50,065 nt of DNA, taken from IMG/VR virus record IMGVR_UViG_3300009129_000023, positions 1 to 50,065 of that record, one strand, 5' to 3'. Both the position numbers and the translations under genes were made by a program. The DNA comes from a virus. Numbering within the stretch: the stretch's first letter is position 1; every line of letters begins with the position of its first letter. The notes under the pieces were generated by a model. It ran no database searches. It saw only the letters and a program-made list of their open reading frames with translations, and was not told the origin of the DNA. Positions 1 through 50,065 of this stretch are shown here, piece after piece.

Positions 1-216
1 TCCCGGCCCAAACTGATCAGAGTCCGGCAACTGTTTTTGTAAAAGCCTGGCAACAGTTACTCCCACAGCAGACTTACCTACACCGGTACCAGCTTCCACA
101 ATAACAATTTTCTTTCCTTTTTGAAATTCGGAAAGAGCAAAGTCAATAGCTTCAACTTGACAATCCCGGGGTGTAGGATAGGGGAAATTTCCGTCGTATA
201 CGTCGATATCACTCAT
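1..216 (-). CDS. DinG/Rad3-like helicase, N-terminal fragment
   Basis: This is the first 72 residues of a gene that runs off the left edge. A Q-motif-like stretch (FPYPTPRDCQVEAI, about residues 10-23) precedes a Walker A motif, EAGTGVGKSA, which is the arrangement at the start of XPD/DinG superfamily 2 helicases. Only motif I is visible, so helicase polarity and cofactor cannot be judged. The start at 216 has a TATAAT box only five bases upstream and no ribosome-binding site, so the transcript may be leaderless. Another P-loop ATPase remains possible. Confidence 0.7.
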   Translation of the reverse strand, partial: MSDIDVYDGNFPYPTPRDCQVEAIDFALSEFQKGKKIVIVEAGTGVGKSAVGVTVARLLQKQLPDSDQFGPG

Positions 217-221
217 ATGTA

Positions 222-227
222 ATTATA
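222..227 (-). promoter_or_regulatory. -10 box of probable leaderless promoter
   Basis: On the minus strand TATAAT is preceded by GG and followed after TACAT directly by the ATG of the helicase. Transcription starting about six bases after the box would begin at the start codon. The same geometry is seen before the phosphomannomutase gene near 49.62 kb. No clear -35 element is visible. Confidence 0.45.
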
Positions 228-246
228 CCAAATGAAAGAGGGATTT

Positions 247-774
247 TTAAGTCATCTCATAAGGTTCTTCATCGCCAAGTTCTGCTTGAAAGATTCTTTT
301 TCGAAGAGAGGAGGAAGAATACCCATGATCGCGTGTATTAAAATAAGGTTCTATAGGCAGTTCCCACCCGGTATATTTCTTACCTTCCCAGTCCGCGCCT
401 AAAATTCGAACATCAGGATCTAGTTTAATAAGCAGATTAACTAGATCATCTTCTGTATCGTACAGTACGACATCATCAACATATTTTATTGCTTTAACCA
501 TAAGAATTCTTTCTTCGTAACTTTGAACCGGCGTATTTTTATTCGATCGATCGACGCTAGGATCAGATTGTACTCCCACAATTAAGTGATGACATACACT
601 CTTAGCCTCTTCTAACATTAGAATATGTCCGGCATGCATTACATCAAAAGCACCACAGGTAAAACCAACTTTCATTTTCCACGTGGCACAATCTCTTCGT
701 TTATCGATCGCAGCGCTATTATCAATATTAACATTCGGCCCGATCAATACATGGTTACCAATTTTTACTGTCAT
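247..774 (-). CDS. Cytidylyltransferase-like nucleotidyltransferase with beta-helix-like N-terminus
   Basis: From about residue 34 the protein matches the glycerol-3-phosphate cytidylyltransferase / RfaE-C type fold: GAFDVMHAGHILMLEEAK contains the HxGH nucleotide-binding motif, and GYSSSSLRKRI near the C-terminus resembles the family's RTxGIST element. These enzymes join a nucleotide to a phosphorylated alcohol or sugar. The first 33 residues (KIGNHVLIGPNVNI) look like one or two turns of a left-handed hexapeptide helix, the fold of sugar acyltransferases. The start at 774 is kept because AGGGGA lies just upstream; the internal ATG at 675 would give the bare enzyme but has no good ribosome-binding site. 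A second such enzyme lies at 42.7-43.1 kb. Confidence 0.8.
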   Translation of the reverse strand: MTVKIGNHVLIGPNVNIDNSAAIDKRRDCATWKMKVGFTCGAFDVMHAGHILMLEEAKSVCHHLIVGVQSDPSVDRSNKNTPVQSYEERILMVKAIKYVDDVVLYDTEDDLVNLLIKLDPDVRILGADWEGKKYTGWELPIEPYFNTRDHGYSSSSLRKRIFQAELGDEEPYEMT

Positions 775-797
775 ATTTTCCCCTTTTTATTATTGAG

Positions 798-870
798 CTG
801 GGGCGGGTGGAGTCGAACCACCAACCTCCGGAGTAACAGTCCGGCGCTCTGCCAATTGAACTACACCCCA
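798..870 (-). tRNA. tRNA-Asn (GUU)
   Basis: Minus strand: acceptor TGGGGTG pairs with CGCCCCA (one T-G wobble), the D arm is TAGTTCAATTGGCAGAGC, the anticodon loop is CTGTTAC (GUU), and the T arm is GGTGGTTCGACTCCACC. CCA is not encoded; the discriminator is G. It lies 14 bases from tRNA-Thr. Confidence 0.93.
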
Positions 871-884
871 ACTCAATTATTATG

Positions 885-960
885 TGGAGCCATCGATAGG
901 GTTCGAACCTACGACCGGCTGATTACAAATCAGCTGCTCTACCAACTGAGCTACGATGGC
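885..960 (-). tRNA. tRNA-Thr (UGU)
   Basis: Minus strand: acceptor GCCATCG pairs with CGATGGC, the anticodon stem GCTGA/TCAGC encloses TTTGTAA (anticodon UGU), and the T loop is TTCGAAC. The 3' end TCCA is encoded, unlike the neighbouring tRNA-Asn. Confidence 0.94.
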
Positions 961-961
961 G

Positions 962-1186
962 CTATACATCCTGACGACCATTGAGTTCGTACAACCTCTT
1001 TAGCCCTGTGCTTGTTAGTCTGGCCCAATGCCAGTTTCGCTCATCAATATATGCACACACTTTTCCCTGAATCCGCAGCGCTTGTAGATCCTCACGCTCT
1101 GATTTCGAAAAATTACCAATGTTTCGTTGGCCGCTATATCCAGCAGCGATAGACCTTAATAAAAGTTTTTCACTTCTAATATTCAT
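962..1186 (-). CDS. Small winged-helix-like protein
   Basis: 74 residues. The second half (LQALRIQGKVCAYI, then WHWARLTSTGLKRLYEL) has the recognition-helix, wing and LTxxG pattern of small winged-helix domains such as PadR/MarR-like proteins. The start at 1186 is chosen because GGAG lies six bases upstream; an upstream in-frame ATG at 1237 would add 17 residues without a ribosome-binding site. It could be a phage transcriptional regulator, but there is no direct sign of its target. Confidence 0.6.
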   Translation of the reverse strand: MNIRSEKLLLRSIAAGYSGQRNIGNFSKSEREDLQALRIQGKVCAYIDERNWHWARLTSTGLKRLYELNGRQDV

Positions 1187-1301
1187 GTTAACTCCATGTC
1201 TATAATGAATTATATGATAGTCCAGATCTTTGTACATATCTAAGGTGAGTGATTTTTATGATAAACGTTGGCGAGCTGATACTTAGTAATAGGTGGCGTG
1301 G

Positions 1302-2291
1302 ATGTCAAATGAAGAAAATCAAAAACTTAATTTACCCTTAGCAAACGCTTCGAATAAAAGCAAGATTATTAAAAGAGCACTGGCGGTGATTTTTATTTTC
1401 GCCGTATCGATCGTTTCAACAATAACTGTTAAAAGCAATCTAGACAACATTATAATTCCAGCGTATTCAGATGCCCAGCGCCCTGTACATTCGATGGTTT
1501 TTGTCCGCAGAACAAATAACATTAGGTTTGTCTCATGTATTCCAAACATAGAATCACCAGCCGGTGATACTGGTATAGAAGAAGCCAGGCCCTGTGATAT
1601 GTTTGATGAAATTATGTTTCGAAATCAAATCACCGCTGCTATGGATATCCAATTTGGATTTTCAATTACCGGCAGTGCCGCGCTAGTTGGCCATGATATT
1701 CCACGGGACATGTCCTATATTTTAACAGCATATCATGTATGTAGAGACTTTAATCAGAGATATCTAGCAATTAGAGTACCGATGCCAACACAGCACACCT
1801 TAATATTTCGGTATGAACCGTCTATCATTCTTACTGATTTTTATGGTAATGAATTTCATGCAGAAGAAATAAGGGGTGATGTTGATAATGATTTATGCTT
1901 ATTAGGATCAGGTGAACTGATGAGTAGAATTGAGCCTATCCGCGTTGCAGCTACGCCCCCGTCCCCGGGGGACAGAATATTTAATATTGCTTCTCCTCAT
2001 GGATTAAGCCAACCTGGTGCAGTACTTTCGTATAGCGGTTATCATGCTGGAACTATTGCAGCGACTAGCACCATCAGGGATCCCCATTATCTAAATGCGA
2101 TACCAACCGCCCCGGGATCCTCCGGATCACCCATATTAAACGAGGCTGGTGAAATTATATCCGTCACGTCTTATGGCTATATTCAACGGCCGCGTGGTCC
2201 TGTACCACCTCATGACATGTGGCCCAATGCCTCGGCCGGGCCGGCGCTAGAGTCAATTCAACGACTAGTAATGCCAAGAATAATACAGTAA
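1302..2291 (+). CDS. Membrane-anchored trypsin-like serine protease
   Basis: 329 residues. Basic residues and a hydrophobic helix (ALAVIFIFAVSIVSTITV, about 25-42) would anchor the protein in the inner membrane with the protease outside the cytoplasm. The chymotrypsin/HtrA triad is visible: His in LTAYHVC, Asp in GDVDNDLCLLG, Ser in APGSSGSPI. There is no PDZ domain. The start is placed at the ATG with AGGTGG six bases upstream, not the GTG at 1293. It is one of few plus-strand genes in the left part. Possible roles are processing of envelope or virion proteins or host-defence degradation. Confidence 0.83.
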   Translation: MSNEENQKLNLPLANASNKSKIIKRALAVIFIFAVSIVSTITVKSNLDNIIIPAYSDAQRPVHSMVFVRRTNNIRFVSCIPNIESPAGDTGIEEARPCDMFDEIMFRNQITAAMDIQFGFSITGSAALVGHDIPRDMSYILTAYHVCRDFNQRYLAIRVPMPTQHTLIFRYEPSIILTDFYGNEFHAEEIRGDVDNDLCLLGSGELMSRIEPIRVAATPPSPGDRIFNIASPHGLSQPGAVLSYSGYHAGTIAATSTIRDPHYLNAIPTAPGSSGSPILNEAGEIISVTSYGYIQRPRGPVPPHDMWPNASAGPALESIQRLVMPRIIQ

Positions 2292-2292
2292 A

Positions 2293-2580
2293 CTATTTAT
2301 TCTTTCGCTTGATTGCACGGACCTTTGCATTTTGCATCTTGGCCGTAGGCTCGTCAATAATCTTATCAAATAGTGCTAGTCGGAATTGTCCGCAAATTTC
2401 ACATGCAAAAGTAAAACACTTAAGACCGGAAGCATCTTCAAGGTGAATATTGGTTATTCTACCGTAACTAAACTTCTCATCCGGATGGCGATTACAGTAA
2501 ACATAGTCACCAACTTTCCATTGCTTGTATTCTTGTGGCCCGATCGGTTCTTTTTTAGGGCTCTTCTTTTTTCTGGCCAT
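2293..2580 (-). CDS. KxGDLV-type small protein with CxxC
   Basis: 95 residues. A lysine-rich start is followed by WKVGDYVYCNRH (about 21-32) and YGRITNIHLED, the strand pattern of the small barrel family that fills this genome, then CEICG, a possible metal-binding or redox pair. The C-terminus is strongly basic (KVRAIKRKNK), suggesting nucleic-acid contact. It is convergent with the serine protease, one base apart. Confidence 0.6.
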   Translation of the reverse strand: MARKKKSPKKEPIGPQEYKQWKVGDYVYCNRHPDEKFSYGRITNIHLEDASGLKCFTFACEICGQFRLALFDKIIDEPTAKMQNAKVRAIKRKNK

Positions 2581-2609
2581 GCTGGAATTGTACCAACAAA
2601 AAGAAGAAT

Positions 2610-2903
2610 TTATAATTCGCCACTATTGATGTAAGCTCGGTGGATATCGTCAGCTTTTTTTCTAGAGTATGTCTGGGCATCTTCTTCAGTCTTAAAGATT
2701 CGAACTGGCTCACTTAAAGAATCATCAAACCCACATACTATTTCAACACTCCAGCTACCATCATGGGTCATATATTGTTGAATGTCAACTTCCGGATAAT
2801 CCTCATATGAGAATGGATCATTATACGCAGTATAATAGTTTTTGTGCCACGTATTAATGACCTCTCGGATTAGTTTTCTTAATGTTAGTTCAACTGGCTT
2901 CAT
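2610..2903 (-). CDS. Hypothetical protein with LRKLIREVI N-terminus
   Basis: 97 residues. The first residues, MKPVELTLRKLIREVI, resemble the K-x-x-LRRIIREE prefix of two proteins at 13.3-14.5 kb. The rest (DGSWSVEIVCGF, FKTEEDAQTYSRKKADDIHRAY) looks like a small alpha/beta fold. The start at 2903 is preferred because the upstream gene's last codons and TGA overlap it by 14 bases, the overlap type used throughout the KxGDLV array. No function is recognised. Confidence 0.6.
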   Translation of the reverse strand: MKPVELTLRKLIREVINTWHKNYYTAYNDPFSYEDYPEVDIQQYMTHDGSWSVEIVCGFDDSLSEPVRIFKTEEDAQTYSRKKADDIHRAYINSGEL

Positions 2904-3102
2904 TTTCATACTGCATTTTGATTCTATTATATTCAACTTTCAGAGATAATAAAGCCTGTTTAAGCCTAAGGACCCTACGGTGATCAGACGATTCGGCTAT
3001 TATAGACACCATGGCCAATATGGAAGACTCTGCCTGGTTCATACACAATTCCAAGCGTTTCTTTATGCGAAGCTTTTCTGCTTTTGAAAGCTTTCCAGAC
3101 AC
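2890..3102 (-). CDS. Small helical hypothetical protein
   Basis: 70 residues, predicted almost entirely helical with alternating charge (KLSKAEKLRIKKRLELCMNQAE, then RVLRLKQALLSLKVEYNRIKMQ). Its last bases form the start of the next gene. No family is recognised. Confidence 0.55.
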   Translation of the reverse strand: MSGKLSKAEKLRIKKRLELCMNQAESSILAMVSIIAESSDHRRVLRLKQALLSLKVEYNRIKMQYENEAS

Positions 3103-3138
3103 AATAAACCTCAGGCATGTACGTGTTAATCATAAAAA

Positions 3139-3390
3139 TTACTGTTCGGTTGAGTACTTAGACAGTCTTTCAGAAATTACATCACTAACATTTTGCAGTT
3201 GAATCATTCTACTGTCTTCTCCAGGAAATTGTATGTACACAAAACGTGCCGGTGTTGCACTTCCCGACTCTTCCTTTGTCGAGTGTGTATTAACAACAAC
3301 GTCTTCATACTCCGGAGATGCATCTGGGCCTGTGATAATCATAATCCCCAATACGCATAAAAGAGCACTCATAGCTAAACTTAATCTCAT
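3139..3390 (-). CDS. Small exported or membrane-anchored protein
   Basis: 83 residues. A single hydrophobic segment (LAMSALLCVLGIMIITG, about 4-20) is followed by an acidic Ser/Thr-rich linker and a small domain (FVYIQFPGEDSRMIQLQNV). No lipobox is seen, so an N-in anchor is likely. The start at 3390 has GAGG eight bases upstream; an ATG at 3402 is possible. Function unknown. Confidence 0.55.
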   Translation of the reverse strand: MRLSLAMSALLCVLGIMIITGPDASPEYEDVVVNTHSTKEESGSATPARFVYIQFPGEDSRMIQLQNVSDVISERLSKYSTEQ

Positions 3391-3436
3391 ATTAAACCTC
3401 ATGTCTTATAACTATGTCTGCAAAAAGATAATGTAA

Positions 3437-4198
3437 CTAACCAATAAACGATGTTGGCCTGGCGGAAGATAGGCTTATACTATTAATATCCCGAAGCTCT
3501 GGGCAATCACCCAGCCCCCAACAACAAACTTTGAGATCATGATCCATGATAATCCATGCCAACAATTCTCCGTCATCGCCGGCCATACTATTGACAAGAT
3601 CATTAGCTAGTCCTGACAGATTGTCATAATTGTAGTGATCAGCCGGCCATGGCTCAACAAGGTTTCCGTGTATATCTTTTCGTTGATTCCAGTTTCCAAT
3701 ATGATATATTTTTCCGGATGTATCCATGCTTAATTGAGAATCAGTCCAAAGACATACCATATGCCCGGGAAATTCTGGTATTATGCCCCACTTCAATTTC
3801 CGTTTATCAATGCACAGTACTGACATTAATCGCGGGTTAAATTGAGACTCTATAGAATTTGCTAGGTATCGAGCGTAATCATCACAATCCATTGCACCCT
3901 TAGTGTCATATGGTTCGTCATTTTCAATTGCAATGATGCGTTTTTCAACAACACCTGGGGGTTGGCAAACATCCCATAATTCCTTCGGGCCGTCAGGTAC
4001 ATATGGAACCTTGGATACTCGAGCTAAAGGCACCTGGATGGTACCATATAGATTAGGAAGACATCTTCGTGTTTCTTTGTCAAGGAAGATTAAACTATAG
4101 ATCTTCGACCATAGCCGGTAGATGCGGAAGGTGAAGATAAATGCCAGGCCGGCTCTCGCCAGAAAGATATATGCTTTTGTAAGCTTGCTTTTCATCAT
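3437..4198 (-). CDS. Membrane-anchored transglutaminase-like cysteine protease
   Basis: 253 residues. A hydrophobic N-terminal helix (YIFLARAGLAFIFTFRIY) is followed by a domain with AMDCDDYARYLA (nucleophile Cys in a DCDDYA context) and FPGHMVCLW (catalytic His), with a downstream Asp in LSMDTSGK. This order matches bacterial transglutaminase-like cysteine proteinases. The start at the double ATG (4198) is chosen over a GTG at 4231. With the serine protease at 1.3 kb this gives two membrane-tethered proteases within 3 kb. Confidence 0.7.
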   Translation of the reverse strand: MMKSKLTKAYIFLARAGLAFIFTFRIYRLWSKIYSLIFLDKETRRCLPNLYGTIQVPLARVSKVPYVPDGPKELWDVCQPPGVVEKRIIAIENDEPYDTKGAMDCDDYARYLANSIESQFNPRLMSVLCIDKRKLKWGIIPEFPGHMVCLWTDSQLSMDTSGKIYHIGNWNQRKDIHGNLVEPWPADHYNYDNLSGLANDLVNSMAGDDGELLAWIIMDHDLKVCCWGLGDCPELRDINSISLSSARPTSFIG

Positions 4199-4231
4199 GG
4201 TATAAATAGGATCGTAACCATGATTCAACAC

Positions 4232-4260
4232 AAAAAAAGGCCCCGGATTAATCCGGGGCC
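4232..4260 (-). terminator. Rho-independent terminator
   Basis: Minus strand: GGCCCCGGATTAATCCGGGGCC, a perfect 10-bp stem, followed by TTTTTTT. It lies downstream of the hsp20-like gene and ends that transcription unit. Confidence 0.9.
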
Positions 4261-4301
4261 TTGCAACATTCGAGCCTGATATTGAGTGACTAGTTAATCA
4301 G

Positions 4302-4757
4302 TTACTCTACGTCGATTGTTAGCGTCTTCGTTTCGGTAGTGGCTACCGGAATTCGAACGGTGAGAATACCTGCATCATAACGTGCAGAGATATTATCAGT
4401 GTTAGACTCCTTAGGAAGACTCCAAGAACGACTAAATGTCGTATACGAATATTCGCGAGAAGAATATGAAGCGTCGGGTGCTACTCCACCGTGGCTTTCA
4501 CCAGAACAAGAAATCGTTAGATTGTTGCTCTCAACATTGATCCCAAAGTCCTCACGGCTATAGCCCGGGGCTGCCAACTGAATTACGTATCCGTCGGAGT
4601 CCTTGGCTACATTAGCTCGAGGAATGGAGTAAAAAGAATCTTCCGTACGCTGAACTGCACGTAGGGGCGTATTAAAGAAAGAGTCTAGAAGGGTATCGAG
4701 ATCTCCACGAAGGGGATCCGAAAGGCTAAATCGTGAAATTGGAAATAAACTATTCAT
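4302..4757 (-). CDS. Hsp20-family small heat-shock protein
   Basis: 151 residues. An alpha-crystallin domain spans about residues 40-140: IPRANVAKDSDGYVIQLAAPGY, FGINVESNNLTISCSGE, YTTFSRSWSLPKESNTDNISARYDAGILTVRIP and a C-terminal tail TKTLTIDVE. The start at 4757 follows AAGGAG. Such ATP-independent chaperones are common in T4-like marine phages, where they are thought to help virion protein folding. It is followed by a strong terminator, so it probably forms its own transcript. Confidence 0.93.
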   Translation of the reverse strand: MNSLFPISRFSLSDPLRGDLDTLLDSFFNTPLRAVQRTEDSFYSIPRANVAKDSDGYVIQLAAPGYSREDFGINVESNNLTISCSGESHGGVAPDASYSSREYSYTTFSRSWSLPKESNTDNISARYDAGILTVRIPVATTETKTLTIDVE

Positions 4758-4855
4758 TATTGTGTTCTCCTTATAAAAAGTGTTTGACACCAGACTAATC
4801 TGTTGCTGCATATTGAATATAATCACTATTCATTGAATGTACATATGCTGTAGCG

Positions 4856-5203
4856 CTATTTTCTAGCCCATTCAAACAATCTTCTATTCGATAAATAATT
4901 CGCATCGGCCTGGTGTGTGTATGCTTCTTTTTCGAACCATATTTCACGATAAGCCTGGGCACCAGACATACGCTTACATAAATTAACTAGATATGATATT
5001 GCGTAGAGCGGAGGGAAAAGTACGATAAGACATTCTTTATATTGAGCCCAATGAATGGCCTCATGATTTTTCGTGGTCTCGCTTAGTTCTCCTCTGCTAA
5101 ATACCAGTGGGCCTAATGTAATTGCACCAATCTCAATTGGTACAAACGGAATGTTGGATAGCCATATAGGGATCCTACTGTTTTCGAAAAATAATGGAAA
5201 CAT
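4856..5203 (-). CDS. HExxH membrane-associated putative metalloprotease
   Basis: 115 residues. The zincin-type motif NHEAIHWAQ (HEAIH) is followed by a hydrophobic stretch, LIVLFPPLYAISYLVNL, and by AYREIWFEKEAY, where an Glu could be the third zinc ligand. The start at 5203 (MFPLFFENSR) follows AGGA and lies two bases past the stop of the upstream gene, so the two are coupled. Neighbouring a coiled-coil membrane protein, it may act at the envelope; the small size leaves activity uncertain. Confidence 0.65.
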   Translation of the reverse strand: MFPLFFENSRIPIWLSNIPFVPIEIGAITLGPLVFSRGELSETTKNHEAIHWAQYKECLIVLFPPLYAISYLVNLCKRMSGAQAYREIWFEKEAYTHQADANYLSNRRLFEWARK

Positions 5204-5205
5204 AA

Positions 5206-5628
5206 TTATCCTGCCATCCTCATCAGATCCCATAAAGCTTTCGCGGCCAAGCCTGCGAATGCTGTGACCATAAACCAGCCGAAGCGTTTAACACTATTTA
5301 GGCTATTTTCAATAACAGCTACTCTTTCTGGAAGATGTCTTGGGGTTGCGCTTTTGGCGACTTCTACTGCTAATTCTAATTCTTTGGCTTTCGCTTCAAG
5401 CTCAGCCACTTTCATTTCTAATTTATTTACGTCGGCGCGCGCTTCAGTTGCTTCATTTTTAACTGCCGCAACATTTCCTTTTAGTTCGACTATATCAACA
5501 GTTAACTGTCGAACTTCGGTAGCTATTTTGTCTATTTCTCCGCGGAGGCTTGAAAAAGATTCTTGGTTTTCACGAAACCCTTCATCAATTTTTTCTAGAA
5601 TACTCCGGCTTAAATTATCGTCACTCAT
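5206..5628 (-). CDS. Coiled-coil protein with C-terminal membrane helix (XhlA-like layout)
   Basis: 140 residues. A long heptad-rich coiled coil (about 8-95) is followed by ERVAVIENSLNSVKRFGW and a terminal membrane helix, FMVTAFAGLAAKALWDL. This layout resembles XhlA-type haemolysin/holin-accessory proteins, which gives a tentative link to lysis, but the coiled coil here is longer than usual. The next gene (HExxH protein) starts two bases after its stop. Confidence 0.65.
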   Translation of the reverse strand: MSDDNLSRSILEKIDEGFRENQESFSSLRGEIDKIATEVRQLTVDIVELKGNVAAVKNEATEARADVNKLEMKVAELEAKAKELELAVEVAKSATPRHLPERVAVIENSLNSVKRFGWFMVTAFAGLAAKALWDLMRMAG

Positions 5629-5800
5629 TGAACGTTCTCCTACTTTACGTTTGTTGTAATATATCTAACGAAACGAAAAGAAACTATGGTTCTTATCTTA
5701 ACTAACGAAACAGAGAACGTACGGTCGACGATCGCCAACTAACAATATTAAATATTGCACGGGATTAGTTCAAACTAAACTTTGTTCTATATTTTAAAGC

Positions 5801-8800
5801 TTAATCTTCTATGCAACAAACTGTTGCCACACCATCATTGATAGCCTTATAGATTGCCTCGCGGTCCCAATCGCCGGCCGAAGTATTTTCCTTAAGTACT
5901 GTTTCTCCCTCCGGTGGGTATCCGGGAAGCTTGATATTTTTACCCACCCAGTCGGCATTCAAGGCTACAATTAATGTTAACTCTGTCCCATCCTGGCCGC
6001 GGCCGAGGTCGGGTGCCACCCTAAATCCTATTAAGGCGCATGTATCCTTCCGGAATATATAGCATATATCTCGGTGGCTACTAGTAGCAGGCCCACGGGT
6101 AATATGGGCCTTGGCAACGTCGCCTTCTGGGTCAAAATATGCATATATGAATTCCCCAAGGCCGATCATGTTGTTAGCTAGCGCGCTGGTGACGGCATAA
6201 TAATCATTAACCGTTACACAACAATCCGTTGGTGCAGATGTTTCTTGTTGTTGTACAGTACAATCATTTACCACTAACTGGACTGATCCTTGGCGTTGTT
6301 GAGTTGTACCACATATTTGAGCTGTGACAGTATATACCACGGTGTATGTGCCTGGAGGTAAGTTAATCTTTGTGTTCCCTCCGATTACTCTAATTACGGC
6401 ATCTCGATTACCCTGATCATCAGTTTCAAGGAAGACCTCAAGGTGATCTTTCCAGCTACTATCTATCGATACCTGTACGTTAGTATATGCATCATCTCCA
6501 GGCCAATTGGCATTATCATCAGTTACCCGGGATTTCATTGAGCCTAGCTCAGCATAGATGAAATCAGTAGATGGGTTACTTCCCTTGTCTTCTTCGGCGC
6601 TATATCCAGTTGCTGAACATACCACAATTTGAGGCTCTGACTCGACCTCGGCGCCAATGTTAAGTCGTGTTGTTAGAGTACCACTCTTTTCCCAATTTTC
6701 CCAATCGCAATCAGCAGTCCGTGCATTAACTATAATAACCTTATTGCAATTTTCTGGGTCTAGGCTGGAGTCTAATGTGGTACCTTCTGCATCACGGAAT
6801 TCCAGGACAGCATCATTAATGCATAATGAAGATCTATCACTTGGCGGGACACTCAATTTCAGAAGTGTTCCTGATCCTGCAGTAATTGAACCGGTTGTTT
6901 TCGTGCCAATGACCGTATTACTATCACTGTTGTATGACATTGTGAAGTTGGCTGATCCTGCATCGCCGCTTCCAGCAACAACCTCCACATCGGTGGCTCC
7001 GGTAACCTCAAATTCGAATTCAGCAATATCAGAATCGGTGTTGTAATCAACATCAACCTCTTCACGTGGTGCTGTTGTATTGTCATATAGTTTGACTTCA
7101 ATACTATTATATTGCGCCTCTTCCGTAGCACCTGGGCAGCTACTTCTTTTTCTGATTGTTAACAAACCTTGGACGTGTATTTCAGAGCCCTGACCTGTAC
7201 CACCCAATAATTGCATGGCTTCATATGGAGACATATCACCCCCAGGCCATTCAGGCTGGCCGTCTCCAGTCTCATCAGGAATTTCAGCTATAGCATACTT
7301 TGCATCTGTGGAAATATAGAGAGTATCAGTGGCCCTTCCATTTTCCAATGCCTCGTCCGGATCCACATAATAGGGCCCATAGGAATCCGTCCCTTCCCCT
7401 CCGGGCGCATTTAGCGCACCTGGACGACCAGGGTGATCCGATGGGTAATATTCAGTACCGGGAGAATTGTTCATTCCTGGCCCGGTATACTTTACGATCT
7501 TAGACAAGATACTAGCTTGTAGGCGAGAAAGTTCTGCATTATCAACGAATCCATCTCCTGCAGAATTTAGTTTTTTGCTAAAGTCAATTCCGGTTGGGGG
7601 TTGCCCTTCTGGAGGTGCTTCATCAATAATTCCTGAGAAGGCTTCAATGCCATACCAGTCAACATTCTGAGTGCCGGCATTATAGTCATCATCACTTCTA
7701 GTCTTGCGTAAGAGGAAGCCATCACCACGATCGGTACTCCCATCTTGGCTTCCACCGTCCCCAATATCAGCAACTAGTTCAACTATCTTAAAGGGTGCAC
7801 CAAGATATGAGGGATTGAACCCCTGGACCACATATGATCCGCCATGATTATATGACCACTCATCAACACATGTAGCTTCGACTGTATCACAACCAGTAAC
7901 TGCTACACCAGGTATTACAGTTTCACCATTTTGTAATGCTACATTACTAATACATACACTGTCGGCATCCTGAACTTCCAATATTAATAATGTGCCGGAT
8001 CCGGCTGCTAATATTGGGCCGGGCCCTGATGGCGGATTGCCCATAACAGAAGTGCCGTTGGTACCCATACTAAGGCCTGCGCTAGCGGCATCACCGCCCC
8101 CAACGCTTACTACTGTTCCTCCGCTAACATCAAAACCGAATGACTCTATATCATAATCAGAGTCGTAGTAAATATTGATACTAGTTATCTGAGGTGTGCA
8201 GTCATATGCATCGATGTAGATATTCTCAATAGCCCCTACTTCGCTATCACACAGTGTTGCAGATACCTGGTACGGTACTGTATATCGGTTTGCCCCGTCC
8301 AGCGCACCAAGAATATCCATAGAGCTCGATGATAGAACAAATTTACCGGTGTCGGAATCATTATCTACTGGAGTTATCCAAGCAGCTTCGACAGCGTTCT
8401 TAATTCGTGTTCGGTATACCGCTGCCGGAGTAGTAATATTACCATCCGGATCTGCCATCTCAATGTTAGTAATGTCAACTACCACCGTCCAGCTAACACC
8501 GGAGAATAGAGGATCAGATATAGCCAACGTCTCAGCAGCTGTAGCAGAGGCTATATTAACCTGGCCTGATACTGTATCCAGGGTGACGTCATCCGGAGGT
8601 GCCGTCTCGGATCCTGGTGTGCATACTGTTAATAATTTGTCACCCATATCAAGTGTGAAATCTTCCCAGTCTGCTAGATCACAACTGCAATCATGGACAG
8701 TTGTTGTGATAGTAGCACTATCACTGGTGGTGACGACTAATTCAGAGCCAGTATCACTACACAGCGTAATGTTTACCACATATGTGTTGGAGTACACCCC

Positions 8801-11800
8801 TGCAGGGATATCATGGGTGGTTAATTCAATTTTGTCACCTACTAAGACAAACTTATCGGCATCGAGAGATGGCTGGCCGTCGACAGCGGAAACAGTAATT
8901 GAATGATCACTCCCAGCAGCGGAGTTCAATATAAACCCGCCACCTGTAGAAGGGCTAATTCCAATTCCAACGATCGGCCCAGTGGTTGTTTCTGCTATCG
9001 GATTATCAACGGCTCCACCGGTTGAACATATTTCCAACTCTACTTTCCCATAATTTAAGTTATTTGGGCTATAAAATGTCGTACTGTCCCAGGCACCCCA
9101 GCCGCATGAAGTATTAACAACATTGATTGTTTGATCTTGGATATTGGATCCATCACCTTCTATTGCATGGCTAAAAGAAACTGTATATGATGTTCCATGG
9201 GCGGAATTAGCTGGAATCGATAATTGCGGCCCGGTGCCGGAATATGGCCCATTACCATCAACATAATATTCCCACGTTTCTCCGGTGCCAGCTGGGTTGC
9301 CTTCCCCATCATAGTCTGCCATGACCCCGAATATTAGTGTAATCCATCCGCCGGCGTTGGTATCCGTATTGACGTCCCAGACGTTTGGTGCCGAAGTGGT
9401 GAGGCTACCACCTGATGTTAAACCGCTACCCCCTGTTACTCCATTATTATCTGCACTTAAAGTAAATGCAGCACCGGTAACTTCTCGTTTAGCGTATACC
9501 GTCCTTTGAAAGGTTTGAGTATCAGTTACAAAATTGCCATGTGCATCTTTAGCAAATCCGCTAATAGAAAAATCCATTGTGAAAATCGGAACCCCAACCG
9601 GGTTTCCCTGACCATCTACCGCCCTATAAGCCTTACCACCATCGTAGTTCGCCACAACATCTGTTAACTGTGAAGCATTATTAAGATCCAATGTAGGTTC
9701 GGAAAGACTGGTGCCGGTACAAGACCAATCGTATACTCTTCCGGATCCACCGCCATTATCATCTGACTCAGTCCATGTTACCCGAATTCGACTATCCATC
9801 TCAGTCGTTGTTTTCATGGAAGAGTAATTTTCTAATGAAGGGGATATACTGAAGGCTGGTATACTTGGAAATTCAATCAGGTCATTAACAGTTACATTAT
9901 CTGAAGCTACCAACGCATTTCCCGAAGTACCTAATGAAAGTGATATCCCTCCATTAATTTCTTCGACAGTAGCAGACTCAATTACTGATAGCAGATTGAT
10001 TGTGTAGCTAGAGCTAGATCCATCGTTTAATAAGAATTGAGCCTCAACAGACCCATCTGGATCCCACTCAGTGAAGGTAATATCACCGTGTTCGTTGATG
10101 CCGGCGTGTGTCTGGTCACCATCGTCTGTACCTATAAGGCTCCATGTACCAGCTGGGTCGGTATCAATAATTGTATTTGCCGGGCTACTATTTAGGCCCC
10201 AGTAATATGTTACTGTAGCTGCTAGACTCCATGATCCAGGAACATCAACATCATCAACACTGATATAATCAACCCCCTCAACTTGGCCGGAGGCGAGTGG
10301 ATCACTCTCAATATCTGGGGGTAGTGCACTTACTGGAGCTAGTGTAGCTGAACCTACTGATAGGCCAGTCTGAACATGGGCTTCTTCCCAGGTGCTATTA
10401 TCACTATTGCTAACTAAGACGCATTGTATTCCGTATGGTAAGCTGGCTGGATCCAAAGCTCCAGCCACAGTCATTAAATCCGGATATCCAGGTGTACCAG
10501 GTTGTCCTAGATTTTCATTATATAGATTAACGCTATGTACTGCAGTATATGTTTGGTAGTCACCGGAGTCTGGAGTACTTTCCTGGCTCCATGCTAGAAG
10601 TGAAGTACGTTCATCACCATCTACTAACCATGATATATCACCTGCAGAGTTCCAGCTGGCATCATTTGTTCGAACAACCTTCCAGGAAACTCGAGTATTT
10701 GTTGTGGTGGCTGCGCTGTTATTACCCCTATGATCTTGTGGCACGTGCAATTTAACAGCTATGTCTAAGCCAGGATGGCCATCACTATATGTTGGTGTTG
10801 TTGATGTCACCTCAACATAGGCAGGTATACCGCAGTATATTCCTGTCATATCAATTGCATATTCACCTGATGTATAGTCCTCTATAAACTTTCGATAACC
10901 ATTGACATTTTGGGACATTTCATCAGGAACAGCTTGACCCCCGTACGCGGGATCACATTGGACGTCCTCACCCTCACCCGTACATGCATCCGGATCCGGG
11001 GTCGACCAAGAAGTATCACTACTAAGGGTCAAACTAGATCGCTCTTTAGCTGTCCGGACAAACTGGCCCCAACTTAAGTTGTACCCATTAATCGTCAGGC
11101 TCCATGTTGCCTGACTGTATGCAATGTCATTAATACTTCTCTCGAAGTCTAGGCGGTCTCGTGTTCCTTCGGCACTATCTTCGAAGTAACGCACCGAATC
11201 ATCGGCTAGCCGGTTTCCTTCATCCAACGGTGCACCGTCAAAGCTTTGGTTTGCCCTAATATTAGGTAACCGACTCTCTATTTCATTGATTAGGTGTACC
11301 GCGGCACTATTGATTTGAAATGATTCAACACGTGAACATAAGACGTTGTCAGCTATAATGAGATTTTGACCAGTATCTAGATCATTATTGACTTCCCACC
11401 TAAACTCGGGCGCGCTTTGGGAGTATTCATACCCCACCTGGTCTTCACCGGTATCGATAGGATCCCCATTACAATCGTATCCTTCTGGTGCACCGGATCC
11501 GCCACAATTCCCACACTCATCTTCTACAGCTGCACCAAATGCGGTACCGTCACAATCTTCGGGGGCAATAAGCGAAAAACTAAAATCATTTCCAGCTAAG
11601 CTACCGGTAGTTGATATCGATTCAAAGTTTACACCACCAGGCCCTTCAAAGACCGGTTGACTTATGACTGGGGTAAGCTCGCCTGGGTACTCTTCATCAT
11701 ATGATATTGTTACCAGGACACCGGATGATGTTGAAATTTCATCACCACTTTCATCAGTATCAACTGCTAGTGCACCCTGGGTCTGACCGTCAGATATAAC

Positions 11801-13216
11801 CATATTGACTTGGTTAAAAACGCTAGCTTCCTGCGGGTGTACATTTGTAAGGGTTACACCACTTACGGCAAACTCGAACCCTGTGATACTTCCACCGGTG
11901 AAAGAATAAGATATATCTTTTGTAGTTGTAACCCTAGTTGGGGCCCCGGCAGTGACAGTCATGACAACACTAGCGGAATTAGATGTACAGCCTACGCTAT
12001 TTCCAACTTCCCAAGAGAATGTGTCCGATCCTATAAATTCAGAGCTAGGTGTGTATGTTATGACACCGGCATTTAATTCTATCGATCCATAAGACGGCTG
12101 GCTGACAATTGCATATTGATCAAAGGTATCACCAGAACCGGCGGTACCGATGTAATTACTTAAAGTTATTTGAAAGGTTGAGTCATTAGCACATTCTCCG
12201 GTGGCACCATTAATAATAGGGGCTACCACACATGATGCATCATCGCTAGTGGCCGTCACATCATAATTACATGCGTTCGAATTAGTACAACCGTATACGT
12301 CGGTATCAGTTATTGTAATGTTAACATCACCAATTTCTGATACACATGTGTCAGCGTCTGTAACTCTCCAACGGAAGGAGTCAGTGTCTCCGGAAACTCC
12401 TACATCCACATTGGGGCTATATGTAAAGACTCCGGCAGATCCTTCAGATAAGGTACCCTTGGTTGGATCTGTGGTTATTTCATATGAGAGTGCACCAGAA
12501 GAATTGCTTACGTAACTGTTTAAGTCAATTGATACGCTGTTCGGATGCTCGAGTGTCGTCTTGGTTTGCGGGGTCGAAATAGTAGGAGGATAAATACAAT
12601 CCTCCATTTCACCATCATTACATGCGTCTGTATCATCACATTGTGACTGGCTGTATCCGGTGATTTCAACTATATGAAGCCGGCCACCACCATTTTCATT
12701 GCTAGTAATATTATATGTTAGTGCATTACCTTCTGAGTCTGAAAATTCTGATATGCCACCACTATCGAAAGAGTCAGAATTATTAAACCGAATTACATCA
12801 CACTCAGAATAATCGGTCGGGGCTACTGTGCTTAAATGATAAAGAGCTGATGCCGTAACATCTAAGGATGCACTATCCCCATTGAAAGCATCTCCAGAAG
12901 CAATATCTCCTGTAATTTTGTGTTGTGTTACATTAATTGCCCAATTGTCAAAACCGGGCCCGGTTTCACATGGGTTTTCACCGCCGGTGAAGAGTCCGCT
13001 CTGGGCTGCGCCATCTTTTTCAACCTTAAGCTTAAATGAAGCTACATCAACCCCTGCAGCCTCAGCGTCAGAATTAACAAGAATTTCTATTCGAATACAG
13101 CATGTCTGTTGGCCGCCATTAATGGTGGTAATCGGATTTCCGGATAGGTCTTCCAACACCTCTAGATCAACAAGGCCTGTTAGTCCGGAAAGGCCGTCTA
13201 AAAATTCATCAGGCAT
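5801..13216 (-). CDS. Giant multi-domain surface/tail adhesin (Ig-, cohesin- and dockerin-like modules)
   Basis: 2,471 residues with no membrane segment. Visible modules include cadherin/Ig-like repeats (about 205-300 and 335-430; GTLSEGSAGVFTYSP, DSFRWRVTDAD), two Cys-rich motifs of the sort frequent in marine bacterial surface proteins (YGCTNSNACNYD near 308; VEDECGNCGGS near 555), three cohesin-like domains (near 430-530, 1680-1780 and 2055-2160) and an EF-hand/dockerin-like segment (AGDGFVDNAELSRLQ near 1880). Repeated Asp/Asn-rich calcium-type loops run throughout. It starts at ATG 13216 after GCGGAGGA. A receptor-binding tail fibre, whisker or decoration protein is the likeliest role. 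It has no cysteine-protease or glycanase motif that I can see. Confidence 0.85.
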   Translation of the reverse strand: MPDEFLDGLSGLTGLVDLEVLEDLSGNPITTINGGQQTCCIRIEILVNSDAEAAGVDVASFKLKVEKDGAAQSGLFTGGENPCETGPGFDNWAINVTQHKITGDIASGDAFNGDSASLDVTASALYHLSTVAPTDYSECDVIRFNNSDSFDSGGISEFSDSEGNALTYNITSNENGGGRLHIVEITGYSQSQCDDTDACNDGEMEDCIYPPTISTPQTKTTLEHPNSVSIDLNSYVSNSSGALSYEITTDPTKGTLSEGSAGVFTYSPNVDVGVSGDTDSFRWRVTDADTCVSEIGDVNITITDTDVYGCTNSNACNYDVTATSDDASCVVAPIINGATGECANDSTFQITLSNYIGTAGSGDTFDQYAIVSQPSYGSIELNAGVITYTPSSEFIGSDTFSWEVGNSVGCTSNSASVVMTVTAGAPTRVTTTKDISYSFTGGSITGFEFAVSGVTLTNVHPQEASVFNQVNMVISDGQTQGALAVDTDESGDEISTSSGVLVTISYDEEYPGELTPVISQPVFEGPGGVNFESISTTGSLAGNDFSFSLIAPEDCDGTAFGAAVEDECGNCGGSGAPEGYDCNGDPIDTGEDQVGYEYSQSAPEFRWEVNNDLDTGQNLIIADNVLCSRVESFQINSAAVHLINEIESRLPNIRANQSFDGAPLDEGNRLADDSVRYFEDSAEGTRDRLDFERSINDIAYSQATWSLTINGYNLSWGQFVRTAKERSSLTLSSDTSWSTPDPDACTGEGEDVQCDPAYGGQAVPDEMSQNVNGYRKFIEDYTSGEYAIDMTGIYCGIPAYVEVTSTTPTYSDGHPGLDIAVKLHVPQDHRGNNSAATTTNTRVSWKVVRTNDASWNSAGDISWLVDGDERTSLLAWSQESTPDSGDYQTYTAVHSVNLYNENLGQPGTPGYPDLMTVAGALDPASLPYGIQCVLVSNSDNSTWEEAHVQTGLSVGSATLAPVSALPPDIESDPLASGQVEGVDYISVDDVDVPGSWSLAATVTYYWGLNSSPANTIIDTDPAGTWSLIGTDDGDQTHAGINEHGDITFTEWDPDGSVEAQFLLNDGSSSSYTINLLSVIESATVEEINGGISLSLGTSGNALVASDNVTVNDLIEFPSIPAFSISPSLENYSSMKTTTEMDSRIRVTWTESDDNGGGSGRVYDWSCTGTSLSEPTLDLNNASQLTDVVANYDGGKAYRAVDGQGNPVGVPIFTMDFSISGFAKDAHGNFVTDTQTFQRTVYAKREVTGAAFTLSADNNGVTGGSGLTSGGSLTTSAPNVWDVNTDTNAGGWITLIFGVMADYDGEGNPAGTGETWEYYVDGNGPYSGTGPQLSIPANSAHGTSYTVSFSHAIEGDGSNIQDQTINVVNTSCGWGAWDSTTFYSPNNLNYGKVELEICSTGGAVDNPIAETTTGPIVGIGISPSTGGGFILNSAAGSDHSITVSAVDGQPSLDADKFVLVGDKIELTTHDIPAGVYSNTYVVNITLCSDTGSELVVTTSDSATITTTVHDCSCDLADWEDFTLDMGDKLLTVCTPGSETAPPDDVTLDTVSGQVNIASATAAETLAISDPLFSGVSWTVVVDITNIEMADPDGNITTPAAVYRTRIKNAVEAAWITPVDNDSDTGKFVLSSSSMDILGALDGANRYTVPYQVSATLCDSEVGAIENIYIDAYDCTPQITSINIYYDSDYDIESFGFDVSGGTVVSVGGGDAASAGLSMGTNGTSVMGNPPSGPGPILAAGSGTLLILEVQDADSVCISNVALQNGETVIPGVAVTGCDTVEATCVDEWSYNHGGSYVVQGFNPSYLGAPFKIVELVADIGDGGSQDGSTDRGDGFLLRKTRSDDDYNAGTQNVDWYGIEAFSGIIDEAPPEGQPPTGIDFSKKLNSAGDGFVDNAELSRLQASILSKIVKYTGPGMNNSPGTEYYPSDHPGRPGALNAPGGEGTDSYGPYYVDPDEALENGRATDTLYISTDAKYAIAEIPDETGDGQPEWPGGDMSPYEAMQLLGGTGQGSEIHVQGLLTIRKRSSCPGATEEAQYNSIEVKLYDNTTAPREEVDVDYNTDSDIAEFEFEVTGATDVEVVAGSGDAGSANFTMSYNSDSNTVIGTKTTGSITAGSGTLLKLSVPPSDRSSLCINDAVLEFRDAEGTTLDSSLDPENCNKVIIVNARTADCDWENWEKSGTLTTRLNIGAEVESEPQIVVCSATGYSAEEDKGSNPSTDFIYAELGSMKSRVTDDNANWPGDDAYTNVQVSIDSSWKDHLEVFLETDDQGNRDAVIRVIGGNTKINLPPGTYTVVYTVTAQICGTTQQRQGSVQLVVNDCTVQQQETSAPTDCCVTVNDYYAVTSALANNMIGLGEFIYAYFDPEGDVAKAHITRGPATSSHRDICYIFRKDTCALIGFRVAPDLGRGQDGTELTLIVALNADWVGKNIKLPGYPPEGETVLKENTSAGDWDREAIYKAINDGVATVCCIED

Positions 13217-13342
13217 AGCGTCCTCCGCTTATATTATTTAGATTCATTCGCATTGATCAAACTCCCATGCTTATTACACGTGATCCGCAATCAAATCTAA
13301 ATATTGCGAGAATCAGATAACGTAAGAATGGGCGGCATAAAA

Positions 13343-13711
13343 TTAAAGTTGCTTGTTCTGTTCTTTAATTAGGCGCTTAAGGACGGATCGGATTCGTCTA
13401 GATTCTGCGAATGCATATTTTTCATATGAGGTAATATCTACATCGGATACGGGAAATACTATTTCGTCGCCACGCTCATCAGTGCCTATGAACCCAGGGC
13501 CGGCAGGTAAGCCTGAATGGCGCGACACATCCTCTACTTTTTGAGTGATGCGTACCTTGGGATATGCATTATAGTCACCATCAACATCAACCAAGTCACC
13601 CACTTGAAGCTCATTCCAATTAAGCATATCAACACCGCCGCGCATATCCTCTTTCAGGATCTTAGCGGCTCGAGAGATTATCCGATCATATGTTGTCTTT
13701 TTGATTTTCAT
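13343..13711 (-). CDS. Virion-type small protein with KIKK prefix and KxGDLV-like core
   Basis: 122 residues. MKIKKTTYDRIISRA at the N-terminus resembles the prefix of the gene at 14.1 kb. The middle carries LQVGDLVDVDGDY and YPKVRITQKV, matching the small-barrel family, and the C-terminus is a basic helix (RRIRSVLKRLIKEQ). It therefore joins two motif families in one protein. It overlaps the upstream gene by 26 bases. Function unknown. Confidence 0.6.
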   Translation of the reverse strand: MKIKKTTYDRIISRAAKILKEDMRGGVDMLNWNELQVGDLVDVDGDYNAYPKVRITQKVEDVSRHSGLPAGPGFIGTDERGDEIVFPVSDVDITSYEKYAFAESRRIRSVLKRLIKEQNKQL

Positions 13712-13922
13712 ACGTTACCCTTGTACCATCTATTCTATATATAGGTCGTACTCGAGTCCAGTTAACAGTATGTGTTTGTCCGGAGGCATAGACAACAACT
13801 TTCCCATCCTCATCTGGTGTAGATAAAATAAGTCCCGGGGTTTCCCCCGGGACTGTAGGGTTCCAAAGTGTTAAATCACCGATATCAATTCCGTATGATC
13901 CTGACTCTGAGTTGCTTGACAT
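13686..13922 (-). CDS. KxGDLV-type small protein
   Basis: 78 residues. The core is YGIDIGDLTLWNP, then PGLILSTPDEDGKVVVYASG and TVNWTRVRPIYRI, giving the motif, a G-x-I/V-L strand and a final W-R-V strand. Its ATG overlaps the preceding micro-gene's stop as TAATG, so translation is coupled. Confidence 0.6.
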   Translation of the reverse strand: MSSNSESGSYGIDIGDLTLWNPTVPGETPGLILSTPDEDGKVVVYASGQTHTVNWTRVRPIYRIDGTRVTYENQKDNI

Positions 13923-14089
13923 TACTCTGAAATTATGGCACCGGTTTGCTCACTACATAGCGTACTTAAGTGTTGCTGAACTTCGGCGGTGACATCTAAA
14001 ATCGTTTTCGAAACAGGAATATCAAAAGCATATTCTAAGGTGAACATGCATGAGACTGAAACGCAGACAAAAACTATACACTGTAACAT
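13922..14089 (-). CDS. Small exported protein
   Basis: 55 residues, short but supported by a TAATG overlap with the next gene. The N-terminus (MLQCIVFVCVSVSCMF) is a signal-peptide-like hydrophobic stretch with three cysteines, followed by a polar domain (KTILDVTAEVQQHLSTLCSEQ). The ribosome-binding site is weak. It could be a small lipoprotein or periplasmic peptide. Confidence 0.5.
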   Translation of the reverse strand: MLQCIVFVCVSVSCMFTLEYAFDIPVSKTILDVTAEVQQHLSTLCSEQTGAIISE

Positions 14090-14103
14090 AAACTTAAACA
14101 ATA

Positions 14104-14553
14104 TTATCTCCGCTTTCGGAGAGTGCTCGAGCGTTTTGTACCCGGGCGACGCGTCTTCTTCTTAATAGGGAGGACAGGTTTCCCCGGCCTTCTAATTAAA
14201 TCACCGGGTCCCACCACAGATTCAATGATACGACGAAGTTGGCGGCTCGAGAGTGTATGACGATTACGTCTTCGATTCTCGAGAGCAATTCCAATAGGTG
14301 CAGAAACTGGTTCGCTAACGCCGTCAAGAGTGCTTGGCACTCCCTCCGCGTCAGCACCAGGCTCATCACCAGGAGATGATAGCTCTTGGGTCAACGTAGC
14401 AACCCAGGCTAATAACTCTTCAGGACTTGCGCCGCTGGCCTTCAATTCATCCGCCATGGCATAAGGACAAGGAAGATCCACAGGGCACCCCTCATTGAGG
14501 TGCCCTGCTTCTTCCCGAATGATTCTTCGAAGAATTGATTTCTTGATTTTCAT
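14104..14553 (-). CDS. Virion-type protein with two LRRII motifs
   Basis: 149 residues. The N-terminus MKIKKSILRRIIREEAG is echoed at about 98-110 by SSRQLRRIIESV. Between them is a Pro/Gly/Asp-rich linker and at the end a basic tail (KKKTRRPGTKRSSTLRKRR). The LRRIIREE prefix is common on structural or capsid-internal proteins of marine myoviruses. The tail suggests DNA contact inside the head. No enzyme motif is visible. Confidence 0.6.
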   Translation of the reverse strand: MKIKKSILRRIIREEAGHLNEGCPVDLPCPYAMADELKASGASPEELLAWVATLTQELSSPGDEPGADAEGVPSTLDGVSEPVSAPIGIALENRRRNRHTLSSRQLRRIIESVVGPGDLIRRPGKPVLPIKKKTRRPGTKRSSTLRKRR

Positions 14554-14651
14554 TCTTTTAACTCCAACTATAAACTCTAACCGGTTAGGCCCACAGTGGG
14601 CAAATGTACAAATTAAATTGTTGTACGTAAATTAATCAAATGTTTAATGAT

Positions 14652-15002
14652 TTAGTCTCTAAGTTTCTTGTCGGCTTTAGAGATCCATGCTCTCACAGGA
14701 TCAATTGTTTTCGACTTTAGAAAGTCGAGACCGGTTTTTACCTTAAGCATAAGCCAGTCACAACCATCATCCACCTTGCGGGGGACAAAAGCTAAAACGC
14801 CTCCGACCAATGGAACTCTGTCAAGCATGTCCAGTATCGATTTTCTTTTCATGATAACGAAGCCCACCAAGAGTGTTAACTCTACACCGCGCCAGAATGG
14901 ATCTTCCACAATAGCGAGGTCGACGACGTCCTTCGTAACCTCAAAAGCTCCGGTGAATACCGAAACGATTAATGCCCATGCATCTACAAATAGTTCTTTC
15001 AT
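14652..15002 (-). CDS. Membrane protein, hypothetical
   Basis: 116 residues. Two or three hydrophobic segments (FVDAWALIVSVFTGAF, about 5-20; GVELTLLVGFVIM, about 39-51; VPLVGGVLAFVP, about 63-74) alternate with charged helices, and the end is basic (KSKTIDPVRAWISKADKKLRD). GGAGAAAC lies before the start. A holin-like or membrane-anchoring role is possible but unproved. Confidence 0.6.
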   Translation of the reverse strand: MKELFVDAWALIVSVFTGAFEVTKDVVDLAIVEDPFWRGVELTLLVGFVIMKRKSILDMLDRVPLVGGVLAFVPRKVDDGCDWLMLKVKTGLDFLKSKTIDPVRAWISKADKKLRD

Positions 15003-15104
15003 GTTGTTTCTCCTTGTTCATGATTTGAGTTAGAACTCAGATAACGCAACTGTTGTTAAACGGAAACGGCTAACTAGACTAGTAACTAAACATATGCACA
15101 TCAT

Positions 15105-15127
15105 GGTGCAATTACTAATTATGCACC
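15105..15127. promoter_or_regulatory. Inverted repeat in 340-base intergenic region
   Basis: GGTGCA and TGCACC flank an AT-rich 11-base centre, inside the gene-free stretch 15003-15339. It could be an operator. The rest of the stretch holds only the GC hairpin listed next. Confidence 0.35.
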
Positions 15128-15160
15128 AGAATAGAAAACTTCTTTTACCAAACAATAGGA

Positions 15161-15188
15161 GTGTGGCCTCGCGCGCGCGGGCCTACAC
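15161..15188. terminator. GC-rich hairpin
   Basis: GTG-T-GGCC pairs with GGCC-TA-CAC around a CG-alternating loop. There is no T run on either side, so it may be a structural or Z-DNA-prone element and not an intrinsic terminator. Confidence 0.35.
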
Positions 15189-15339
15189 GCAACTATTAAT
15201 AAGGTATATACCGGTGAGGCCTAAGCATCGGCGTAAGGGCCGGGTGCAGATTATCCAATTACATACCTTCGGATAACGAAGAAGCCCCCATATGACCGGA
15301 TATGAGTGGCCACTGGCATGCTTGATTCCATGCCTGCCC

Positions 15340-15567
15340 TTAGCCCACGTCGTCCCGAGGGTATAGGGTAATATGTTTCGTCTCTATCCAAAAGATACTC
15401 CCTTCATGAAAGACCTCACAGCTAGCAGACTCGTATACGTTACTAGCAGCGTAGGTAAGAATGAGAGCACCCCGTTTGATGATAGGTGTTTTGCTGTTCC
15501 AGGTATGATACCGTAGGTCGGCGATGTCCCCCGGTTGTGGCTCGCGATATTTACTCTTATATTGCAT
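15340..15567 (-). CDS. KxGDLV-type small protein (PGDIADL)
   Basis: 75 residues from the ATG at 15567. QPGDIADLRYHTW replaces the usual KxGDLV, followed by IIKRGALILTYAAS and SIFWIETKHITLYP. A GTG at 15615 would add 16 residues; neither start has a clear ribosome-binding site. Function unknown. Confidence 0.5.
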   Translation of the reverse strand: MQYKSKYREPQPGDIADLRYHTWNSKTPIIKRGALILTYAASNVYESASCEVFHEGSIFWIETKHITLYPRDDVG

Positions 15568-15653
15568 ATCCGCTGGGCCGCCTAAGTTTGCATAGGGCAA
15601 GTATAATACGCGCACACCGGGAGTATACGCAGCGATAGAGAATTAACTCGCGT

Positions 15654-15905
15654 TTATCGGTGGGTAGTGAATACAGGCTCGAGCATATTGGCAGACAAGG
15701 TGACCAGTTCCCCGGTACTTAACTTGACTACTAAGCATTGGCCCACTATAGCACGATGTTGTACGCGTTGTTGACTCTCATCAATTACTAAGCCAACGTA
15801 TTCTCCATGAGGATCAGGGGTCCACACAGGGCTATCACCATTTTTCCTGGGAAGGGCGGCGATTCGCACTAAGTCTCCCGCCGCGTACTGCTTGTGGTTC
15901 TTCAA
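15654..15905 (-). CDS. KxGDLV-type small protein with probable TTG start
   Basis: 83 residues. AAGDLVRIAALPR (about 8-20), EYVGLVIDESQQ and QCLVVKLSTGELVTLSANMLEPV follow the family pattern. An ATG at 15947 is open, but it would put a terminator-like hairpin in the first codons. The TTG at 15905 has GGAG five bases upstream and brings the motif to the N-terminus as in its relatives, so it is preferred. Confidence 0.5.
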   Translation of the reverse strand: MKNHKQYAAGDLVRIAALPRKNGDSPVWTPDPHGEYVGLVIDESQQRVQHRAIVGQCLVVKLSTGELVTLSANMLEPVFTTHR

Positions 15906-15920
15906 ACTAGCTCCAAACAC

Positions 15921-15943
15921 AAAGGCCCCGAAGTGGGGCCCTT
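15921..15943 (-). terminator. Terminator-like hairpin
   Basis: Minus strand: GGCCCC-ACTTC-GGGGCC followed by TTTGTGTTT. It lies downstream of the gene at 15977-16525 and would end that transcript or attenuate the next gene. Confidence 0.55.
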
Positions 15944-15976
15944 CCATATTATCTATGGAGCTCTAAAATAAACAGC

Positions 15977-16525
15977 CTATCCTGGCCCGGGCTGGACTAT
16001 TTCTAAATCCAGGATGTTCTCATAGCTAATCACACCATCTGACCATAGTATGCTGACACACCATTGGTCCCTATAGCCGGGTTGACTGTCAACCTTAATG
16101 ACTGTACCCATGCAGCATGGGCGGGTGTCATCGGTACCGCGCACTTTACGACTAACGTTGGGGTTATGCTCTGCCATCGGTGATGTAACAACGAGATCTG
16201 GGTATGCTGCCAAGCCTCGTGGGTAGTACGGCGATGAGAATTGAACGAGTGAGCCGGCCCAACGGGCCCTTACTTCTTCCGCGTCTTTGGCCCTGGTTCT
16301 CTGGACGCCTGTCGGGTTGTACGTATACGGGTCGGTGGCCTCATATGCCCAATCGTCGTACATTTTCTTTTGGAGGCTATCCGACTTCTCTTCGAATCCC
16401 CAATAGTCCTTAGGATTGTAAGTCGGCTTAATCATATCTTTGTAGTCGTTATCTTTATAGTAATGATCGTAACTACCCTTGATATTCGTGGGCAAGTCCC
16501 ACATGTCCCCCTTAGGCTTCTTCAA
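15977..16525 (-). CDS. Tyr/Asp-rich protein ending in KxGDLV-type barrel
   Basis: 182 residues. The first half is low-complexity and Tyr/Asp/Lys-rich (SYDHYYKDNDYKDMIK). The second half carries AGSLVQFSSPYYPRG, then MGTVIKVDSQ, CVSILWSDGVISYENILDLEIV, the strands of the small barrel with its typical W-x-DG turn. It overlaps the upstream KxGDLV gene by 14 bases. Confidence 0.55.
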   Translation of the reverse strand: MKKPKGDMWDLPTNIKGSYDHYYKDNDYKDMIKPTYNPKDYWGFEEKSDSLQKKMYDDWAYEATDPYTYNPTGVQRTRAKDAEEVRARWAGSLVQFSSPYYPRGLAAYPDLVVTSPMAEHNPNVSRKVRGTDDTRPCCMGTVIKVDSQPGYRDQWCVSILWSDGVISYENILDLEIVQPGPG

Positions 16526-16775
16526 CTTTCACCTCATCGGCCACCCGGGTCCAACCTCGCTTACCAGCCTGAATACGAACAGTACGGCCCTGCCATTGGC
16601 CGGTTACGTAAGTGACGTCATAAGCAGTACCGTATACACCGGCGTACTCACCCATCCCATGGGCTTCCATCTCGTAATCCTGAGCTTCCATGAACCGGTG
16701 GGTATAGCCGCCCCGGGTCACTTCGGCGAGGTCGCCGTTAAACTTCTTAATCAGATCTCCTACTTTCAACATCAT
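16512..16775 (-). CDS. KxGDLV-type small protein
   Basis: 87 residues beginning MMLKVGDLIKKFNGD, with a Gly/Tyr-rich middle (HGMGEYAGVYGTAYDVTYVTG) and GRTVRIQAGKRGWTRV. GGAGAATG precedes the start. Its C-terminal codons interlock with the next gene's start. Confidence 0.6.
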   Translation of the reverse strand: MMLKVGDLIKKFNGDLAEVTRGGYTHRFMEAQDYEMEAHGMGEYAGVYGTAYDVTYVTGQWQGRTVRIQAGKRGWTRVADEVKVEEA

Positions 16776-16776
16776 A

Positions 16777-17106
16777 TCATTCTCCTGTTAGTTGGACTAG
16801 TCCCATTCCTTGTGTGGTTAGATACCAGCCATTGTTCTTCTTTATCCAAAATCGATTCTTATATTTGGTCTTCCACGTGGGCATCTCGCTGAAGTAACAT
16901 GTGTACATTCCTCGAGTATACTCCTTTCCCCGTTCTCTGCAAAGGCCTTTTCGGACGTCGGTAGAAGTTGCTCCAAAATGAGTGAACAGATATGTCGCGA
17001 TATACTCGAGGTTGGCACCCTTTCTACAATACTTCCGTTTGAAACCAGAATCTGCTCGAGATGTTTCGAGGGAATTTCGGCTTTTTCTATTTACTGCAGT
17101 CTCCAT
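16777..17106 (-). CDS. Winged-helix-like hypothetical protein
   Basis: 109 residues, basic. After a Lys/Arg-rich start (VNRKSRNSLETSRADSGFKR) comes LEYIATYLFTHFGATSTDVRKGL, a helix-turn-helix-like stretch, and FWIKKNNGWYLTTQGMGLV, a wing-like hairpin. It may be a small DNA-binding regulator. Confidence 0.5.
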   Translation of the reverse strand: METAVNRKSRNSLETSRADSGFKRKYCRKGANLEYIATYLFTHFGATSTDVRKGLCRERGKEYTRGMYTCYFSEMPTWKTKYKNRFWIKKNNGWYLTTQGMGLVQLTGE

Positions 17107-17213
17107 GATTTCTTTTTTTTCCTTTCAAAAGCAGCTTCCGTTTTGAATCCTGCTCGAGATACGAGAGCGCGGCCTTAGCGACCATGGCCTCCCAGAAGGC
17201 TCCACAGAGTATG

Positions 17214-17313
17214 CAAGGGGGCCTCTAGAGGGGGCCAGAAGAGCCGTTTTAGGGGGCCTTGCGAGGGGGCCTGTTTGGGGCTGTATATAGGCCCCTTTCA
17301 AAGGGCCCCTAAG
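17214..17313. repeat. GGGGGCC repeat cluster
   Basis: The gene-free stretch 17107-17336 has at least four copies of (A/G)GGGGCC plus GGCCCCTTTCAAAGGGCCCC, which can fold as a hairpin. It sits between the stop of the gene at 17.3 kb and the next minus-strand gene. It may be a complex terminator or an assembly/packaging signal. Confidence 0.5.
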
Positions 17314-17336
17314 TACCTAATATTATTACACTTTTC

Positions 17337-17537
17337 TCACCTTGATATCCAAGTCCAGTTGCCAGGTGCTGTGGCTGGGCGCAGGGCGCCTCTGATGTGC
17401 CGGCTCTGGGAACCAGTATTCCACAGGACCAGGTATCGGTCGCGCGCATGCGATGCAGCTACGATCTTGCCGACCTGCTCTGGGTAGTCGCGATGGACGA
17501 CGTACCTACCCACTCTGTAATTGCTGTAATCAGCCAT
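17337..17537 (-). CDS. KxGDLV-type small protein (RVGRYV)
   Basis: 66 residues starting MADYSNYRVGRYVVHRD at the ATG that follows GGAAGGAATACA. GKIVAASHARDRYLVLWNTGS is the central strand pair. The start at 17603 lies upstream of the promoter and is rejected. The promoter's -10 box lies 25 bases before the start. Confidence 0.65.
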   Translation of the reverse strand: MADYSNYRVGRYVVHRDYPEQVGKIVAASHARDRYLVLWNTGSQSRHIRGALRPATAPGNWTWISR

Positions 17538-17561
17538 GTTGTATTCCTTCCATCTGTATCT

Positions 17562-17591
17562 ATTATACCATATCTGAGACCGTTTTGCACG
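17562..17591 (-). promoter_or_regulatory. Phage promoter, GTGCAAA-16-TATAAT class
   Basis: Minus strand: GTGCAAA, 16 bases, then TATAAT preceded by TGG (extended -10). It serves the gene at 17337-17537. Confidence 0.8.
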
Positions 17592-17634
17592 GGGGTGTAA
17601 CACTCTGCAATTTTATTTTTATGCCGGCGCTCTC

Positions 17635-17832
17635 TTACATTGCACCTGGCGCGCCCAAGATCACCGGGTGCTGTCCGCGCACCAGGGCCACGACATACAT
17701 CCCTTTGGGTGCAGCCTTAGTTGCCATCGACCGTGCCGACGCCGTGTTAGGGGAGGCTTCCAAGAGCATGGTAGACACGCTTCCGGTGCTATCGTTCTGT
17801 AGGATGACCGTGTAAGGTACTGTGATTGTCAT
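17635..17832 (-). CDS. Small hypothetical protein
   Basis: 65 residues (MTITVPYTVILQNDSTGSVS, then YVVALVRGQHPVILG). It is Ala/Ser-rich and probably beta-structured. Its ATG overlaps the stop of the upstream gene by four bases (ATGA-type). No family is recognised. Confidence 0.5.
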   Translation of the reverse strand: MTITVPYTVILQNDSTGSVSTMLLEASPNTASARSMATKAAPKGMYVVALVRGQHPVILGAPGAM

Positions 17833-18071
17833 GGGTAGGGTCTCCTTCCCTCCGTGAGGGCTTTGACTATGTGCTCTTCTGGATACCAGGCTTCGTCGAG
17901 GTCCTGCTCACCGGGTGGTGCAACTGACCAGTATACCTGATAGCTGTTACCGCTGATGTCACGAATGACACTGTCCTCTGAGGGATACGCCGGCATGGTA
18001 GCTACGACCAGGCCTAAGCTATTGTCATTGGTTCTATGGCTAACCACATCGCCTTCTTCAAATTTCATCAT
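17829..18071 (-). CDS. KxGDLV-type small protein (EEGDVV)
   Basis: 80 residues from the double ATG. MMKFEEGDVVSHRTND, SLGLVVATMP, YQVYWSVAPP and AWYPEEHIVKAL match the family strands. It overlaps the upstream micro-membrane gene by 14 bases. Confidence 0.6.
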   Translation of the reverse strand: MMKFEEGDVVSHRTNDNSLGLVVATMPAYPSEDSVIRDISGNSYQVYWSVAPPGEQDLDEAWYPEEHIVKALTEGRRPYP

Positions 18072-18189
18072 CTTGTTTCTCACCATTTGGAAGTAACTTA
18101 AGGAAAGCTTTGCATAACAGGTATGTGACTCCGACCGAGAATGCTAAGTACAGGATCAATGCTAAGCACATTATGATATACGTTGTCAT
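18058..18189 (-). CDS. Micro-membrane protein (43 aa)
   Basis: One hydrophobic span (YIIMCLALILYLAFSVGVTY) with a short charged tail (LPNGEKQDDEI). A TAATG overlap with the upstream micro-gene and a 14-base overlap with the downstream gene support it as real. Function unknown. Confidence 0.6.
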   Translation of the reverse strand: MTTYIIMCLALILYLAFSVGVTYLLCKAFLKLLPNGEKQDDEI

Positions 18190-18329
18190 TATCCACCCCA
18201 CCTAGCGATACACGCTGCTATGAGATATATGAAGCCGGCGATAATCGTAACCTTGATAATTGTAAAAATGGCCGCCAAGGTCCAGAACCCGACTAACCAC
18301 ATTAATACTGTATCTAAGATTTCAATCAT
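18189..18329 (-). CDS. Micro-membrane protein (46 aa)
   Basis: A largely hydrophobic peptide (LMWLVGFWTLAAIFTIIKV, then GFIYLIAACIARWGG), likely one long or two short membrane helices. AGGTGA lies six bases before the ATG, and its stop overlaps the next start (TAATG). Confidence 0.6.
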   Translation of the reverse strand: MIEILDTVLMWLVGFWTLAAIFTIIKVTIIAGFIYLIAACIARWGG

Positions 18330-18344
18330 TGTATCACCTAAGGT

Positions 18345-18400
18345 CTATAAAAAATGATGCCCGGGGCTAGACCAAGGTGGAAGTAACCCACCCCGGGCAC
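18345..18400 (-). terminator. Rho-independent terminator of radA-like gene
   Basis: Minus strand: TGCCCGGGG ... CCCCGGGCA stem with a 24-base loop, then TCATTTTTTATAG. It lies 14 bases past the radA-like stop. Confidence 0.8.
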
Positions 18401-18413
18401 CTGTCCCGTCAGC

Positions 18414-19160
18414 TTAAGCTGCGGAGACTCGGGCAACTTCCTTGAAACCATCCTTACCGAGAGCCAGGAAGAAGGTGTGGCCACAGCCACCGAACCGGTT
18501 CTTCGTGGTCTGAAGGACCCGGCACCCCTCGAGGTCCTTGTCCTTTACCTCTACGGAGAGGTGCATCATGGCGTCAACCATGTGCTTAAGCTTGTTGGTA
18601 CCAGCCATCTGACCAGACTTGTTGACCTGACCGATGATGATAGCATTGCAGTAGTGCTCCTTGCAGTAATCGGTGATCATAGCCAAGGAACGCTCAGCGC
18701 TCTTGCTGTTAACATGACCATCGGTGTACTTACCATCGTCGAGGCACTGGAGGCTGTCAACGATGAGGAAGAAGGGCTTACCCTTGTTGGCCTTGCGAAG
18801 CTTGTCTGCGTTCTTCAACAGTGTGGGAACGTGGGCTTCCTGGCCGGCGATGAAGCCGTTACGGAACCGAAGCCGCTCACAAACCAACTTGACCTGGAAG
18901 AGGCTTTCCTCAGCCGTGTTGAACAGGCAGACCGCGCCGGACTTGGTGAGCTTGTCAGCCAAAGTCAGCATCATGGTGGTCTTACCGGAACCAGGTTCGC
19001 CGGTGAAGAAGGTGACTGCGGAAGGTGTGAAGCCTTCGCCACCCAGGGCACTATCGATATAACCGAGTCCGGACTTGTGCTTATTCCGGAGCTGTTTTGG
19101 GACCTCGAGGTCCAGGATGTTCGTGCCGAAAGTGACGTTGTTGCGTACGTTGAGCTTCAT
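18414..19160 (-). CDS. RadA/Sms-like RecA-fold ATPase
   Basis: 248 residues, the ATPase core only. Walker A GEPGSGKTT (about 53-61), Walker B FFLIVDSL, and KNRFGG, the hallmark of RadA/Sms, are present. The N-terminal zinc finger and C-terminal Lon-like domain of bacterial RadA (about 450 residues) are missing. RadA drives branch migration of recombination intermediates; a phage version would act in recombination-dependent replication. Codons are strongly G/C-ending, unlike the flanking small genes, suggesting selection for high expression. It has its own promoter, a conserved leader and a terminator. Confidence 0.85.
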   Translation of the reverse strand: MKLNVRNNVTFGTNILDLEVPKQLRNKHKSGLGYIDSALGGEGFTPSAVTFFTGEPGSGKTTMMLTLADKLTKSGAVCLFNTAEESLFQVKLVCERLRFRNGFIAGQEAHVPTLLKNADKLRKANKGKPFFLIVDSLQCLDDGKYTDGHVNSKSAERSLAMITDYCKEHYCNAIIIGQVNKSGQMAGTNKLKHMVDAMMHLSVEVKDKDLEGCRVLQTTKNRFGGCGHTFFLALGKDGFKEVARVSAA

Positions 19161-19191
19161 GTTTTTTTCCTTGGTCTAGGAGTGACGAGGT

Positions 19192-19210
19192 CCATTCCCC
19201 ATCAACATAT
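19192..19210 (-). promoter_or_regulatory. Conserved 5' leader, TTGATGGGGAATGG type
   Basis: Minus strand GTTGATGGGGAATGG immediately after the promoter, with TAGACCAAGGAAAAAAA before the start codon. The same leader precedes the MoxR gene and, in parts, three other genes. Confidence 0.65.
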
Positions 19211-19212
19211 AT

Positions 19213-19242
19213 ATTATACCATAAGTAGGATGTTTTTGCACG
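19213..19242 (-). promoter_or_regulatory. Phage promoter, GTGCAAA-16-TATAAT class
   Basis: GTGCAAA, 16 bases, TGG-TATAAT on the minus strand, driving the radA-like gene. Confidence 0.85.
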
Positions 19243-19266
19243 TGTATGGCATTTTTTTTGCCATTA

Positions 19267-19398
19267 TTACTGCAAATTCCCGGCGGTCGTAACCTCAGTC
19301 TGCCCGTTATGTCCAGCATATCCTAAATGATGGCGTTGACAGCCGGCCATTTGGGCCGCGAGGATGATAGCGAGGGTGATCTGAAGTAACTGTGCCAT
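19267..19398 (-). CDS. Micro-lipoprotein (43 aa)
   Basis: MAQLLQITLAIILAAQMAGCQRHH is a signal peptide with a lipobox (MAGC), leaving a mature peptide of about 24 polar residues. AAGGAAGGA precedes the start, and a promoter lies 25 bases upstream. It could be an o-spanin or superinfection-exclusion peptide. Confidence 0.65.
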   Translation of the reverse strand: MAQLLQITLAIILAAQMAGCQRHHLGYAGHNGQTEVTTAGNLQ

Positions 19399-19421
19399 AA
19401 CCATTCCTTCCTTATAGTAGT

Positions 19422-19451
19422 ATTATACTACAGGTGGGACAGTTTTGCACG
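19422..19451 (-). promoter_or_regulatory. Phage promoter, GTGCAAA-16-TATAAT class
   Basis: GTGCAAA, 16 bases, TAG-TATAAT, followed by the TACTATAAGGAAGGAATGGTT leader shared with the VWA gene. Confidence 0.85.
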
Positions 19452-19510
19452 CATATGCACGCCATACATTCACTTTAATGGCGCTCTAAGTGGTTAATAT
19501 TATTACATTT

Positions 19511-19651
19511 TTACCATTCACCCCATTCGTCACGGTTCTTTCTGCGGATTATTGGCTCACGCCGGCGGACACGACCCTGTAGGGTTTTGCCATATGCGAC
19601 AATTGCCATTGCTGTTAGGCAGCCTAGTACGACTGTGATGTATGTAGTCAT
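19511..19651 (-). CDS. Micro-membrane protein (46 aa)
   Basis: One hydrophobic helix (MTTYITVVLGCLTAMAIVAY) then a strongly basic tail (GRVRRREPIIRRKNRDEWGEW), which gives an N-out/C-in anchor. The ATG overlaps the VWA gene's stop (TAATG), so it is co-translated with that gene and may tether it to the membrane. Confidence 0.6.
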   Translation of the reverse strand: MTTYITVVLGCLTAMAIVAYGKTLQGRVRRREPIIRRKNRDEWGEW

Positions 19652-21027
19652 TAAATGGCCTCCTTCTTTTGAGTCATCTGGATAACGAAGTCTCTCTTCG
19701 GTGCCTTGAAGTACAACTCCCGGCCCGGGCAGATAACGTATCCTCTCTTCAACCGGCTCTTACCAGGCTCGTAGCATTCCCCATCGGTGAGGATGAGGTA
19801 ACCATCGAATCGACTGGTGTTCTTGTTGGCGTGGTCAGTCACAGCCTGGAAATCAGTACCACCACACCGGGTGCGCTCAATGCCAGGAGTCTTATTTCTA
19901 GACCACTCTCTTTCACTATCCTCATCCACGGTGGAATCAAAGTTGAAGATGATGAACCTGGTTCGCCGCGACAGCTGCTTAAGCTCCCCAAAGAAGAGGC
20001 TAAGTGCCTCATCACCAACCGACCCACTCTGGTCGATGTATACCGCGATGGAGGAGGTGTATCCACGCTCCACTCCCGGGTGGACCCCAGGGTACTTGCG
20101 GTTGAGGCGCTTGATGTTGCTAGCGCGGTTGGCCCGGCGGGTCATTCCGCAGAACTGCTTAAGCACCGACTGCCAGGGGATCTCCTTGGAAATCAGGTCA
20201 CGGAGCTTGCCCCGCATACCGCCAGGAATGCTTCCCCACTGACCAGTCCGGTCAGCCTCTTGGACTGCCTCTTCCAAGGCCTGCTTGACCTTGCCCTTGA
20301 CCAGCTCTCTTTCCTCATCGGTAAGCTCATCCCAACCATCATGGTCATCCATCGGACCAGGCATTCCGGGACTATCACCTTCACCAGGCTGACCACCCTC
20401 ACCGGGCTGTCCATCACCAGGCTGACCAGGCTGACCCTGACCATCCTGCTGGCCTTGCTCGATATCATCTGCAACTTCCTGCAGCTGGCCGAAATACCAC
20501 TCTGCACTCATCTCCACTGGGAGGCTAGCGATCTTGGCGGATACTCTTTCGTACCGTCCAACTGCATCATCACCCATCTTGGCCTTCTGCTCCGAGGTAA
20601 GCTCAGCAAAGGCCTTACCGGGAACCAGGCCACCCTCGGGGAGCTCATCCTCAGGAATCAGGCTGTTGATAGCCAGGTCCGTGGCGTAGTTCCAGATCAG
20701 GTGGGGGGTGTGACGACGAGTTGTAGTGTGCTCGAAGACGAGGTGGTAACACTCATGCTTTAGAAGCCCCTTGACCTGCTTGGAGGTGAGGCTAGCGAGA
20801 AAGCGGGGGTTCCACCACATCTGAAGCTGACCGTCCTTGGCGAGGACACCAGCTGTGGGAATCTTGTCGGTCTTTGTCTTGGTGACCCGGCGAAGGATCT
20901 TGCTGAAGAAGGGTTCCGACCACATGAGGTTAATCAGGTGGGGGTCCAACTCAAACTTGGCAGCTGCAGCCTCGTCGGCCAGGTTAGCCGGGGCGATGTC
21001 TGTAGCAGTTGTTTCTTGTTTTGCCAT
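19651..21027 (-). CDS. Metallopeptidase-like and VWA domain protein (MoxR partner)
   Basis: 458 residues. The N-terminal half resembles DUF2201-type putative metallopeptidase domains, with LKHECYHLVFEH (HExxH, about 91-97). A Gly/Gln/Pro/Asp-rich flexible linker (about 205-245) leads to a C-terminal von Willebrand A domain with MIDAS motif YIDQSGSVGD and later TDGECY. The next gene upstream is a MoxR AAA+ ATPase, the standard partner of VWA proteins (as in RavA-ViaA or NorQ-NorD), which act together to remodel or insert cofactors into protein complexes. Start at 21027 gives eight bases to AAGGAAGGA. Codons are G/C-ending. Confidence 0.85.
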   Translation of the reverse strand: MAKQETTATDIAPANLADEAAAAKFELDPHLINLMWSEPFFSKILRRVTKTKTDKIPTAGVLAKDGQLQMWWNPRFLASLTSKQVKGLLKHECYHLVFEHTTTRRHTPHLIWNYATDLAINSLIPEDELPEGGLVPGKAFAELTSEQKAKMGDDAVGRYERVSAKIASLPVEMSAEWYFGQLQEVADDIEQGQQDGQGQPGQPGDGQPGEGGQPGEGDSPGMPGPMDDHDGWDELTDEERELVKGKVKQALEEAVQEADRTGQWGSIPGGMRGKLRDLISKEIPWQSVLKQFCGMTRRANRASNIKRLNRKYPGVHPGVERGYTSSIAVYIDQSGSVGDEALSLFFGELKQLSRRTRFIIFNFDSTVDEDSEREWSRNKTPGIERTRCGGTDFQAVTDHANKNTSRFDGYLILTDGECYEPGKSRLKRGYVICPGRELYFKAPKRDFVIQMTQKKEAI

Positions 21028-21050
21028 AACCATTCCTTCCTTATAGTACT

Positions 21051-21080
21051 ATTATACTATATGTAGGCAATATTTGCACG
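21051..21080 (-). promoter_or_regulatory. Phage promoter, GTGCAAA-16-TATAAT class
   Basis: GTGCAAA, 16 bases, TAG-TATAAT, then the ACTATAAGGAAGGAATGGTT leader. It drives the VWA gene separately from moxR. Confidence 0.85.
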
Positions 21081-21111
21081 TGAATGTCTGAAATAATCGA
21101 ATTATAATTAA

Positions 21112-21180
21112 GCTCTAAGTACCTAATAACATTGGACTTTAGGGAAGTACCTAACCTTTCGGTTCCAGACGGCCAATCAA
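21112..21180 (-). repeat. Two copies of the TTAGGTACTT 3' element
   Basis: TTAGGTACTT occurs twice on the minus strand between the moxR stop and the next promoter. Related elements follow the stops of several other transcription units in this region. Confidence 0.5.
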
Positions 21181-21221
21181 GTTGGCGCGAACAGTGTACT
21201 CTCCCCAAGTCCCGGGGGTTA

Positions 21222-22304
21222 TTAGACATTCCGGCTAGTCTGAACAGCCTTGACGACCTCCTGACCAATCAGCTTGTGCATCTTCTGGATGTTGTGCATC
21301 TGCTGCGTAGCGCTGATGCCGTTCCAGAGGGAGACCATCATCTCACCGGGGAGGCTCTTTGCAAAGGCCGCGACGTTCTTGGCCTGAGCTGCGGTCCACT
21401 TTTCGTTAGTGCAGTGGTTCTTCAGCTTCTCGATGAGGGCGTTAACCCGATCGTTTCCGAGAGCGCCGATGGTGTCCCGGTGCTGGTCGAAGCTGTTCAG
21501 GATATCCTCAGCCGAGAGGACCATCTCGTAACCTTCGACGAAGTCGCAGAAGGCGATGGCAGCCTCAGTTCCAACCAGTCCCAAGGCCACGGCGTAGAAA
21601 CCGTCGGGGCGCTTGTTCCCAGCCACATTGGCCGGTGCCATCTGCATGGCGACCAAGGCGTCGTTGGTGCGATGCCAGGAAGCGGGGTTCGGGCAAACCG
21701 TACCAGGCTCAACCTGTGTGGGGTCGACCCGGAGGTGCTCGGGGTGTTGACGAATGAAGTCAACCAGGACAGCGTCCAAGTTGTTCTCCACGGCCCAGAC
21801 CAGCCAGTCATCGGCGGTGGGGACCAGGTCACAAACCCAGAAGCGTCGCAGCAATGCCGGGTCCATCTCGTTGACGTCGTACTCAGCGCCGTGGTTAACA
21901 GCAGCGATGATGCGAGTCTCGGGGTGCAGCTTGTAAGGGTTACCGTCTTGGTCGTTACCAAGCTCCCGGTCCAGAACCAGCTGGAAGGAAGACTGCTGAA
22001 CACCCGGAAGGGCGCGGTTCATTTCGTCCAACATAAGGACAACCGGTTCCCGGCAAGCGCGGATGAACCAGGAAGGCATGCACATTGTCATGATGCCGTT
22101 TTCCTTCATACCCTCGATATCGGGGTAACCGGCCACGTCTCCTTCGGACATGGTGGAAAGGCGGACGTCGATGAAGGGAAGACCCTTGTCATCTGCCACG
22201 GCCTTACCGAGGTGGGACTTACCAACACCAGTTGGTCCCCGCATGAGAATTGCAATGTCGGCCGGGAGGTTCGGAGCGACGATCTTGAAGGTTTTAATAT
22301 CCAC
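21222..22304 (-). CDS. MoxR-family AAA+ ATPase
   Basis: 360 residues. Walker A GPTGVGKSH (about 23-31), Walker B VVLMLDEMNRA, sensor 1 IIAAVNHG and an arginine-finger region DPALLRRF are in MoxR order. It starts with GTG after CCAAGGAAAAAAAC. With the downstream VWA/metallopeptidase protein it forms a chaperone-like pair; its client is unknown but could be a phage or host complex. It has its own promoter and leader and a G/C-ending codon bias. Confidence 0.9.
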   Translation of the reverse strand: MDIKTFKIVAPNLPADIAILMRGPTGVGKSHLGKAVADDKGLPFIDVRLSTMSEGDVAGYPDIEGMKENGIMTMCMPSWFIRACREPVVLMLDEMNRALPGVQQSSFQLVLDRELGNDQDGNPYKLHPETRIIAAVNHGAEYDVNEMDPALLRRFWVCDLVPTADDWLVWAVENNLDAVLVDFIRQHPEHLRVDPTQVEPGTVCPNPASWHRTNDALVAMQMAPANVAGNKRPDGFYAVALGLVGTEAAIAFCDFVEGYEMVLSAEDILNSFDQHRDTIGALGNDRVNALIEKLKNHCTNEKWTAAQAKNVAAFAKSLPGEMMVSLWNGISATQQMHNIQKMHKLIGQEVVKAVQTSRNV

Positions 22305-22335
22305 GTTTTTTTCCTTGGTCTAGAAGGGTGGGGAA

Positions 22336-22350
22336 CCATTCCCCATCAAC
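22336..22350 (-). promoter_or_regulatory. Conserved 5' leader, TTGATGGGGAATGG type
   Basis: GTTGATGGGGAATGG after the promoter and TAGACCAAGGAAAAAAA before the GTG start: the same leader as the radA-like gene. Confidence 0.65.
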
Positions 22351-22356
22351 ATATAT

Positions 22357-22386
22357 ATTATACTACATGCAGGAGTTTTTTGCACG
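22357..22386 (-). promoter_or_regulatory. Phage promoter, GTGCAAA-16-TATAAT class
   Basis: GTGCAAA, 16 bases, TAG-TATAAT on the minus strand, driving moxR. The remaining bases to 22592 contain no supported gene. Confidence 0.85.
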
Positions 22387-22592
22387 TGTTTGCAAAAATA
22401 AATGCACAAATATTTGAAATAAAATGGCCTTTCCCTACATTACCATCACGACACCGCCTTAGACACCAGCCATTATCCGACCTGTGCCGTGCTTCCTCAA
22501 TTGATGTCGGCGCGATATTACGCTGGTTCGCAGCGGGCCTGTAGCCCTCACCCGACACACAACCGGTGCCACCCTTTAAGTACCTAATATTG

Positions 22593-22907
22593 TTAGACAA
22601 TTTCGGTATTTGTTACCTCATCAAAAATATTCGTCATCCCAGACCCTGCCGGGATGTTCACTGGAATCTCTGAGGGAGCTGTTGACTTCGCCTCTTTGGC
22701 AGCGTCACGTTCCTCCTCGCAATACGCACGAGCAAGCTTTCCAATGTCAAACTCCGCAACGGGATCCGACAAGTCTTCACTGGCGGAGACGAGCCAGCCA
22801 GCACCACGTGTCGTAGCCTTACGACCGAAGTAAAGCTTCCCAACCTTGTACGGCTTCTTGTGGGTACGTTTGAGCTCAACGGTTTCTGTCTTTGTAGTTG
22901 CATCCAT
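22593..22907 (-). CDS. Hypothetical early protein
   Basis: 104 residues. KPYKVGKLYFGRK near residue 18 and a helical KLARAYCEEERDAAKEAK stretch are the clearest features. The second ATG (22907) is chosen for its spacing from AGGAAA. It is co-transcribed with the gene at 22963. Codons are G/C-ending. No family is recognised. Confidence 0.6.
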   Translation of the reverse strand: MDATTKTETVELKRTHKKPYKVGKLYFGRKATTRGAGWLVSASEDLSDPVAEFDIGKLARAYCEEERDAAKEAKSTAPSEIPVNIPAGSGMTNIFDEVTNTEIV

Positions 22908-22962
22908 TTTTTTCATTTCCTTTTTCTGTGTGTGTTTGTGTTAACTAGTTAATATTATTGGA

Positions 22963-23505
22963 CTATTCCAACGGACGAAGTGCCCCAGCTGGTATACCCT
23001 TCACAATGTCGGGACCAACCATCACGTCGACAACCTCCTTCTTGTTGTCGCCCATGTAGTGTTCACTGATCACCATCAGGATTTCTCCCTTCTTGATGCC
23101 ACGAACGTTATCATATGCATTCGCCGTTTCCCAGCGACTGATTTCCCGATTACACTTAACCAGGTTACCCTCTGCTGCAGCGAAAAATTCCTTTCCTCTC
23201 CTTGAAATCCCGGGAACCATGTCACGGCCACCGTCGACCCACTGGATCCGGCGCTTCGTGGTTGATTGACCAGCATCCCGCTTGGCCTGGCGCGCCGCAA
23301 TGCGCGCATCATTTAGTTGACCCTTACGCTCTTCTTCTTGCGCCTGCTCCTCCTGGAACGCCTCGATCGCAGCAGCAGCTGCATCGCGTGCCTCGTCTGT
23401 CTCGGCTTCGTTAAATGCTGTCGACAGTCGTTCATGCTCTAGGCGTGCACGGCGACTTTTGTCTTCACGAGCTTTTGCTAGGAGCGCTTTTGAATTTCGG
23501 GCCAT
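22963..23505 (-). CDS. Coiled-coil protein with KxGDLV-like C-terminal domain
   Basis: 180 residues. The first 85 residues form a charged Ala/Glu/Arg coiled coil. The C-terminal part (KRRIQWVDGGRDM, IKKGEILMVISEHYMGDNKK, VVDVMVGPDIV, IPAGALRPLE) reads like the small-barrel family with a degenerate motif. GAGGAAAGGAAATC precedes the ATG, and a class promoter lies upstream. The fusion suggests the barrel is a portable binding module. Confidence 0.6.
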   Translation of the reverse strand: MARNSKALLAKAREDKSRRARLEHERLSTAFNEAETDEARDAAAAAIEAFQEEQAQEEERKGQLNDARIAARQAKRDAGQSTTKRRIQWVDGGRDMVPGISRRGKEFFAAAEGNLVKCNREISRWETANAYDNVRGIKKGEILMVISEHYMGDNKKEVVDVMVGPDIVKGIPAGALRPLE

Positions 23506-23532
23506 GATTTCCTTTCCTCACCTTATGTATCT

Positions 23533-23562
23533 ATTATACCCTAAGTAGGGGAAATTTGCACG
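23533..23562 (-). promoter_or_regulatory. Phage promoter, GTGCAAA-16-TATAAT class
   Basis: GTGCAAA, 16 bases, GGG-TATAAT, driving the two-gene unit ending at 22593. Confidence 0.85.
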
Positions 23563-23570
23563 CGTTTGTC

Positions 23571-23598
23571 AAAAAAAAGAGGATCCTTTCGGATCCTC
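23571..23598 (-). terminator. Rho-independent terminator
   Basis: Minus strand GAGGATCC-GAAA-GGATCCTC followed by TTTTTTTT. It insulates the promoter at 23.5 kb from transcription arriving from the micro-membrane genes. Confidence 0.9.
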
Positions 23599-23909
23599 TC
23601 TAAGTTATTGATTTTATTCACTTTTTTTTCGTGGTTAAGATCATATCGGGTTACCACACTGACCGTGTCGACGATCCCGCTTCACCTGATTTATAATATA
23701 TCCACAATCTCCAACGTGAGAATACCTCACCGACATGTCTTCGATCCTGGTTAATAATTTAGTCGCTACATTAATCTAATTACGTCCATCATATAATCTC
23801 CCATGTGTTCTATGAGACCTTAACATGTAACCGCTATAACTCCCGGGCCCTGGGCTTTATCAACGATCCATAAATTAAGTATACCGACGGGCCTCGCATT
23901 GTATAAGAG
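23599..23909. other. Gene-free stretch
   Basis: About 310 bases with no supported gene, promoter of the main class or strong hairpin on either strand. It is AT-rich and may be part of a control or replication region shared with the following kilobase. Confidence 0.4.
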
Positions 23910-24008
23910 TCATTGCAACAAATACCAAATGATCACGCCGGCAATGCATGCTCCGGCCACAATATACTTGAGTCTTCGAATCGCTGCGTCTCTTAAAATT
24001 TTTCTCAT
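23910..24008 (-). CDS. Micro-membrane protein (32 aa)
   Basis: A basic start (MRKILRDAAIRRLKY) and one membrane helix (IVAGACIAGVIIWYLL). Its ATG is three bases past the stop of the upstream micro-gene, so the pair is probably coupled. There is no strong ribosome-binding site of its own. Confidence 0.5.
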   Translation of the reverse strand: MRKILRDAAIRRLKYIVAGACIAGVIIWYLLQ

Positions 24009-24011
24009 GAG

Positions 24012-24134
24012 TCACGGGCAATCAAGCATCGCATATGACACGGTAGTCGCGACCACTGAGCCATAAATCGTGCCTAGTCCAAAGCTAATGCTCAGAGCTC
24101 CCAAAACAAGAGCAGAGCTATATAACTTTTTCAT
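24012..24134 (-). CDS. Micro-membrane protein (40 aa)
   Basis: MKKLYSSALVLGALSISFGL is a signal- or anchor-like helix, continuing to GSVVATTVSYAMLDCP. GGGAGGTG lies four bases before the ATG, the strongest ribosome-binding site in this stretch. A small holin, antiholin or envelope-active peptide is possible. Confidence 0.6.
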   Translation of the reverse strand: MKKLYSSALVLGALSISFGLGTIYGSVVATTVSYAMLDCP

Positions 24135-24369
24135 GCGCACCTCCCAATAATATTGTACTGCCATCTCTCACCGTGTACAAGAGCGTGATAAAAAAAATGA
24201 AGTAAGAAAAATAATTTTACATTTGACTCACCCTGCCCTCATGATTCGCCAGGTAAGAAAAACTCTCAGTCTCTATAGAACTGATCACAGCGAATGATGG
24301 CGTTGAAGTAACAGAAAGATGTCTAGTCATTATCTCGTAACTGTAACTGTAACAAAAAAACATGTATCA

Positions 24370-24384
24370 TGTTACACAGTAACA
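24370..24384. promoter_or_regulatory. Palindrome TGTTAC-ACA-GTAACA
   Basis: A perfect 6-bp inverted repeat 22 bases upstream of the plus-strand promoter's -35 element, with a direct half-site (CTGTAACTGTAACA) about 15 bases further upstream. Its position fits a repressor or activator operator. Confidence 0.45.
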
Positions 24385-24406
24385 TATTTGTTTCGGTGAC
24401 AGGCAC

Positions 24407-24435
24407 GTGTAAATTCTTGATACATGTGATATAAT
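24407..24435 (+). promoter_or_regulatory. Phage promoter, GTGTAAA-16-TATAAT class, plus strand
   Basis: GTGTAAA, 16 bases, TGA-TATAAT: the only clear plus-strand copy of the class. It is followed by ATTATAAGGAAGGAATGG, the leader seen before the VWA gene. Confidence 0.8.
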
Positions 24436-24441
24436 TGTATT

Positions 24442-24622
24442 ATAAGGAAGGAATGGAAATGGTAGCAGCACGCGCATCGCCGTAACAGAGTGAAACATAG
24501 CCCGCGTTTGAACGTGGGAGCCAGTGTGCTGTGCCGACGTGCATGAGCGCTCGTGAGGGGCTTTGACTTTAGCAGTGTACATCTGTAGCGTGTATGGATA
24601 AAGTCGAGAGCCTCTTTTTTTT
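24442..24622 (+). ncRNA. Structured small RNA with leader peptide
   Basis: About 180 nt between a class promoter and a terminator. Stems include CAGCAC...GTGCTG enclosing CCCGCGT-TTGA-ACGTGGG, and CATGAGC/GCTCGTG. No long reading frame is present; after the conserved AAGGAAGGAATGGAA leader an eight-codon frame, MVAARASP, could act as a leader peptide. The RNA runs opposite to the surrounding genes and may be a regulatory RNA. It does not match 6S, tmRNA or RNase P as far as I can see. Confidence 0.6.
24555..24622 (+). terminator. Terminator of the plus-strand RNA
   Basis: GAGG-GCT-GACTTTA pairs with TAAAGTC-GA-GAGCCTC around a 25-base loop, followed by TTTTTTTT. Confidence 0.75.
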
Positions 24623-24967
24623 ATGCTCATTCCTGGTGACTACATGCTAATCATGTGATTGCCTCTCCCGGGCCATGACAGGTACAGCTCCCAAGAGCAT
24701 AGACATATGGATAAATAGCCACGTGTCTTGAACGAGGAGAAGGAAAGCTGGTCCATACTTACTCCACTTGGAGATAGGTGGGGAATATACTGTACTCGTT
24801 ATAACATTGTTATAACCGGCTGGGCAGGGCTAGCGCTATATCCTGTATGATATACTGATGGACTATGACTATACCATATATGATATATGTGAGTAGGTGA
24901 TTGGGTTCCTATTGGCGCTCTTTAGTCTTACTCGGCAACTTTAGGTGGATCCCGCCCTCGAGTAATA
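24623..24967. other. Gene-free stretch with a 28-bp repeat
   Basis: No gene is supported. It contains the inverted repeat GTTATAACATTGTTATAAC near 24.8 kb and, at 24930-24957, a 28-base element (ACTCGGCAACTTTAGGTGGA...) repeated with a few changes at 26863-26890. Confidence 0.4.
24930..24957. repeat. 28-bp boundary repeat, copy 1
   Basis: ACTCGGC-AACTTTAG-GTGGATCCCGCCC; shared with copy 2 at 26863. Both copies lie where a plus-strand unit meets the 3' end of minus-strand genes. Confidence 0.55.
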
Positions 24968-25006
24968 TTAGGATTTGCTCTCGTCGACGAGGTCACCGAC
25001 ATTCAT
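24968..25006 (-). CDS. Empty KxGDLV cassette (12-codon micro-ORF)
   Basis: MNVGDLVDESKS and stop: a KxGDLV head joined directly to a DES-type tail, with no body. It starts inside the last codons of the preceding array gene with the same 14-base overlap. It may be a deletion scar at the end of the first array and not a functional peptide. Confidence 0.4.
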   Translation of the reverse strand: MNVGDLVDESKS

Positions 25007-25193
25007 TGATCACCCTGACTTCATAGTGGCTGTCGAGTGGCCAGCTCATGATTTCGCCGGTATTCGACATAACAATAGCAATCCTGCGGAATGCAGACGG
25101 CTTAAGGATGTTTATTACGATCCCATTATTGCGGGGGTTGGCTTTGTAATCCGGGAGCCCGGTTACCATTTGTACTAGATCACCGACGTTCAT
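24993..25193 (-). CDS. KxGDLV-type small protein
   Basis: 66 residues: MNVGDLVQMVTGLPD, NNGIVINILKPSAF, IAIVMSNTGEIMSWPL and the tail VRVINECR. The tail codons form the start of the micro-ORF downstream. Confidence 0.7.
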   Translation of the reverse strand: MNVGDLVQMVTGLPDYKANPRNNGIVINILKPSAFRRIAIVMSNTGEIMSWPLDSHYEVRVINECR

Positions 25194-25444
25194 TTCTTTT
25201 TTTCCTCGTAGGCTTCTTTCGCCGGTCCAGCCAATGCGCCAATAGAGCCCAAAAAATCGTGGAGTGTTTCATCACCCTTCTTACTTCCTGTGAAATACCG
25301 TGGCCCAGCACGCATTGCATCCGGAGCATTAGGCATCTCACCTGTCTTCATATTTTTCTGAATCTCTTCATCTGTATCGCCGTAGGGTGACCACCACCCT
25401 CCGCCTGGTTGAAGAATCTTGCCATCAGGTCCCATTACACTCAT
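25190..25444 (-). CDS. Hypothetical protein embedded in KxGDLV array
   Basis: 84 residues without the family motif: Gly/Trp-rich (GKILQPGGGWWSPYGD), probably partly disordered, with AMRAGPRYFTGSKKGDE and a charged end (EAYEEKKK). It overlaps both neighbours by four bases (ATGA), a different joint from the 14-base one. Function unknown. Confidence 0.6.
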   Translation of the reverse strand: MSVMGPDGKILQPGGGWWSPYGDTDEEIQKNMKTGEMPNAPDAMRAGPRYFTGSKKGDETLHDFLGSIGALAGPAKEAYEEKKK

Positions 25445-25674
25445 TTCATTCCTCTCGTCGTAAACAAAAAATCATCAAAAGATGCAGGCTCACCACCTGG
25501 GCCGAGCACTTCCCACCTCGTGTTACTATAGTCGCACTCCTCAATTAGGAGCAGAGGTGCACCTTCTTCCACCCACTTCCCAATGAGGGGATGACCATGC
25601 TTTCGGTAAGCCTTCCGCCAACGTGCTGGGCCTGGGTGGGACTTTAAAAGTCTGACCAAATCACCGGGTTTCAT
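25441..25674 (-). CDS. KxGDLV-type small protein
   Basis: 77 residues: MKPGDLVRLLKSHPG, a basic insert (WRKAYRKHGHPLIGKW), APLLLIEECDYSNTRWEVLGP and FDDFLFTTRGMK. Joined to the upstream gene by the 14-base overlap and to the downstream one by ATGA. Confidence 0.7.
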   Translation of the reverse strand: MKPGDLVRLLKSHPGPARWRKAYRKHGHPLIGKWVEEGAPLLLIEECDYSNTRWEVLGPGGEPASFDDFLFTTRGMK

Positions 25675-25867
25675 TGTGTATCACCTTAAGATAATCTTGT
25701 CTCATAGCCCTGGGCAGCCCATCAACGAGGATTGTAAACCACTCACCCCATGTTGATGTTGGATGATCAAAATGATCAGCGATGATACCAACCTCTCCTT
25801 CCCAACATGTCCAAGTAGCAAAATGCTTCTTGCTCTGGGTGATTTCTACCAAGTCACCGGGCTTCAT
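25661..25867 (-). CDS. KxGDLV-type small protein
   Basis: 68 residues: MKPGDLVEITQSKKH, GEVGIIADHFDHP, EWFTILVDGLPRAMRQDYLKVIHNETR. AATGAAACCCGGTGA is read as NETR-stop here and MKPGD in the next gene. Confidence 0.72.
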   Translation of the reverse strand: MKPGDLVEITQSKKHFATWTCWEGEVGIIADHFDHPTSTWGEWFTILVDGLPRAMRQDYLKVIHNETR

Positions 25868-26051
25868 CGATGATACTCCACTTTGTATACATTAGTCGGG
25901 TTACCCACATTCGGCCATCATCACTTAGGATCCGAATCCGGGGAGTTTCTTGATCCAGTTCAATCTTGGCCGGAATTACTTCCAGCACTAGAGCTATGCA
26001 ACCATGTGCCTTGATCAGATCACCCTCTTTGATGTGGTTACCGGGCTTCAT
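25854..26051 (-). CDS. KxGDLV-type small protein with doubled head
   Basis: 65 residues. MKPGNHIKEGDLIKAHG has two motif copies in tandem (KPGN and KEGDL), as if one head was added in front of another. ALVLEVIPAKI, RIRILSDDGRMWVTRLMYTKWSIIDEAR follow. Confidence 0.7.
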   Translation of the reverse strand: MKPGNHIKEGDLIKAHGCIALVLEVIPAKIELDQETPRIRILSDDGRMWVTRLMYTKWSIIDEAR

Positions 26052-26220
26052 ATACTGGCTCCATCAAACGTTCGACGACCCAATTGAGTCGACCATCTGA
26101 CCATTTGACCAGATAGGTCGGGGGCTTCGTGGATGTGGGTTGGTGATAGCCAATGATGATACCCAGTAGTCCACCTTCAGAGAGTTTGTGTCTTATCATA
26201 TTGCCGATCTTCATAGTCAT
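26038..26220 (-). CDS. KxGDLV-type small protein
   Basis: 60 residues from the ATG overlapping the upstream stop (ATGA): MTMKIGNMIRHKLSEGG, LLGIIIGYHQPT, YLVKWSDGRLNWVVERLMEPVYEAR. The K-W-S-DG turn is a clear family example. A longer frame from 26262 is rejected because it would run across the upstream gene. Confidence 0.7.
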   Translation of the reverse strand: MTMKIGNMIRHKLSEGGLLGIIIGYHQPTSTKPPTYLVKWSDGRLNWVVERLMEPVYEAR

Positions 26221-26459
26221 CGCAGCAACTCTCCGTACTCTTCCTTGCCCCACTCTTCCCACTCATCCATGGAAAACAGATCTTCTCGATCAGTCCAGAA
26301 TGTGTATGGGTCCGAGGTAGGTGCACCGGTCAGTTCACGTCGAGTCGACATGACCTCGAAGTATCCGGTGAGGTCGCCACGTCCAGTGGTAACCACAATT
26401 CCAGACACCAGGTCGTTGTGATAATAGTCTTCGAAGATGACGGCATCGCCAAGTCGCAT
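26217..26459 (-). CDS. KxGDLV-type small protein with acidic tail
   Basis: 80 residues: MRLGDAVIFEDYYHND, VSGIVVTTGRGDLTG, YFEVMSTRRELTG and an acidic/Trp end (FSMDEWEEWGKEEYGELL). It is first in the unit; GGAAAG lies eight bases before the ATG and a class promoter about 50 bases upstream. Confidence 0.68.
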   Translation of the reverse strand: MRLGDAVIFEDYYHNDLVSGIVVTTGRGDLTGYFEVMSTRRELTGAPTSDPYTFWTDREDLFSMDEWEEWGKEEYGELLR

Positions 26460-26506
26460 TGTATTTCTTTCCACGTGGTGAGTGATTATTCCCCACCAAC
26501 AAGTAG

Positions 26507-26536
26507 ATTATATCACAGGGGGAGAAGAAATGCACG
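26507..26536 (-). promoter_or_regulatory. Phage promoter, GTGCATT-16-TATAAT variant
   Basis: GTGCATT, 16 bases, TGA-TATAAT, then TTGGTGGGGAAT, a variant of the leader of the radA-like gene (26486-26500). It drives the first KxGDLV array. Confidence 0.75.
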
Positions 26537-26609
26537 CATATGATTCATATAGTGGCCATGTGAAAGGTTTATGGTTAGGATATGAACCATTATACTTATA
26601 CTAGGGGGA

Positions 26610-26858
26610 ATGATGAGCTGGTTTTTGTTTAGGGTTACAGAGGCTTTCACTGACGATGAAGGTGTGCTGCATGAGGTAGGTAGCAAAGGGGTTGGTATGT
26701 GTAGCATGGCTCCTGGGATAATGGAGGCCTCGAGGGGTGTGATGTACGTGGTCCCTGATGATTGGGTATCTTACTTCCATAGAGATAGAGGACAGTCACG
26801 TTATTGTGTTAGTCTAGTAGAGGACTCTGTACGTGCTTACTATGGGGTCTCTTTATAG
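26610..26858 (+). CDS. Small hypothetical protein, plus strand
   Basis: 82 residues: MMSWFLFRVTEAFTDDEGVL, EVGSKGVGMCSMAPG, VMYVVPDDWVSYFHRD and SRYCVSLVEDSVRAYY. GGGGGA precedes a double ATG, with TATACT about 17 bases upstream. It is followed by the 28-bp boundary repeat. Function unknown. Confidence 0.55.
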   Translation: MMSWFLFRVTEAFTDDEGVLHEVGSKGVGMCSMAPGIMEASRGVMYVVPDDWVSYFHRDRGQSRYCVSLVEDSVRAYYGVSL

Positions 26859-26862
26859 GTTC

Positions 26863-26890
26863 ACTCGGCGATTTCTAGTGGATCCCGCCC
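26863..26890. repeat. 28-bp boundary repeat, copy 2
   Basis: ACTCGGC-GATTTCTA-GTGGATCCCGCCC; see copy 1 at 24930. It lies between two convergent genes. Confidence 0.55.
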
Positions 26891-26906
26891 GGACTAGTCT
26901 TAAGAG

Positions 26907-29453
26907 TTACTCTTCTTGATTAGGCACTTCAAAATCTACCAATGTACGTACGTCATCTTTAAGGCACATCGTTATAACTTCTTGTAAACATTGGTGACTA
27001 TTTAAGAATATCGATAACCTATGAGGGTGAAGATTATCTTTGAGATCAAATTCCTTACATATAGAACCCTCCGGAAGAGCTAACCGTACGGCATGTTTTC
27101 TATCTAGATCTTTATCCGCTATTGTTGATACCCCATAGAGCACATAAATCTTTTGTTGCGGCTTAAACTGTAGTTTTGATAAATCCATCTGATCAGACCC
27201 GGCCGCTATCTTAAGCTTTTTGGCCGAAGATAGCATTTTTTTTGTTGCATATGACCATCGATTATCATTCAATTTCTTTCTTTCTTTATTAACGAGTATG
27301 GTGGGAGGAGAAAAAGCAATAATTTTATTAACAACTAATTTGGCACCAATGTATAAGGCAGCGTATCCACCGCTGGATGTACCGATAGTTATAACATGTG
27401 TATATCCACGATCCTTAATAAATTTCTTAAGGTAATCTACAAATTGGTCTAAACTATCTGCGATATTGCCCACACCCTCAAAGTACCAGTTTCTTGATAA
27501 GTCCCTTACAAAAAGTGTATCGTATTCAGAACTAAATTGTTGTTTCCTTAAGCAGTTAAAGATAAACGCCGGCCTTTGGCTTCCGGCCACACCATACCCA
27601 CTAAAACTAATTATTAGCTTCTTATTTTGCTTTTCATTTCCCTGATTGTAATCAATCGAATTTCGTTCGGCTGGTTTTCCATCACTAATTGCTCGTTGTA
27701 GTTCAGGGGTTTTTTTGAAGTCTATAACAAGGTGAATTCTATCAACATCTAATGAATTATTTCGTACGCTATGGACCTTGTTGACGTTTGTATAATATAA
27801 ATTGCCTTCTGTGAGATAACGGGTCACTTTTTCAATGGTAAAATCGACGTATGAATAGTCTGCAACTAAGGGTATTGCCATTCTGTATTTGTATTTACCA
27901 AAAGAATATAATGTTCCGTTATATCGGCCCTGGTCGACATGCGGGGCAATATTGCCGCCAGCTTTTAGGCGCATACATCGAGCAAATTGAATTTTTGAAT
28001 TGAATTTTGCTTCCAAATTTTCAAAAACTGTTTTAAGGTAAGGGCATCTTTCCAAAAAATCAGTAGGTTGGGACGTGAAATCTATCCCAGCATTTGGTGT
28101 ATCGGTAAACTTAAGCCCGTTAACGCTACTATCACCATCCCAATTGATTAATGGTATACCATCCCAGCCATGGGTATTTTGATATAAAGGTGATGGGCGC
28201 CCATTGATAAGTACTAACGGCTTCGAAAAATAATCGTTGATTGACTCATTAATTTCCTCCATAACCCTCTTAGCGTCTAGAACTTTACCAAGATTTACTA
28301 TGCTGGCCGGAAATCTTTTTATGTTCTTATTTTCTTTAGTGTGTGTGCCCTTGGTATTGATGAGATTTAGGTTCTCGAGATCAAAGTGATCTTTCCTTTC
28401 ACTAATTAGCTCAAGATATGCCTCCTTTGACTTAAAGTACTCTGATACGTCAAACACATTTTCGAATTTGTTAATAACACCATGGTATTCTAGCGCTATC
28501 AGCGTCCTTAGGCACTTATCACACTTTCCACAATTAACATAATCTGATTTAACCCTACGCTGGATCTGGCATACATCCAAATATTGCTGCGCAAAGATAT
28601 TACTTGAAATTCTTTTGACCCTTTCTTCTCGATTATATTTAGAACCAACATTAATGCATTCGATATTCTCGGTACTCATAAGATTAATCATCGAAGGATT
28701 TGCATATCCAATCCGACTTTTAATGTTGGACATTTTCTGTGTTTGCTCATATGATATTGCGCTAGCGCTATATACTTTTGAAAACAACTTAGGAAATATT
28801 AAAGCTGCTCCCATATTTCGAAATATATGTGTTTCATTGTACGTATATTTCCATCCAGAGAATTCCTCAAAGTTTGCTATGTTTGATAATACCGGCAATA
28901 GCTCTATATTGATAGCCTTAGTATATTTTTCATATTCAATAAGTTTAGATTTCCAATATTTATCACCAATTGCACCGGAACCGTGAGCACCGGTAGAAAA
29001 GTTAAAAGCATGCGTAATTTTGAAGTTTTTTGGACATGTCTCATCGAAATAATAGTCTTCGAAGCTAACTAAACTATCAACACCACATGTGAGGGCAGCA
29101 CCTACGGCATATGCCGATGGATATGTCTCGTCTATAAGCTTGTCAACAATAATATTGGTCGGGCCAGTTGCTCGAGGAATTGTACATATTGTATGAGGAA
29201 TTAGAAAATTTGCTATATTAACCCAAAGCTTTTCAGACATATGTCCTTTGACAACTATATCTTCCTTACATGCCAATGCTAACGGTAATAATGTAAGAAC
29301 AAAACAATCGTATGTCAACTCAACATATTGTCTATACTCCCAAGGAAAAAAATATCTCAATTCATGCCCTTTTTTCCCGTTCATTTTGACAATACAACTA
29401 AATTTGCAAGATCCTTTTTTGGTCTTAGATATTTTGATATTACTTAAAATCAC
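26907..29453 (-). CDS. Three-domain enzyme: PP-loop-like, aspartyl/asparaginyl hydroxylase-like, alpha/beta hydrolase
   Basis: 848 residues. Domain 1 (about 1-345): LTCGVDSL at 121-128 resembles the SGGxDS PP-loop of QueC/asparagine-synthetase-type ATP enzymes, followed at 308-314 by CGKCDKC, a probable zinc site, before LRTLIALEYHG. Domain 2 (about 400-585): HVDQG at 505-509 and HSVRNNS at 561 with RIHLVIDF fit the H-x-D...H iron site of aspartyl/asparaginyl beta-hydroxylase-like 2-oxoglutarate enzymes. Domain 3 (about 610-840): GTSSGGYAAL (GxSxG, Ser 693) and LHPHRL near the end fit an alpha/beta hydrolase or thioesterase. I know of no described protein with this trio. It is divergent from the ATP-grasp and racemase genes, suggesting one pathway. 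Low G/C at third positions sets it apart from the early region. Confidence 0.75.
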   Translation of the reverse strand: MILSNIKISKTKKGSCKFSCIVKMNGKKGHELRYFFPWEYRQYVELTYDCFVLTLLPLALACKEDIVVKGHMSEKLWVNIANFLIPHTICTIPRATGPTNIIVDKLIDETYPSAYAVGAALTCGVDSLVSFEDYYFDETCPKNFKITHAFNFSTGAHGSGAIGDKYWKSKLIEYEKYTKAINIELLPVLSNIANFEEFSGWKYTYNETHIFRNMGAALIFPKLFSKVYSASAISYEQTQKMSNIKSRIGYANPSMINLMSTENIECINVGSKYNREERVKRISSNIFAQQYLDVCQIQRRVKSDYVNCGKCDKCLRTLIALEYHGVINKFENVFDVSEYFKSKEAYLELISERKDHFDLENLNLINTKGTHTKENKNIKRFPASIVNLGKVLDAKRVMEEINESINDYFSKPLVLINGRPSPLYQNTHGWDGIPLINWDGDSSVNGLKFTDTPNAGIDFTSQPTDFLERCPYLKTVFENLEAKFNSKIQFARCMRLKAGGNIAPHVDQGRYNGTLYSFGKYKYRMAIPLVADYSYVDFTIEKVTRYLTEGNLYYTNVNKVHSVRNNSLDVDRIHLVIDFKKTPELQRAISDGKPAERNSIDYNQGNEKQNKKLIISFSGYGVAGSQRPAFIFNCLRKQQFSSEYDTLFVRDLSRNWYFEGVGNIADSLDQFVDYLKKFIKDRGYTHVITIGTSSGGYAALYIGAKLVVNKIIAFSPPTILVNKERKKLNDNRWSYATKKMLSSAKKLKIAAGSDQMDLSKLQFKPQQKIYVLYGVSTIADKDLDRKHAVRLALPEGSICKEFDLKDNLHPHRLSIFLNSHQCLQEVITMCLKDDVRTLVDFEVPNQEE

Positions 29454-29505
29454 CGAAATTTTCCTTCAAAGACATTCTTAGTATAATTATGTAGGAGGAA
29501 ATGAA

Positions 29506-30315
29506 ATGAGCCGAAAACTTAAGCCGTTAGCACCCGACCGAAAACCGTTTATTGAACGTGTCAAAGAAAAACCATTTTCAGAAAGAGTCCGCCGGCGGGA
29601 TTGGAAGAAAGACTGGCACGAATCTTACGTCTTTTTAGGGAATAAGCTTAATGCTAAAATCTTCGTAGAAAATCTTGGAATACGTACACCAGAAACATAC
29701 GGAGTCATAACCGGTGCATCAGATGCACATGGTATAACTGAGTTCCCCCCTAATTTGCCAAGTTCATGGGTCTTAAAACCTATACGCGGAGCAAATGAGT
29801 CTGGTGTTATTGTGTGTGTCGATGGAATAGATCAAGTTAGAAATAAGCCGGTTACTAAAGAGCATATACAATCTGTTATGAAGGCATCACCCCTTAGAAA
29901 CAAGGCAGGTGGAAATGTATATCTTGTTGAAGAATACATTCAGAATAATCTACAATATCAAGTTTATACATTTAGAGATCATGCAGAAATTATTCGTACA
30001 GCTACATCCGGAGGAAGTAAGGGTACTTTTTACTTTAAAGATTGGACAGAAGTTTCATATCCATTAACGGTTAATATTATCCCGGGTAAATATACTTCCC
30101 CCAAGCCATCTGGGTTACAAGAATTATTAAATGCTGCTGAAATTTTAGGCAAGGCATATGGTACATTCGTTCGAATCGATTTTTATATGCAAGAAGATCA
30201 ACCAGTTTTTGGAGAATTTTCTTGGTATCCTGGAAGCGGAAAGGTTTTTACATCTGAAGCAGAAGGCCTATTAGGAGATTTATGGATAAAGCATTTAGGG
30301 CCTGATGTTTTGTGA
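29506..30315 (+). CDS. TupA-like ATP-grasp ligase
   Basis: 269 residues. WVLKPIRGANESGVIV (about 89-104) is the ATP-grasp lysine and glycine-rich loop; YLVEEYIQ, VRIDFYMQ and FGEFSWYPGSG match the metal-binding strands of TupA/teichuronopeptide-type ligases, which form amide bonds on surface polymers. AGGAGG precedes the ATG, and TAGTATAAT lies about 20 bases upstream. The next gene starts inside its stop (GTGA), so the two are coupled. Confidence 0.8.
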   Translation: MSRKLKPLAPDRKPFIERVKEKPFSERVRRRDWKKDWHESYVFLGNKLNAKIFVENLGIRTPETYGVITGASDAHGITEFPPNLPSSWVLKPIRGANESGVIVCVDGIDQVRNKPVTKEHIQSVMKASPLRNKAGGNVYLVEEYIQNNLQYQVYTFRDHAEIIRTATSGGSKGTFYFKDWTEVSYPLTVNIIPGKYTSPKPSGLQELLNAAEILGKAYGTFVRIDFYMQEDQPVFGEFSWYPGSGKVFTSEAEGLLGDLWIKHLGPDVL

Positions 30316-31430
30316 ACAGTTCAATTCGTCATACTATAGCACATATCGACCTAAGTGCCCTTCGTCATAACTATCGTATAATTCAAGAGTATGTTGGATC
30401 AGGTGTAATAGTATTGGCACCGGTTAAAGGAATGGCATATGGTCATGGTGCCATAGCTTGTGCCCAAGCACTCGAGGATGAAGGGTGTAATTATTTTGGG
30501 GTTGCCTTGGTTGAAGAGGGCAAGGCATTAAGAGACGCCGGTATTCGAGGAAATATCATATGTCTCAGCGGTACCAGCCCCAGGGCACCAAAAGAAATAA
30601 TACGTTCCAAGCTTACACCAGTGTTGTACGACTTAGAAACAGCTACTTCTCTTAATAAGACTGCATGCAAAATCGGTGTGCAAGTTGATGTACATCTCAA
30701 AATAGATACAGGTATGGGACGCTTAGGCGTTTCATTAGCCAATTGGCCTGACTTTCTAAAAGGAATTAAAGAACTCAAAGCATTGCAAGTTAAGGGAATA
30801 TGCACCCATTATAGCGATGCTGATATCATCGGTTCGAATTTCACCCATATACAAACTGAACGATTCAATACAGGATTAGAAATTGCAGCATCCTTTCATA
30901 TCCACCCTGAATTAATTCATGCCTCAAACTCAGCTGCAGCCTTAAGTTATCCCAAGTCTCGTTATAATATGGTCCGAACAGGCATTGCCCTTTATGGGGT
31001 CTCACCACGAGATGATCTAGACTTGCCGCTTAAGCCAGTCATGAGTATTGACACAGAGGTACTTTTCGTTAAGAAAATACAGGCGGGAGAAGGTGTCTCA
31101 TATGGGGGTACATGGAAAAGTATCACGGATGCGATTATAGCGACACTTCCTATAGGCTATGCAGATGGGTACCCTAGAAGTCTATCAAATCTTGCGTCTG
31201 TAGAGATTAAAGGTCACCGGTGTCCAATTAGGGGACGAGTTTGTATGGACTTATTAATGGTCGATGTAAGCCAGGTACCTACAGGGGTGAGGTCTGGAGA
31301 TCGTGCGGTTTTACTCGGAGGATCTATAACTGTAAATGAGCTAGCTAGTTTAGCTAATACTATTCCCTACGAAATACTGACGTCATTTTTCGGGCGCATT
31401 CCTAGAAACTTTATTAATGAAAAGACCTAA
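30312..31430 (+). CDS. alr: Alanine racemase
   Basis: 372 residues, full length for the family. VLAPVKGMAYGHG carries the PLP lysine (usually VVKANAYGHG; here KGMAYGHG). MGRLGV, LIHASNSAA, RTGIALYGV, IATLPIGYADGYPR (catalytic Tyr region) and GRVCMDLLMVDV follow in order. It starts with GTG overlapping the ATP-grasp stop. Interconverting L- and D-alanine would feed a D-amino acid to the coupled ligase or alter host peptidoglycan. Phage alanine racemases are unusual. Confidence 0.93.
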   Translation: MNSSIRHTIAHIDLSALRHNYRIIQEYVGSGVIVLAPVKGMAYGHGAIACAQALEDEGCNYFGVALVEEGKALRDAGIRGNIICLSGTSPRAPKEIIRSKLTPVLYDLETATSLNKTACKIGVQVDVHLKIDTGMGRLGVSLANWPDFLKGIKELKALQVKGICTHYSDADIIGSNFTHIQTERFNTGLEIAASFHIHPELIHASNSAAALSYPKSRYNMVRTGIALYGVSPRDDLDLPLKPVMSIDTEVLFVKKIQAGEGVSYGGTWKSITDAIIATLPIGYADGYPRSLSNLASVEIKGHRCPIRGRVCMDLLMVDVSQVPTGVRSGDRAVLLGGSITVNELASLANTIPYEILTSFFGRIPRNFINEKT

Positions 31431-31451
31431 TGCTCTCTAATAATTATCTTT

Positions 31452-31667
31452 ATGCAGCCGTTAACGATAGGCGATGTCATAAAGCTTAAACCGAAGTACT
31501 ATGAAGGTACTACTGCAATCGTTATTAATGTACATAAGGCCGAGTCGCCTGGCTACCCAGGGCAGGAGGGTTGGATATCATTTGATTATGTAGTGTTGAC
31601 AGATGATAGCCAAGTACTTCATATATCAGATGACTGCATCTTAGAAATCATCAGCCGGCTAACTTGA
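31452..31667 (+). CDS. KxGDLV-type small protein, plus strand
   Basis: 71 residues: LTIGDVIKLKPKYYEG, TTAIVINVHKAES, FDYVVLTDDSQVLHISDDCILEIISRL. One of very few family members on the plus strand, placed directly after the racemase. Confidence 0.65.
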   Translation: MQPLTIGDVIKLKPKYYEGTTAIVINVHKAESPGYPGQEGWISFDYVVLTDDSQVLHISDDCILEIISRLT

Positions 31668-31700
31668 TTTACTTTTTCATAGTCTCAATTAAAATTGATC

Positions 31701-32078
31701 ATGATTTTATTTAGACTTTTGATTGTAATTTGTGTTGCATTAACGTTAGTTGGCTGCCCATCAGATAATTCACCTGCACCTACTCCGGAAGAGCCGGTTG
31801 TTGTCGAGCCGGCGCCGGCGATACCATGTAGTCAAATGTTGTGTGCTGAGAGTAAGATGCCGACCTGCATAGCGTCGGCAGGAGAGGTGGTCAATGCAGC
31901 TACCATATGTGACTGGTTACTGCTATGTGAAAGACCTCCTGAACAACTAACAGGTGCCGGCAAGAGTACAGGATGTACCGTATGTGTCGAAGAAAGAAAT
32001 CTGGACTATCTAATATGGCGCCATCAAGAGCACGTACGCCATGGTGCCGAGTGCTGCCCGGAAAGTTGTTGTCCGTAA
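31701..32078 (+). CDS. Cys-rich lipoprotein
   Basis: 125 residues. MILFRLLIVICVALTLVGC is a signal peptide ending in a lipobox, followed by a Pro/Glu linker and about ten further cysteines (CSQMLCAESKMPTC, STGCTVC, CCPESCC), which would form disulfides in the periplasm. No family is recognised. Confidence 0.65.
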   Translation: MILFRLLIVICVALTLVGCPSDNSPAPTPEEPVVVEPAPAIPCSQMLCAESKMPTCIASAGEVVNAATICDWLLLCERPPEQLTGAGKSTGCTVCVEERNLDYLIWRHQEHVRHGAECCPESCCP

Positions 32079-32081
32079 GCC

Positions 32082-32450
32082 CTAGGGTTTTACTTCTTGC
32101 CAACCAAAAATATGACTCACAGCAGGGGTCACCTTAAAACAATCGTTGTTGTATGCTTCATCGTATAGTGATGTTACCTTCGTATACATTTGAGCTTCAA
32201 CGATATGCCACTTTGCAAAGTACTTTTTGTGTTCATCAAGAGTAATTTCCTTGCGGGAATAGCTAGCTGTAACTTCACCCATGAGTGTATTATTGGCTGC
32301 ACGCTCATCTTGGATAACCAGGATATTTCGAAATAAGCGCATGCAGCCTTGTTCAAACTCTGATAATACTGGCTCAACATGAACCGGTACCGTAGGTGTA
32401 TGCGCGCAGCCTGCCAACAGGACAAAGAAAACCAGCATACTTCTAATCAT
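32082..32450 (-). CDS. Lipoprotein, possible o-spanin or envelope factor
   Basis: 122 residues. MIRSMLVFFVLLAGCAH is a signal peptide with lipobox LAGC. The mature part is mostly helical (FEQGCMRLFRNILVIQDERAA, LDEHKKYFAKWHIVEAQM) with two further cysteines. Convergent with the Cys-rich lipoprotein, three bases apart. Confidence 0.65.
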   Translation of the reverse strand: MIRSMLVFFVLLAGCAHTPTVPVHVEPVLSEFEQGCMRLFRNILVIQDERAANNTLMGEVTASYSRKEITLDEHKKYFAKWHIVEAQMYTKVTSLYDEAYNNDCFKVTPAVSHIFGWQEVKP

Positions 32451-32557
32451 TAATGACTCCGGAATAGTAATACATATGACAATTATACGACAAACTTCGT
32501 GTCTTTAAACTATTTCGTATAGTTAATATTGCATACCACACACATACGGATATTAGA

Positions 32558-32869
32558 ATGATAAACTTACTACTCTTGCTACTTTCTTGTAGTCAGGTAG
32601 GTAATGACACTTTGAATCGTGGATTATTTGAAAATCGATGGTGGGAGTTTGAGAGCATAAAGCTGTGCTTTAATGTACATGAAACAGGGGACTTGTTGAT
32701 ATACGATAACAACATATACTCAGAAGGCCCATGGACATTTGAGAAGCCCAATTCCTATATTGTACAAGACGACACATTCGACGTTGAGCAAGCCGGCGAC
32801 TGCTGGAATATCTATATGCACAGTCAGCACCTAAACGATACTGCATGCGCATGTACCTTAGTCGATTAA
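32558..32869 (+). CDS. Small lipoprotein
   Basis: 103 residues. MINLLLLLLSCSQVG is a very short signal sequence with a Cys at 11. The mature domain is beta-rich (WWEFESIKLCFNVHETGDLLIYD, GPWTFEKPN), resembling small lipocalin-like or META-type folds only in outline. Third lipoprotein in 1.2 kb. Confidence 0.55.
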   Translation: MINLLLLLLSCSQVGNDTLNRGLFENRWWEFESIKLCFNVHETGDLLIYDNNIYSEGPWTFEKPNSYIVQDDTFDVEQAGDCWNIYMHSQHLNDTACACTLVD

Positions 32870-33130
32870 CTCTTTCAGGTATATCTTTCCAGGATTACCA
32901 TCGAACCCTGCATATTCCATTATATAGTCAAAATCGTTTTCATCTGAAACCTTAAAGGGATATTCAGATTTAATCGGTTTGCCTGTTTTCTTTGTCGTAT
33001 TCTCACTTGAATTATGCGTAATTTCTTGGGTGATTCTCCAATAGTGACCAGTGTCTGGGTCCCTTGACCATTGGACTAGTTCACTAACTGTTATATCAAA
33101 TCCTGCCCTATACGCTTTGCATTTTGCCAA
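32858..33130 (-). CDS. Hypothetical protein
   Basis: 90 residues: FDITVSELVQWSRDPDTGHYW, a Thr/Lys linker, FKVSDENDFDYIMEYAGFDG. Probably a small alpha/beta protein. It overlaps the convergent lipoprotein gene by 12 bases. Not recognised. Confidence 0.5.
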   Translation of the reverse strand: MAKCKAYRAGFDITVSELVQWSRDPDTGHYWRITQEITHNSSENTTKKTGKPIKSEYPFKVSDENDFDYIMEYAGFDGNPGKIYLKELID

Positions 33131-33145
33131 TGGTGTTCTCCTACT

Positions 33146-33361
33146 TTACCACTCGAATGTCTTGCCACAACTCGGGCAAACATCATACACTTCATATCCT
33201 ACTCTGCCAGATCCCACGCAATATATACAAAATACTGTTTGACACCTTTCACATAATGTTAAATCTAGCTTATCGTTGTTATTACAATATTGGCACATGT
33301 CAGACTGACCACCAGCCTCAGATGTATCAATACCTCCCTCGAAGGTACCTTCGTTCTTCAT
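33146..33361 (-). CDS. Zinc-ribbon protein
   Basis: 71 residues. CQYC, CERC, CIYC and CPSC pairs can bind two zinc ions in a RING-like or double-ribbon arrangement. AAGGAG lies three bases before the ATG, within the end of the upstream gene. Likely a nucleic-acid- or protein-binding adaptor. Confidence 0.7.
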   Translation of the reverse strand: MKNEGTFEGGIDTSEAGGQSDMCQYCNNNDKLDLTLCERCQTVFCIYCVGSGRVGYEVYDVCPSCGKTFEW

Positions 33362-33548
33362 AGCTCCTTGAACCTAGTGTTTCGTTAATTAATTTTACAC
33401 GCCAAAGATCGAATGCTTCGCGTGATTGACCACCTATGACGTTACTCAACTCTTCATCAGTTAATTCTCTGTTATCGGTATCAGACATCGGTAATCGTGT
33501 ATTTGATAGTACAGTATTGGCTTCGATTGTACAAGGATTAGCTTTCAT
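33327..33548 (-). CDS. Peptide with double-glycine (Nif11/bacteriocin-type) leader
   Basis: 73 residues from the ATG interlocked with the upstream stop; an ATG at 33488 would give 53. ELTDEELSNVIGG is very close to the leader signature of Nif11-type and class II bacteriocin precursors cut by C39 peptidases. The proposed core, QSREAFDLWRVKL and on to YLRGRY, has no cysteines and is strongly basic. I see no C39 transporter or modification enzyme nearby. Confidence 0.5.
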   Translation of the reverse strand: MKANPCTIEANTVLSNTRLPMSDTDNRELTDEELSNVIGGQSREAFDLWRVKLINETLGSRSYEERRYLRGRY

Positions 33549-33816
33549 TGCAATCCATAATAACCAAAAGATCACTGTCTGTTAATGCTTTAAGCCACTC
33601 TTCATCAATTGCGCACTCAACGCAACCATCACACAAAATATCATACACAACAGTCTCTTTCGTACCTATCATCAATTCATTGGCTGTATCATTCCATGGA
33701 AAAGCGCGCGGGATAGCTATGTATTTTGCAAGTATAAGCACTGGTGCCTGATTCGGCATAATGTTACCAGATTCATCAGAGGATAGAATCCACACCAATT
33801 GTGCAACATCGAACAT
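33538..33816 (-). CDS. KxGDLV-type small protein (DVAQLV)
   Basis: 92 residues: MFDVAQLVWILSSDE, APVLILAKYIAIPR, VVYDILCDGCVECAIDEEWLKAL. The glycine-aspartate of the motif is replaced, but the strand order and final W-L-K-A-L match. Its last codons (CNES) overlap the next start. Confidence 0.55.
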   Translation of the reverse strand: MFDVAQLVWILSSDESGNIMPNQAPVLILAKYIAIPRAFPWNDTANELMIGTKETVVYDILCDGCVECAIDEEWLKALTDSDLLVIMDCNES

Positions 33817-33820
33817 CGAA

Positions 33821-33964
33821 CTATAGAAGGCTAAGAATCATCCCATACGTCATAAGACCGGCGACGAAAATGAGGAACCCCAGGGCTCCACCCATTATCA
33901 AAAGTTCCTTGATAGTTAGCCCTTTCCATGCTAACCAGTCCCTGAGTTGGTTTAACAATCGCAT
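33821..33964 (-). CDS. Micro-membrane protein (47 aa)
   Basis: MRLLNQLRDWLAWKGLTIKE is amphipathic, then LLIMGGALGFLIFVAGLMTYGMIL is a membrane helix. An ATG at 33985 would add seven residues. It is divergent from the nuclease gene. Confidence 0.55.
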   Translation of the reverse strand: MRLLNQLRDWLAWKGLTIKELLIMGGALGFLIFVAGLMTYGMILSLL

Positions 33965-33995
33965 ACTAATAGGTATTACTTCCATAGTTAATACC

Positions 33996-34382
33996 ATGGC
34001 AAAGAAAAAGAAAACTGGGCTTTGGAGCAAACAAAGCGTATACGAAAAAGCAGATGGAACTACAGTCATAATGGACAGTAGTTGGGAACATATATGTGCA
34101 ACTAAATTAGATGAAGCCGGGATTCGATGGGAACGAAGCCTGGACTTAATCCTTGAATATCGAACAGTTCGGAATAGAAAGCGAAAGTATATTCCGGACT
34201 TTTATCTACCAGATCATGACATATATCTTGAAGTCAAGGGCTATTGGACGGATGCGGCACGTCACAAAATGATAGACGTCCAACAAAGAAACCCGGTCAG
34301 GATTCTTGTTTTAGAATCAATGCCTGAGGTATTATCTGTTGAGCGTCTTATCAAAGACTTTATGTCTAAGGTTATTAACTAG
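33996..34382 (+). CDS. PD-(D/E)xK nuclease
   Basis: 128 residues. SSWEHICATKLDEAGIRWERS is followed by IPDFYLPDHDIYLEVKGYW, where PD...ExK is the nuclease metal site. The layout matches small phage endonucleases of the Vsr/EDxHD or DUF-type PD-(D/E)xK group. A basic start (MAKKKK) suits DNA binding. Candidate roles are mismatch/branched-DNA cutting or a freestanding homing enzyme. It overlaps the next gene's stop by four bases on the opposite strand. Confidence 0.75.
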   Translation: MAKKKKTGLWSKQSVYEKADGTTVIMDSSWEHICATKLDEAGIRWERSLDLILEYRTVRNRKRKYIPDFYLPDHDIYLEVKGYWTDAARHKMIDVQQRNPVRILVLESMPEVLSVERLIKDFMSKVIN

Positions 34383-34612
34383 TCATCGTCGTCTTGCTCA
34401 CCATACCAGTCTTCACCACCGGTATACCATGAACCATCATCTTCCATGGACTCAGTATATGGCGCGCCCTTAGGCCAGCCGTCAACTGTTTTTTTTGGAT
34501 CTGAATTTTTATACGCATCTAGAATTTCTCTTAATGTTTTTACCTCTTCTTCTAAGGCGTCGACTCGGCGCAATAGCTTTTCATGAGCGGCTTTCCAGAT
34601 TAATTCATCCAT
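34379..34612 (-). CDS. Coiled-coil protein with acidic tail
   Basis: 77 residues: HEKLLRRVDALEEEVKTLRE is a coiled coil, and the end is very acidic and aromatic (GSWYTGGEDWYGEQDDDD), like DNA-mimic or single-strand-binding protein tails. Not recognised. Confidence 0.5.
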   Translation of the reverse strand: MDELIWKAAHEKLLRRVDALEEEVKTLREILDAYKNSDPKKTVDGWPKGAPYTESMEDDGSWYTGGEDWYGEQDDDD

Positions 34613-34663
34613 TCATATAAATATCATATGAGTTGATTAATCGGGGCACATAAATAAAAAAAG

Positions 34664-34713
34664 TGGGATGCCTGGGGATTGAACCCGGGAAGTCGTTTTA
34701 GGACTAACATCCC
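34664..34713 (-). tRNA. D-armless tRNA-like element
   Basis: 50 nt. GGGATGT pairs with GCATCCC (one T-G), AGTC-CTAAAAC-GACT forms an anticodon-like arm with loop anticodon AAA, and CCGGG-TTCAATC-CCCAG forms a T arm with one mismatch. There is no D arm and no encoded CCA; a discriminator A follows. It lies 13 bases from tRNA-Met. It may be a decayed tRNA or a processing or tRNA-mimic signal. Confidence 0.4.
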
Positions 34714-34726
34714 ATATATTGCTAAG

Positions 34727-34802
34727 TGGTTGCTGGGGGTGGATTCGAACCACCGGCCTCCGGGTTATGAGCCCGACGAGCTACCAACTGCTCTACCCTG
34801 CA
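34727..34802 (-). tRNA. tRNA-Met (CAU), initiator-like
   Basis: The anticodon stem has GGG/CCC next to loop CTCATAA, the hallmark of initiator tRNAs; D loop TAGAGCAGTTGGTAGCTCG and T loop TTCGAAT are regular. Encoded ACCA end. Position 1-72 is T-A and 4-69 is an A-A mismatch. Confidence 0.9.
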
Positions 34803-34807
34803 TAGAT

Positions 34808-34840
34808 GTGAGGCACCTGTAAACCCGTGCCTCCCTGCGG
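34808..34840 (-). repeat. GAGGCAC hairpin repeat, copy 1
   Basis: Minus strand CCGCAGG-GAGGCAC...GTGCCTC. Three copies at 34.8, 35.1 and 35.3 kb precede tRNA-Met, the H1-like gene and the csp gene. Confidence 0.7.
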
Positions 34841-34849
34841 GGGTTGATA

Positions 34850-35044
34850 TTAGCCGTTCTTCGTTGCCTGAACGTGGGTCCGGACCTCGCCGGCAGATAC
34901 CTTGATCTGCTGCATTGCCTTTCGGACTCGCGTACCTGCGGAAGAATTTCCATCAACATAGAACTTATTATAATCCGTCTGCACTTCCGTAAGAAGGGTA
35001 ATCATCTCATTAAGCGTATTCGGCGTGTTTGTATCTGTACTCAT
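34850..35044 (-). CDS. Histone H1-like (Hc1-type) small protein
   Basis: 64 residues. AGTRVRKAMQQIKVSAGEVR followed by THVQATKNG matches the conserved helix of Hc1/H1-like proteins (A-G-x-R-x-R-K-x-L-x-x-I-K) without the long Lys/Ala tail. It would bind DNA or RNA weakly. AAGGAATAT precedes the start. Confidence 0.65.
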   Translation of the reverse strand: MSTDTNTPNTLNEMITLLTEVQTDYNKFYVDGNSSAGTRVRKAMQQIKVSAGEVRTHVQATKNG

Positions 35045-35068
35045 TATATTCCTTATATTATTAAATAC

Positions 35069-35100
35069 GAGGCACCTATGAACCCGTGCCTCCCTGCGGT
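35069..35100 (-). repeat. GAGGCAC hairpin repeat, copy 2
   Basis: Same core as copy 1 with two loop changes; it lies in the leader of the H1-like gene. Confidence 0.7.
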
Positions 35101-35106
35101 CGTTAA

Positions 35107-35316
35107 TTATCGACCCGAGTGGGTGTAGGACTCACGTACGTTAACGGCGCATGGTCCCTTCTGGCTTTCGCCAATATCAAATTCGACCTTTGCACCATCA
35201 TTAATCGATGATTCCTGAAGCTCGGAAACATGAAAGAAAAGATCATTTCCTTCAGTCGGGGTAATAAACCCAAATCCCTTGCTCGTATTAAAAAACTTTA
35301 CTGTACCTGTATTCAT
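35107..35316 (-). CDS. Cold-shock protein (CspA family)
   Basis: 69 residues. GTVKFFNTSKGFGFITPTEG contains RNP1 (KGFGFI) and LFFHVSEL is RNP2, both intact, in the usual length. It binds single-stranded RNA/DNA as an RNA chaperone. It has AAGGAATAAA before the ATG and a hairpin repeat in its leader. Confidence 0.95.
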   Translation of the reverse strand: MNTGTVKFFNTSKGFGFITPTEGNDLFFHVSELQESSINDGAKVEFDIGESQKGPCAVNVRESYTHSGR

Positions 35317-35337
35317 TTTATTCCTTATTTAGTTAAA

Positions 35338-35370
35338 GTGAGGCACCTGTAACCCGTGCCTCCCTGCGGT
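35338..35370 (-). repeat. GAGGCAC hairpin repeat, copy 3
   Basis: Near-identical to copies 1 and 2; in the csp leader. Confidence 0.7.
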
Positions 35371-35379
35371 ACGCATTAT

Positions 35380-35586
35380 TTAGCTAAGCGTTTCGCTAAG
35401 GAAGCTATTCAGAGCCTTTGCCTCACGAACCGTCATAGTCAGGCTGGTTTGACCAACGCTGTAACGGCTATCTTCCACAGGAAGAGTAGAGATGGTAACG
35501 ACGTTTGAACCTGCCTGCTTGGCAGTGTCGTTAAGGTTTACTGTATACTCGAATCGCTTCGTTGACTTCGTCTTACTAATGTTCAT
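35380..35586 (-). CDS. Small hypothetical protein
   Basis: 68 residues: MNISKTKSTKRFEYTVNLND, SRYSVGQTSLTMTVREAKAL. AGGAGAAAAA precedes the ATG at 35586. A hairpin (TGTTCGG...CCGGACA) lies in the leader. Its expression block with csp and H1-like genes suggests abundant, perhaps nucleic-acid-linked protein. Confidence 0.6.
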   Translation of the reverse strand: MNISKTKSTKRFEYTVNLNDTAKQAGSNVVTISTLPVEDSRYSVGQTSLTMTVREAKALNSFLSETLS

Positions 35587-35673
35587 TTTTTCTCCTAATG
35601 AATAAATAATGTCCGGGTACCTCCGAACATGCATAATAATACACCATGGCAGATTGTTGTTCAAGGGATAAAT

Positions 35674-35700
35674 AAAAAAAGGAGGCCTAAGCCTCCTTTT
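35674..35700 (-). terminator. Terminator of small lipoprotein gene
   Basis: GGAGGC-TTAG-GCCTCC followed by TTTTTTT on the minus strand; a shorter TTTT run on the plus strand. Confidence 0.8.
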
Positions 35701-35717
35701 CGAAACATAGTTTCTAT

Positions 35718-35882
35718 TTACTCTTCAGAACCGGCATCTGAACCGGTGTCGGTATCTGAACTAGTATCAGCACCAGCATCAACGCTAGTATCAGCTGCTG
35801 TGTCTCCATCCTTGTCGCCGCACCCGAACCCGAATACAGCAAAACATGCAATGGTAATTAGCATTACAAAAAACTTCATCAT
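35718..35882 (-). CDS. Small lipoprotein with Asp/Thr/Ser repeat tail
   Basis: 54 residues. MMKFFVMLITIACFAVFGFGC is a signal peptide with a lipobox-like GFGC. The mature part is Asp/Thr/Ser/Ala-rich and repetitive (ADTSVDAGADTSSDTDTGSD), so disordered and acidic. AGGAAATT precedes the ATG. Confidence 0.65.
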   Translation of the reverse strand: MMKFFVMLITIACFAVFGFGCGDKDGDTAADTSVDAGADTSSDTDTGSDAGSEE

Positions 35883-35899
35883 AATTTCCTATAAGTAAT

Positions 35900-35920
35900 G
35901 CATGTTCAGAACGAACATGC
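35900..35920. promoter_or_regulatory. Inverted repeat in lipoprotein leader
   Basis: GCATGTTC-AGAAC-GAACATGC, a perfect 8-bp stem between the ncRNA terminator and the lipoprotein gene. Confidence 0.5.
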
Positions 35921-35930
35921 TGTCTAAAGA

Positions 35931-35965
35931 TAAAAAAAGAGAAGGCCCGCATTCCCAGCCTTCTC
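35931..35965 (-). terminator. Terminator of large ncRNA
   Basis: Minus strand GAGAAGGC...GCCTTCTC then TTTTTTTATC. It fixes the 3' end and strand of the structured RNA. Confidence 0.85.
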
Positions 35966-36828
35966 AAATTCTCATGACCATCAAGCCTTTTGAGCCTGTC
36001 CCCTTCCGGGTTAGACGTGAACACACCGGCAAGTAACACCGTTCACGAGATTCCTCCCTGTTCTTGGCTCGTAAAAACCACGGAACAGCACGTTCTACTG
36101 CCATCAACATTCTGCGCTCAGTTGGGTAAGCTGTACACTTCCCCCCGCTTTCGCGCGCCATGCTTCCAATCCTTGGGAGAATGTCCACACAGCCCCTTTC
36201 GGGACGATGACCCCGTTGCCGGTTTCATCAGAGAGACTTCTGCCAATGACAGTTAAATTCTAAAGGAGTTACTCCTTCTTCCCAAGACTTTTTCAACTCC
36301 TTTTGGGAGTGTCTTTGGTTTGCCCTTATCCCGTTTCCACGATGAATCTACAAGTCCGCGGATACCTTCAGCAGTATTTCCCTAGTGGAATAGGGACCCA
36401 TGCTTCAGATTACTGAACGACTTCAGAAGTACCACCTTCCTTAACTCGTTCCCTCTCTTAGTTGGGCGGCATAACGTAAGAACGCTACCTTCCCGATCGA
36501 GGTTTTCTCTACCAAAGATTTTCATCTTTGCTCAGGAGCCAGTAATTCCACCTGAGTTTTTGGGCCCGAGAACATGGGCCGCATAAGTTTTCAAAGATCG
36601 TGAAAGTTTCCTTTCATCACCTTAGTTTCCTAAGTGATTTAAGTATATCCCTAGGCTTCAATGTGTATAAGCTTTTCCTTAAAAAAATAATATTCATTTC
36701 TAGCTGTCAATTTGAGTGCCCTAGAGCCAAAATGCTCTTAGGGATTCTCACGTACGGCGTAAGGGATTTAGTAGCCGTGGCCATTGAAACATATTAGTTG
36801 CGGTCCTAAAGTGTGCTGGTGACATGCC
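35939..36828 (-). ncRNA. Large ornate structured RNA (GOLLD/ROOL-type candidate)
   Basis: About 890 nt without a credible coding frame. On the minus strand five hairpins are capped by GAAA: CTTAG-GAAA-CTAAG, GAAAG-GAAA-CTTTC, AAAGAT-GAAA-ATCTTT, CGC-GAAA-GCG and CCC-GAAA-GGG. On the plus strand these loops would be TTTC, so the minus strand is the RNA. Other stems are GTGAAC...GTTCAC, CTCAGG...CCTGAG and GGCCC...GGGCC. It ends in a terminator and lies about 1.1 kb upstream of tRNA-Met. Size, GNRA density, phage setting and tRNA neighbourhood fit GOLLD and ROOL RNAs; I could not align it, so the class is inferred. The 5' end is uncertain. Confidence 0.65.
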
Positions 36829-37101
36829 CTAGAGAGCAGTTTTTCTGCAAATTGTCAATTTCTCTGTAGGTTCTATAATTTCGAGGTCGTCTGCCCGGGC
36901 AAGTATGAATTCAGACTTTTGATTTAGAAAAAGTATACCCATATTCGGTATACGGTGACCATGCTCATGCCAGTCTTCAATTTCTACGACAATTCCTTGA
37001 TCACCCCAGCCGCGGCGCGCCTTAGGCACCTCCATAACAGTTGGATCGCCAGGTTCCCATTGTCGATATCGGACCAAGTCACCAACTTTTATTTTATGCA
37101 T
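36829..37101 (-). CDS. KxGDLV-type small protein
   Basis: 90 residues: MHKIKVGDLVRYRQW, a Pro/Arg-rich insert (VPKARRGWG), DQGIVVEIEDWHEHG, GILFLNQKSEFILARADDLEIIEP and a basic tail. It is the last gene before the structured RNA and may be co-transcribed with it. Confidence 0.7.
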   Translation of the reverse strand: MHKIKVGDLVRYRQWEPGDPTVMEVPKARRGWGDQGIVVEIEDWHEHGHRIPNMGILFLNQKSEFILARADDLEIIEPTEKLTICRKTAL

Positions 37102-37103
37102 GA

Positions 37104-37358
37104 TTACCAGTCAATCGGATCATTACCGAGATCTGTCATCGGGTAAATAGGGCGCCAACCGATTCCTTTGAAATTGTAATCGCCGCGCTTGACTGCAGCA
37201 CGTTCAGCCTCTCTAGCTTTTTCGTAATCCGGGTGACGTTCCTCGGCCTGGCGACATCGTTCACAAATTAATGAAACATCAAACATTGACATAATATGCA
37301 CATTGCTCTTTCCAAAGCATCGATGGCAATTGCCGGTCCATTCTCTACATCGACTCAT
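37104..37358 (-). CDS. Zinc-finger-type small protein
   Basis: 84 residues. CHRC (about 11-14) and CERC (about 32-35) form a four-Cys zinc site; then a charged helix (EKAREAERAAVKRG) and GDYNFKGIGWRPI. Similar small CxxC proteins are common in large phages with unknown function. Confidence 0.65.
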   Translation of the reverse strand: MSRCREWTGNCHRCFGKSNVHIMSMFDVSLICERCRQAEERHPDYEKAREAERAAVKRGDYNFKGIGWRPIYPMTDLGNDPIDW

Positions 37359-37369
37359 TTTCTTATTTC

Positions 37370-38596
37370 CTATCGATCGTTTCTAAAACATACAAAGGTT
37401 GGAAAGCGTAATGATCCATCCGGTGTTACTTCTTGGTACCGTACTTCAATCATTCTGCCGATGAAGCCCGTCGGATCATTCCATACCTGTTCCCGCAACT
37501 CATCAGAGAATCCGGATCCCACCTTTACTTCAGTACCTTGATAGTTAACCACCACTGCACCGAGTCGGCCCTTATGCCGGCCGGTACCTTCGTCCAACCC
37601 TTCAATAATAAGATCAACATCATGAAAGTCTTTCAATTTCATAACTTCATATCCTCTGCCAAATTTATACGCTGCAGTAGGATCCTTGATCATCGCGCCC
37701 TCGAAGCCTTGAGCCACGAAGCGATCATGCAGTTCTTTGATTGGAGCATATGAAGCCTCAACCTGATGTCTTTCAATTACATTGACGTATTGGTTGCCTT
37801 GACCTACCGTATTACGTAGGTGGTTATATCGCTCTTCACATGATGTGGATGTTTGACCTGATTTCCACTCTTCTAGAGATAGATAGTCAAACAATGCGAG
37901 ATACGTGGTGGCTGTGTCGACATTCTCTTTACGATATGCTTGGCGCATTAATGATACAAAGTCTTCGCCCATTAGCTCGCCGTCGTAACATCCATTGCCT
38001 AATTGCAAAAGAGCATCACCTATTGTGCTATCGAAGTTGGTAATTAGCTTACCAGATCTGGCAAACAGAAGCGCCTTCTCATTTTCCACAACTGCGAAGC
38101 ATCGAATTCCATCCAGCTTTGGCTCAACAAAAACATACGGCTTCCCATCGATCCTTTTCTCTTCAAACTTTTGAGCAAGGGAAACTTCAAACGTGGGAAT
38201 TAATCCAGGAAATACCTTGTTGATACTTTTAGGACCTACCCCAAGAGCCATTTGCTTCTTAAGGATTTTTCGCATCCACTTTTCTTCATCCGGTGTGGCG
38301 GATGAGAATGCAATTTGCATAAGCTCAATGGCAGCATTACCGGTATGATATCGAGTAGCACAAATCTCAGCTACATCAAAAAACATGCGCCACCGATCTG
38401 CTTCGAGTATACTAGGATGCCTCCCGGACTCAATGGTCTTTGGCACCTTAACAATATAAAATGGTGTGAAACTATCCATACCAGCTTTGAGTACCTGGCG
38501 GAGTACATCATTATTGGCATGCTCTTGAAGAATCTCGGCCTTGGCTTTTGTGCCACGAGTTCCGCGTATTTGTTCTAAAATTTTAGCTACTTCCAC
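37370..38596 (-). CDS. ATP-dependent DNA ligase
   Basis: 408 residues. Motif I EPKLDGIR (adenylated Lys, about 153-160), motif III-type LFDYLSLEEW, motif IV EGAMIKDP, motif V VMKLKDF and a C-terminal OB domain (GRLGAVVVNYQGTEVKVGSGF, IEVRYQEVTPDGSLRFP) are in ligase order. The first 130 residues match the N-terminal helical domain of T4-type ligases. It starts with GTG, GGAGG eight bases upstream, within the end of a hidden KxGDLV gene. Confidence 0.95.
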   Translation of the reverse strand: MEVAKILEQIRGTRGTKAKAEILQEHANNDVLRQVLKAGMDSFTPFYIVKVPKTIESGRHPSILEADRWRMFFDVAEICATRYHTGNAAIELMQIAFSSATPDEEKWMRKILKKQMALGVGPKSINKVFPGLIPTFEVSLAQKFEEKRIDGKPYVFVEPKLDGIRCFAVVENEKALLFARSGKLITNFDSTIGDALLQLGNGCYDGELMGEDFVSLMRQAYRKENVDTATTYLALFDYLSLEEWKSGQTSTSCEERYNHLRNTVGQGNQYVNVIERHQVEASYAPIKELHDRFVAQGFEGAMIKDPTAAYKFGRGYEVMKLKDFHDVDLIIEGLDEGTGRHKGRLGAVVVNYQGTEVKVGSGFSDELREQVWNDPTGFIGRMIEVRYQEVTPDGSLRFPTFVCFRNDR

Positions 38597-38750
38597 TTAG
38601 CACCTCCAATTGATGCGCATATTCGATTTCCTCAGGAAACTTATCACTCCAAAATACAATAAAATTTCCATCTTCCCATCCAATAATTAGTCCAATCCAT
38701 TCCTCAGTATTCCCAGGGGTAGTTGAACGAACCAAGTCACCTACCTTCAA
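38583..38750 (-). CDS. KxGDLV-type small protein with TTG start
   Basis: 55 residues: (M)KVGDLVRSTTPGN, WIGLIIGWEDGNFIVFWSDK and AHQLEVLSGSS, a compact complete example. The TTG start overlaps the upstream TGA (TTGA) and has GGAG five bases upstream. Easily missed because of the TTG and short length. Confidence 0.7.
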   Translation of the reverse strand: MKVGDLVRSTTPGNTEEWIGLIIGWEDGNFIVFWSDKFPEEIEYAHQLEVLSGSS

Positions 38751-39055
38751 TTAATCTCCAAACATTGAGGCTCACCGGTACAAACCTCATAATTGAGGTG
38801 TTCAGGATATCCTACTTCATATCCTCGAGACTCCAGGAACATTAGAATACCTACGGCATCAGCAATGCCAACCTGCATCTTTTCCACTATGTAAGAATAA
38901 TGGAGAAAGTGGGAAAAAAGCATGGTAATGCCACCGCTACCACCAAAACGCATCCAAGTAATCATTGTACGATCTCCGACCTGACCAAGTATCAAATCAT
39001 AGCGAGTACCATTACCAGGTTGCCAATCAAAGCGTTGAATATTATTAGTCGTCAT
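38747..39055 (-). CDS. Hypothetical protein
   Basis: 102 residues: NIQRFDWQPGNGTRYDLILG, TMITWMRFGGSGGITMLFS, YIVEKMQVGIADAVGILMFLE. GAGGAGAG precedes the ATG at 39055. Probably a small alpha/beta protein; the family is unknown to me. Confidence 0.55.
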   Translation of the reverse strand: MTTNNIQRFDWQPGNGTRYDLILGQVGDRTMITWMRFGGSGGITMLFSHFLHYSYIVEKMQVGIADAVGILMFLESRGYEVGYPEHLNYEVCTGEPQCLEIN

Positions 39056-39239
39056 CTTTCTCTCCTCTTTTTTTAAGTTTGCAATGACCAACCTCGATCA
39101 ATGCATGAGCTGTTCTACCGTAGTGCCCTTGAAGGGACCAGGCCAATCCACTATCAATAAGTTCTTGAAAAAACGATATCGTTTCTCCATCTCCCATTTG
39201 TCCGGATTCATATTTAATAATGTCTTTTGTAAGGTTCAC
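39045..39239 (-). CDS. DUF7417-like small phage protein
   Basis: 64 residues. NLTKDIIKYESGQM, ETISFFQELIDSGLAWSLQG, HYGRTAHALIE is a pattern seen in small proteins of many lytic phages; their function is unknown. Basic/acidic tail KKRGEKDDD. Confidence 0.75.
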   Translation of the reverse strand: MNLTKDIIKYESGQMGDGETISFFQELIDSGLAWSLQGHYGRTAHALIEVGHCKLKKRGEKDDD

Positions 39240-39532
39240 TTAATCACTACCCCCAACATTCCGGCACGGCTTAAGCCTATTGCTTCTGAAATGCTTCTGG
39301 AATAATCACTATTGAATTCATCAACCTCAGGTTGATCCGGTCTCCGACCATGAATCTTAAAAGCCCCGTCGATATTTCCATTAGTAATATAGAAACTAAT
39401 GGGGGTACCATTTTGTGCTGTATCAATCCATGTCTCTACAGTTCTAGTTCGAAGTAGTACCTCATTAACCTGACAGTTTGGTAAGTAACCATTTCTCAAA
39501 AGCTTATTTCTCGTACGTTTCAAATTTGCCAC
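39236..39532 (-). CDS. Hypothetical protein
   Basis: 98 residues, GTG start. NLKRTRNKLLRNGYLPNC, then VETWIDTAQNGTPISFYITNG and SRSISEAIGLSRAGM. ATGA overlap with the DUF7417-like gene. Not recognised. Confidence 0.55.
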   Translation of the reverse strand: MANLKRTRNKLLRNGYLPNCQVNEVLLRTRTVETWIDTAQNGTPISFYITNGNIDGAFKIHGRRPDQPEVDEFNSDYSRSISEAIGLSRAGMLGVVIK

Positions 39533-39533
39533 T

Positions 39534-39707
39534 CTATTCTTTCTCCATTATTGCGATTGTTTTTACATCCATATGATATTGTCTGCCTGTACGACCACCG
39601 TCAGAGCTCCAGCTAATATGAGCCCAACCATCGTCGATACGAAAAATAATACCAATCATTCCGTGCCCTGTAACAAGGTTTCCAATTTTTGGATTACCCT
39701 TCATCAT
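39534..39707 (-). CDS. KxGDLV-type small protein (KIGNLV)
   Basis: 57 residues: MMKGNPKIGNLVTGHG, MIGIIFRIDDGWAHISWSSDGG, MDVKTIAIMEKE. Overlaps the upstream gene by 14 bases and lies one base from the next GTG start. Confidence 0.68.
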   Translation of the reverse strand: MMKGNPKIGNLVTGHGMIGIIFRIDDGWAHISWSSDGGRTGRQYHMDVKTIAIMEKE

Positions 39708-39930
39708 TGATCACATCGATATCGATATCATAATGTCGACTTGGGTTTTTTCCAGTACTTGAACAAGACTTACCTGTTGGCCAAAGAATGGTACATACGG
39801 TTGACGCACCAGCCTCGTCAGAGTCGCCTTTGTTGGAGGGCTCTTCAATTTCAAGCATTAACCCAACACCATCAGCTTGACCAGGAAACGTTTCCGGCTT
39901 TCGAAGTTTAACTAAATCACCTACCTGCAT
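39694..39930 (-). CDS. KxGDLV-type small protein
   Basis: 78 residues: MQVGDLVKLRKPETF, GVGLMLEIEEPSNKG, TVCTILWPTGKSC and a Tyr-Asp-Ile-Asp tail. AGGTGATATG gives a strong ribosome-binding site at the start. Confidence 0.7.
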   Translation of the reverse strand: MQVGDLVKLRKPETFPGQADGVGLMLEIEEPSNKGDSDEAGASTVCTILWPTGKSCSSTGKNPSRHYDIDIDVINDEG

Positions 39931-39931
39931 A

Positions 39932-40165
39932 TCACCTCCACAATGTTACAAATGTTCCAAACTCTCTATCAAAAGTATGTAACAGGCCTTCATAATCAGT
40001 TAGCTTCATCTCATCGATGATGCGTTCTGTATGAAGTTCATCATATCCCAACTGTCGACAAAAATTCATTGCCTTCCCAATTAGAACATGGGCATTACCT
40101 TCTGGACCAGTGAGATCAATTTCAATCCCGCGGTCTGCTCTTTTTTCAATTGACTTAATTGTCAT
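39932..40165 (-). CDS. Conserved phage protein of unknown function
   Basis: 77 residues: IDLTGPEGNAHVLIGKAMNF, CRQLGYDEL, EMKLTDYEGLLHTFDREFGTFVTLWR. The GPEGNA...DYE...FG..VTL pattern recurs in small proteins of large phages. Function unknown. Confidence 0.7.
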   Translation of the reverse strand: MTIKSIEKRADRGIEIDLTGPEGNAHVLIGKAMNFCRQLGYDELHTERIIDEMKLTDYEGLLHTFDREFGTFVTLWR

Positions 40166-40340
40166 CGATTTTCTCCAATGTCTCGAATCCTCGAGAAGTT
40201 ATTTTTCTAGCATCTCTAACCGGACAACCCTTAGAGAACCACATAATTTCTGGATACGTATAGTCTGATGATGTGCTGATGCGTACTATCATACCTCTAG
40301 CTTTGGTGCGCTTACATTGAACTAAGTCACCGGTTTTCAT
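40155..40340 (-). CDS. KxGDLV-type small protein
   Basis: 61 residues: MKTGDLVQCKRTKARG, MIVRISTSSDYTYPEIMWFSKG, SRGFETLEKIDDN. The ATG sits in the upstream stop (ATGA). A longer frame from 40370 overlaps that gene and is rejected. Confidence 0.7.
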   Translation of the reverse strand: MKTGDLVQCKRTKARGMIVRISTSSDYTYPEIMWFSKGCPVRDARKITSRGFETLEKIDDN

Positions 40341-40516
40341 ACTATCACCAGCTGATTCCCTGTGAAGCATTGCACCCCTGTATCACATAAAACCCAATAT
40401 AATTGAAGTGCAGGGTTCTCTTTAGCTACGTGAGAAGGCTCAGTAAGCATTTGAATAATGCCTGCTTTTCCCTGTTGCGCACAGTTTCGAAATATTACTA
40501 AATCACCGACTTTCAT
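40337..40516 (-). CDS. KxGDLV-type small protein (59 aa)
   Basis: MKVGDLVIFRNCAQQGKAG, then IIQMLTEPSH, ALQLYWVLCDTGVQCFTGNQLVIV. Joined upstream by the 14-base overlap (DESR-stop over MKVGD) and downstream by ATGA. Confidence 0.72.
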   Translation of the reverse strand: MKVGDLVIFRNCAQQGKAGIIQMLTEPSHVAKENPALQLYWVLCDTGVQCFTGNQLVIV

Positions 40517-40703
40517 CGATCACCTTCAAATCGTTTGTATCCGCACCGATTAGTTCGCCACCATCATAGAGCACTAACCATTCCCAATTGATTGGATCAC
40601 CGGATGCGAAGGTCGATCCATCACCAATTTCGATATAATCGCTTCCTACGACGATACCGTCCCTGCCAAGGGCATAATCATGTACCAAATTACCGATCTG
40701 CAT
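40503..40703 (-). CDS. KxGDLV-type small protein
   Basis: 66 residues: MQIGNLVHDYALGRDG, IVVGSDYIEIGD, WEWLVLYDGGELIGADTNDLKVIDESR. Interlocked at both ends by 14-base overlaps. Confidence 0.72.
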   Translation of the reverse strand: MQIGNLVHDYALGRDGIVVGSDYIEIGDGSTFASGDPINWEWLVLYDGGELIGADTNDLKVIDESR

Positions 40704-40914
40704 ACGTTACACTCATAAACTTATTTGCACGAAAGTCGGAGACAGTTGCTGCACGATCGTGATACGGAACTGGGTTCATCCATTCTACCCGGCAATGTGA
40801 GTTACCGTCAGAACCAATTTCAGTATAGCTAATGATAACACCAACCTGGCCCAGGAACCAGCGAGCGTATCTACATGTATTATCGACAAACATCACGACA
40901 TCACCGATTTTCAT
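40690..40914 (-). CDS. KxGDLV-type small protein
   Basis: 74 residues: MKIGDVVMFVDNTCRY, GQVGVIISYTEIGSDG, HCRVEWMNPVPYHD, FMSVTYADR. Its ATG overlaps the upstream stop (TAATG); its tail encodes the next MQIGN. Confidence 0.7.
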   Translation of the reverse strand: MKIGDVVMFVDNTCRYARWFLGQVGVIISYTEIGSDGNSHCRVEWMNPVPYHDRAATVSDFRANKFMSVTYADR

Positions 40915-41279
40915 TAATCCGCCCATACGCCGATGACGGCGCCGTTATAGGGTTCATGATGATATCGCTCAGAACGACCCATCGCTTCGAGCATCAGATT
41001 AACCATACCGTCGACGAGGTCCCATTGATCAGAGTTATAAGTAACTTTACCTTCAAACCCATAATCGTATGGGTCGAAAATATCGCTAGCGTTTGGAATT
41101 CCGCTTTCGCAATAAACTTCTAACACAGAGTCAGATGTCCATCCCCCCGGGGCTTCATCACCATAATGTACGTCTTTCTTGACTGCGGTAATTAAATCAG
41201 CATCAAGCTCCTTATCACCACACCCAAAGACGCTAACGATCGATTCCCGATAAAGCTTTCGAATTGTTGCGCGATTCAT
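40914..41279 (-). CDS. Hypothetical phage protein
   Basis: 121 residues: RATIRKLYRESIVSVFGCGD, ITAVKKDVHYGDEAPGGWTSD, LVDGMVNLMLEAMGRSER. AAGGAGG precedes the ATG. It is the first gene after a class promoter, so probably early. Not recognised. Confidence 0.6.
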   Translation of the reverse strand: MNRATIRKLYRESIVSVFGCGDKELDADLITAVKKDVHYGDEAPGGWTSDSVLEVYCESGIPNASDIFDPYDYGFEGKVTYNSDQWDLVDGMVNLMLEAMGRSERYHHEPYNGAVIGVWAD

Positions 41280-41308
41280 AATAAATCCTCCTTGGTCTTT
41301 ATAGTACT

Positions 41309-41338
41309 ATTATACCATATGGGGGAAGAATTTGCACG
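41309..41338 (-). promoter_or_regulatory. Phage promoter, GTGCAAA-16-TATAAT class
   Basis: GTGCAAA, 16 bases, TGG-TATAAT, driving the unit that starts at 41279. AACTAGTTA-type 3' element lies between it and the upstream stop. Confidence 0.85.
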
Positions 41339-41376
41339 AGTATGTCAGACGTATAACTAGTTAATAACGTTGAACT

Positions 41377-41580
41377 TTATGCTTTATTGATAACTTCGTA
41401 ATATTCGGCCAGGTCTGTCTTTACATTTCCATCTGGAAGAATGACCTTGATCGCATTATGGGCAGCCTCGAGGACCAGCATTGGCGTCTCTGTGTATGCC
41501 ACGTGGCCTGGGCTCCCATGGCCGTGCTTTTTCATCCAAAATGAAATGAACTTCATTTTCACCAAATCACCGGCTTTCAC
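41377..41580 (-). CDS. KxGDLV-type small protein
   Basis: 67 residues: MKAGDLVKMKFISFW, HGHGSPGHVAYTETP, MLVLEAAHNAIKVILPDGNVKTDLAEYYEVINKA. Last gene of its unit. Confidence 0.72.
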   Translation of the reverse strand: MKAGDLVKMKFISFWMKKHGHGSPGHVAYTETPMLVLEAAHNAIKVILPDGNVKTDLAEYYEVINKA

Positions 41581-41800
41581 AATCGCACTCCTTAAGTGTT
41601 ATGATAATAGAGCTTTCGATACATACGGGGCACCTGATATATTCAACCTGGGTAGGCATATTATTTGCCTTCCAGTAGGCTGCCCAGAGGTATGGAATGT
41701 CCGCTATCGTATGAGTCCATGGGCCAAGGTACCAATCAACACAACACTCTGGTATTCCGGAATGTATTCCACACTCACGGTGGTAACCGTCAGCTGCCAC
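41567..41800 (-). CDS. Cys-rich protein with cassette-type tail
   Basis: 77 residues without the family motif. HSGIPECCVDWYLGPW and YIRCPVCIES suggest metal binding. Its end, CDCESR-stop, still interlocks with the next MKAGD by 14 bases, so a non-family gene uses the array's joint. Confidence 0.65.
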   Translation of the reverse strand: MAADGYHRECGIHSGIPECCVDWYLGPWTHTIADIPYLWAAYWKANNMPTQVEYIRCPVCIESSIIITLKECDCESR

Positions 41801-42008
41801 TGATCACCTCAACATCTCTACTATTTACCATTATCTCACACTGTGCCGGATCATCAGGATGATGCACCAAGATACTAAACATACTACCGTGTGGTTCACC
41901 ATAATCATCTGTTACGATGCCTGTCAGGCCGGCCCATTGGTCTGGTACATGGTTATCAGGGCTGCTATAATTCTTCGGTAACATTTTTACTAAATCACCT
42001 AACTTCAT
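41790..42008 (-). CDS. KxGDLV-type small protein
   Basis: 72 residues: MKLGDLVKMLPKNYSS, GLTGIVTDDYGEPHG, MFSILVHHPDDPAQ, NSRDVEVISGS. Confidence 0.72.
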   Translation of the reverse strand: MKLGDLVKMLPKNYSSPDNHVPDQWAGLTGIVTDDYGEPHGSMFSILVHHPDDPAQCEIMVNSRDVEVISGS

Positions 42009-42198
42009 TGACTACCTCTATCCATTTTTCATGCATCTCTACAGTTTGTGCCGCTTCAGGGTCATAAAGCATGTACAGTTTTCCAAGTACAATTCCGGTG
42101 GGATTGGGAACAACATTTTCCCTGGTGGGATCTTCATCGACGATCAGATATAATCCTGCCTTAGCCGGATTCACCGTAACCAAATCACCGACCTTCAT
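41995..42198 (-). CDS. KxGDLV-type small protein
   Basis: 67 residues: MKVGDLVTVNPAKAG, LYLIVDEDPTREN, TGIVLGKLYMLYDPEAA, HEKWIEVVNEVR. Interlocked downstream by 14 bases; its A of ATG is the last base of the cupin stop (TAATG). Confidence 0.72.
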   Translation of the reverse strand: MKVGDLVTVNPAKAGLYLIVDEDPTRENVVPNPTGIVLGKLYMLYDPEAAQTVEMHEKWIEVVNEVR

Positions 42199-42530
42199 TA
42201 ATGACTCCTCTTGCCATCAAATACACAAACAAAAACAAGATCCTCAGTATCGCTATCATTAAAAACCTTATGGAAGGCGCCATCCGGAATTAGAACGACG
42301 TCGTTAGCCGTAACCGACTCCGTAAAATCATCAATTTGAATCCTTCCATTCCCATAAACGAATTGATAAACCTCTTCCTGGCCAGGGTGTATATGTCCAG
42401 TGGTTTCCTTATTAGGGTGGAGAATGGTCTTAGATACTACCAGGCCATTTAACGTTGTATTATCAATTACAGTGTATGTATCATTACTCTTAACAACACT
42501 ACTATCTACATTACTTAGCTTAACTTTCAT
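42198..42530 (-). CDS. Cupin-domain protein
   Basis: 110 residues, a single cupin. HIHPGQEEVYQFVYGNGRIQI contains motif 1 (H-x-H...E), and VVLIPDGAFHKVFNDSD motif 2 with His. Metal-binding residues are intact. Small cupins bind sugars or act as epimerases/isomerases; here it lies beside a cytidylyltransferase, pointing to nucleotide-sugar or surface-polymer work. Confidence 0.85.
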   Translation of the reverse strand: MKVKLSNVDSSVVKSNDTYTVIDNTTLNGLVVSKTILHPNKETTGHIHPGQEEVYQFVYGNGRIQIDDFTESVTANDVVLIPDGAFHKVFNDSDTEDLVFVCVFDGKRSH

Positions 42531-42729
42531 TTATCAACTCCATCTCTTGTTCATATAATTCCCACTCACCGGCATCGAACATCACATGCCACATATCCAA
42601 TTCAGCCGGTGCTAAAATAACACCTATTCGATTACTTCCGGACGTACAGAAAAAACAGCTACATTCTTTAGCACGGATTACATGCATATCGCATGTTTTC
42701 GGTACCCTTATTAGATCACCGATTTTCAT
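42520..42729 (-). CDS. KxGDLV-type small protein with CSCFFC
   Basis: 69 residues: MKIGDLIRVPKTCD, ECSCFFCTSG (possible metal site), RIGVILAPAELDMWHVMFDAGEWELYEQEMELINES. Confidence 0.7.
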   Translation of the reverse strand: MKIGDLIRVPKTCDMHVIRAKECSCFFCTSGSNRIGVILAPAELDMWHVMFDAGEWELYEQEMELINES

Positions 42730-43124
42730 TTAATTCCCGTATAATCAGATGACGACCTGATTTTCATTCCCAGGCCATCGACCATTTCGATTCCTAATCG
42801 ATTACAAATTGTGGCCTCCGGAATCTCTGTTGCAAATCGATCACCACCCTTTGCAAAAATGTCCGGATTAAGTGTTTGTAAGCTTTTACATACGGTACCG
42901 TCGACGTCGATAGAGAGATATACCTCATCAACACACCTCAATGCCCGAACAATTCGAAGCCTATCTGACATGGACATAAAGGATTTCCCCTTTTTAAGCT
43001 CAGCCTGATAATCATTGTTGACTATTACCACTAATCTATCACCTAACGTTGCAGCCTTTTCTAGATATTCGATATGACCAACATGTAGAGGGTCAAAATA
43101 CCCGCTAGCCACGACGGTTTTCAT
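42726..43124 (-). CDS. Cytidylyltransferase-like nucleotidyltransferase
   Basis: 132 residues. ASGYFDPLHVGHIEYLEKA holds HxGH; RSSSDYTGI at the C-terminus takes the place of the RTxGIST motif. Length fits TagD/RfaE-C-type enzymes. With the cupin next door and phosphomannomutase and a second nucleotidyltransferase elsewhere, a phage glycan- or lipid-head-group pathway is plausible. Starts at the ATG overlapping the upstream stop. Confidence 0.88.
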   Translation of the reverse strand: MKTVVASGYFDPLHVGHIEYLEKAATLGDRLVVIVNNDYQAELKKGKSFMSMSDRLRIVRALRCVDEVYLSIDVDGTVCKSLQTLNPDIFAKGGDRFATEIPEATICNRLGIEMVDGLGMKIRSSSDYTGIK

Positions 43125-43354
43125 CCAGCCATGTCCTCGAGTGTGTCTAGAATCCACGTGTCAGGATCACCATCTCTGGCCTTGGCAGTGCCGTACGGCA
43201 TTTCACCGGTCTCAAAGGCAAAATATTCAAACAGCTTAACATATGCGGGTGTATCATAGAACTCTTCAGCCCCTGCAATATATGCGGGCATTAATGCAAT
43301 TTCTTCCGGTGTTAAACGGGCCTCAGAATAGACTTGTTGTAGCGAATTAATCAT
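43121..43354 (-). CDS. Conserved small phage protein
   Basis: 77 residues: ARLTPEEIALMPAYIAGAEE, LFEYFAFETGEMPYGTAKAR, DGDPDTWILDTLE. The MPYGTAKAR...GDP..WI pattern is familiar from T4-like marine phages; role unknown. Confidence 0.7.
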   Translation of the reverse strand: MINSLQQVYSEARLTPEEIALMPAYIAGAEEFYDTPAYVKLFEYFAFETGEMPYGTAKARDGDPDTWILDTLEDMAG

Positions 43355-43363
43355 TTGTATCTC

Positions 43364-43657
43364 CTAAAGTTTGTATATCCAATATTTTGAAGTAAGTTCT
43401 TCTCCGCCAGTGATATTTCGAATAGTTCGAATCATTACCAGATCATCCTGTACGTAAGTTTCACAATTCGGATCATCACTATGGTTATAGAATCCCCCGA
43501 TTGGGGTACGTATCCATCCATTCTCAAATCGTTGATCTGAGACGTGTGTAATGCCTATTTCATATCCCTTCTTGATATCCACAACTGCGAATAGGCCAAG
43601 GCCATGTACATCGGAGCTTCTAATTGTGACAATATCTGGTAGGGGTTGGTATGACAT
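43364..43657 (-). CDS. SET-domain protein (putative lysine methyltransferase)
   Basis: 97 residues. SDVHGLGLFAVVDIKKGYEI, GGFYNHSDDPNCE (NHS substrate/cofactor motif), and GEELTSKYWIY (ELTxxY) give the minimal SET core: AdoMet binding and the catalytic Tyr. Pre- and post-SET regions are missing. It could methylate host or phage proteins. Its ATG overlaps the upstream stop (TAATG-like, one base). Confidence 0.85.
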   Translation of the reverse strand: MSYQPLPDIVTIRSSDVHGLGLFAVVDIKKGYEIGITHVSDQRFENGWIRTPIGGFYNHSDDPNCETYVQDDLVMIRTIRNITGGEELTSKYWIYKL

Positions 43658-43845
43658 TAATAATCCTCAGGGCGGACTCGCCCTCGACATTTAATCTTAT
43701 TAAGGCGTGCCTTTGAGGTACCCTCATCCAAAGTGGCTGCGCGCCCACGCCACATAGCCGTTGTCCCGCCGGCGGCAAAATGCGCTTTACGGCGAGCACT
43801 GGCTTGTGCCTTGAGTGGATTGTACTTTTTCTTTCGCTTGGCCAT
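43657..43845 (-). CDS. Small basic protein
   Basis: 62 residues, about a third Lys/Arg: MAKRKKKYNPLKAQASARRK, then AMWRGRAATLDEGTSKARLN. Likely nucleic-acid binding. First gene after a class promoter variant, about 100 bases downstream. Confidence 0.65.
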   Translation of the reverse strand: MAKRKKKYNPLKAQASARRKAHFAAGGTTAMWRGRAATLDEGTSKARLNKIKCRGRVRPEDY

Positions 43846-43969
43846 TTCAAATCTCTTAAGTTACTAGGGCCGGATACCCCACCGAACCCGTTCACCTGGG
43901 CTCTAATTAAAGACATTCCTCAGGAGGTATGAATGTCATCATATTGATATATCTTATACCAATATCTAA

Positions 43970-43999
43970 ATTATATCATATATATGACAGTTTTACACT
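43970..43999 (-). promoter_or_regulatory. Phage promoter, GTGTAAA-16-TATAAT variant
   Basis: GTGTAAA, 16 bases, TGA-TATAAT, upstream of the basic protein and SET genes. The -35 overlaps the end of the KxGDLV gene at 43999. Confidence 0.7.
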
Positions 44000-44259
44000 C
44001 ATTGGTCGATTTTAGTTACAACGTCCAAAGAGTTTTCTGCAAAGTTCTTTGTTAACTTTCCATTCTCCCACAAAACATCGATTCGTCTCCCCAGCATATC
44101 CATCATTTGTCGTAGTGCCTTAGTTTCTTCTGGTCGAGCAGAAGGCATATCTCGAATAGCAACAACAATCCCTATGGTAATAGGGTTTTGACGCGGTTTT
44201 CCATTACGCGTAATCTTACATATACGATCACCTTGCCGAACCAAATCTCCTACCTTCAC
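43999..44259 (-). CDS. KxGDLV-type small protein
   Basis: 86 residues: MKVGDLVRQGDRICKI, TIGIVVAIRDMPSA, a charged helix insert (EETKALRQMMDMLGRR), IDVLWENGKLTKNFAENSLDVVTKI. Confidence 0.72.
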   Translation of the reverse strand: MKVGDLVRQGDRICKITRNGKPRQNPITIGIVVAIRDMPSARPEETKALRQMMDMLGRRIDVLWENGKLTKNFAENSLDVVTKIDQ

Positions 44260-44531
44260 CTATCCTCCCACAGTCTCCATCCTTGAAAACTGAAGTTTGA
44301 GTTTCTATCCTTGTCTTTATTCTTCTTGTGGCTAGCGTATACCTCAGATCCATCTGTCAGTTCAACCAAGTATTGGCTGCCATGTACATGCTTAGTCACC
44401 ATCGCACCTTCGAAAGTGCCCTCTTGAGTAATAAGGGTACCAACCAAGGCCTGGCGTTCAGCGGCCCACCGGGCACGATCTTCTGCACTACGCCTTGGGC
44501 GTTCGTCCCGGCGCCTTCGTCGTTTACTCAT
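44256..44531 (-). CDS. Basic protein with small-barrel C-terminal part
   Basis: 91 residues. A strongly basic start (MSKRRRRRDERPRRSAEDRA) leads to LVGTLITQEGTFEGAMVTKH and QYLVELTDGSEVYAS, the family strands without KxGD. It has ATGA-type overlap with the next gene. Confidence 0.6.
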   Translation of the reverse strand: MSKRRRRRDERPRRSAEDRARWAAERQALVGTLITQEGTFEGAMVTKHVHGSQYLVELTDGSEVYASHKKNKDKDRNSNFSFQGWRLWEDR

Positions 44532-44709
44532 GAATTACCTCCAATCCAGTAATGCTCCATCTTTCTTCTGTACCAACCGCCGGCCATAAGACCGTGACGG
44601 TTTCATCACCTGGATCTCCAAATACGTGTAATACAATACCGATATCTTTTGATCGGGGATCTTCGGGCAGCCTTGTAGTCATTCGGACTAAATCATTAGC
44701 ATAAATCAT
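44524..44709 (-). CDS. KxGDLV-type small protein (YANDLV)
   Basis: 61 residues: MIYANDLVRMTTRLPED, DIGIVLHVFGDPGD, TVTVLWPAVGTEERWSITGLEVIHE. Confidence 0.68.
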   Translation of the reverse strand: MIYANDLVRMTTRLPEDPRSKDIGIVLHVFGDPGDETVTVLWPAVGTEERWSITGLEVIHE

Positions 44710-45173
44710 GAACAATCAATCTCCTGTTCCTTAGGCATATGCCGAAAGACAAAGTAGGGGTAATAGTCATCCGTGTTGTCTGTCCCAAAGCGAAGCCAGA
44801 CATGGCCATCTGTTACATCAACAAGGCGATATCCTTGACATCGCTCTGAGGACCAACTGTCTTCATCTTTGATTTCACCTTCATACACCTCTATTCGAAC
44901 CTTACCGAGGGACGTCCGGAAGAAGATTGAATCCGACTGGTTACCATACTCAATAACACCAAGATGGGAACGATACCCATCATCCGGATCTTCGAGGACC
45001 TTGAAGATAATATCATCAAGCTTAAACTCATGTGCCGCATCATCAGCACCGAAGTACTCCAGCTCCATGCCCTCGAGGGCTGCAAAGTGTGTAAATACTT
45101 GCTTCCAGTATGGGCGATGGCGCTCATTCTCGTCCCAATCCTCATTGGTGCTATGTGAGAAAAAGTCTTTCAC
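44706..45173 (-). CDS. Hypothetical protein
   Basis: 155 residues, GTG start overlapping the upstream TAG. YWKQVFTHFAALEGMELEYF, FKLDDIIFKVLEDPDDG, SIFFRTSLGKVRIEVYEGE, GHVWLRFGTD: an alpha/beta protein. Not recognised. Confidence 0.6.
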   Translation of the reverse strand: MKDFFSHSTNEDWDENERHRPYWKQVFTHFAALEGMELEYFGADDAAHEFKLDDIIFKVLEDPDDGYRSHLGVIEYGNQSDSIFFRTSLGKVRIEVYEGEIKDEDSWSSERCQGYRLVDVTDGHVWLRFGTDNTDDYYPYFVFRHMPKEQEIDCS

Positions 45174-45493
45174 TAAACAACCCCGGGGTAAGAAGACTCA
45201 GGAAAATCAGGAGCCAAAATAAACAATTGAATACATGGGGCATCCAGATCTTCAGTAGCCTCTTCTTCGAAATAAGACCAACCGGCGAACTCTTCAGTAC
45301 CAGCCTCCGAATCGGAGAAATATGTACCACCCCCACCTTCGTAGACAACATTACGATCACCAAGATCCGAAACCCCAATACGACGAGGCGCAGCACCAAA
45401 GGCACCAAAAGCTACATCAACAGATGCAAAAGGTACCAAAACTGTACCCCCGCCATATCCATCGGGGACATATCGAAAATCTTTAAGATCCAT
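45173..45493 (-). CDS. Hypothetical protein
   Basis: 106 residues: MDLKDFRYVPDGYGGGTVLV, AFGAAPRRIGVSDLGDRNVV, EEEATEDLDAPCIQLFILAP. Gly- and Asp/Glu-rich. GGAG lies seven bases before the ATG. Not recognised. Confidence 0.55.
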   Translation of the reverse strand: MDLKDFRYVPDGYGGGTVLVPFASVDVAFGAFGAAPRRIGVSDLGDRNVVYEGGGGTYFSDSEAGTEEFAGWSYFEEEATEDLDAPCIQLFILAPDFPESSYPGVV

Positions 45494-45494
45494 T

Positions 45495-45665
45495 TTACTC
45501 TCCTGGGGTAACACCCTCGTTAATCAAAACCTCACCATGACCACCGCCTGGTGTGCCATACGTGTACACAGTACCACGATTCCGAATCGTTCGCTGTGGA
45601 ATGAAAACCGTTCCGGCGGGAAAAATACAAATGCCAGAGTTCCACTTTTCGGTTAGCGTAATCAT
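45495..45665 (-). CDS. Small hypothetical protein (56 aa)
   Basis: MITLTEKWNSGICIFPAG, TVFIPQRTIRNRGTVYTYG and GHGEVLINEG: short beta-strands with Gly turns, reminiscent of the array barrels but without KxGD. AGGAGA precedes the ATG; a class promoter with leader lies upstream, and the next gene starts two bases after its stop. Confidence 0.6.
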   Translation of the reverse strand: MITLTEKWNSGICIFPAGTVFIPQRTIRNRGTVYTYGTPGGGHGEVLINEGVTPGE

Positions 45666-45699
45666 TGAGGTTGTCTCCTAAGACATGCAAGGCTGGGGT

Positions 45700-45714
45700 C
45701 CATTCCCCATCAAC
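45700..45714 (-). promoter_or_regulatory. Conserved 5' leader, TTGATGGGGAATGG type
   Basis: GTTGATGGGGAATGG directly after the promoter at 45.7 kb; other copies at 19.2, 22.3, 26.5 and 48.4 kb. Confidence 0.6.
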
Positions 45715-45720
45715 ATGTAT

Positions 45721-45750
45721 ATTATACCCTAGGAAGAGTGGATTTGCACG
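45721..45750 (-). promoter_or_regulatory. Phage promoter, GTGCAAA-16-TATAAT class
   Basis: GTGCAAA, 16 bases, GGG-TATAAT. It lies inside the 3' coding end of the KxGDLV gene at 45.7-46.0 kb. Confidence 0.82.
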
Positions 45751-46016
45751 CGTGTGCCATAAATATCTACGGTTAGGCGAGTACTCAAGATCCACCCGAG
45801 ACTTCCATCGGCCCATAATACTTCAGCAATTTGCTCAGAAGGGGTGGATCGAATAGTGAGCCGATCGAGGCCGGCCTTAACAGCTTCTTGATCCGGGAAC
45901 CCCATAGGCACTGTACCTATACGCCCAGAGGTGTATACATCAAACTTGAGTATCACGCCGGACCCTCGAGGATCATTGGCAACATCATTGATTTTAACCA
46001 GATCACCAATTTTCAT
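45729..46016 (-). CDS. KxGDLV-type small protein
   Basis: 95 residues: MKIGDLVKINDVANDPRG, SGVILKFDVYTSGR, EQIAEVLWADGSLGWILSTRL. GGAG lies four bases before the ATG at 46016. Its last codons carry the downstream promoter. Confidence 0.72.
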   Translation of the reverse strand: MKIGDLVKINDVANDPRGSGVILKFDVYTSGRIGTVPMGFPDQEAVKAGLDRLTIRSTPSEQIAEVLWADGSLGWILSTRLTVDIYGTRVQIHSS

Positions 46017-46174
46017 GGTCTCTCCATTATATCGTGCCACCACTCGCTACACTCTTCCGGAGTGCCGGCAGCGTCACAAACACCAGGCGGAGGAATGGGC
46101 GGATAGGAAAATAAAAGAAACCCTGCCCCGAGCCCCAACCCTACCAGCAATATGATCTCAATCCATTGTCTCAT
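46013..46174 (-). CDS. Small membrane protein (53 aa)
   Basis: MRQWIEIILLVGLGLGAGFL continues LFSYPP: one membrane helix, then a Pro-rich and Cys-containing tail (PPGVCDAAGTPEECSEWW) outside the cytoplasm. ATGA overlaps at both ends. Confidence 0.62.
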   Translation of the reverse strand: MRQWIEIILLVGLGLGAGFLLFSYPPIPPPGVCDAAGTPEECSEWWHDIMERP

Positions 46175-46437
46175 CGAATCCTCTCGACTGAAGTGTGAAA
46201 ACCCTCAATATCCCAAACCAGATCCGCAGCCAACAATGCCTCGTCCATCGATGCATATGTCAGGGCCTTAGGATTATCCCACCCCTCGCAGGTCAGAACC
46301 TGGCCCGGGGGCCAACAGCGCTTATAATCCGGATCAATTTCTGAGACAAACTCAGATGTACCTCCGATTCGAATTTTGAATGGACCGAGCTTTCGGTCTT
46401 CTTCATAAAAAGTAACTCCTGGATGTAGACTAGCCAT
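46171..46437 (-). CDS. Hypothetical protein
   Basis: 88 residues: GVTFYEEDRKLGPFKIRIGG, DYKRCWPPGQVLTC, SMDEALLAADLVWDIEGFH. Likely a small alpha/beta protein. Not recognised. Confidence 0.55.
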   Translation of the reverse strand: MASLHPGVTFYEEDRKLGPFKIRIGGTSEFVSEIDPDYKRCWPPGQVLTCEGWDNPKALTYASMDEALLAADLVWDIEGFHTSVERIR

Positions 46438-46451
46438 AATGTTTCTCCTTG

Positions 46452-46772
46452 TTAGTCGTTAACGTCAATGGTTCCGGTTTTGTAATCAACCAAAAATCGA
46501 TACCTGGCGCCATAGTGATCATCACCCCAGTTTTTACGATCGATTACGTATGCTTCATTATCATCCAAAAGATCATCTGCATCTTCAACTGGAAAACTGC
46601 GAATACCTCCACAGGCCTGGCCTTGTGCTATGACCATAGCCAAGTCAGTTGTAGTGTGGGTGCTTAGATATGTGTGTAGTCGACCAAAAATAGTGTGACC
46701 GTCATAATGGACATAGCATCCCATGATATCGCCGGCCGGCATCTGTAGTCCAATCACTGCATGTGTACTCAT
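46452..46772 (-). CDS. Conserved phage protein of unknown function
   Basis: 106 residues: STHAVIGLQMPAGDIMGCYV, HYDGHTIFGRLHTYLS, EAYVIDRKNWGDDHYGARYR. The pattern (A-x-IGL...Y-V-H-x-DG) is common to a family of small proteins in phages and mobile elements. Function unknown. Confidence 0.72.
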   Translation of the reverse strand: MSTHAVIGLQMPAGDIMGCYVHYDGHTIFGRLHTYLSTHTTTDLAMVIAQGQACGGIRSFPVEDADDLLDDNEAYVIDRKNWGDDHYGARYRFLVDYKTGTIDVND

Positions 46773-46951
46773 TTAATTACCTCCACCCTGGAGTAGGCCA
46801 GACGAACTGTCTTTTCTCCATACATTACCAGAGGATCACCTGCCGTAGTACTATAATGACCGAAGTGATCATATCCAATAAGCATGCCGACGAGGCCCTT
46901 ATACCAAACATCACCAGTTGGATTACAAACAACCAGATCACCGATTTGCAT
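46769..46951 (-). CDS. KxGDLV-type small protein
   Basis: 60 residues: MQIGDLVVCNPTGDVW, GLVGMLIGYDHFG, DPLVMYGEKTVRLAYSRVEVIK. Compact, near-minimal form. Confidence 0.72.
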   Translation of the reverse strand: MQIGDLVVCNPTGDVWYKGLVGMLIGYDHFGHYSTTAGDPLVMYGEKTVRLAYSRVEVIK

Positions 46952-47192
46952 TATTACACTCCACTCGGATTACGTTAAGCCTGGCATTCTCGTCTTCAAG
47001 CGATACTGCGTATTCATATAGATTACCACACTTACCCATCAGGTCATCGGTACATTCCTGAATAGCTCTACCCTGATCGGCAATTGTTGACTCAGCATGA
47101 GCCCCGCCGATTTGATATCCGATATAGAATACAACAACGTCAATAAAAAACAGCACCGCAATTGCAGCCCACTTGATTCTTTCAACTATCAC
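46938..47192 (-). CDS. Membrane-anchored coiled-coil protein (i-spanin-like layout)
   Basis: 84 residues. RIKWAAIAVLFFIDVVVFYI is an N-terminal membrane helix; the periplasmic part is helical with two Cys (GRAIQECTDDLMGKCGNLYE, LEDENARLNVI). The layout resembles Rz. Its tail NNANR-stop interlocks with the next MQIGD. Confidence 0.6.
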   Translation of the reverse strand: MIVERIKWAAIAVLFFIDVVVFYIGYQIGGAHAESTIADQGRAIQECTDDLMGKCGNLYEYAVSLEDENARLNVIRVECNNANR

Positions 47193-47392
47193 GTGATCAC
47201 CTCGAGGCCTGGAATATCTTCACGAATTTCATCCACCCGGCCATCACTTACCAGAACACGATAGAGCATAATCTTCTCCCTATCTGTCTTGGCTAGTCGA
47301 CTGTCAAGGACCACACCGGTAAAGTGAGATGCGTCGGATGCATCCCCGCGGAGATACCATGACCATTTTACCAGATCACCTGTTTTCATCAA
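47189..47392 (-). CDS. KxGDLV-type small protein
   Basis: 67 residues: MMKTGDLVKWSWYLRGD, HFTGVVLDSRLAK, MLYRVLVSDGRVDEIREDIPGLEVIT. Confidence 0.72.
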   Translation of the reverse strand: MMKTGDLVKWSWYLRGDASDASHFTGVVLDSRLAKTDREKIMLYRVLVSDGRVDEIREDIPGLEVIT

Positions 47393-47718
47393 ATCACCTC
47401 GAGTCGCGCTAGTTCAGCCTTAACAGCTTCACCAGCTTCGTACGTCATAGCCAGGTTCGGGTCGTCATAGCAAATTGCACGAGTTACCCAATACTCCAGG
47501 ACGTCAGACCATTCTTCTGGTACTTCGTCCATGGGCATAAACTGATCTAGATATGCATGGCCCAGTCCCTGGGGCATATTTGTATGTGAGTTATTCAAAT
47601 AACAGATATCGATATGTCGATTATTATCATACACTTTGGTAACCAGCACTGGGCCGGAAAACATTACTGCAGTGCCCGAGTAACGACACTTATCAAAAAC
47701 AATATCACCGACTTTCAC
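47389..47718 (-). CDS. KxGDLV-type protein with GTG start
   Basis: 109 residues. (M)KVGDIVFDKCRYSGT, GPVLVTKVYDNNRHIDICYL, and an extra C-terminal helical region (PEEWSDVLEYWVTRAI, AGEAVKAELARLEVI). The GTG start lies in the interlock: AGTGAAAGTCGGTGA is SESR-stop for the upstream gene. A longer frame from 47916 is rejected as it runs through that gene. Confidence 0.7.
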   Translation of the reverse strand: MKVGDIVFDKCRYSGTAVMFSGPVLVTKVYDNNRHIDICYLNNSHTNMPQGLGHAYLDQFMPMDEVPEEWSDVLEYWVTRAICYDDPNLAMTYEAGEAVKAELARLEVI

Positions 47719-47980
47719 TGACAATCTCCAGCTTATTTGACTCTTCGTAGGTGTAACCTTGATCGGGCCACAGGACCAGAACTCGGTCACGCTTTCCCTC
47801 TCGGGTGGGCAGGATTGCATTAACGCTGTGTGGGCCGATGCAATCTCCCCGCTTGGAGTTGACGACCTTAAAGGCCTGACTAGCTCCATGATAATCACCA
47901 TGGACTTCCATGACAATCCCGGGCACAGAGTACCCGTTGATCATCTTAACCAGGTCACCAACTTTAATATAGTTCAACAT
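47705..47980 (-). CDS. KxGDLV-type small protein
   Basis: 91 residues: MLNYIKVGDLVKMINGYS, VPGIVMEVHGDYHG, DRVLVLWPDQGYTYEESNKLEIVSESR. The full W-P-D-x-G turn and LEIV tail make it a good family type member. Confidence 0.72.
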   Translation of the reverse strand: MLNYIKVGDLVKMINGYSVPGIVMEVHGDYHGASQAFKVVNSKRGDCIGPHSVNAILPTREGKRDRVLVLWPDQGYTYEESNKLEIVSESR

Positions 47981-47982
47981 TA

Positions 47983-48375
47983 TCAGATAACCTCCAGGAG
48001 GTCACGCTTAATGTACGTTTCCTCGCCAGTCTCGGTGCAGAGAATCTTGGTCATGCCAGGAGTCGGGTTACCCCAGCCCAGGCGGACTCGGCATCGAGCT
48101 CGGAGCACCTGGTAGATGCGGCCTCGGACCAGGGGGATGTAACGCGATTGAGGCGGTAGCTTGGTTTCACCAGCATCGGTCATCCCCTTGCTAGCGTCGC
48201 TGTTGTACCAGGCGGCGGTCTCTTCCGGAGTCACCGGCCGGGCCGACTCTACTGTTCCGGCCTCATCGTTGGCGTAGTTCGTAAGTGGATAGCGGCGGCC
48301 TCCACCTTGTTGGGTGGTGAAACAAACGTTGTCGTTGAGCTTAACGAGGGTGCCTTTGGCGAGCTTTTTGGTCAT
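47983..48375 (-). CDS. KxGDLV-type protein (AKGTLV), strongly expressed
   Basis: 130 residues: LAKGTLVKLNDNVCF, an insert about residues 20-90, IYQVLRARCRVRLGWGNPTP, ETYIKRDLLEVI. It starts after CCAAGGAAAAAA and is G/C-ending in codon use like the radA/moxR genes, with the same promoter and leader. Confidence 0.68.
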   Translation of the reverse strand: MTKKLAKGTLVKLNDNVCFTTQQGGGRRYPLTNYANDEAGTVESARPVTPEETAAWYNSDASKGMTDAGETKLPPQSRYIPLVRGRIYQVLRARCRVRLGWGNPTPGMTKILCTETGEETYIKRDLLEVI

Positions 48376-48402
48376 TTTTTTCCTTGGTCAAGTTGTTGGG
48401 TA

Positions 48403-48417
48403 CCATTCCCCACCAAC
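48403..48417 (-). promoter_or_regulatory. Conserved 5' leader, TTGGTGGGGAATGG type
   Basis: GTTGGTGGGGAATGG plus GACCAAGGAAAAAA before the start: radA/moxR-type leader. Confidence 0.6.
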
Positions 48418-48423
48418 ATATAT

Positions 48424-48453
48424 ATTATACCATTTTCCAAGGAAATTTGCACG
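48424..48453 (-). promoter_or_regulatory. Phage promoter, GTGCAAA-16-TATAAT class
   Basis: GTGCAAA, 16 bases, TGG-TATAAT, driving the second KxGDLV array from its right end. Confidence 0.85.
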
Positions 48454-48486
48454 AAAGTGTCTAAACTAATAGAACCTTTTTTCGAA

Positions 48487-48690
48487 TTATCTACCGAGTC
48501 GCTGTAGGCCGTGTTTCGTCATGACATCGAGTTGCGCAGCATGGAAAGTATAGATGCGCCCATCATGGAGTGTATCGACCATGGTGCCTACACCGGTTTC
48601 ATATAAGGCCACAATCATCATGATAGAGGCATTGACCTGTTGGTCATTAAACATATTAGGGGCTAGTCTTACGAGGCTTCCTGGCTTCAT
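48487..48690 (-). CDS. KxGDLV-type small protein (KPGSLV)
   Basis: 67 residues: MKPGSLVRLAPNMFND, SIMMIVALYETGVG, TMVDTLHDGRIYTFHAAQLDVMTK. AGGAGG precedes the ATG; rightmost family member seen. Confidence 0.7.
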   Translation of the reverse strand: MKPGSLVRLAPNMFNDQQVNASIMMIVALYETGVGTMVDTLHDGRIYTFHAAQLDVMTKHGLQRLGR

Positions 48691-48714
48691 TGTGCCTCCT
48701 TCCTATATGTTTAT

Positions 48715-48753
48715 ACTATATAATTATGTACCCTGCTTGCACGTGTATGACAG
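48715..48753 (-). promoter_or_regulatory. Probable promoter, GTGCAAG variant
   Basis: GTGCAAG, about 15 bases, TATAGT; a weak relative of the main class, upstream of the gene at 48690. Confidence 0.5.
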
Positions 48754-48766
48754 AAATATCGTGTCG

Positions 48767-48808
48767 TGGGGCATAAGTCTTGGGGCTCCAACGGAGCGAC
48801 ACGTACTT
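48767..48808 (-). terminator. Nested hairpin after phosphomannomutase gene
   Basis: Outer arms CATAAGT and ACTTATG enclose GCTCC-GTT-GGAGC. There is no T run. It may be a processing site or Rho-independent-like stop. Confidence 0.45.
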
Positions 48809-49616
48809 ATGTCACATTCGATTGTTTATCTTTCTTAAATTTCTCAACCAAGCCGCCTATGATTTCTTTGGTCTGTTCCGGTCCTGAGGTTTTGAATCGC
48901 CGAGATTCGTCAATTACGTTATATAGGCTATAATCGTTCCCACCTGGATCACACCGATCGCCCACGAAATATACATCATTGTATTCCTGTACATGTCTTA
49001 GGGAGTACCTCTTATCCCACCCATTAGGAAATACATCAATGCTGGTGTTACCTCCTATGGCATGTTCAATGCCCTCCAACTTAAACTCATTTAAGTTATC
49101 CTGAAAAGCTTTTGATATTCGTTCCCTAATCTGAAACTTTGAATCTAAGTCAACAAACGCTTCTCGCTCTTCCGATGATGCATCCCTTCCAATCATACAC
49201 CAATTTAGCATACTTCCTCTATACGAAATAAAGTTTCCGGAAAGTGGGATGTCGATTCCTTCGAGTAGATTAATCTGTAAATTTGATATCACCCATATGA
49301 GCCGCCTATACATCTCGTCCCCTAAGGTAGCTTTCATGTCTGCCGCCTCAATTTTCTCGTAACCCTGGCCCGTGCTGACAAATAGTTGGGTACCATTACA
49401 AGGCATAATTCTCAAAATGCCGGCATCGGGGTGCGCATCGAATTGATATAAAAACTCTGAAGCTTGCTCTGATACATATTCGAATGGGCTTCCGGTAACT
49501 ATCCCAATATCTGCATACGTGTGTAGTGCGCTCAATGATTCAAGCATATCATCCTGCATAGCTTCACGAGCAGGGGTAAGTGTTCCGTCTAAATCAAATA
49601 GTACTATATTTTGCAT
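48807..49616 (-). CDS. Eukaryotic-type phosphomannomutase (HAD family)
   Basis: 269 residues, matching PMM1/PMM2-like length. FDLDGTLTP (nucleophile and acid/base Asp), LNWCMIGRDAS, GGNTSIDVFPNGWDKRYSL (lysine/sugar site) and FVGDRCDPGGNDYSL (metal loop) are all intact. It would convert mannose-6-phosphate to mannose-1-phosphate, the precursor of GDP-mannose. Most bacteria use an unrelated alpha-D-phosphohexomutase. The ATG at 49616 has TATAAT five bases upstream, so the message may be leaderless. Confidence 0.9.
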   Translation of the reverse strand: MQNIVLFDLDGTLTPAREAMQDDMLESLSALHTYADIGIVTGSPFEYVSEQASEFLYQFDAHPDAGILRIMPCNGTQLFVSTGQGYEKIEAADMKATLGDEMYRRLIWVISNLQINLLEGIDIPLSGNFISYRGSMLNWCMIGRDASSEEREAFVDLDSKFQIRERISKAFQDNLNEFKLEGIEHAIGGNTSIDVFPNGWDKRYSLRHVQEYNDVYFVGDRCDPGGNDYSLYNVIDESRRFKTSGPEQTKEIIGGLVEKFKKDKQSNVT

Positions 49617-49621
49617 ATGCA

Positions 49622-49627
49622 ATTATA
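49622..49627 (-). promoter_or_regulatory. -10 box of probable leaderless promoter
   Basis: GGG-TATAAT-TGCAT-ATG on the minus strand; matches the box before the helicase at 222-227 in spacing and in the CAT before the ATG. Confidence 0.45.
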
Positions 49628-49667
49628 CCCTGTAGCTACTCAACTTATAAGTATATTTACAATTGAC

Positions 49668-49967
49668 ATGAAAAACATCATAGCCATAATGTTAGTTGTC
49701 GGTAGTCTATTTATCACACTCGATGCATATGCTCGAGAAGGATTCTGGGCTTCGAATAAGCTTACAATCGGATATGATCAAGCCTACATTGCAACGCAAG
49801 TGGATGTATTTCAATTTGAACCAGTCCGAACACGTGTAGAGCTTGGATATATCTTCGAGCCTTATAACAATCTAGATATCGTACCCCGCTATATTCTACA
49901 ATTGCCTCGAGGGGAGAACCGATTTGAGCATATCTTTGGGCTGACCCTTAAGTTGACATTTCCTTAA
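49668..49967 (+). CDS. Small secreted, outer-membrane-type beta protein
   Basis: 99 residues. MKNIIAIMLVVGSLFITLDA is a signal peptide, cleaved near AYA-REG. The mature part alternates in amphipathic strands (KLTIGYDQAYIATQVDVFQF, TRVELGYIF, IFGLTLKLTF) with a terminal Phe-Pro, like outer-membrane barrels but only 75-80 residues, perhaps four strands. Start chosen for the signal peptide; divergent from phosphomannomutase. It could alter the host surface against superinfection. Confidence 0.6.
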   Translation: MKNIIAIMLVVGSLFITLDAYAREGFWASNKLTIGYDQAYIATQVDVFQFEPVRTRVELGYIFEPYNNLDIVPRYILQLPRGENRFEHIFGLTLKLTFP

Positions 49968-50065
49968 GGTGAACTCGATTATACCATGTTCTACAGATTT
50001 TTCGTACGATAGCTAATTTAACTTTTATAGCTTCCGGCTGTGGCGTCTTGGTACCATGCGCTTTG

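Follow-up and report, generated by a model that had tools for sequence, protein, structure and literature searches.

We found that small phage genes, which stand in tandem arrays as cassettes, are acquired, lost and exchanged among related viral genomes, with the crossovers lying within a short DNA sequence, here called the joint, that is repeated where one cassette meets the next. The joint was noticed in a stretch of 50,065 nt, positions 1 to 50,065 of the IMG/VR virus record IMGVR_UViG_3300009129_000023, which is referred to below as the window. We consider it probable (about 0.78) that the window holds a cassette array of a T4-like phage in which the joint homology, repeated in each gene pair, mediates cassette exchange.

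The minus strand of the window contains clusters of genes of 55-110 residues whose products start with M/V-K-x-G-D-L-V. The initial annotation had pointed to nine junctions at which one 14-nt sequence serves both as the end of one gene and as the start of the next; all nine are present on the minus strand, each with an overlap of exactly 14 nt. It had also proposed that the GGTGA of the KxGD codons supplies the upstream stop, which holds for seven of the joints (TGA) but not for the two at 26038 and 40690, where the stop is the TAA of GGTAA at a KxGN start. With up to two mismatches allowed, the motif RATGAAAGTNGGTGA occurs 19 times in the window against 0.95 expected from dinucleotide shuffles (largest shuffle, 5), an approximately 20-fold excess. 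At two of the nine joints the upstream gene (41567-41800 and 46938-47192) is without a KxGD start, and further KxGD starts in the window overlap the preceding gene by 4 nt (n = 6) or by 1 nt (n = 3). The joints are listed here, each followed in brackets by its span with the Shine-Dalgarno (SD) sequence (-12 to +20):

25661-25674 (25655-25686), minus strand: GGTGA stop of gene 25661-25867 and start of gene 25441-25674
25854-25867 (25848-25879), minus strand: stop of gene 25854-26051 and start of gene 25661-25867
26038-26051 (26032-26063), minus strand: TAA (GGTAA) stop of gene 26038-26214 and start of gene 25854-26051 (MKPGN)
40503-40516 (40497-40528), minus strand: GATGAAAGTCGGTGA
40690-40703 (40684-40715), minus strand: TAA (GGTAA) stop, downstream start MQIGN
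41567-41580 (41561-41592), minus strand: upstream gene 41567-41800 not of the KxGD type
41995-42008 (41989-42020), minus strand: 14-nt overlap
46938-46951 (46932-46963), minus strand: upstream gene 46938-47192 not of the KxGD type
47705-47718 (47699-47730), minus strand: AGTGAAAGTCGGTGA, SESR tail

The cassette genes and the main array are as follows:

24993-25193, minus strand: KxGD cassette gene, 4-nt joint at 25190-25193
25441-25674, minus strand: KxGD cassette gene, 77 aa, 60% amino acid identity to positions 8460-8705 of locus L120
25661-25867, minus strand: KxGD cassette gene, 68 aa, SH3-like barrel in the model
25854-26051, minus strand: KxGN cassette gene, 65 aa
26038-26214, minus strand: KxGN cassette gene, 58 aa
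38583-47980, minus strand: main array region with 14-, 4- and 1-nt joints, other small genes interspersed
40337-40516, minus strand: KxGD cassette gene, homolog in L004, L116 and L143 has other neighbours
40503-40703, minus strand: KxGN cassette gene, similar L004 sequence lies downstream, not upstream, of the homolog of 40337-40516
40690-40914, minus strand: KxGD cassette gene, upstream joint 1 nt
41377-41580, minus strand: KxGD cassette gene
41790-42008, minus strand: KxGD cassette gene
41995-42198, minus strand: KxGD cassette gene, upstream joint 1 nt
46769-46951, minus strand: KxGD cassette gene
47389-47718, minus strand: KxGD cassette gene, 109 aa
47705-47980, minus strand: KxGD-type gene, start MLNYIKVGDLV, end EIVSESR

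The conserved unit is longer than the 14 nt initially reported. It extends about 12 nt 5' of the start, where the Shine-Dalgarno sequence lies, and about 20 nt into the gene, giving a joint of about 30 nt, (T)GGAGGT.ATCA[A/G]TGAAAGTCGGTGATTTGGT, which encodes the upstream C-terminus LEVI-SESR-stop, the Shine-Dalgarno sequence, the start and the downstream N-terminus MKVGDLV. The 14-nt overlap is the shortest in its frame, since ATGAARNNNGG excludes stops at overlaps of 2, 5, 8 and 11 nt. By sequence logic, the first stop in the 14-nt frame is GGT-GA at positions 12-14 and that in the other frame is ATGA; as the motif contains a TGA in each of the two other frames, within ATGA and within GGTGA, an upstream frame of any phase is closed. 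The 14-nt form is therefore best seen as the outcome of a LEVI-encoding end meeting a KVGDLV-encoding start. The neighbours lie on the same strand, their stop and start overlap and the SD lies within the upstream gene, as in coupled overlaps; this anatomy suggests that neighbouring cassettes are translationally coupled.

Several other genes of the window were noted. Unusual cargo for a phage contig is found at 26907-29453 (minus strand; a protein with an Aspartyl/asparaginyl beta-hydroxylase domain), 29506-30315 (plus strand; a TupA-like ATP-grasp protein) and 30312-31430 (plus strand; a full alanine racemase). A small SET-domain protein (97 aa; histone-methyltransferase-type domain) is encoded within the phage array at 43364-43657 (minus strand). 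At 19651-22304 (minus strand) a MoxR-like AAA ATPase (21222-22304) adjoins a DUF2201 metallopeptidase/VWA protein (19651-21033), and the two are kept as neighbours in L002, L004, L005 and L006. The gene at 5801-13216 (minus strand) encodes a protein of 2471 residues that carries a single Ig-like domain (Big_9) and has no match in PHROG.

Scanning IMG/VR with the joint pattern yielded at least 120 stretches. Among the matches listed, 1328 non-redundant KxGD starts were obtained from the IMG/VR relatives, 834 with a 14-nt overlap, 220 with a 4-nt overlap and 51 with a 1-nt overlap, and since most of these loci were collected by the joint sequence itself, both the joint similarity and the 14-nt share are inflated. 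In the array-bearing loci collected without the joint sequence (the window, L004 and L008) the corresponding counts are 37, 17 and 4. For prokaryotic gene overlaps in general, 4 nt accounts for about 45% and 1 nt for about 15% (PMC3887535). Locus L004, which was found via its DNA ligase rather than via the joint, has 20 starts with a 14-nt overlap and a repeat of about 30 nt, GAGGTGATCA GTG AAA GTC GGT GAT CTG GT, which reads E-V-I-S-E-S-R-stop in the upstream frame and V-K-V-G-D-L-V in the downstream frame; its GGAGGT, about 6 nt 5' of the start, provides a Shine-Dalgarno core. At the joints generally, the upstream tails are SESR or NESR and an SD-like (t)GGAGGT, consensus TGGAGGT, lies at -12 to -6. 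Start-to-start spacing is 1 mod 3 in 594 of 757 cases, as 14-nt overlaps give.

The joint is the only DNA common to the cassettes of one genome: joints (-12 to +20) within a genome are 63-89% identical in pairwise comparison, whereas the flanking 32 nt on each side are 24-36% identical, which equals random. The suggestion in the initial annotation that conservation of the protein motif is partly conservation of a DNA joint was borne out by codon choice. At the 14-nt joints Val3 reads GTC 494 times, which makes up about 79% of the Val codons there against 18% in gene bodies, and this is not forced by the overlap, because GTA equally gives the upstream Arg. The Glu of LEVI is GAG in 626 and GAA in 16 cases (1709 and 2209 inside genes), the Ile at the joint is ATC in 66% against 32% inside, and GGT is kept at 61-75% at starts that do not require it for a stop, compared with 31% inside genes and 45% before Asp. 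The preference for GTC over GTA may reflect avoidance of an internal SD-like site (AGGTGA), homogenisation by exchange, or weak structure.

The cassette genes appear to encode small folded proteins of one kind. An AlphaFold2 model of the product of 25661-25867, built with 101 family members, is a five-stranded SH3-like barrel (pLDDT 86.2, pTM 0.72) in which DLV forms strand 1 and LKVI the last strand; NETR, the tail contributed by the joint, is not part of the fold. The best Foldseek matches are SH3 domains and cyanobacterial PetP (probability 1.00, TM 0.6-0.7, best E 0.011), and we thus model the cassette proteins as SH3-like barrels. Searches of Pfam and PHROG gave no match of note, and the best E in a PDB profile search was 0.063. 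Substitutions at codon positions 1, 2 and 3 number 763, 515 and 1751, a pattern which shows that the cassette genes are under protein constraint. Among the matches listed, the 1328 genes fall into 875 clusters at 50% identity, 682 of them singletons; pairs at 50% identity occur 11 times within one locus and 774 times between loci, which indicates that arrays grow by import and not by local duplication. No relatives were found with cassette 25661-25867 and 22963-23505 as queries, two cassette proteins and a 5.3-kb array had no match in 50,697 phage records, and no publication on phage SH3 arrays or KVGDLV proteins came up in a literature search. Since the pool is this large and its members lack annotation, new accessory proteins of phages can be drawn from it.

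Direct evidence for exchange came from closely related arrays. Loci L025 and L027 differ by exactly one cassette, absent from L027, between flanks that are 99.5% and 100% identical; the crossover falls within 20 common nt, ATGAAAGTCGGTGATTTGGT, to the left of which the sequence matches one parent joint and to the right the other. L136 has a cassette 92% like a non-allelic cassette of the L038 array, with flanks 98.5% and 100% identical to those of L038 and an exact common tract of 5-7 nt at the crossover. Homology likewise ends at a joint in the pairs L107/L150 and L114/L146, and lone cassettes of 170-190 nt with 96-99% identity are found in otherwise unrelated arrays (L030/L038, L038/L096, L042/L186 and L054/L111). 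The relatives are all metagenome contigs, and assemblers misjoin at common short sequences; it would nevertheless be most improbable for the apparent swaps to be assembly chimeras at short repeats, the least probable of the explanations that we weighed, since the shared tracts of 20 nt and 5-7 nt are presumably under the usual assembler k-mers, the signal holds between contigs 75-95% identical and across samples, and neighbours differ in most pairs of cassettes that are 80-95% identical. In the latter comparison (protein identity), the homologous next gene is kept in 17 of 93 cassette pairs (18%) against 51 of 84 ordinary pairs (61%; p=6e-9).

The ends of homology were then counted over the collection. 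The ends of blocks at least 95% identical lie at KxGD starts in 54 of 77 cases (3.7 expected for random positions) and at other tight boundaries in 6, where blocks were taken from both members of a pair and the 77 ends are hence not 77 independent events. Per available boundary this amounts to 0.172 for KxGD starts and 0.026 for other tight boundaries, the latter resting on a home-made gene caller. Homology ends were clean in 24 of 25 cases. For blocks of 85-95% identity within the arrays, 159 of 782 KxGD starts were hit as compared with 18 of 318 other boundaries (p=1e-10). Crossover positions are spread over about -15 to +20. The window record has no very close relative, and its direct evidence consists of cassette 47389-47718 and of the shuffled homologs: the match of the cassette to L125, at 84.5% nucleotide identity, spans -28 of the cassette start to +3 of the start that follows, reaching from joint to joint and no further, and the nearest relatives of the window cassettes are scattered across different phages.

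Gene order is thus variable and breakpoints lie in the joints, the opposite of a fixed order with breakpoints never at the joints, which would have spoken against the initial annotation. The cassettes had been proposed to move in phase; exchange at the joints was found, but phase is not needed, as each joint starts translation anew and closes both other frames, and that interpretation as a whole is partly supported. A special role of the 14-nt class in exchange was considered and rejected, as breakpoints are equally frequent at 4-nt joints: the 14-nt joints and the 4/1-nt joints were alike in both comparisons (32/221 against 11/58, p=0.42; 115/515 against 22/132, p=0.19). Because the rates are alike at both joint classes, it is the shared DNA of about 20-30 nt, not the 14-nt interlock, that tracks exchange.

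The same independence of breakpoint rates from overlap type fits another account, in which the joint is a by-product of conserved terminal strands, a strong SD and compaction, and the mosaic edges come from ordinary illegitimate recombination, with selection keeping those that fall at the edges of genes. KxGDLV and LEVI are indeed conserved as protein, the model has them as its first and its final strand, and 14 nt is the minimum overlap in its frame; selection on the terminal strands and on the SD alone could keep the joint, with exchange as a by-product. We regard this account as unlikely, although it is the strongest of the alternatives. Inside the arrays, KxGD starts were hit in 52 of 314 cases and other tight boundaries of the same arrays in 0 of 76 (p=7e-6), the crossovers fall within the common 20 nt and not at scattered microhomologies, and the skew at synonymous sites goes beyond the needs of either frame.

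Two further rearrangements were seen. In L144 (positions 5071-5118 in gene-strand orientation) the start motif is repeated in tandem and in frame as a 24-nt copy (GTGAAAGTCGGTGATTTGGTAAGA ATGAAAGTCGGTGATTTGGTAAGA), which may be the scar of a slip or of recombination at a joint. Between L139 (2162-2378) and L177 (2960-2967), whose arrays are 99.6-100% identical, there is a 215-nt indel that lies away from KxGD starts, with 8 nt of sequence in common; it is an ordinary microhomology event and serves for comparison.

As for the phages concerned, a gp23-type major capsid gene is present in 15 of 20 records, among them every one of the 15 that measure 159 kb or more, and these large relatives are T4-like. 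The closest cultured phages by capsid are Flavobacterium immuto, Microcystis Mel-JY01 and Rhodothermus RM378 (about 42-55% identity over slightly more than half of the protein); the start pattern is absent from these three and from a Synechococcus phage. Salmonella Kuttervirus, suggested as a cultured relative by a 38-nt joint query, was dismissed as a chance match, being short and antisense to annotated genes. The window record is a 50-kb fragment without a capsid gene, and the ligase and small genes that it shares with L007 suggest that it too is T4-like.

RecA/UvsX was above the cut-off in 11 of 13 records. The T4 UvsX protein recombines and joins ends at homologies of a few nucleotides (PMC8262927), and amplification and deletion in T4 occur at microhomologies (PMC9391042); as UvsX needs only a few nucleotides, a joint of 20-30 nt should be ample for recombination. 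An integron-like, site-specific recombinase acting on the joint would also suit small genes arrayed in this way, with their recurring boundary and open cassette pool (875 clusters at 50% identity, 682 singletons), and single-stranded joints have weak hairpin potential, the 14-nt joints folding slightly better than shuffles (-2.2 versus -1.5 kcal/mol). We consider such a recombinase very improbable: Phage_integrase (tyrosine integrase) and Resolvase had no match in any of the 13 records, with control genomes positive, no integrase was found in the record of the window, the varying crossover positions do not define a single cut site, no folding excess is seen at the 4/1-nt joints, and hairpin covariation is absent at the single testable variable outer pair (p=0.21). 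A hairpin hiding the start codon was not adopted for the same two structural reasons. Given the T4-like relatives, the presence of RecA/UvsX and the undetected integrase, the most likely route is homologous recombination across the joint.

The explanation that we propose, exchange over the joint homology, would work as follows. Each cassette is a gene of about 150-220 nt for a mini-protein modelled as SH3-like, with its first (KVGDLV) and last (LEVI) strands encoded in near-constant DNA. Cassettes set end to end create the joint of about 30 nt, comprising C-terminus, Shine-Dalgarno sequence, start codon, N-terminus and the stop of the upstream frame. The joint may then serve as homology for the phage's own recombination, by a UvsX-type recombinase or by annealing in repair or replication, which would delete, insert and exchange cassettes. 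As each crossover rebuilds a full joint, new neighbours would instantly have SD, start and stop whatever the reading frame, any frame being tolerated at the new junction since the two other frames end at ATGA and GGTGA. A single stretch of DNA has five roles, and its stops in both other frames free the gene order to change.

The nearest known kinds are the T4-type PeSLs and the lambdoid boundary sequences, from which the joint differs in being wholly coding and in standing in tandem within one fold family. PeSLs (promoter early stem-loops) of T4-type phages were reportedly described by Arbiol in 2010 and Comeau in 2014 (cited in PMC4503421). PeSLs resemble the joint in that they are short regulatory repeats of T4-like phages, placed between small genes and giving homology for module shuffling, but they are described as promoter-terminator motifs, whereas the joint is part of both neighbouring coding sequences and supplies an SD, a start and a stop. 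The joint is not a PeSL in the strict sense of an intergenic early promoter with a stem-loop, being inside both coding sequences rather than intergenic and having no covarying hairpin; it does behave as a boundary sequence of the PeSL or lambdoid type, a short repeat at module boundaries with the breakpoints of relatives inside it. The lambdoid nin-region boundary sequences are said to have been described by Clark et al. in 2001 (HK620) as short shared sequences that are located at overlapping gene junctions and are proposed sites of homologous exchange of small genes. They belong to other phages, and the joint is in addition repeated between tandem paralogs, so that a single array can lose a cassette, take one up or undergo a non-allelic swap. 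The Start-Associated Sequences of cluster K mycobacteriophages are SD-containing repeats at the starts of small non-structural genes, within which an upstream stop is possible; unlike the joint, they end before the start codon, precede unrelated gene families and are not shown as exchange points (PMC3203893). The UvsX minihomology recombination and the microhomology amplification of T4 share with the joint exchange at very short identity and the probable machinery (PMC8262927, PMC9391042), but the T4 homologies are incidental and those of the joint are built into every gene end. Whether phage mosaic boundaries arise by guided homology or by random joining sorted by selection is debated (PMC3945230); in these arrays the boundary, the exchanged unit and the crossover are all readable, in hundreds of arrays, and the ordinary gene boundaries provide an internal control.

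Integron arrays are alike in having an open pool of small genes, a same-strand array and a repeated boundary; here, by contrast, an integrase was not found, there is neither a demonstrated structured site nor a fixed crossover, and the cassettes overlap and share a fold. It is conceivable, though we would place it slightly below even odds, that the arrays are the phage equivalent of an integron that needs no dedicated recombinase. The two terminal beta-strands of one protein fold would then, through their codons, provide the homology arms, the ribosome-binding site and a stop blind to frame, and any cassette could be dropped, gained or swapped anywhere and expressed at once, from a pool of hundreds of mini-proteins common to marine T4-like phages.
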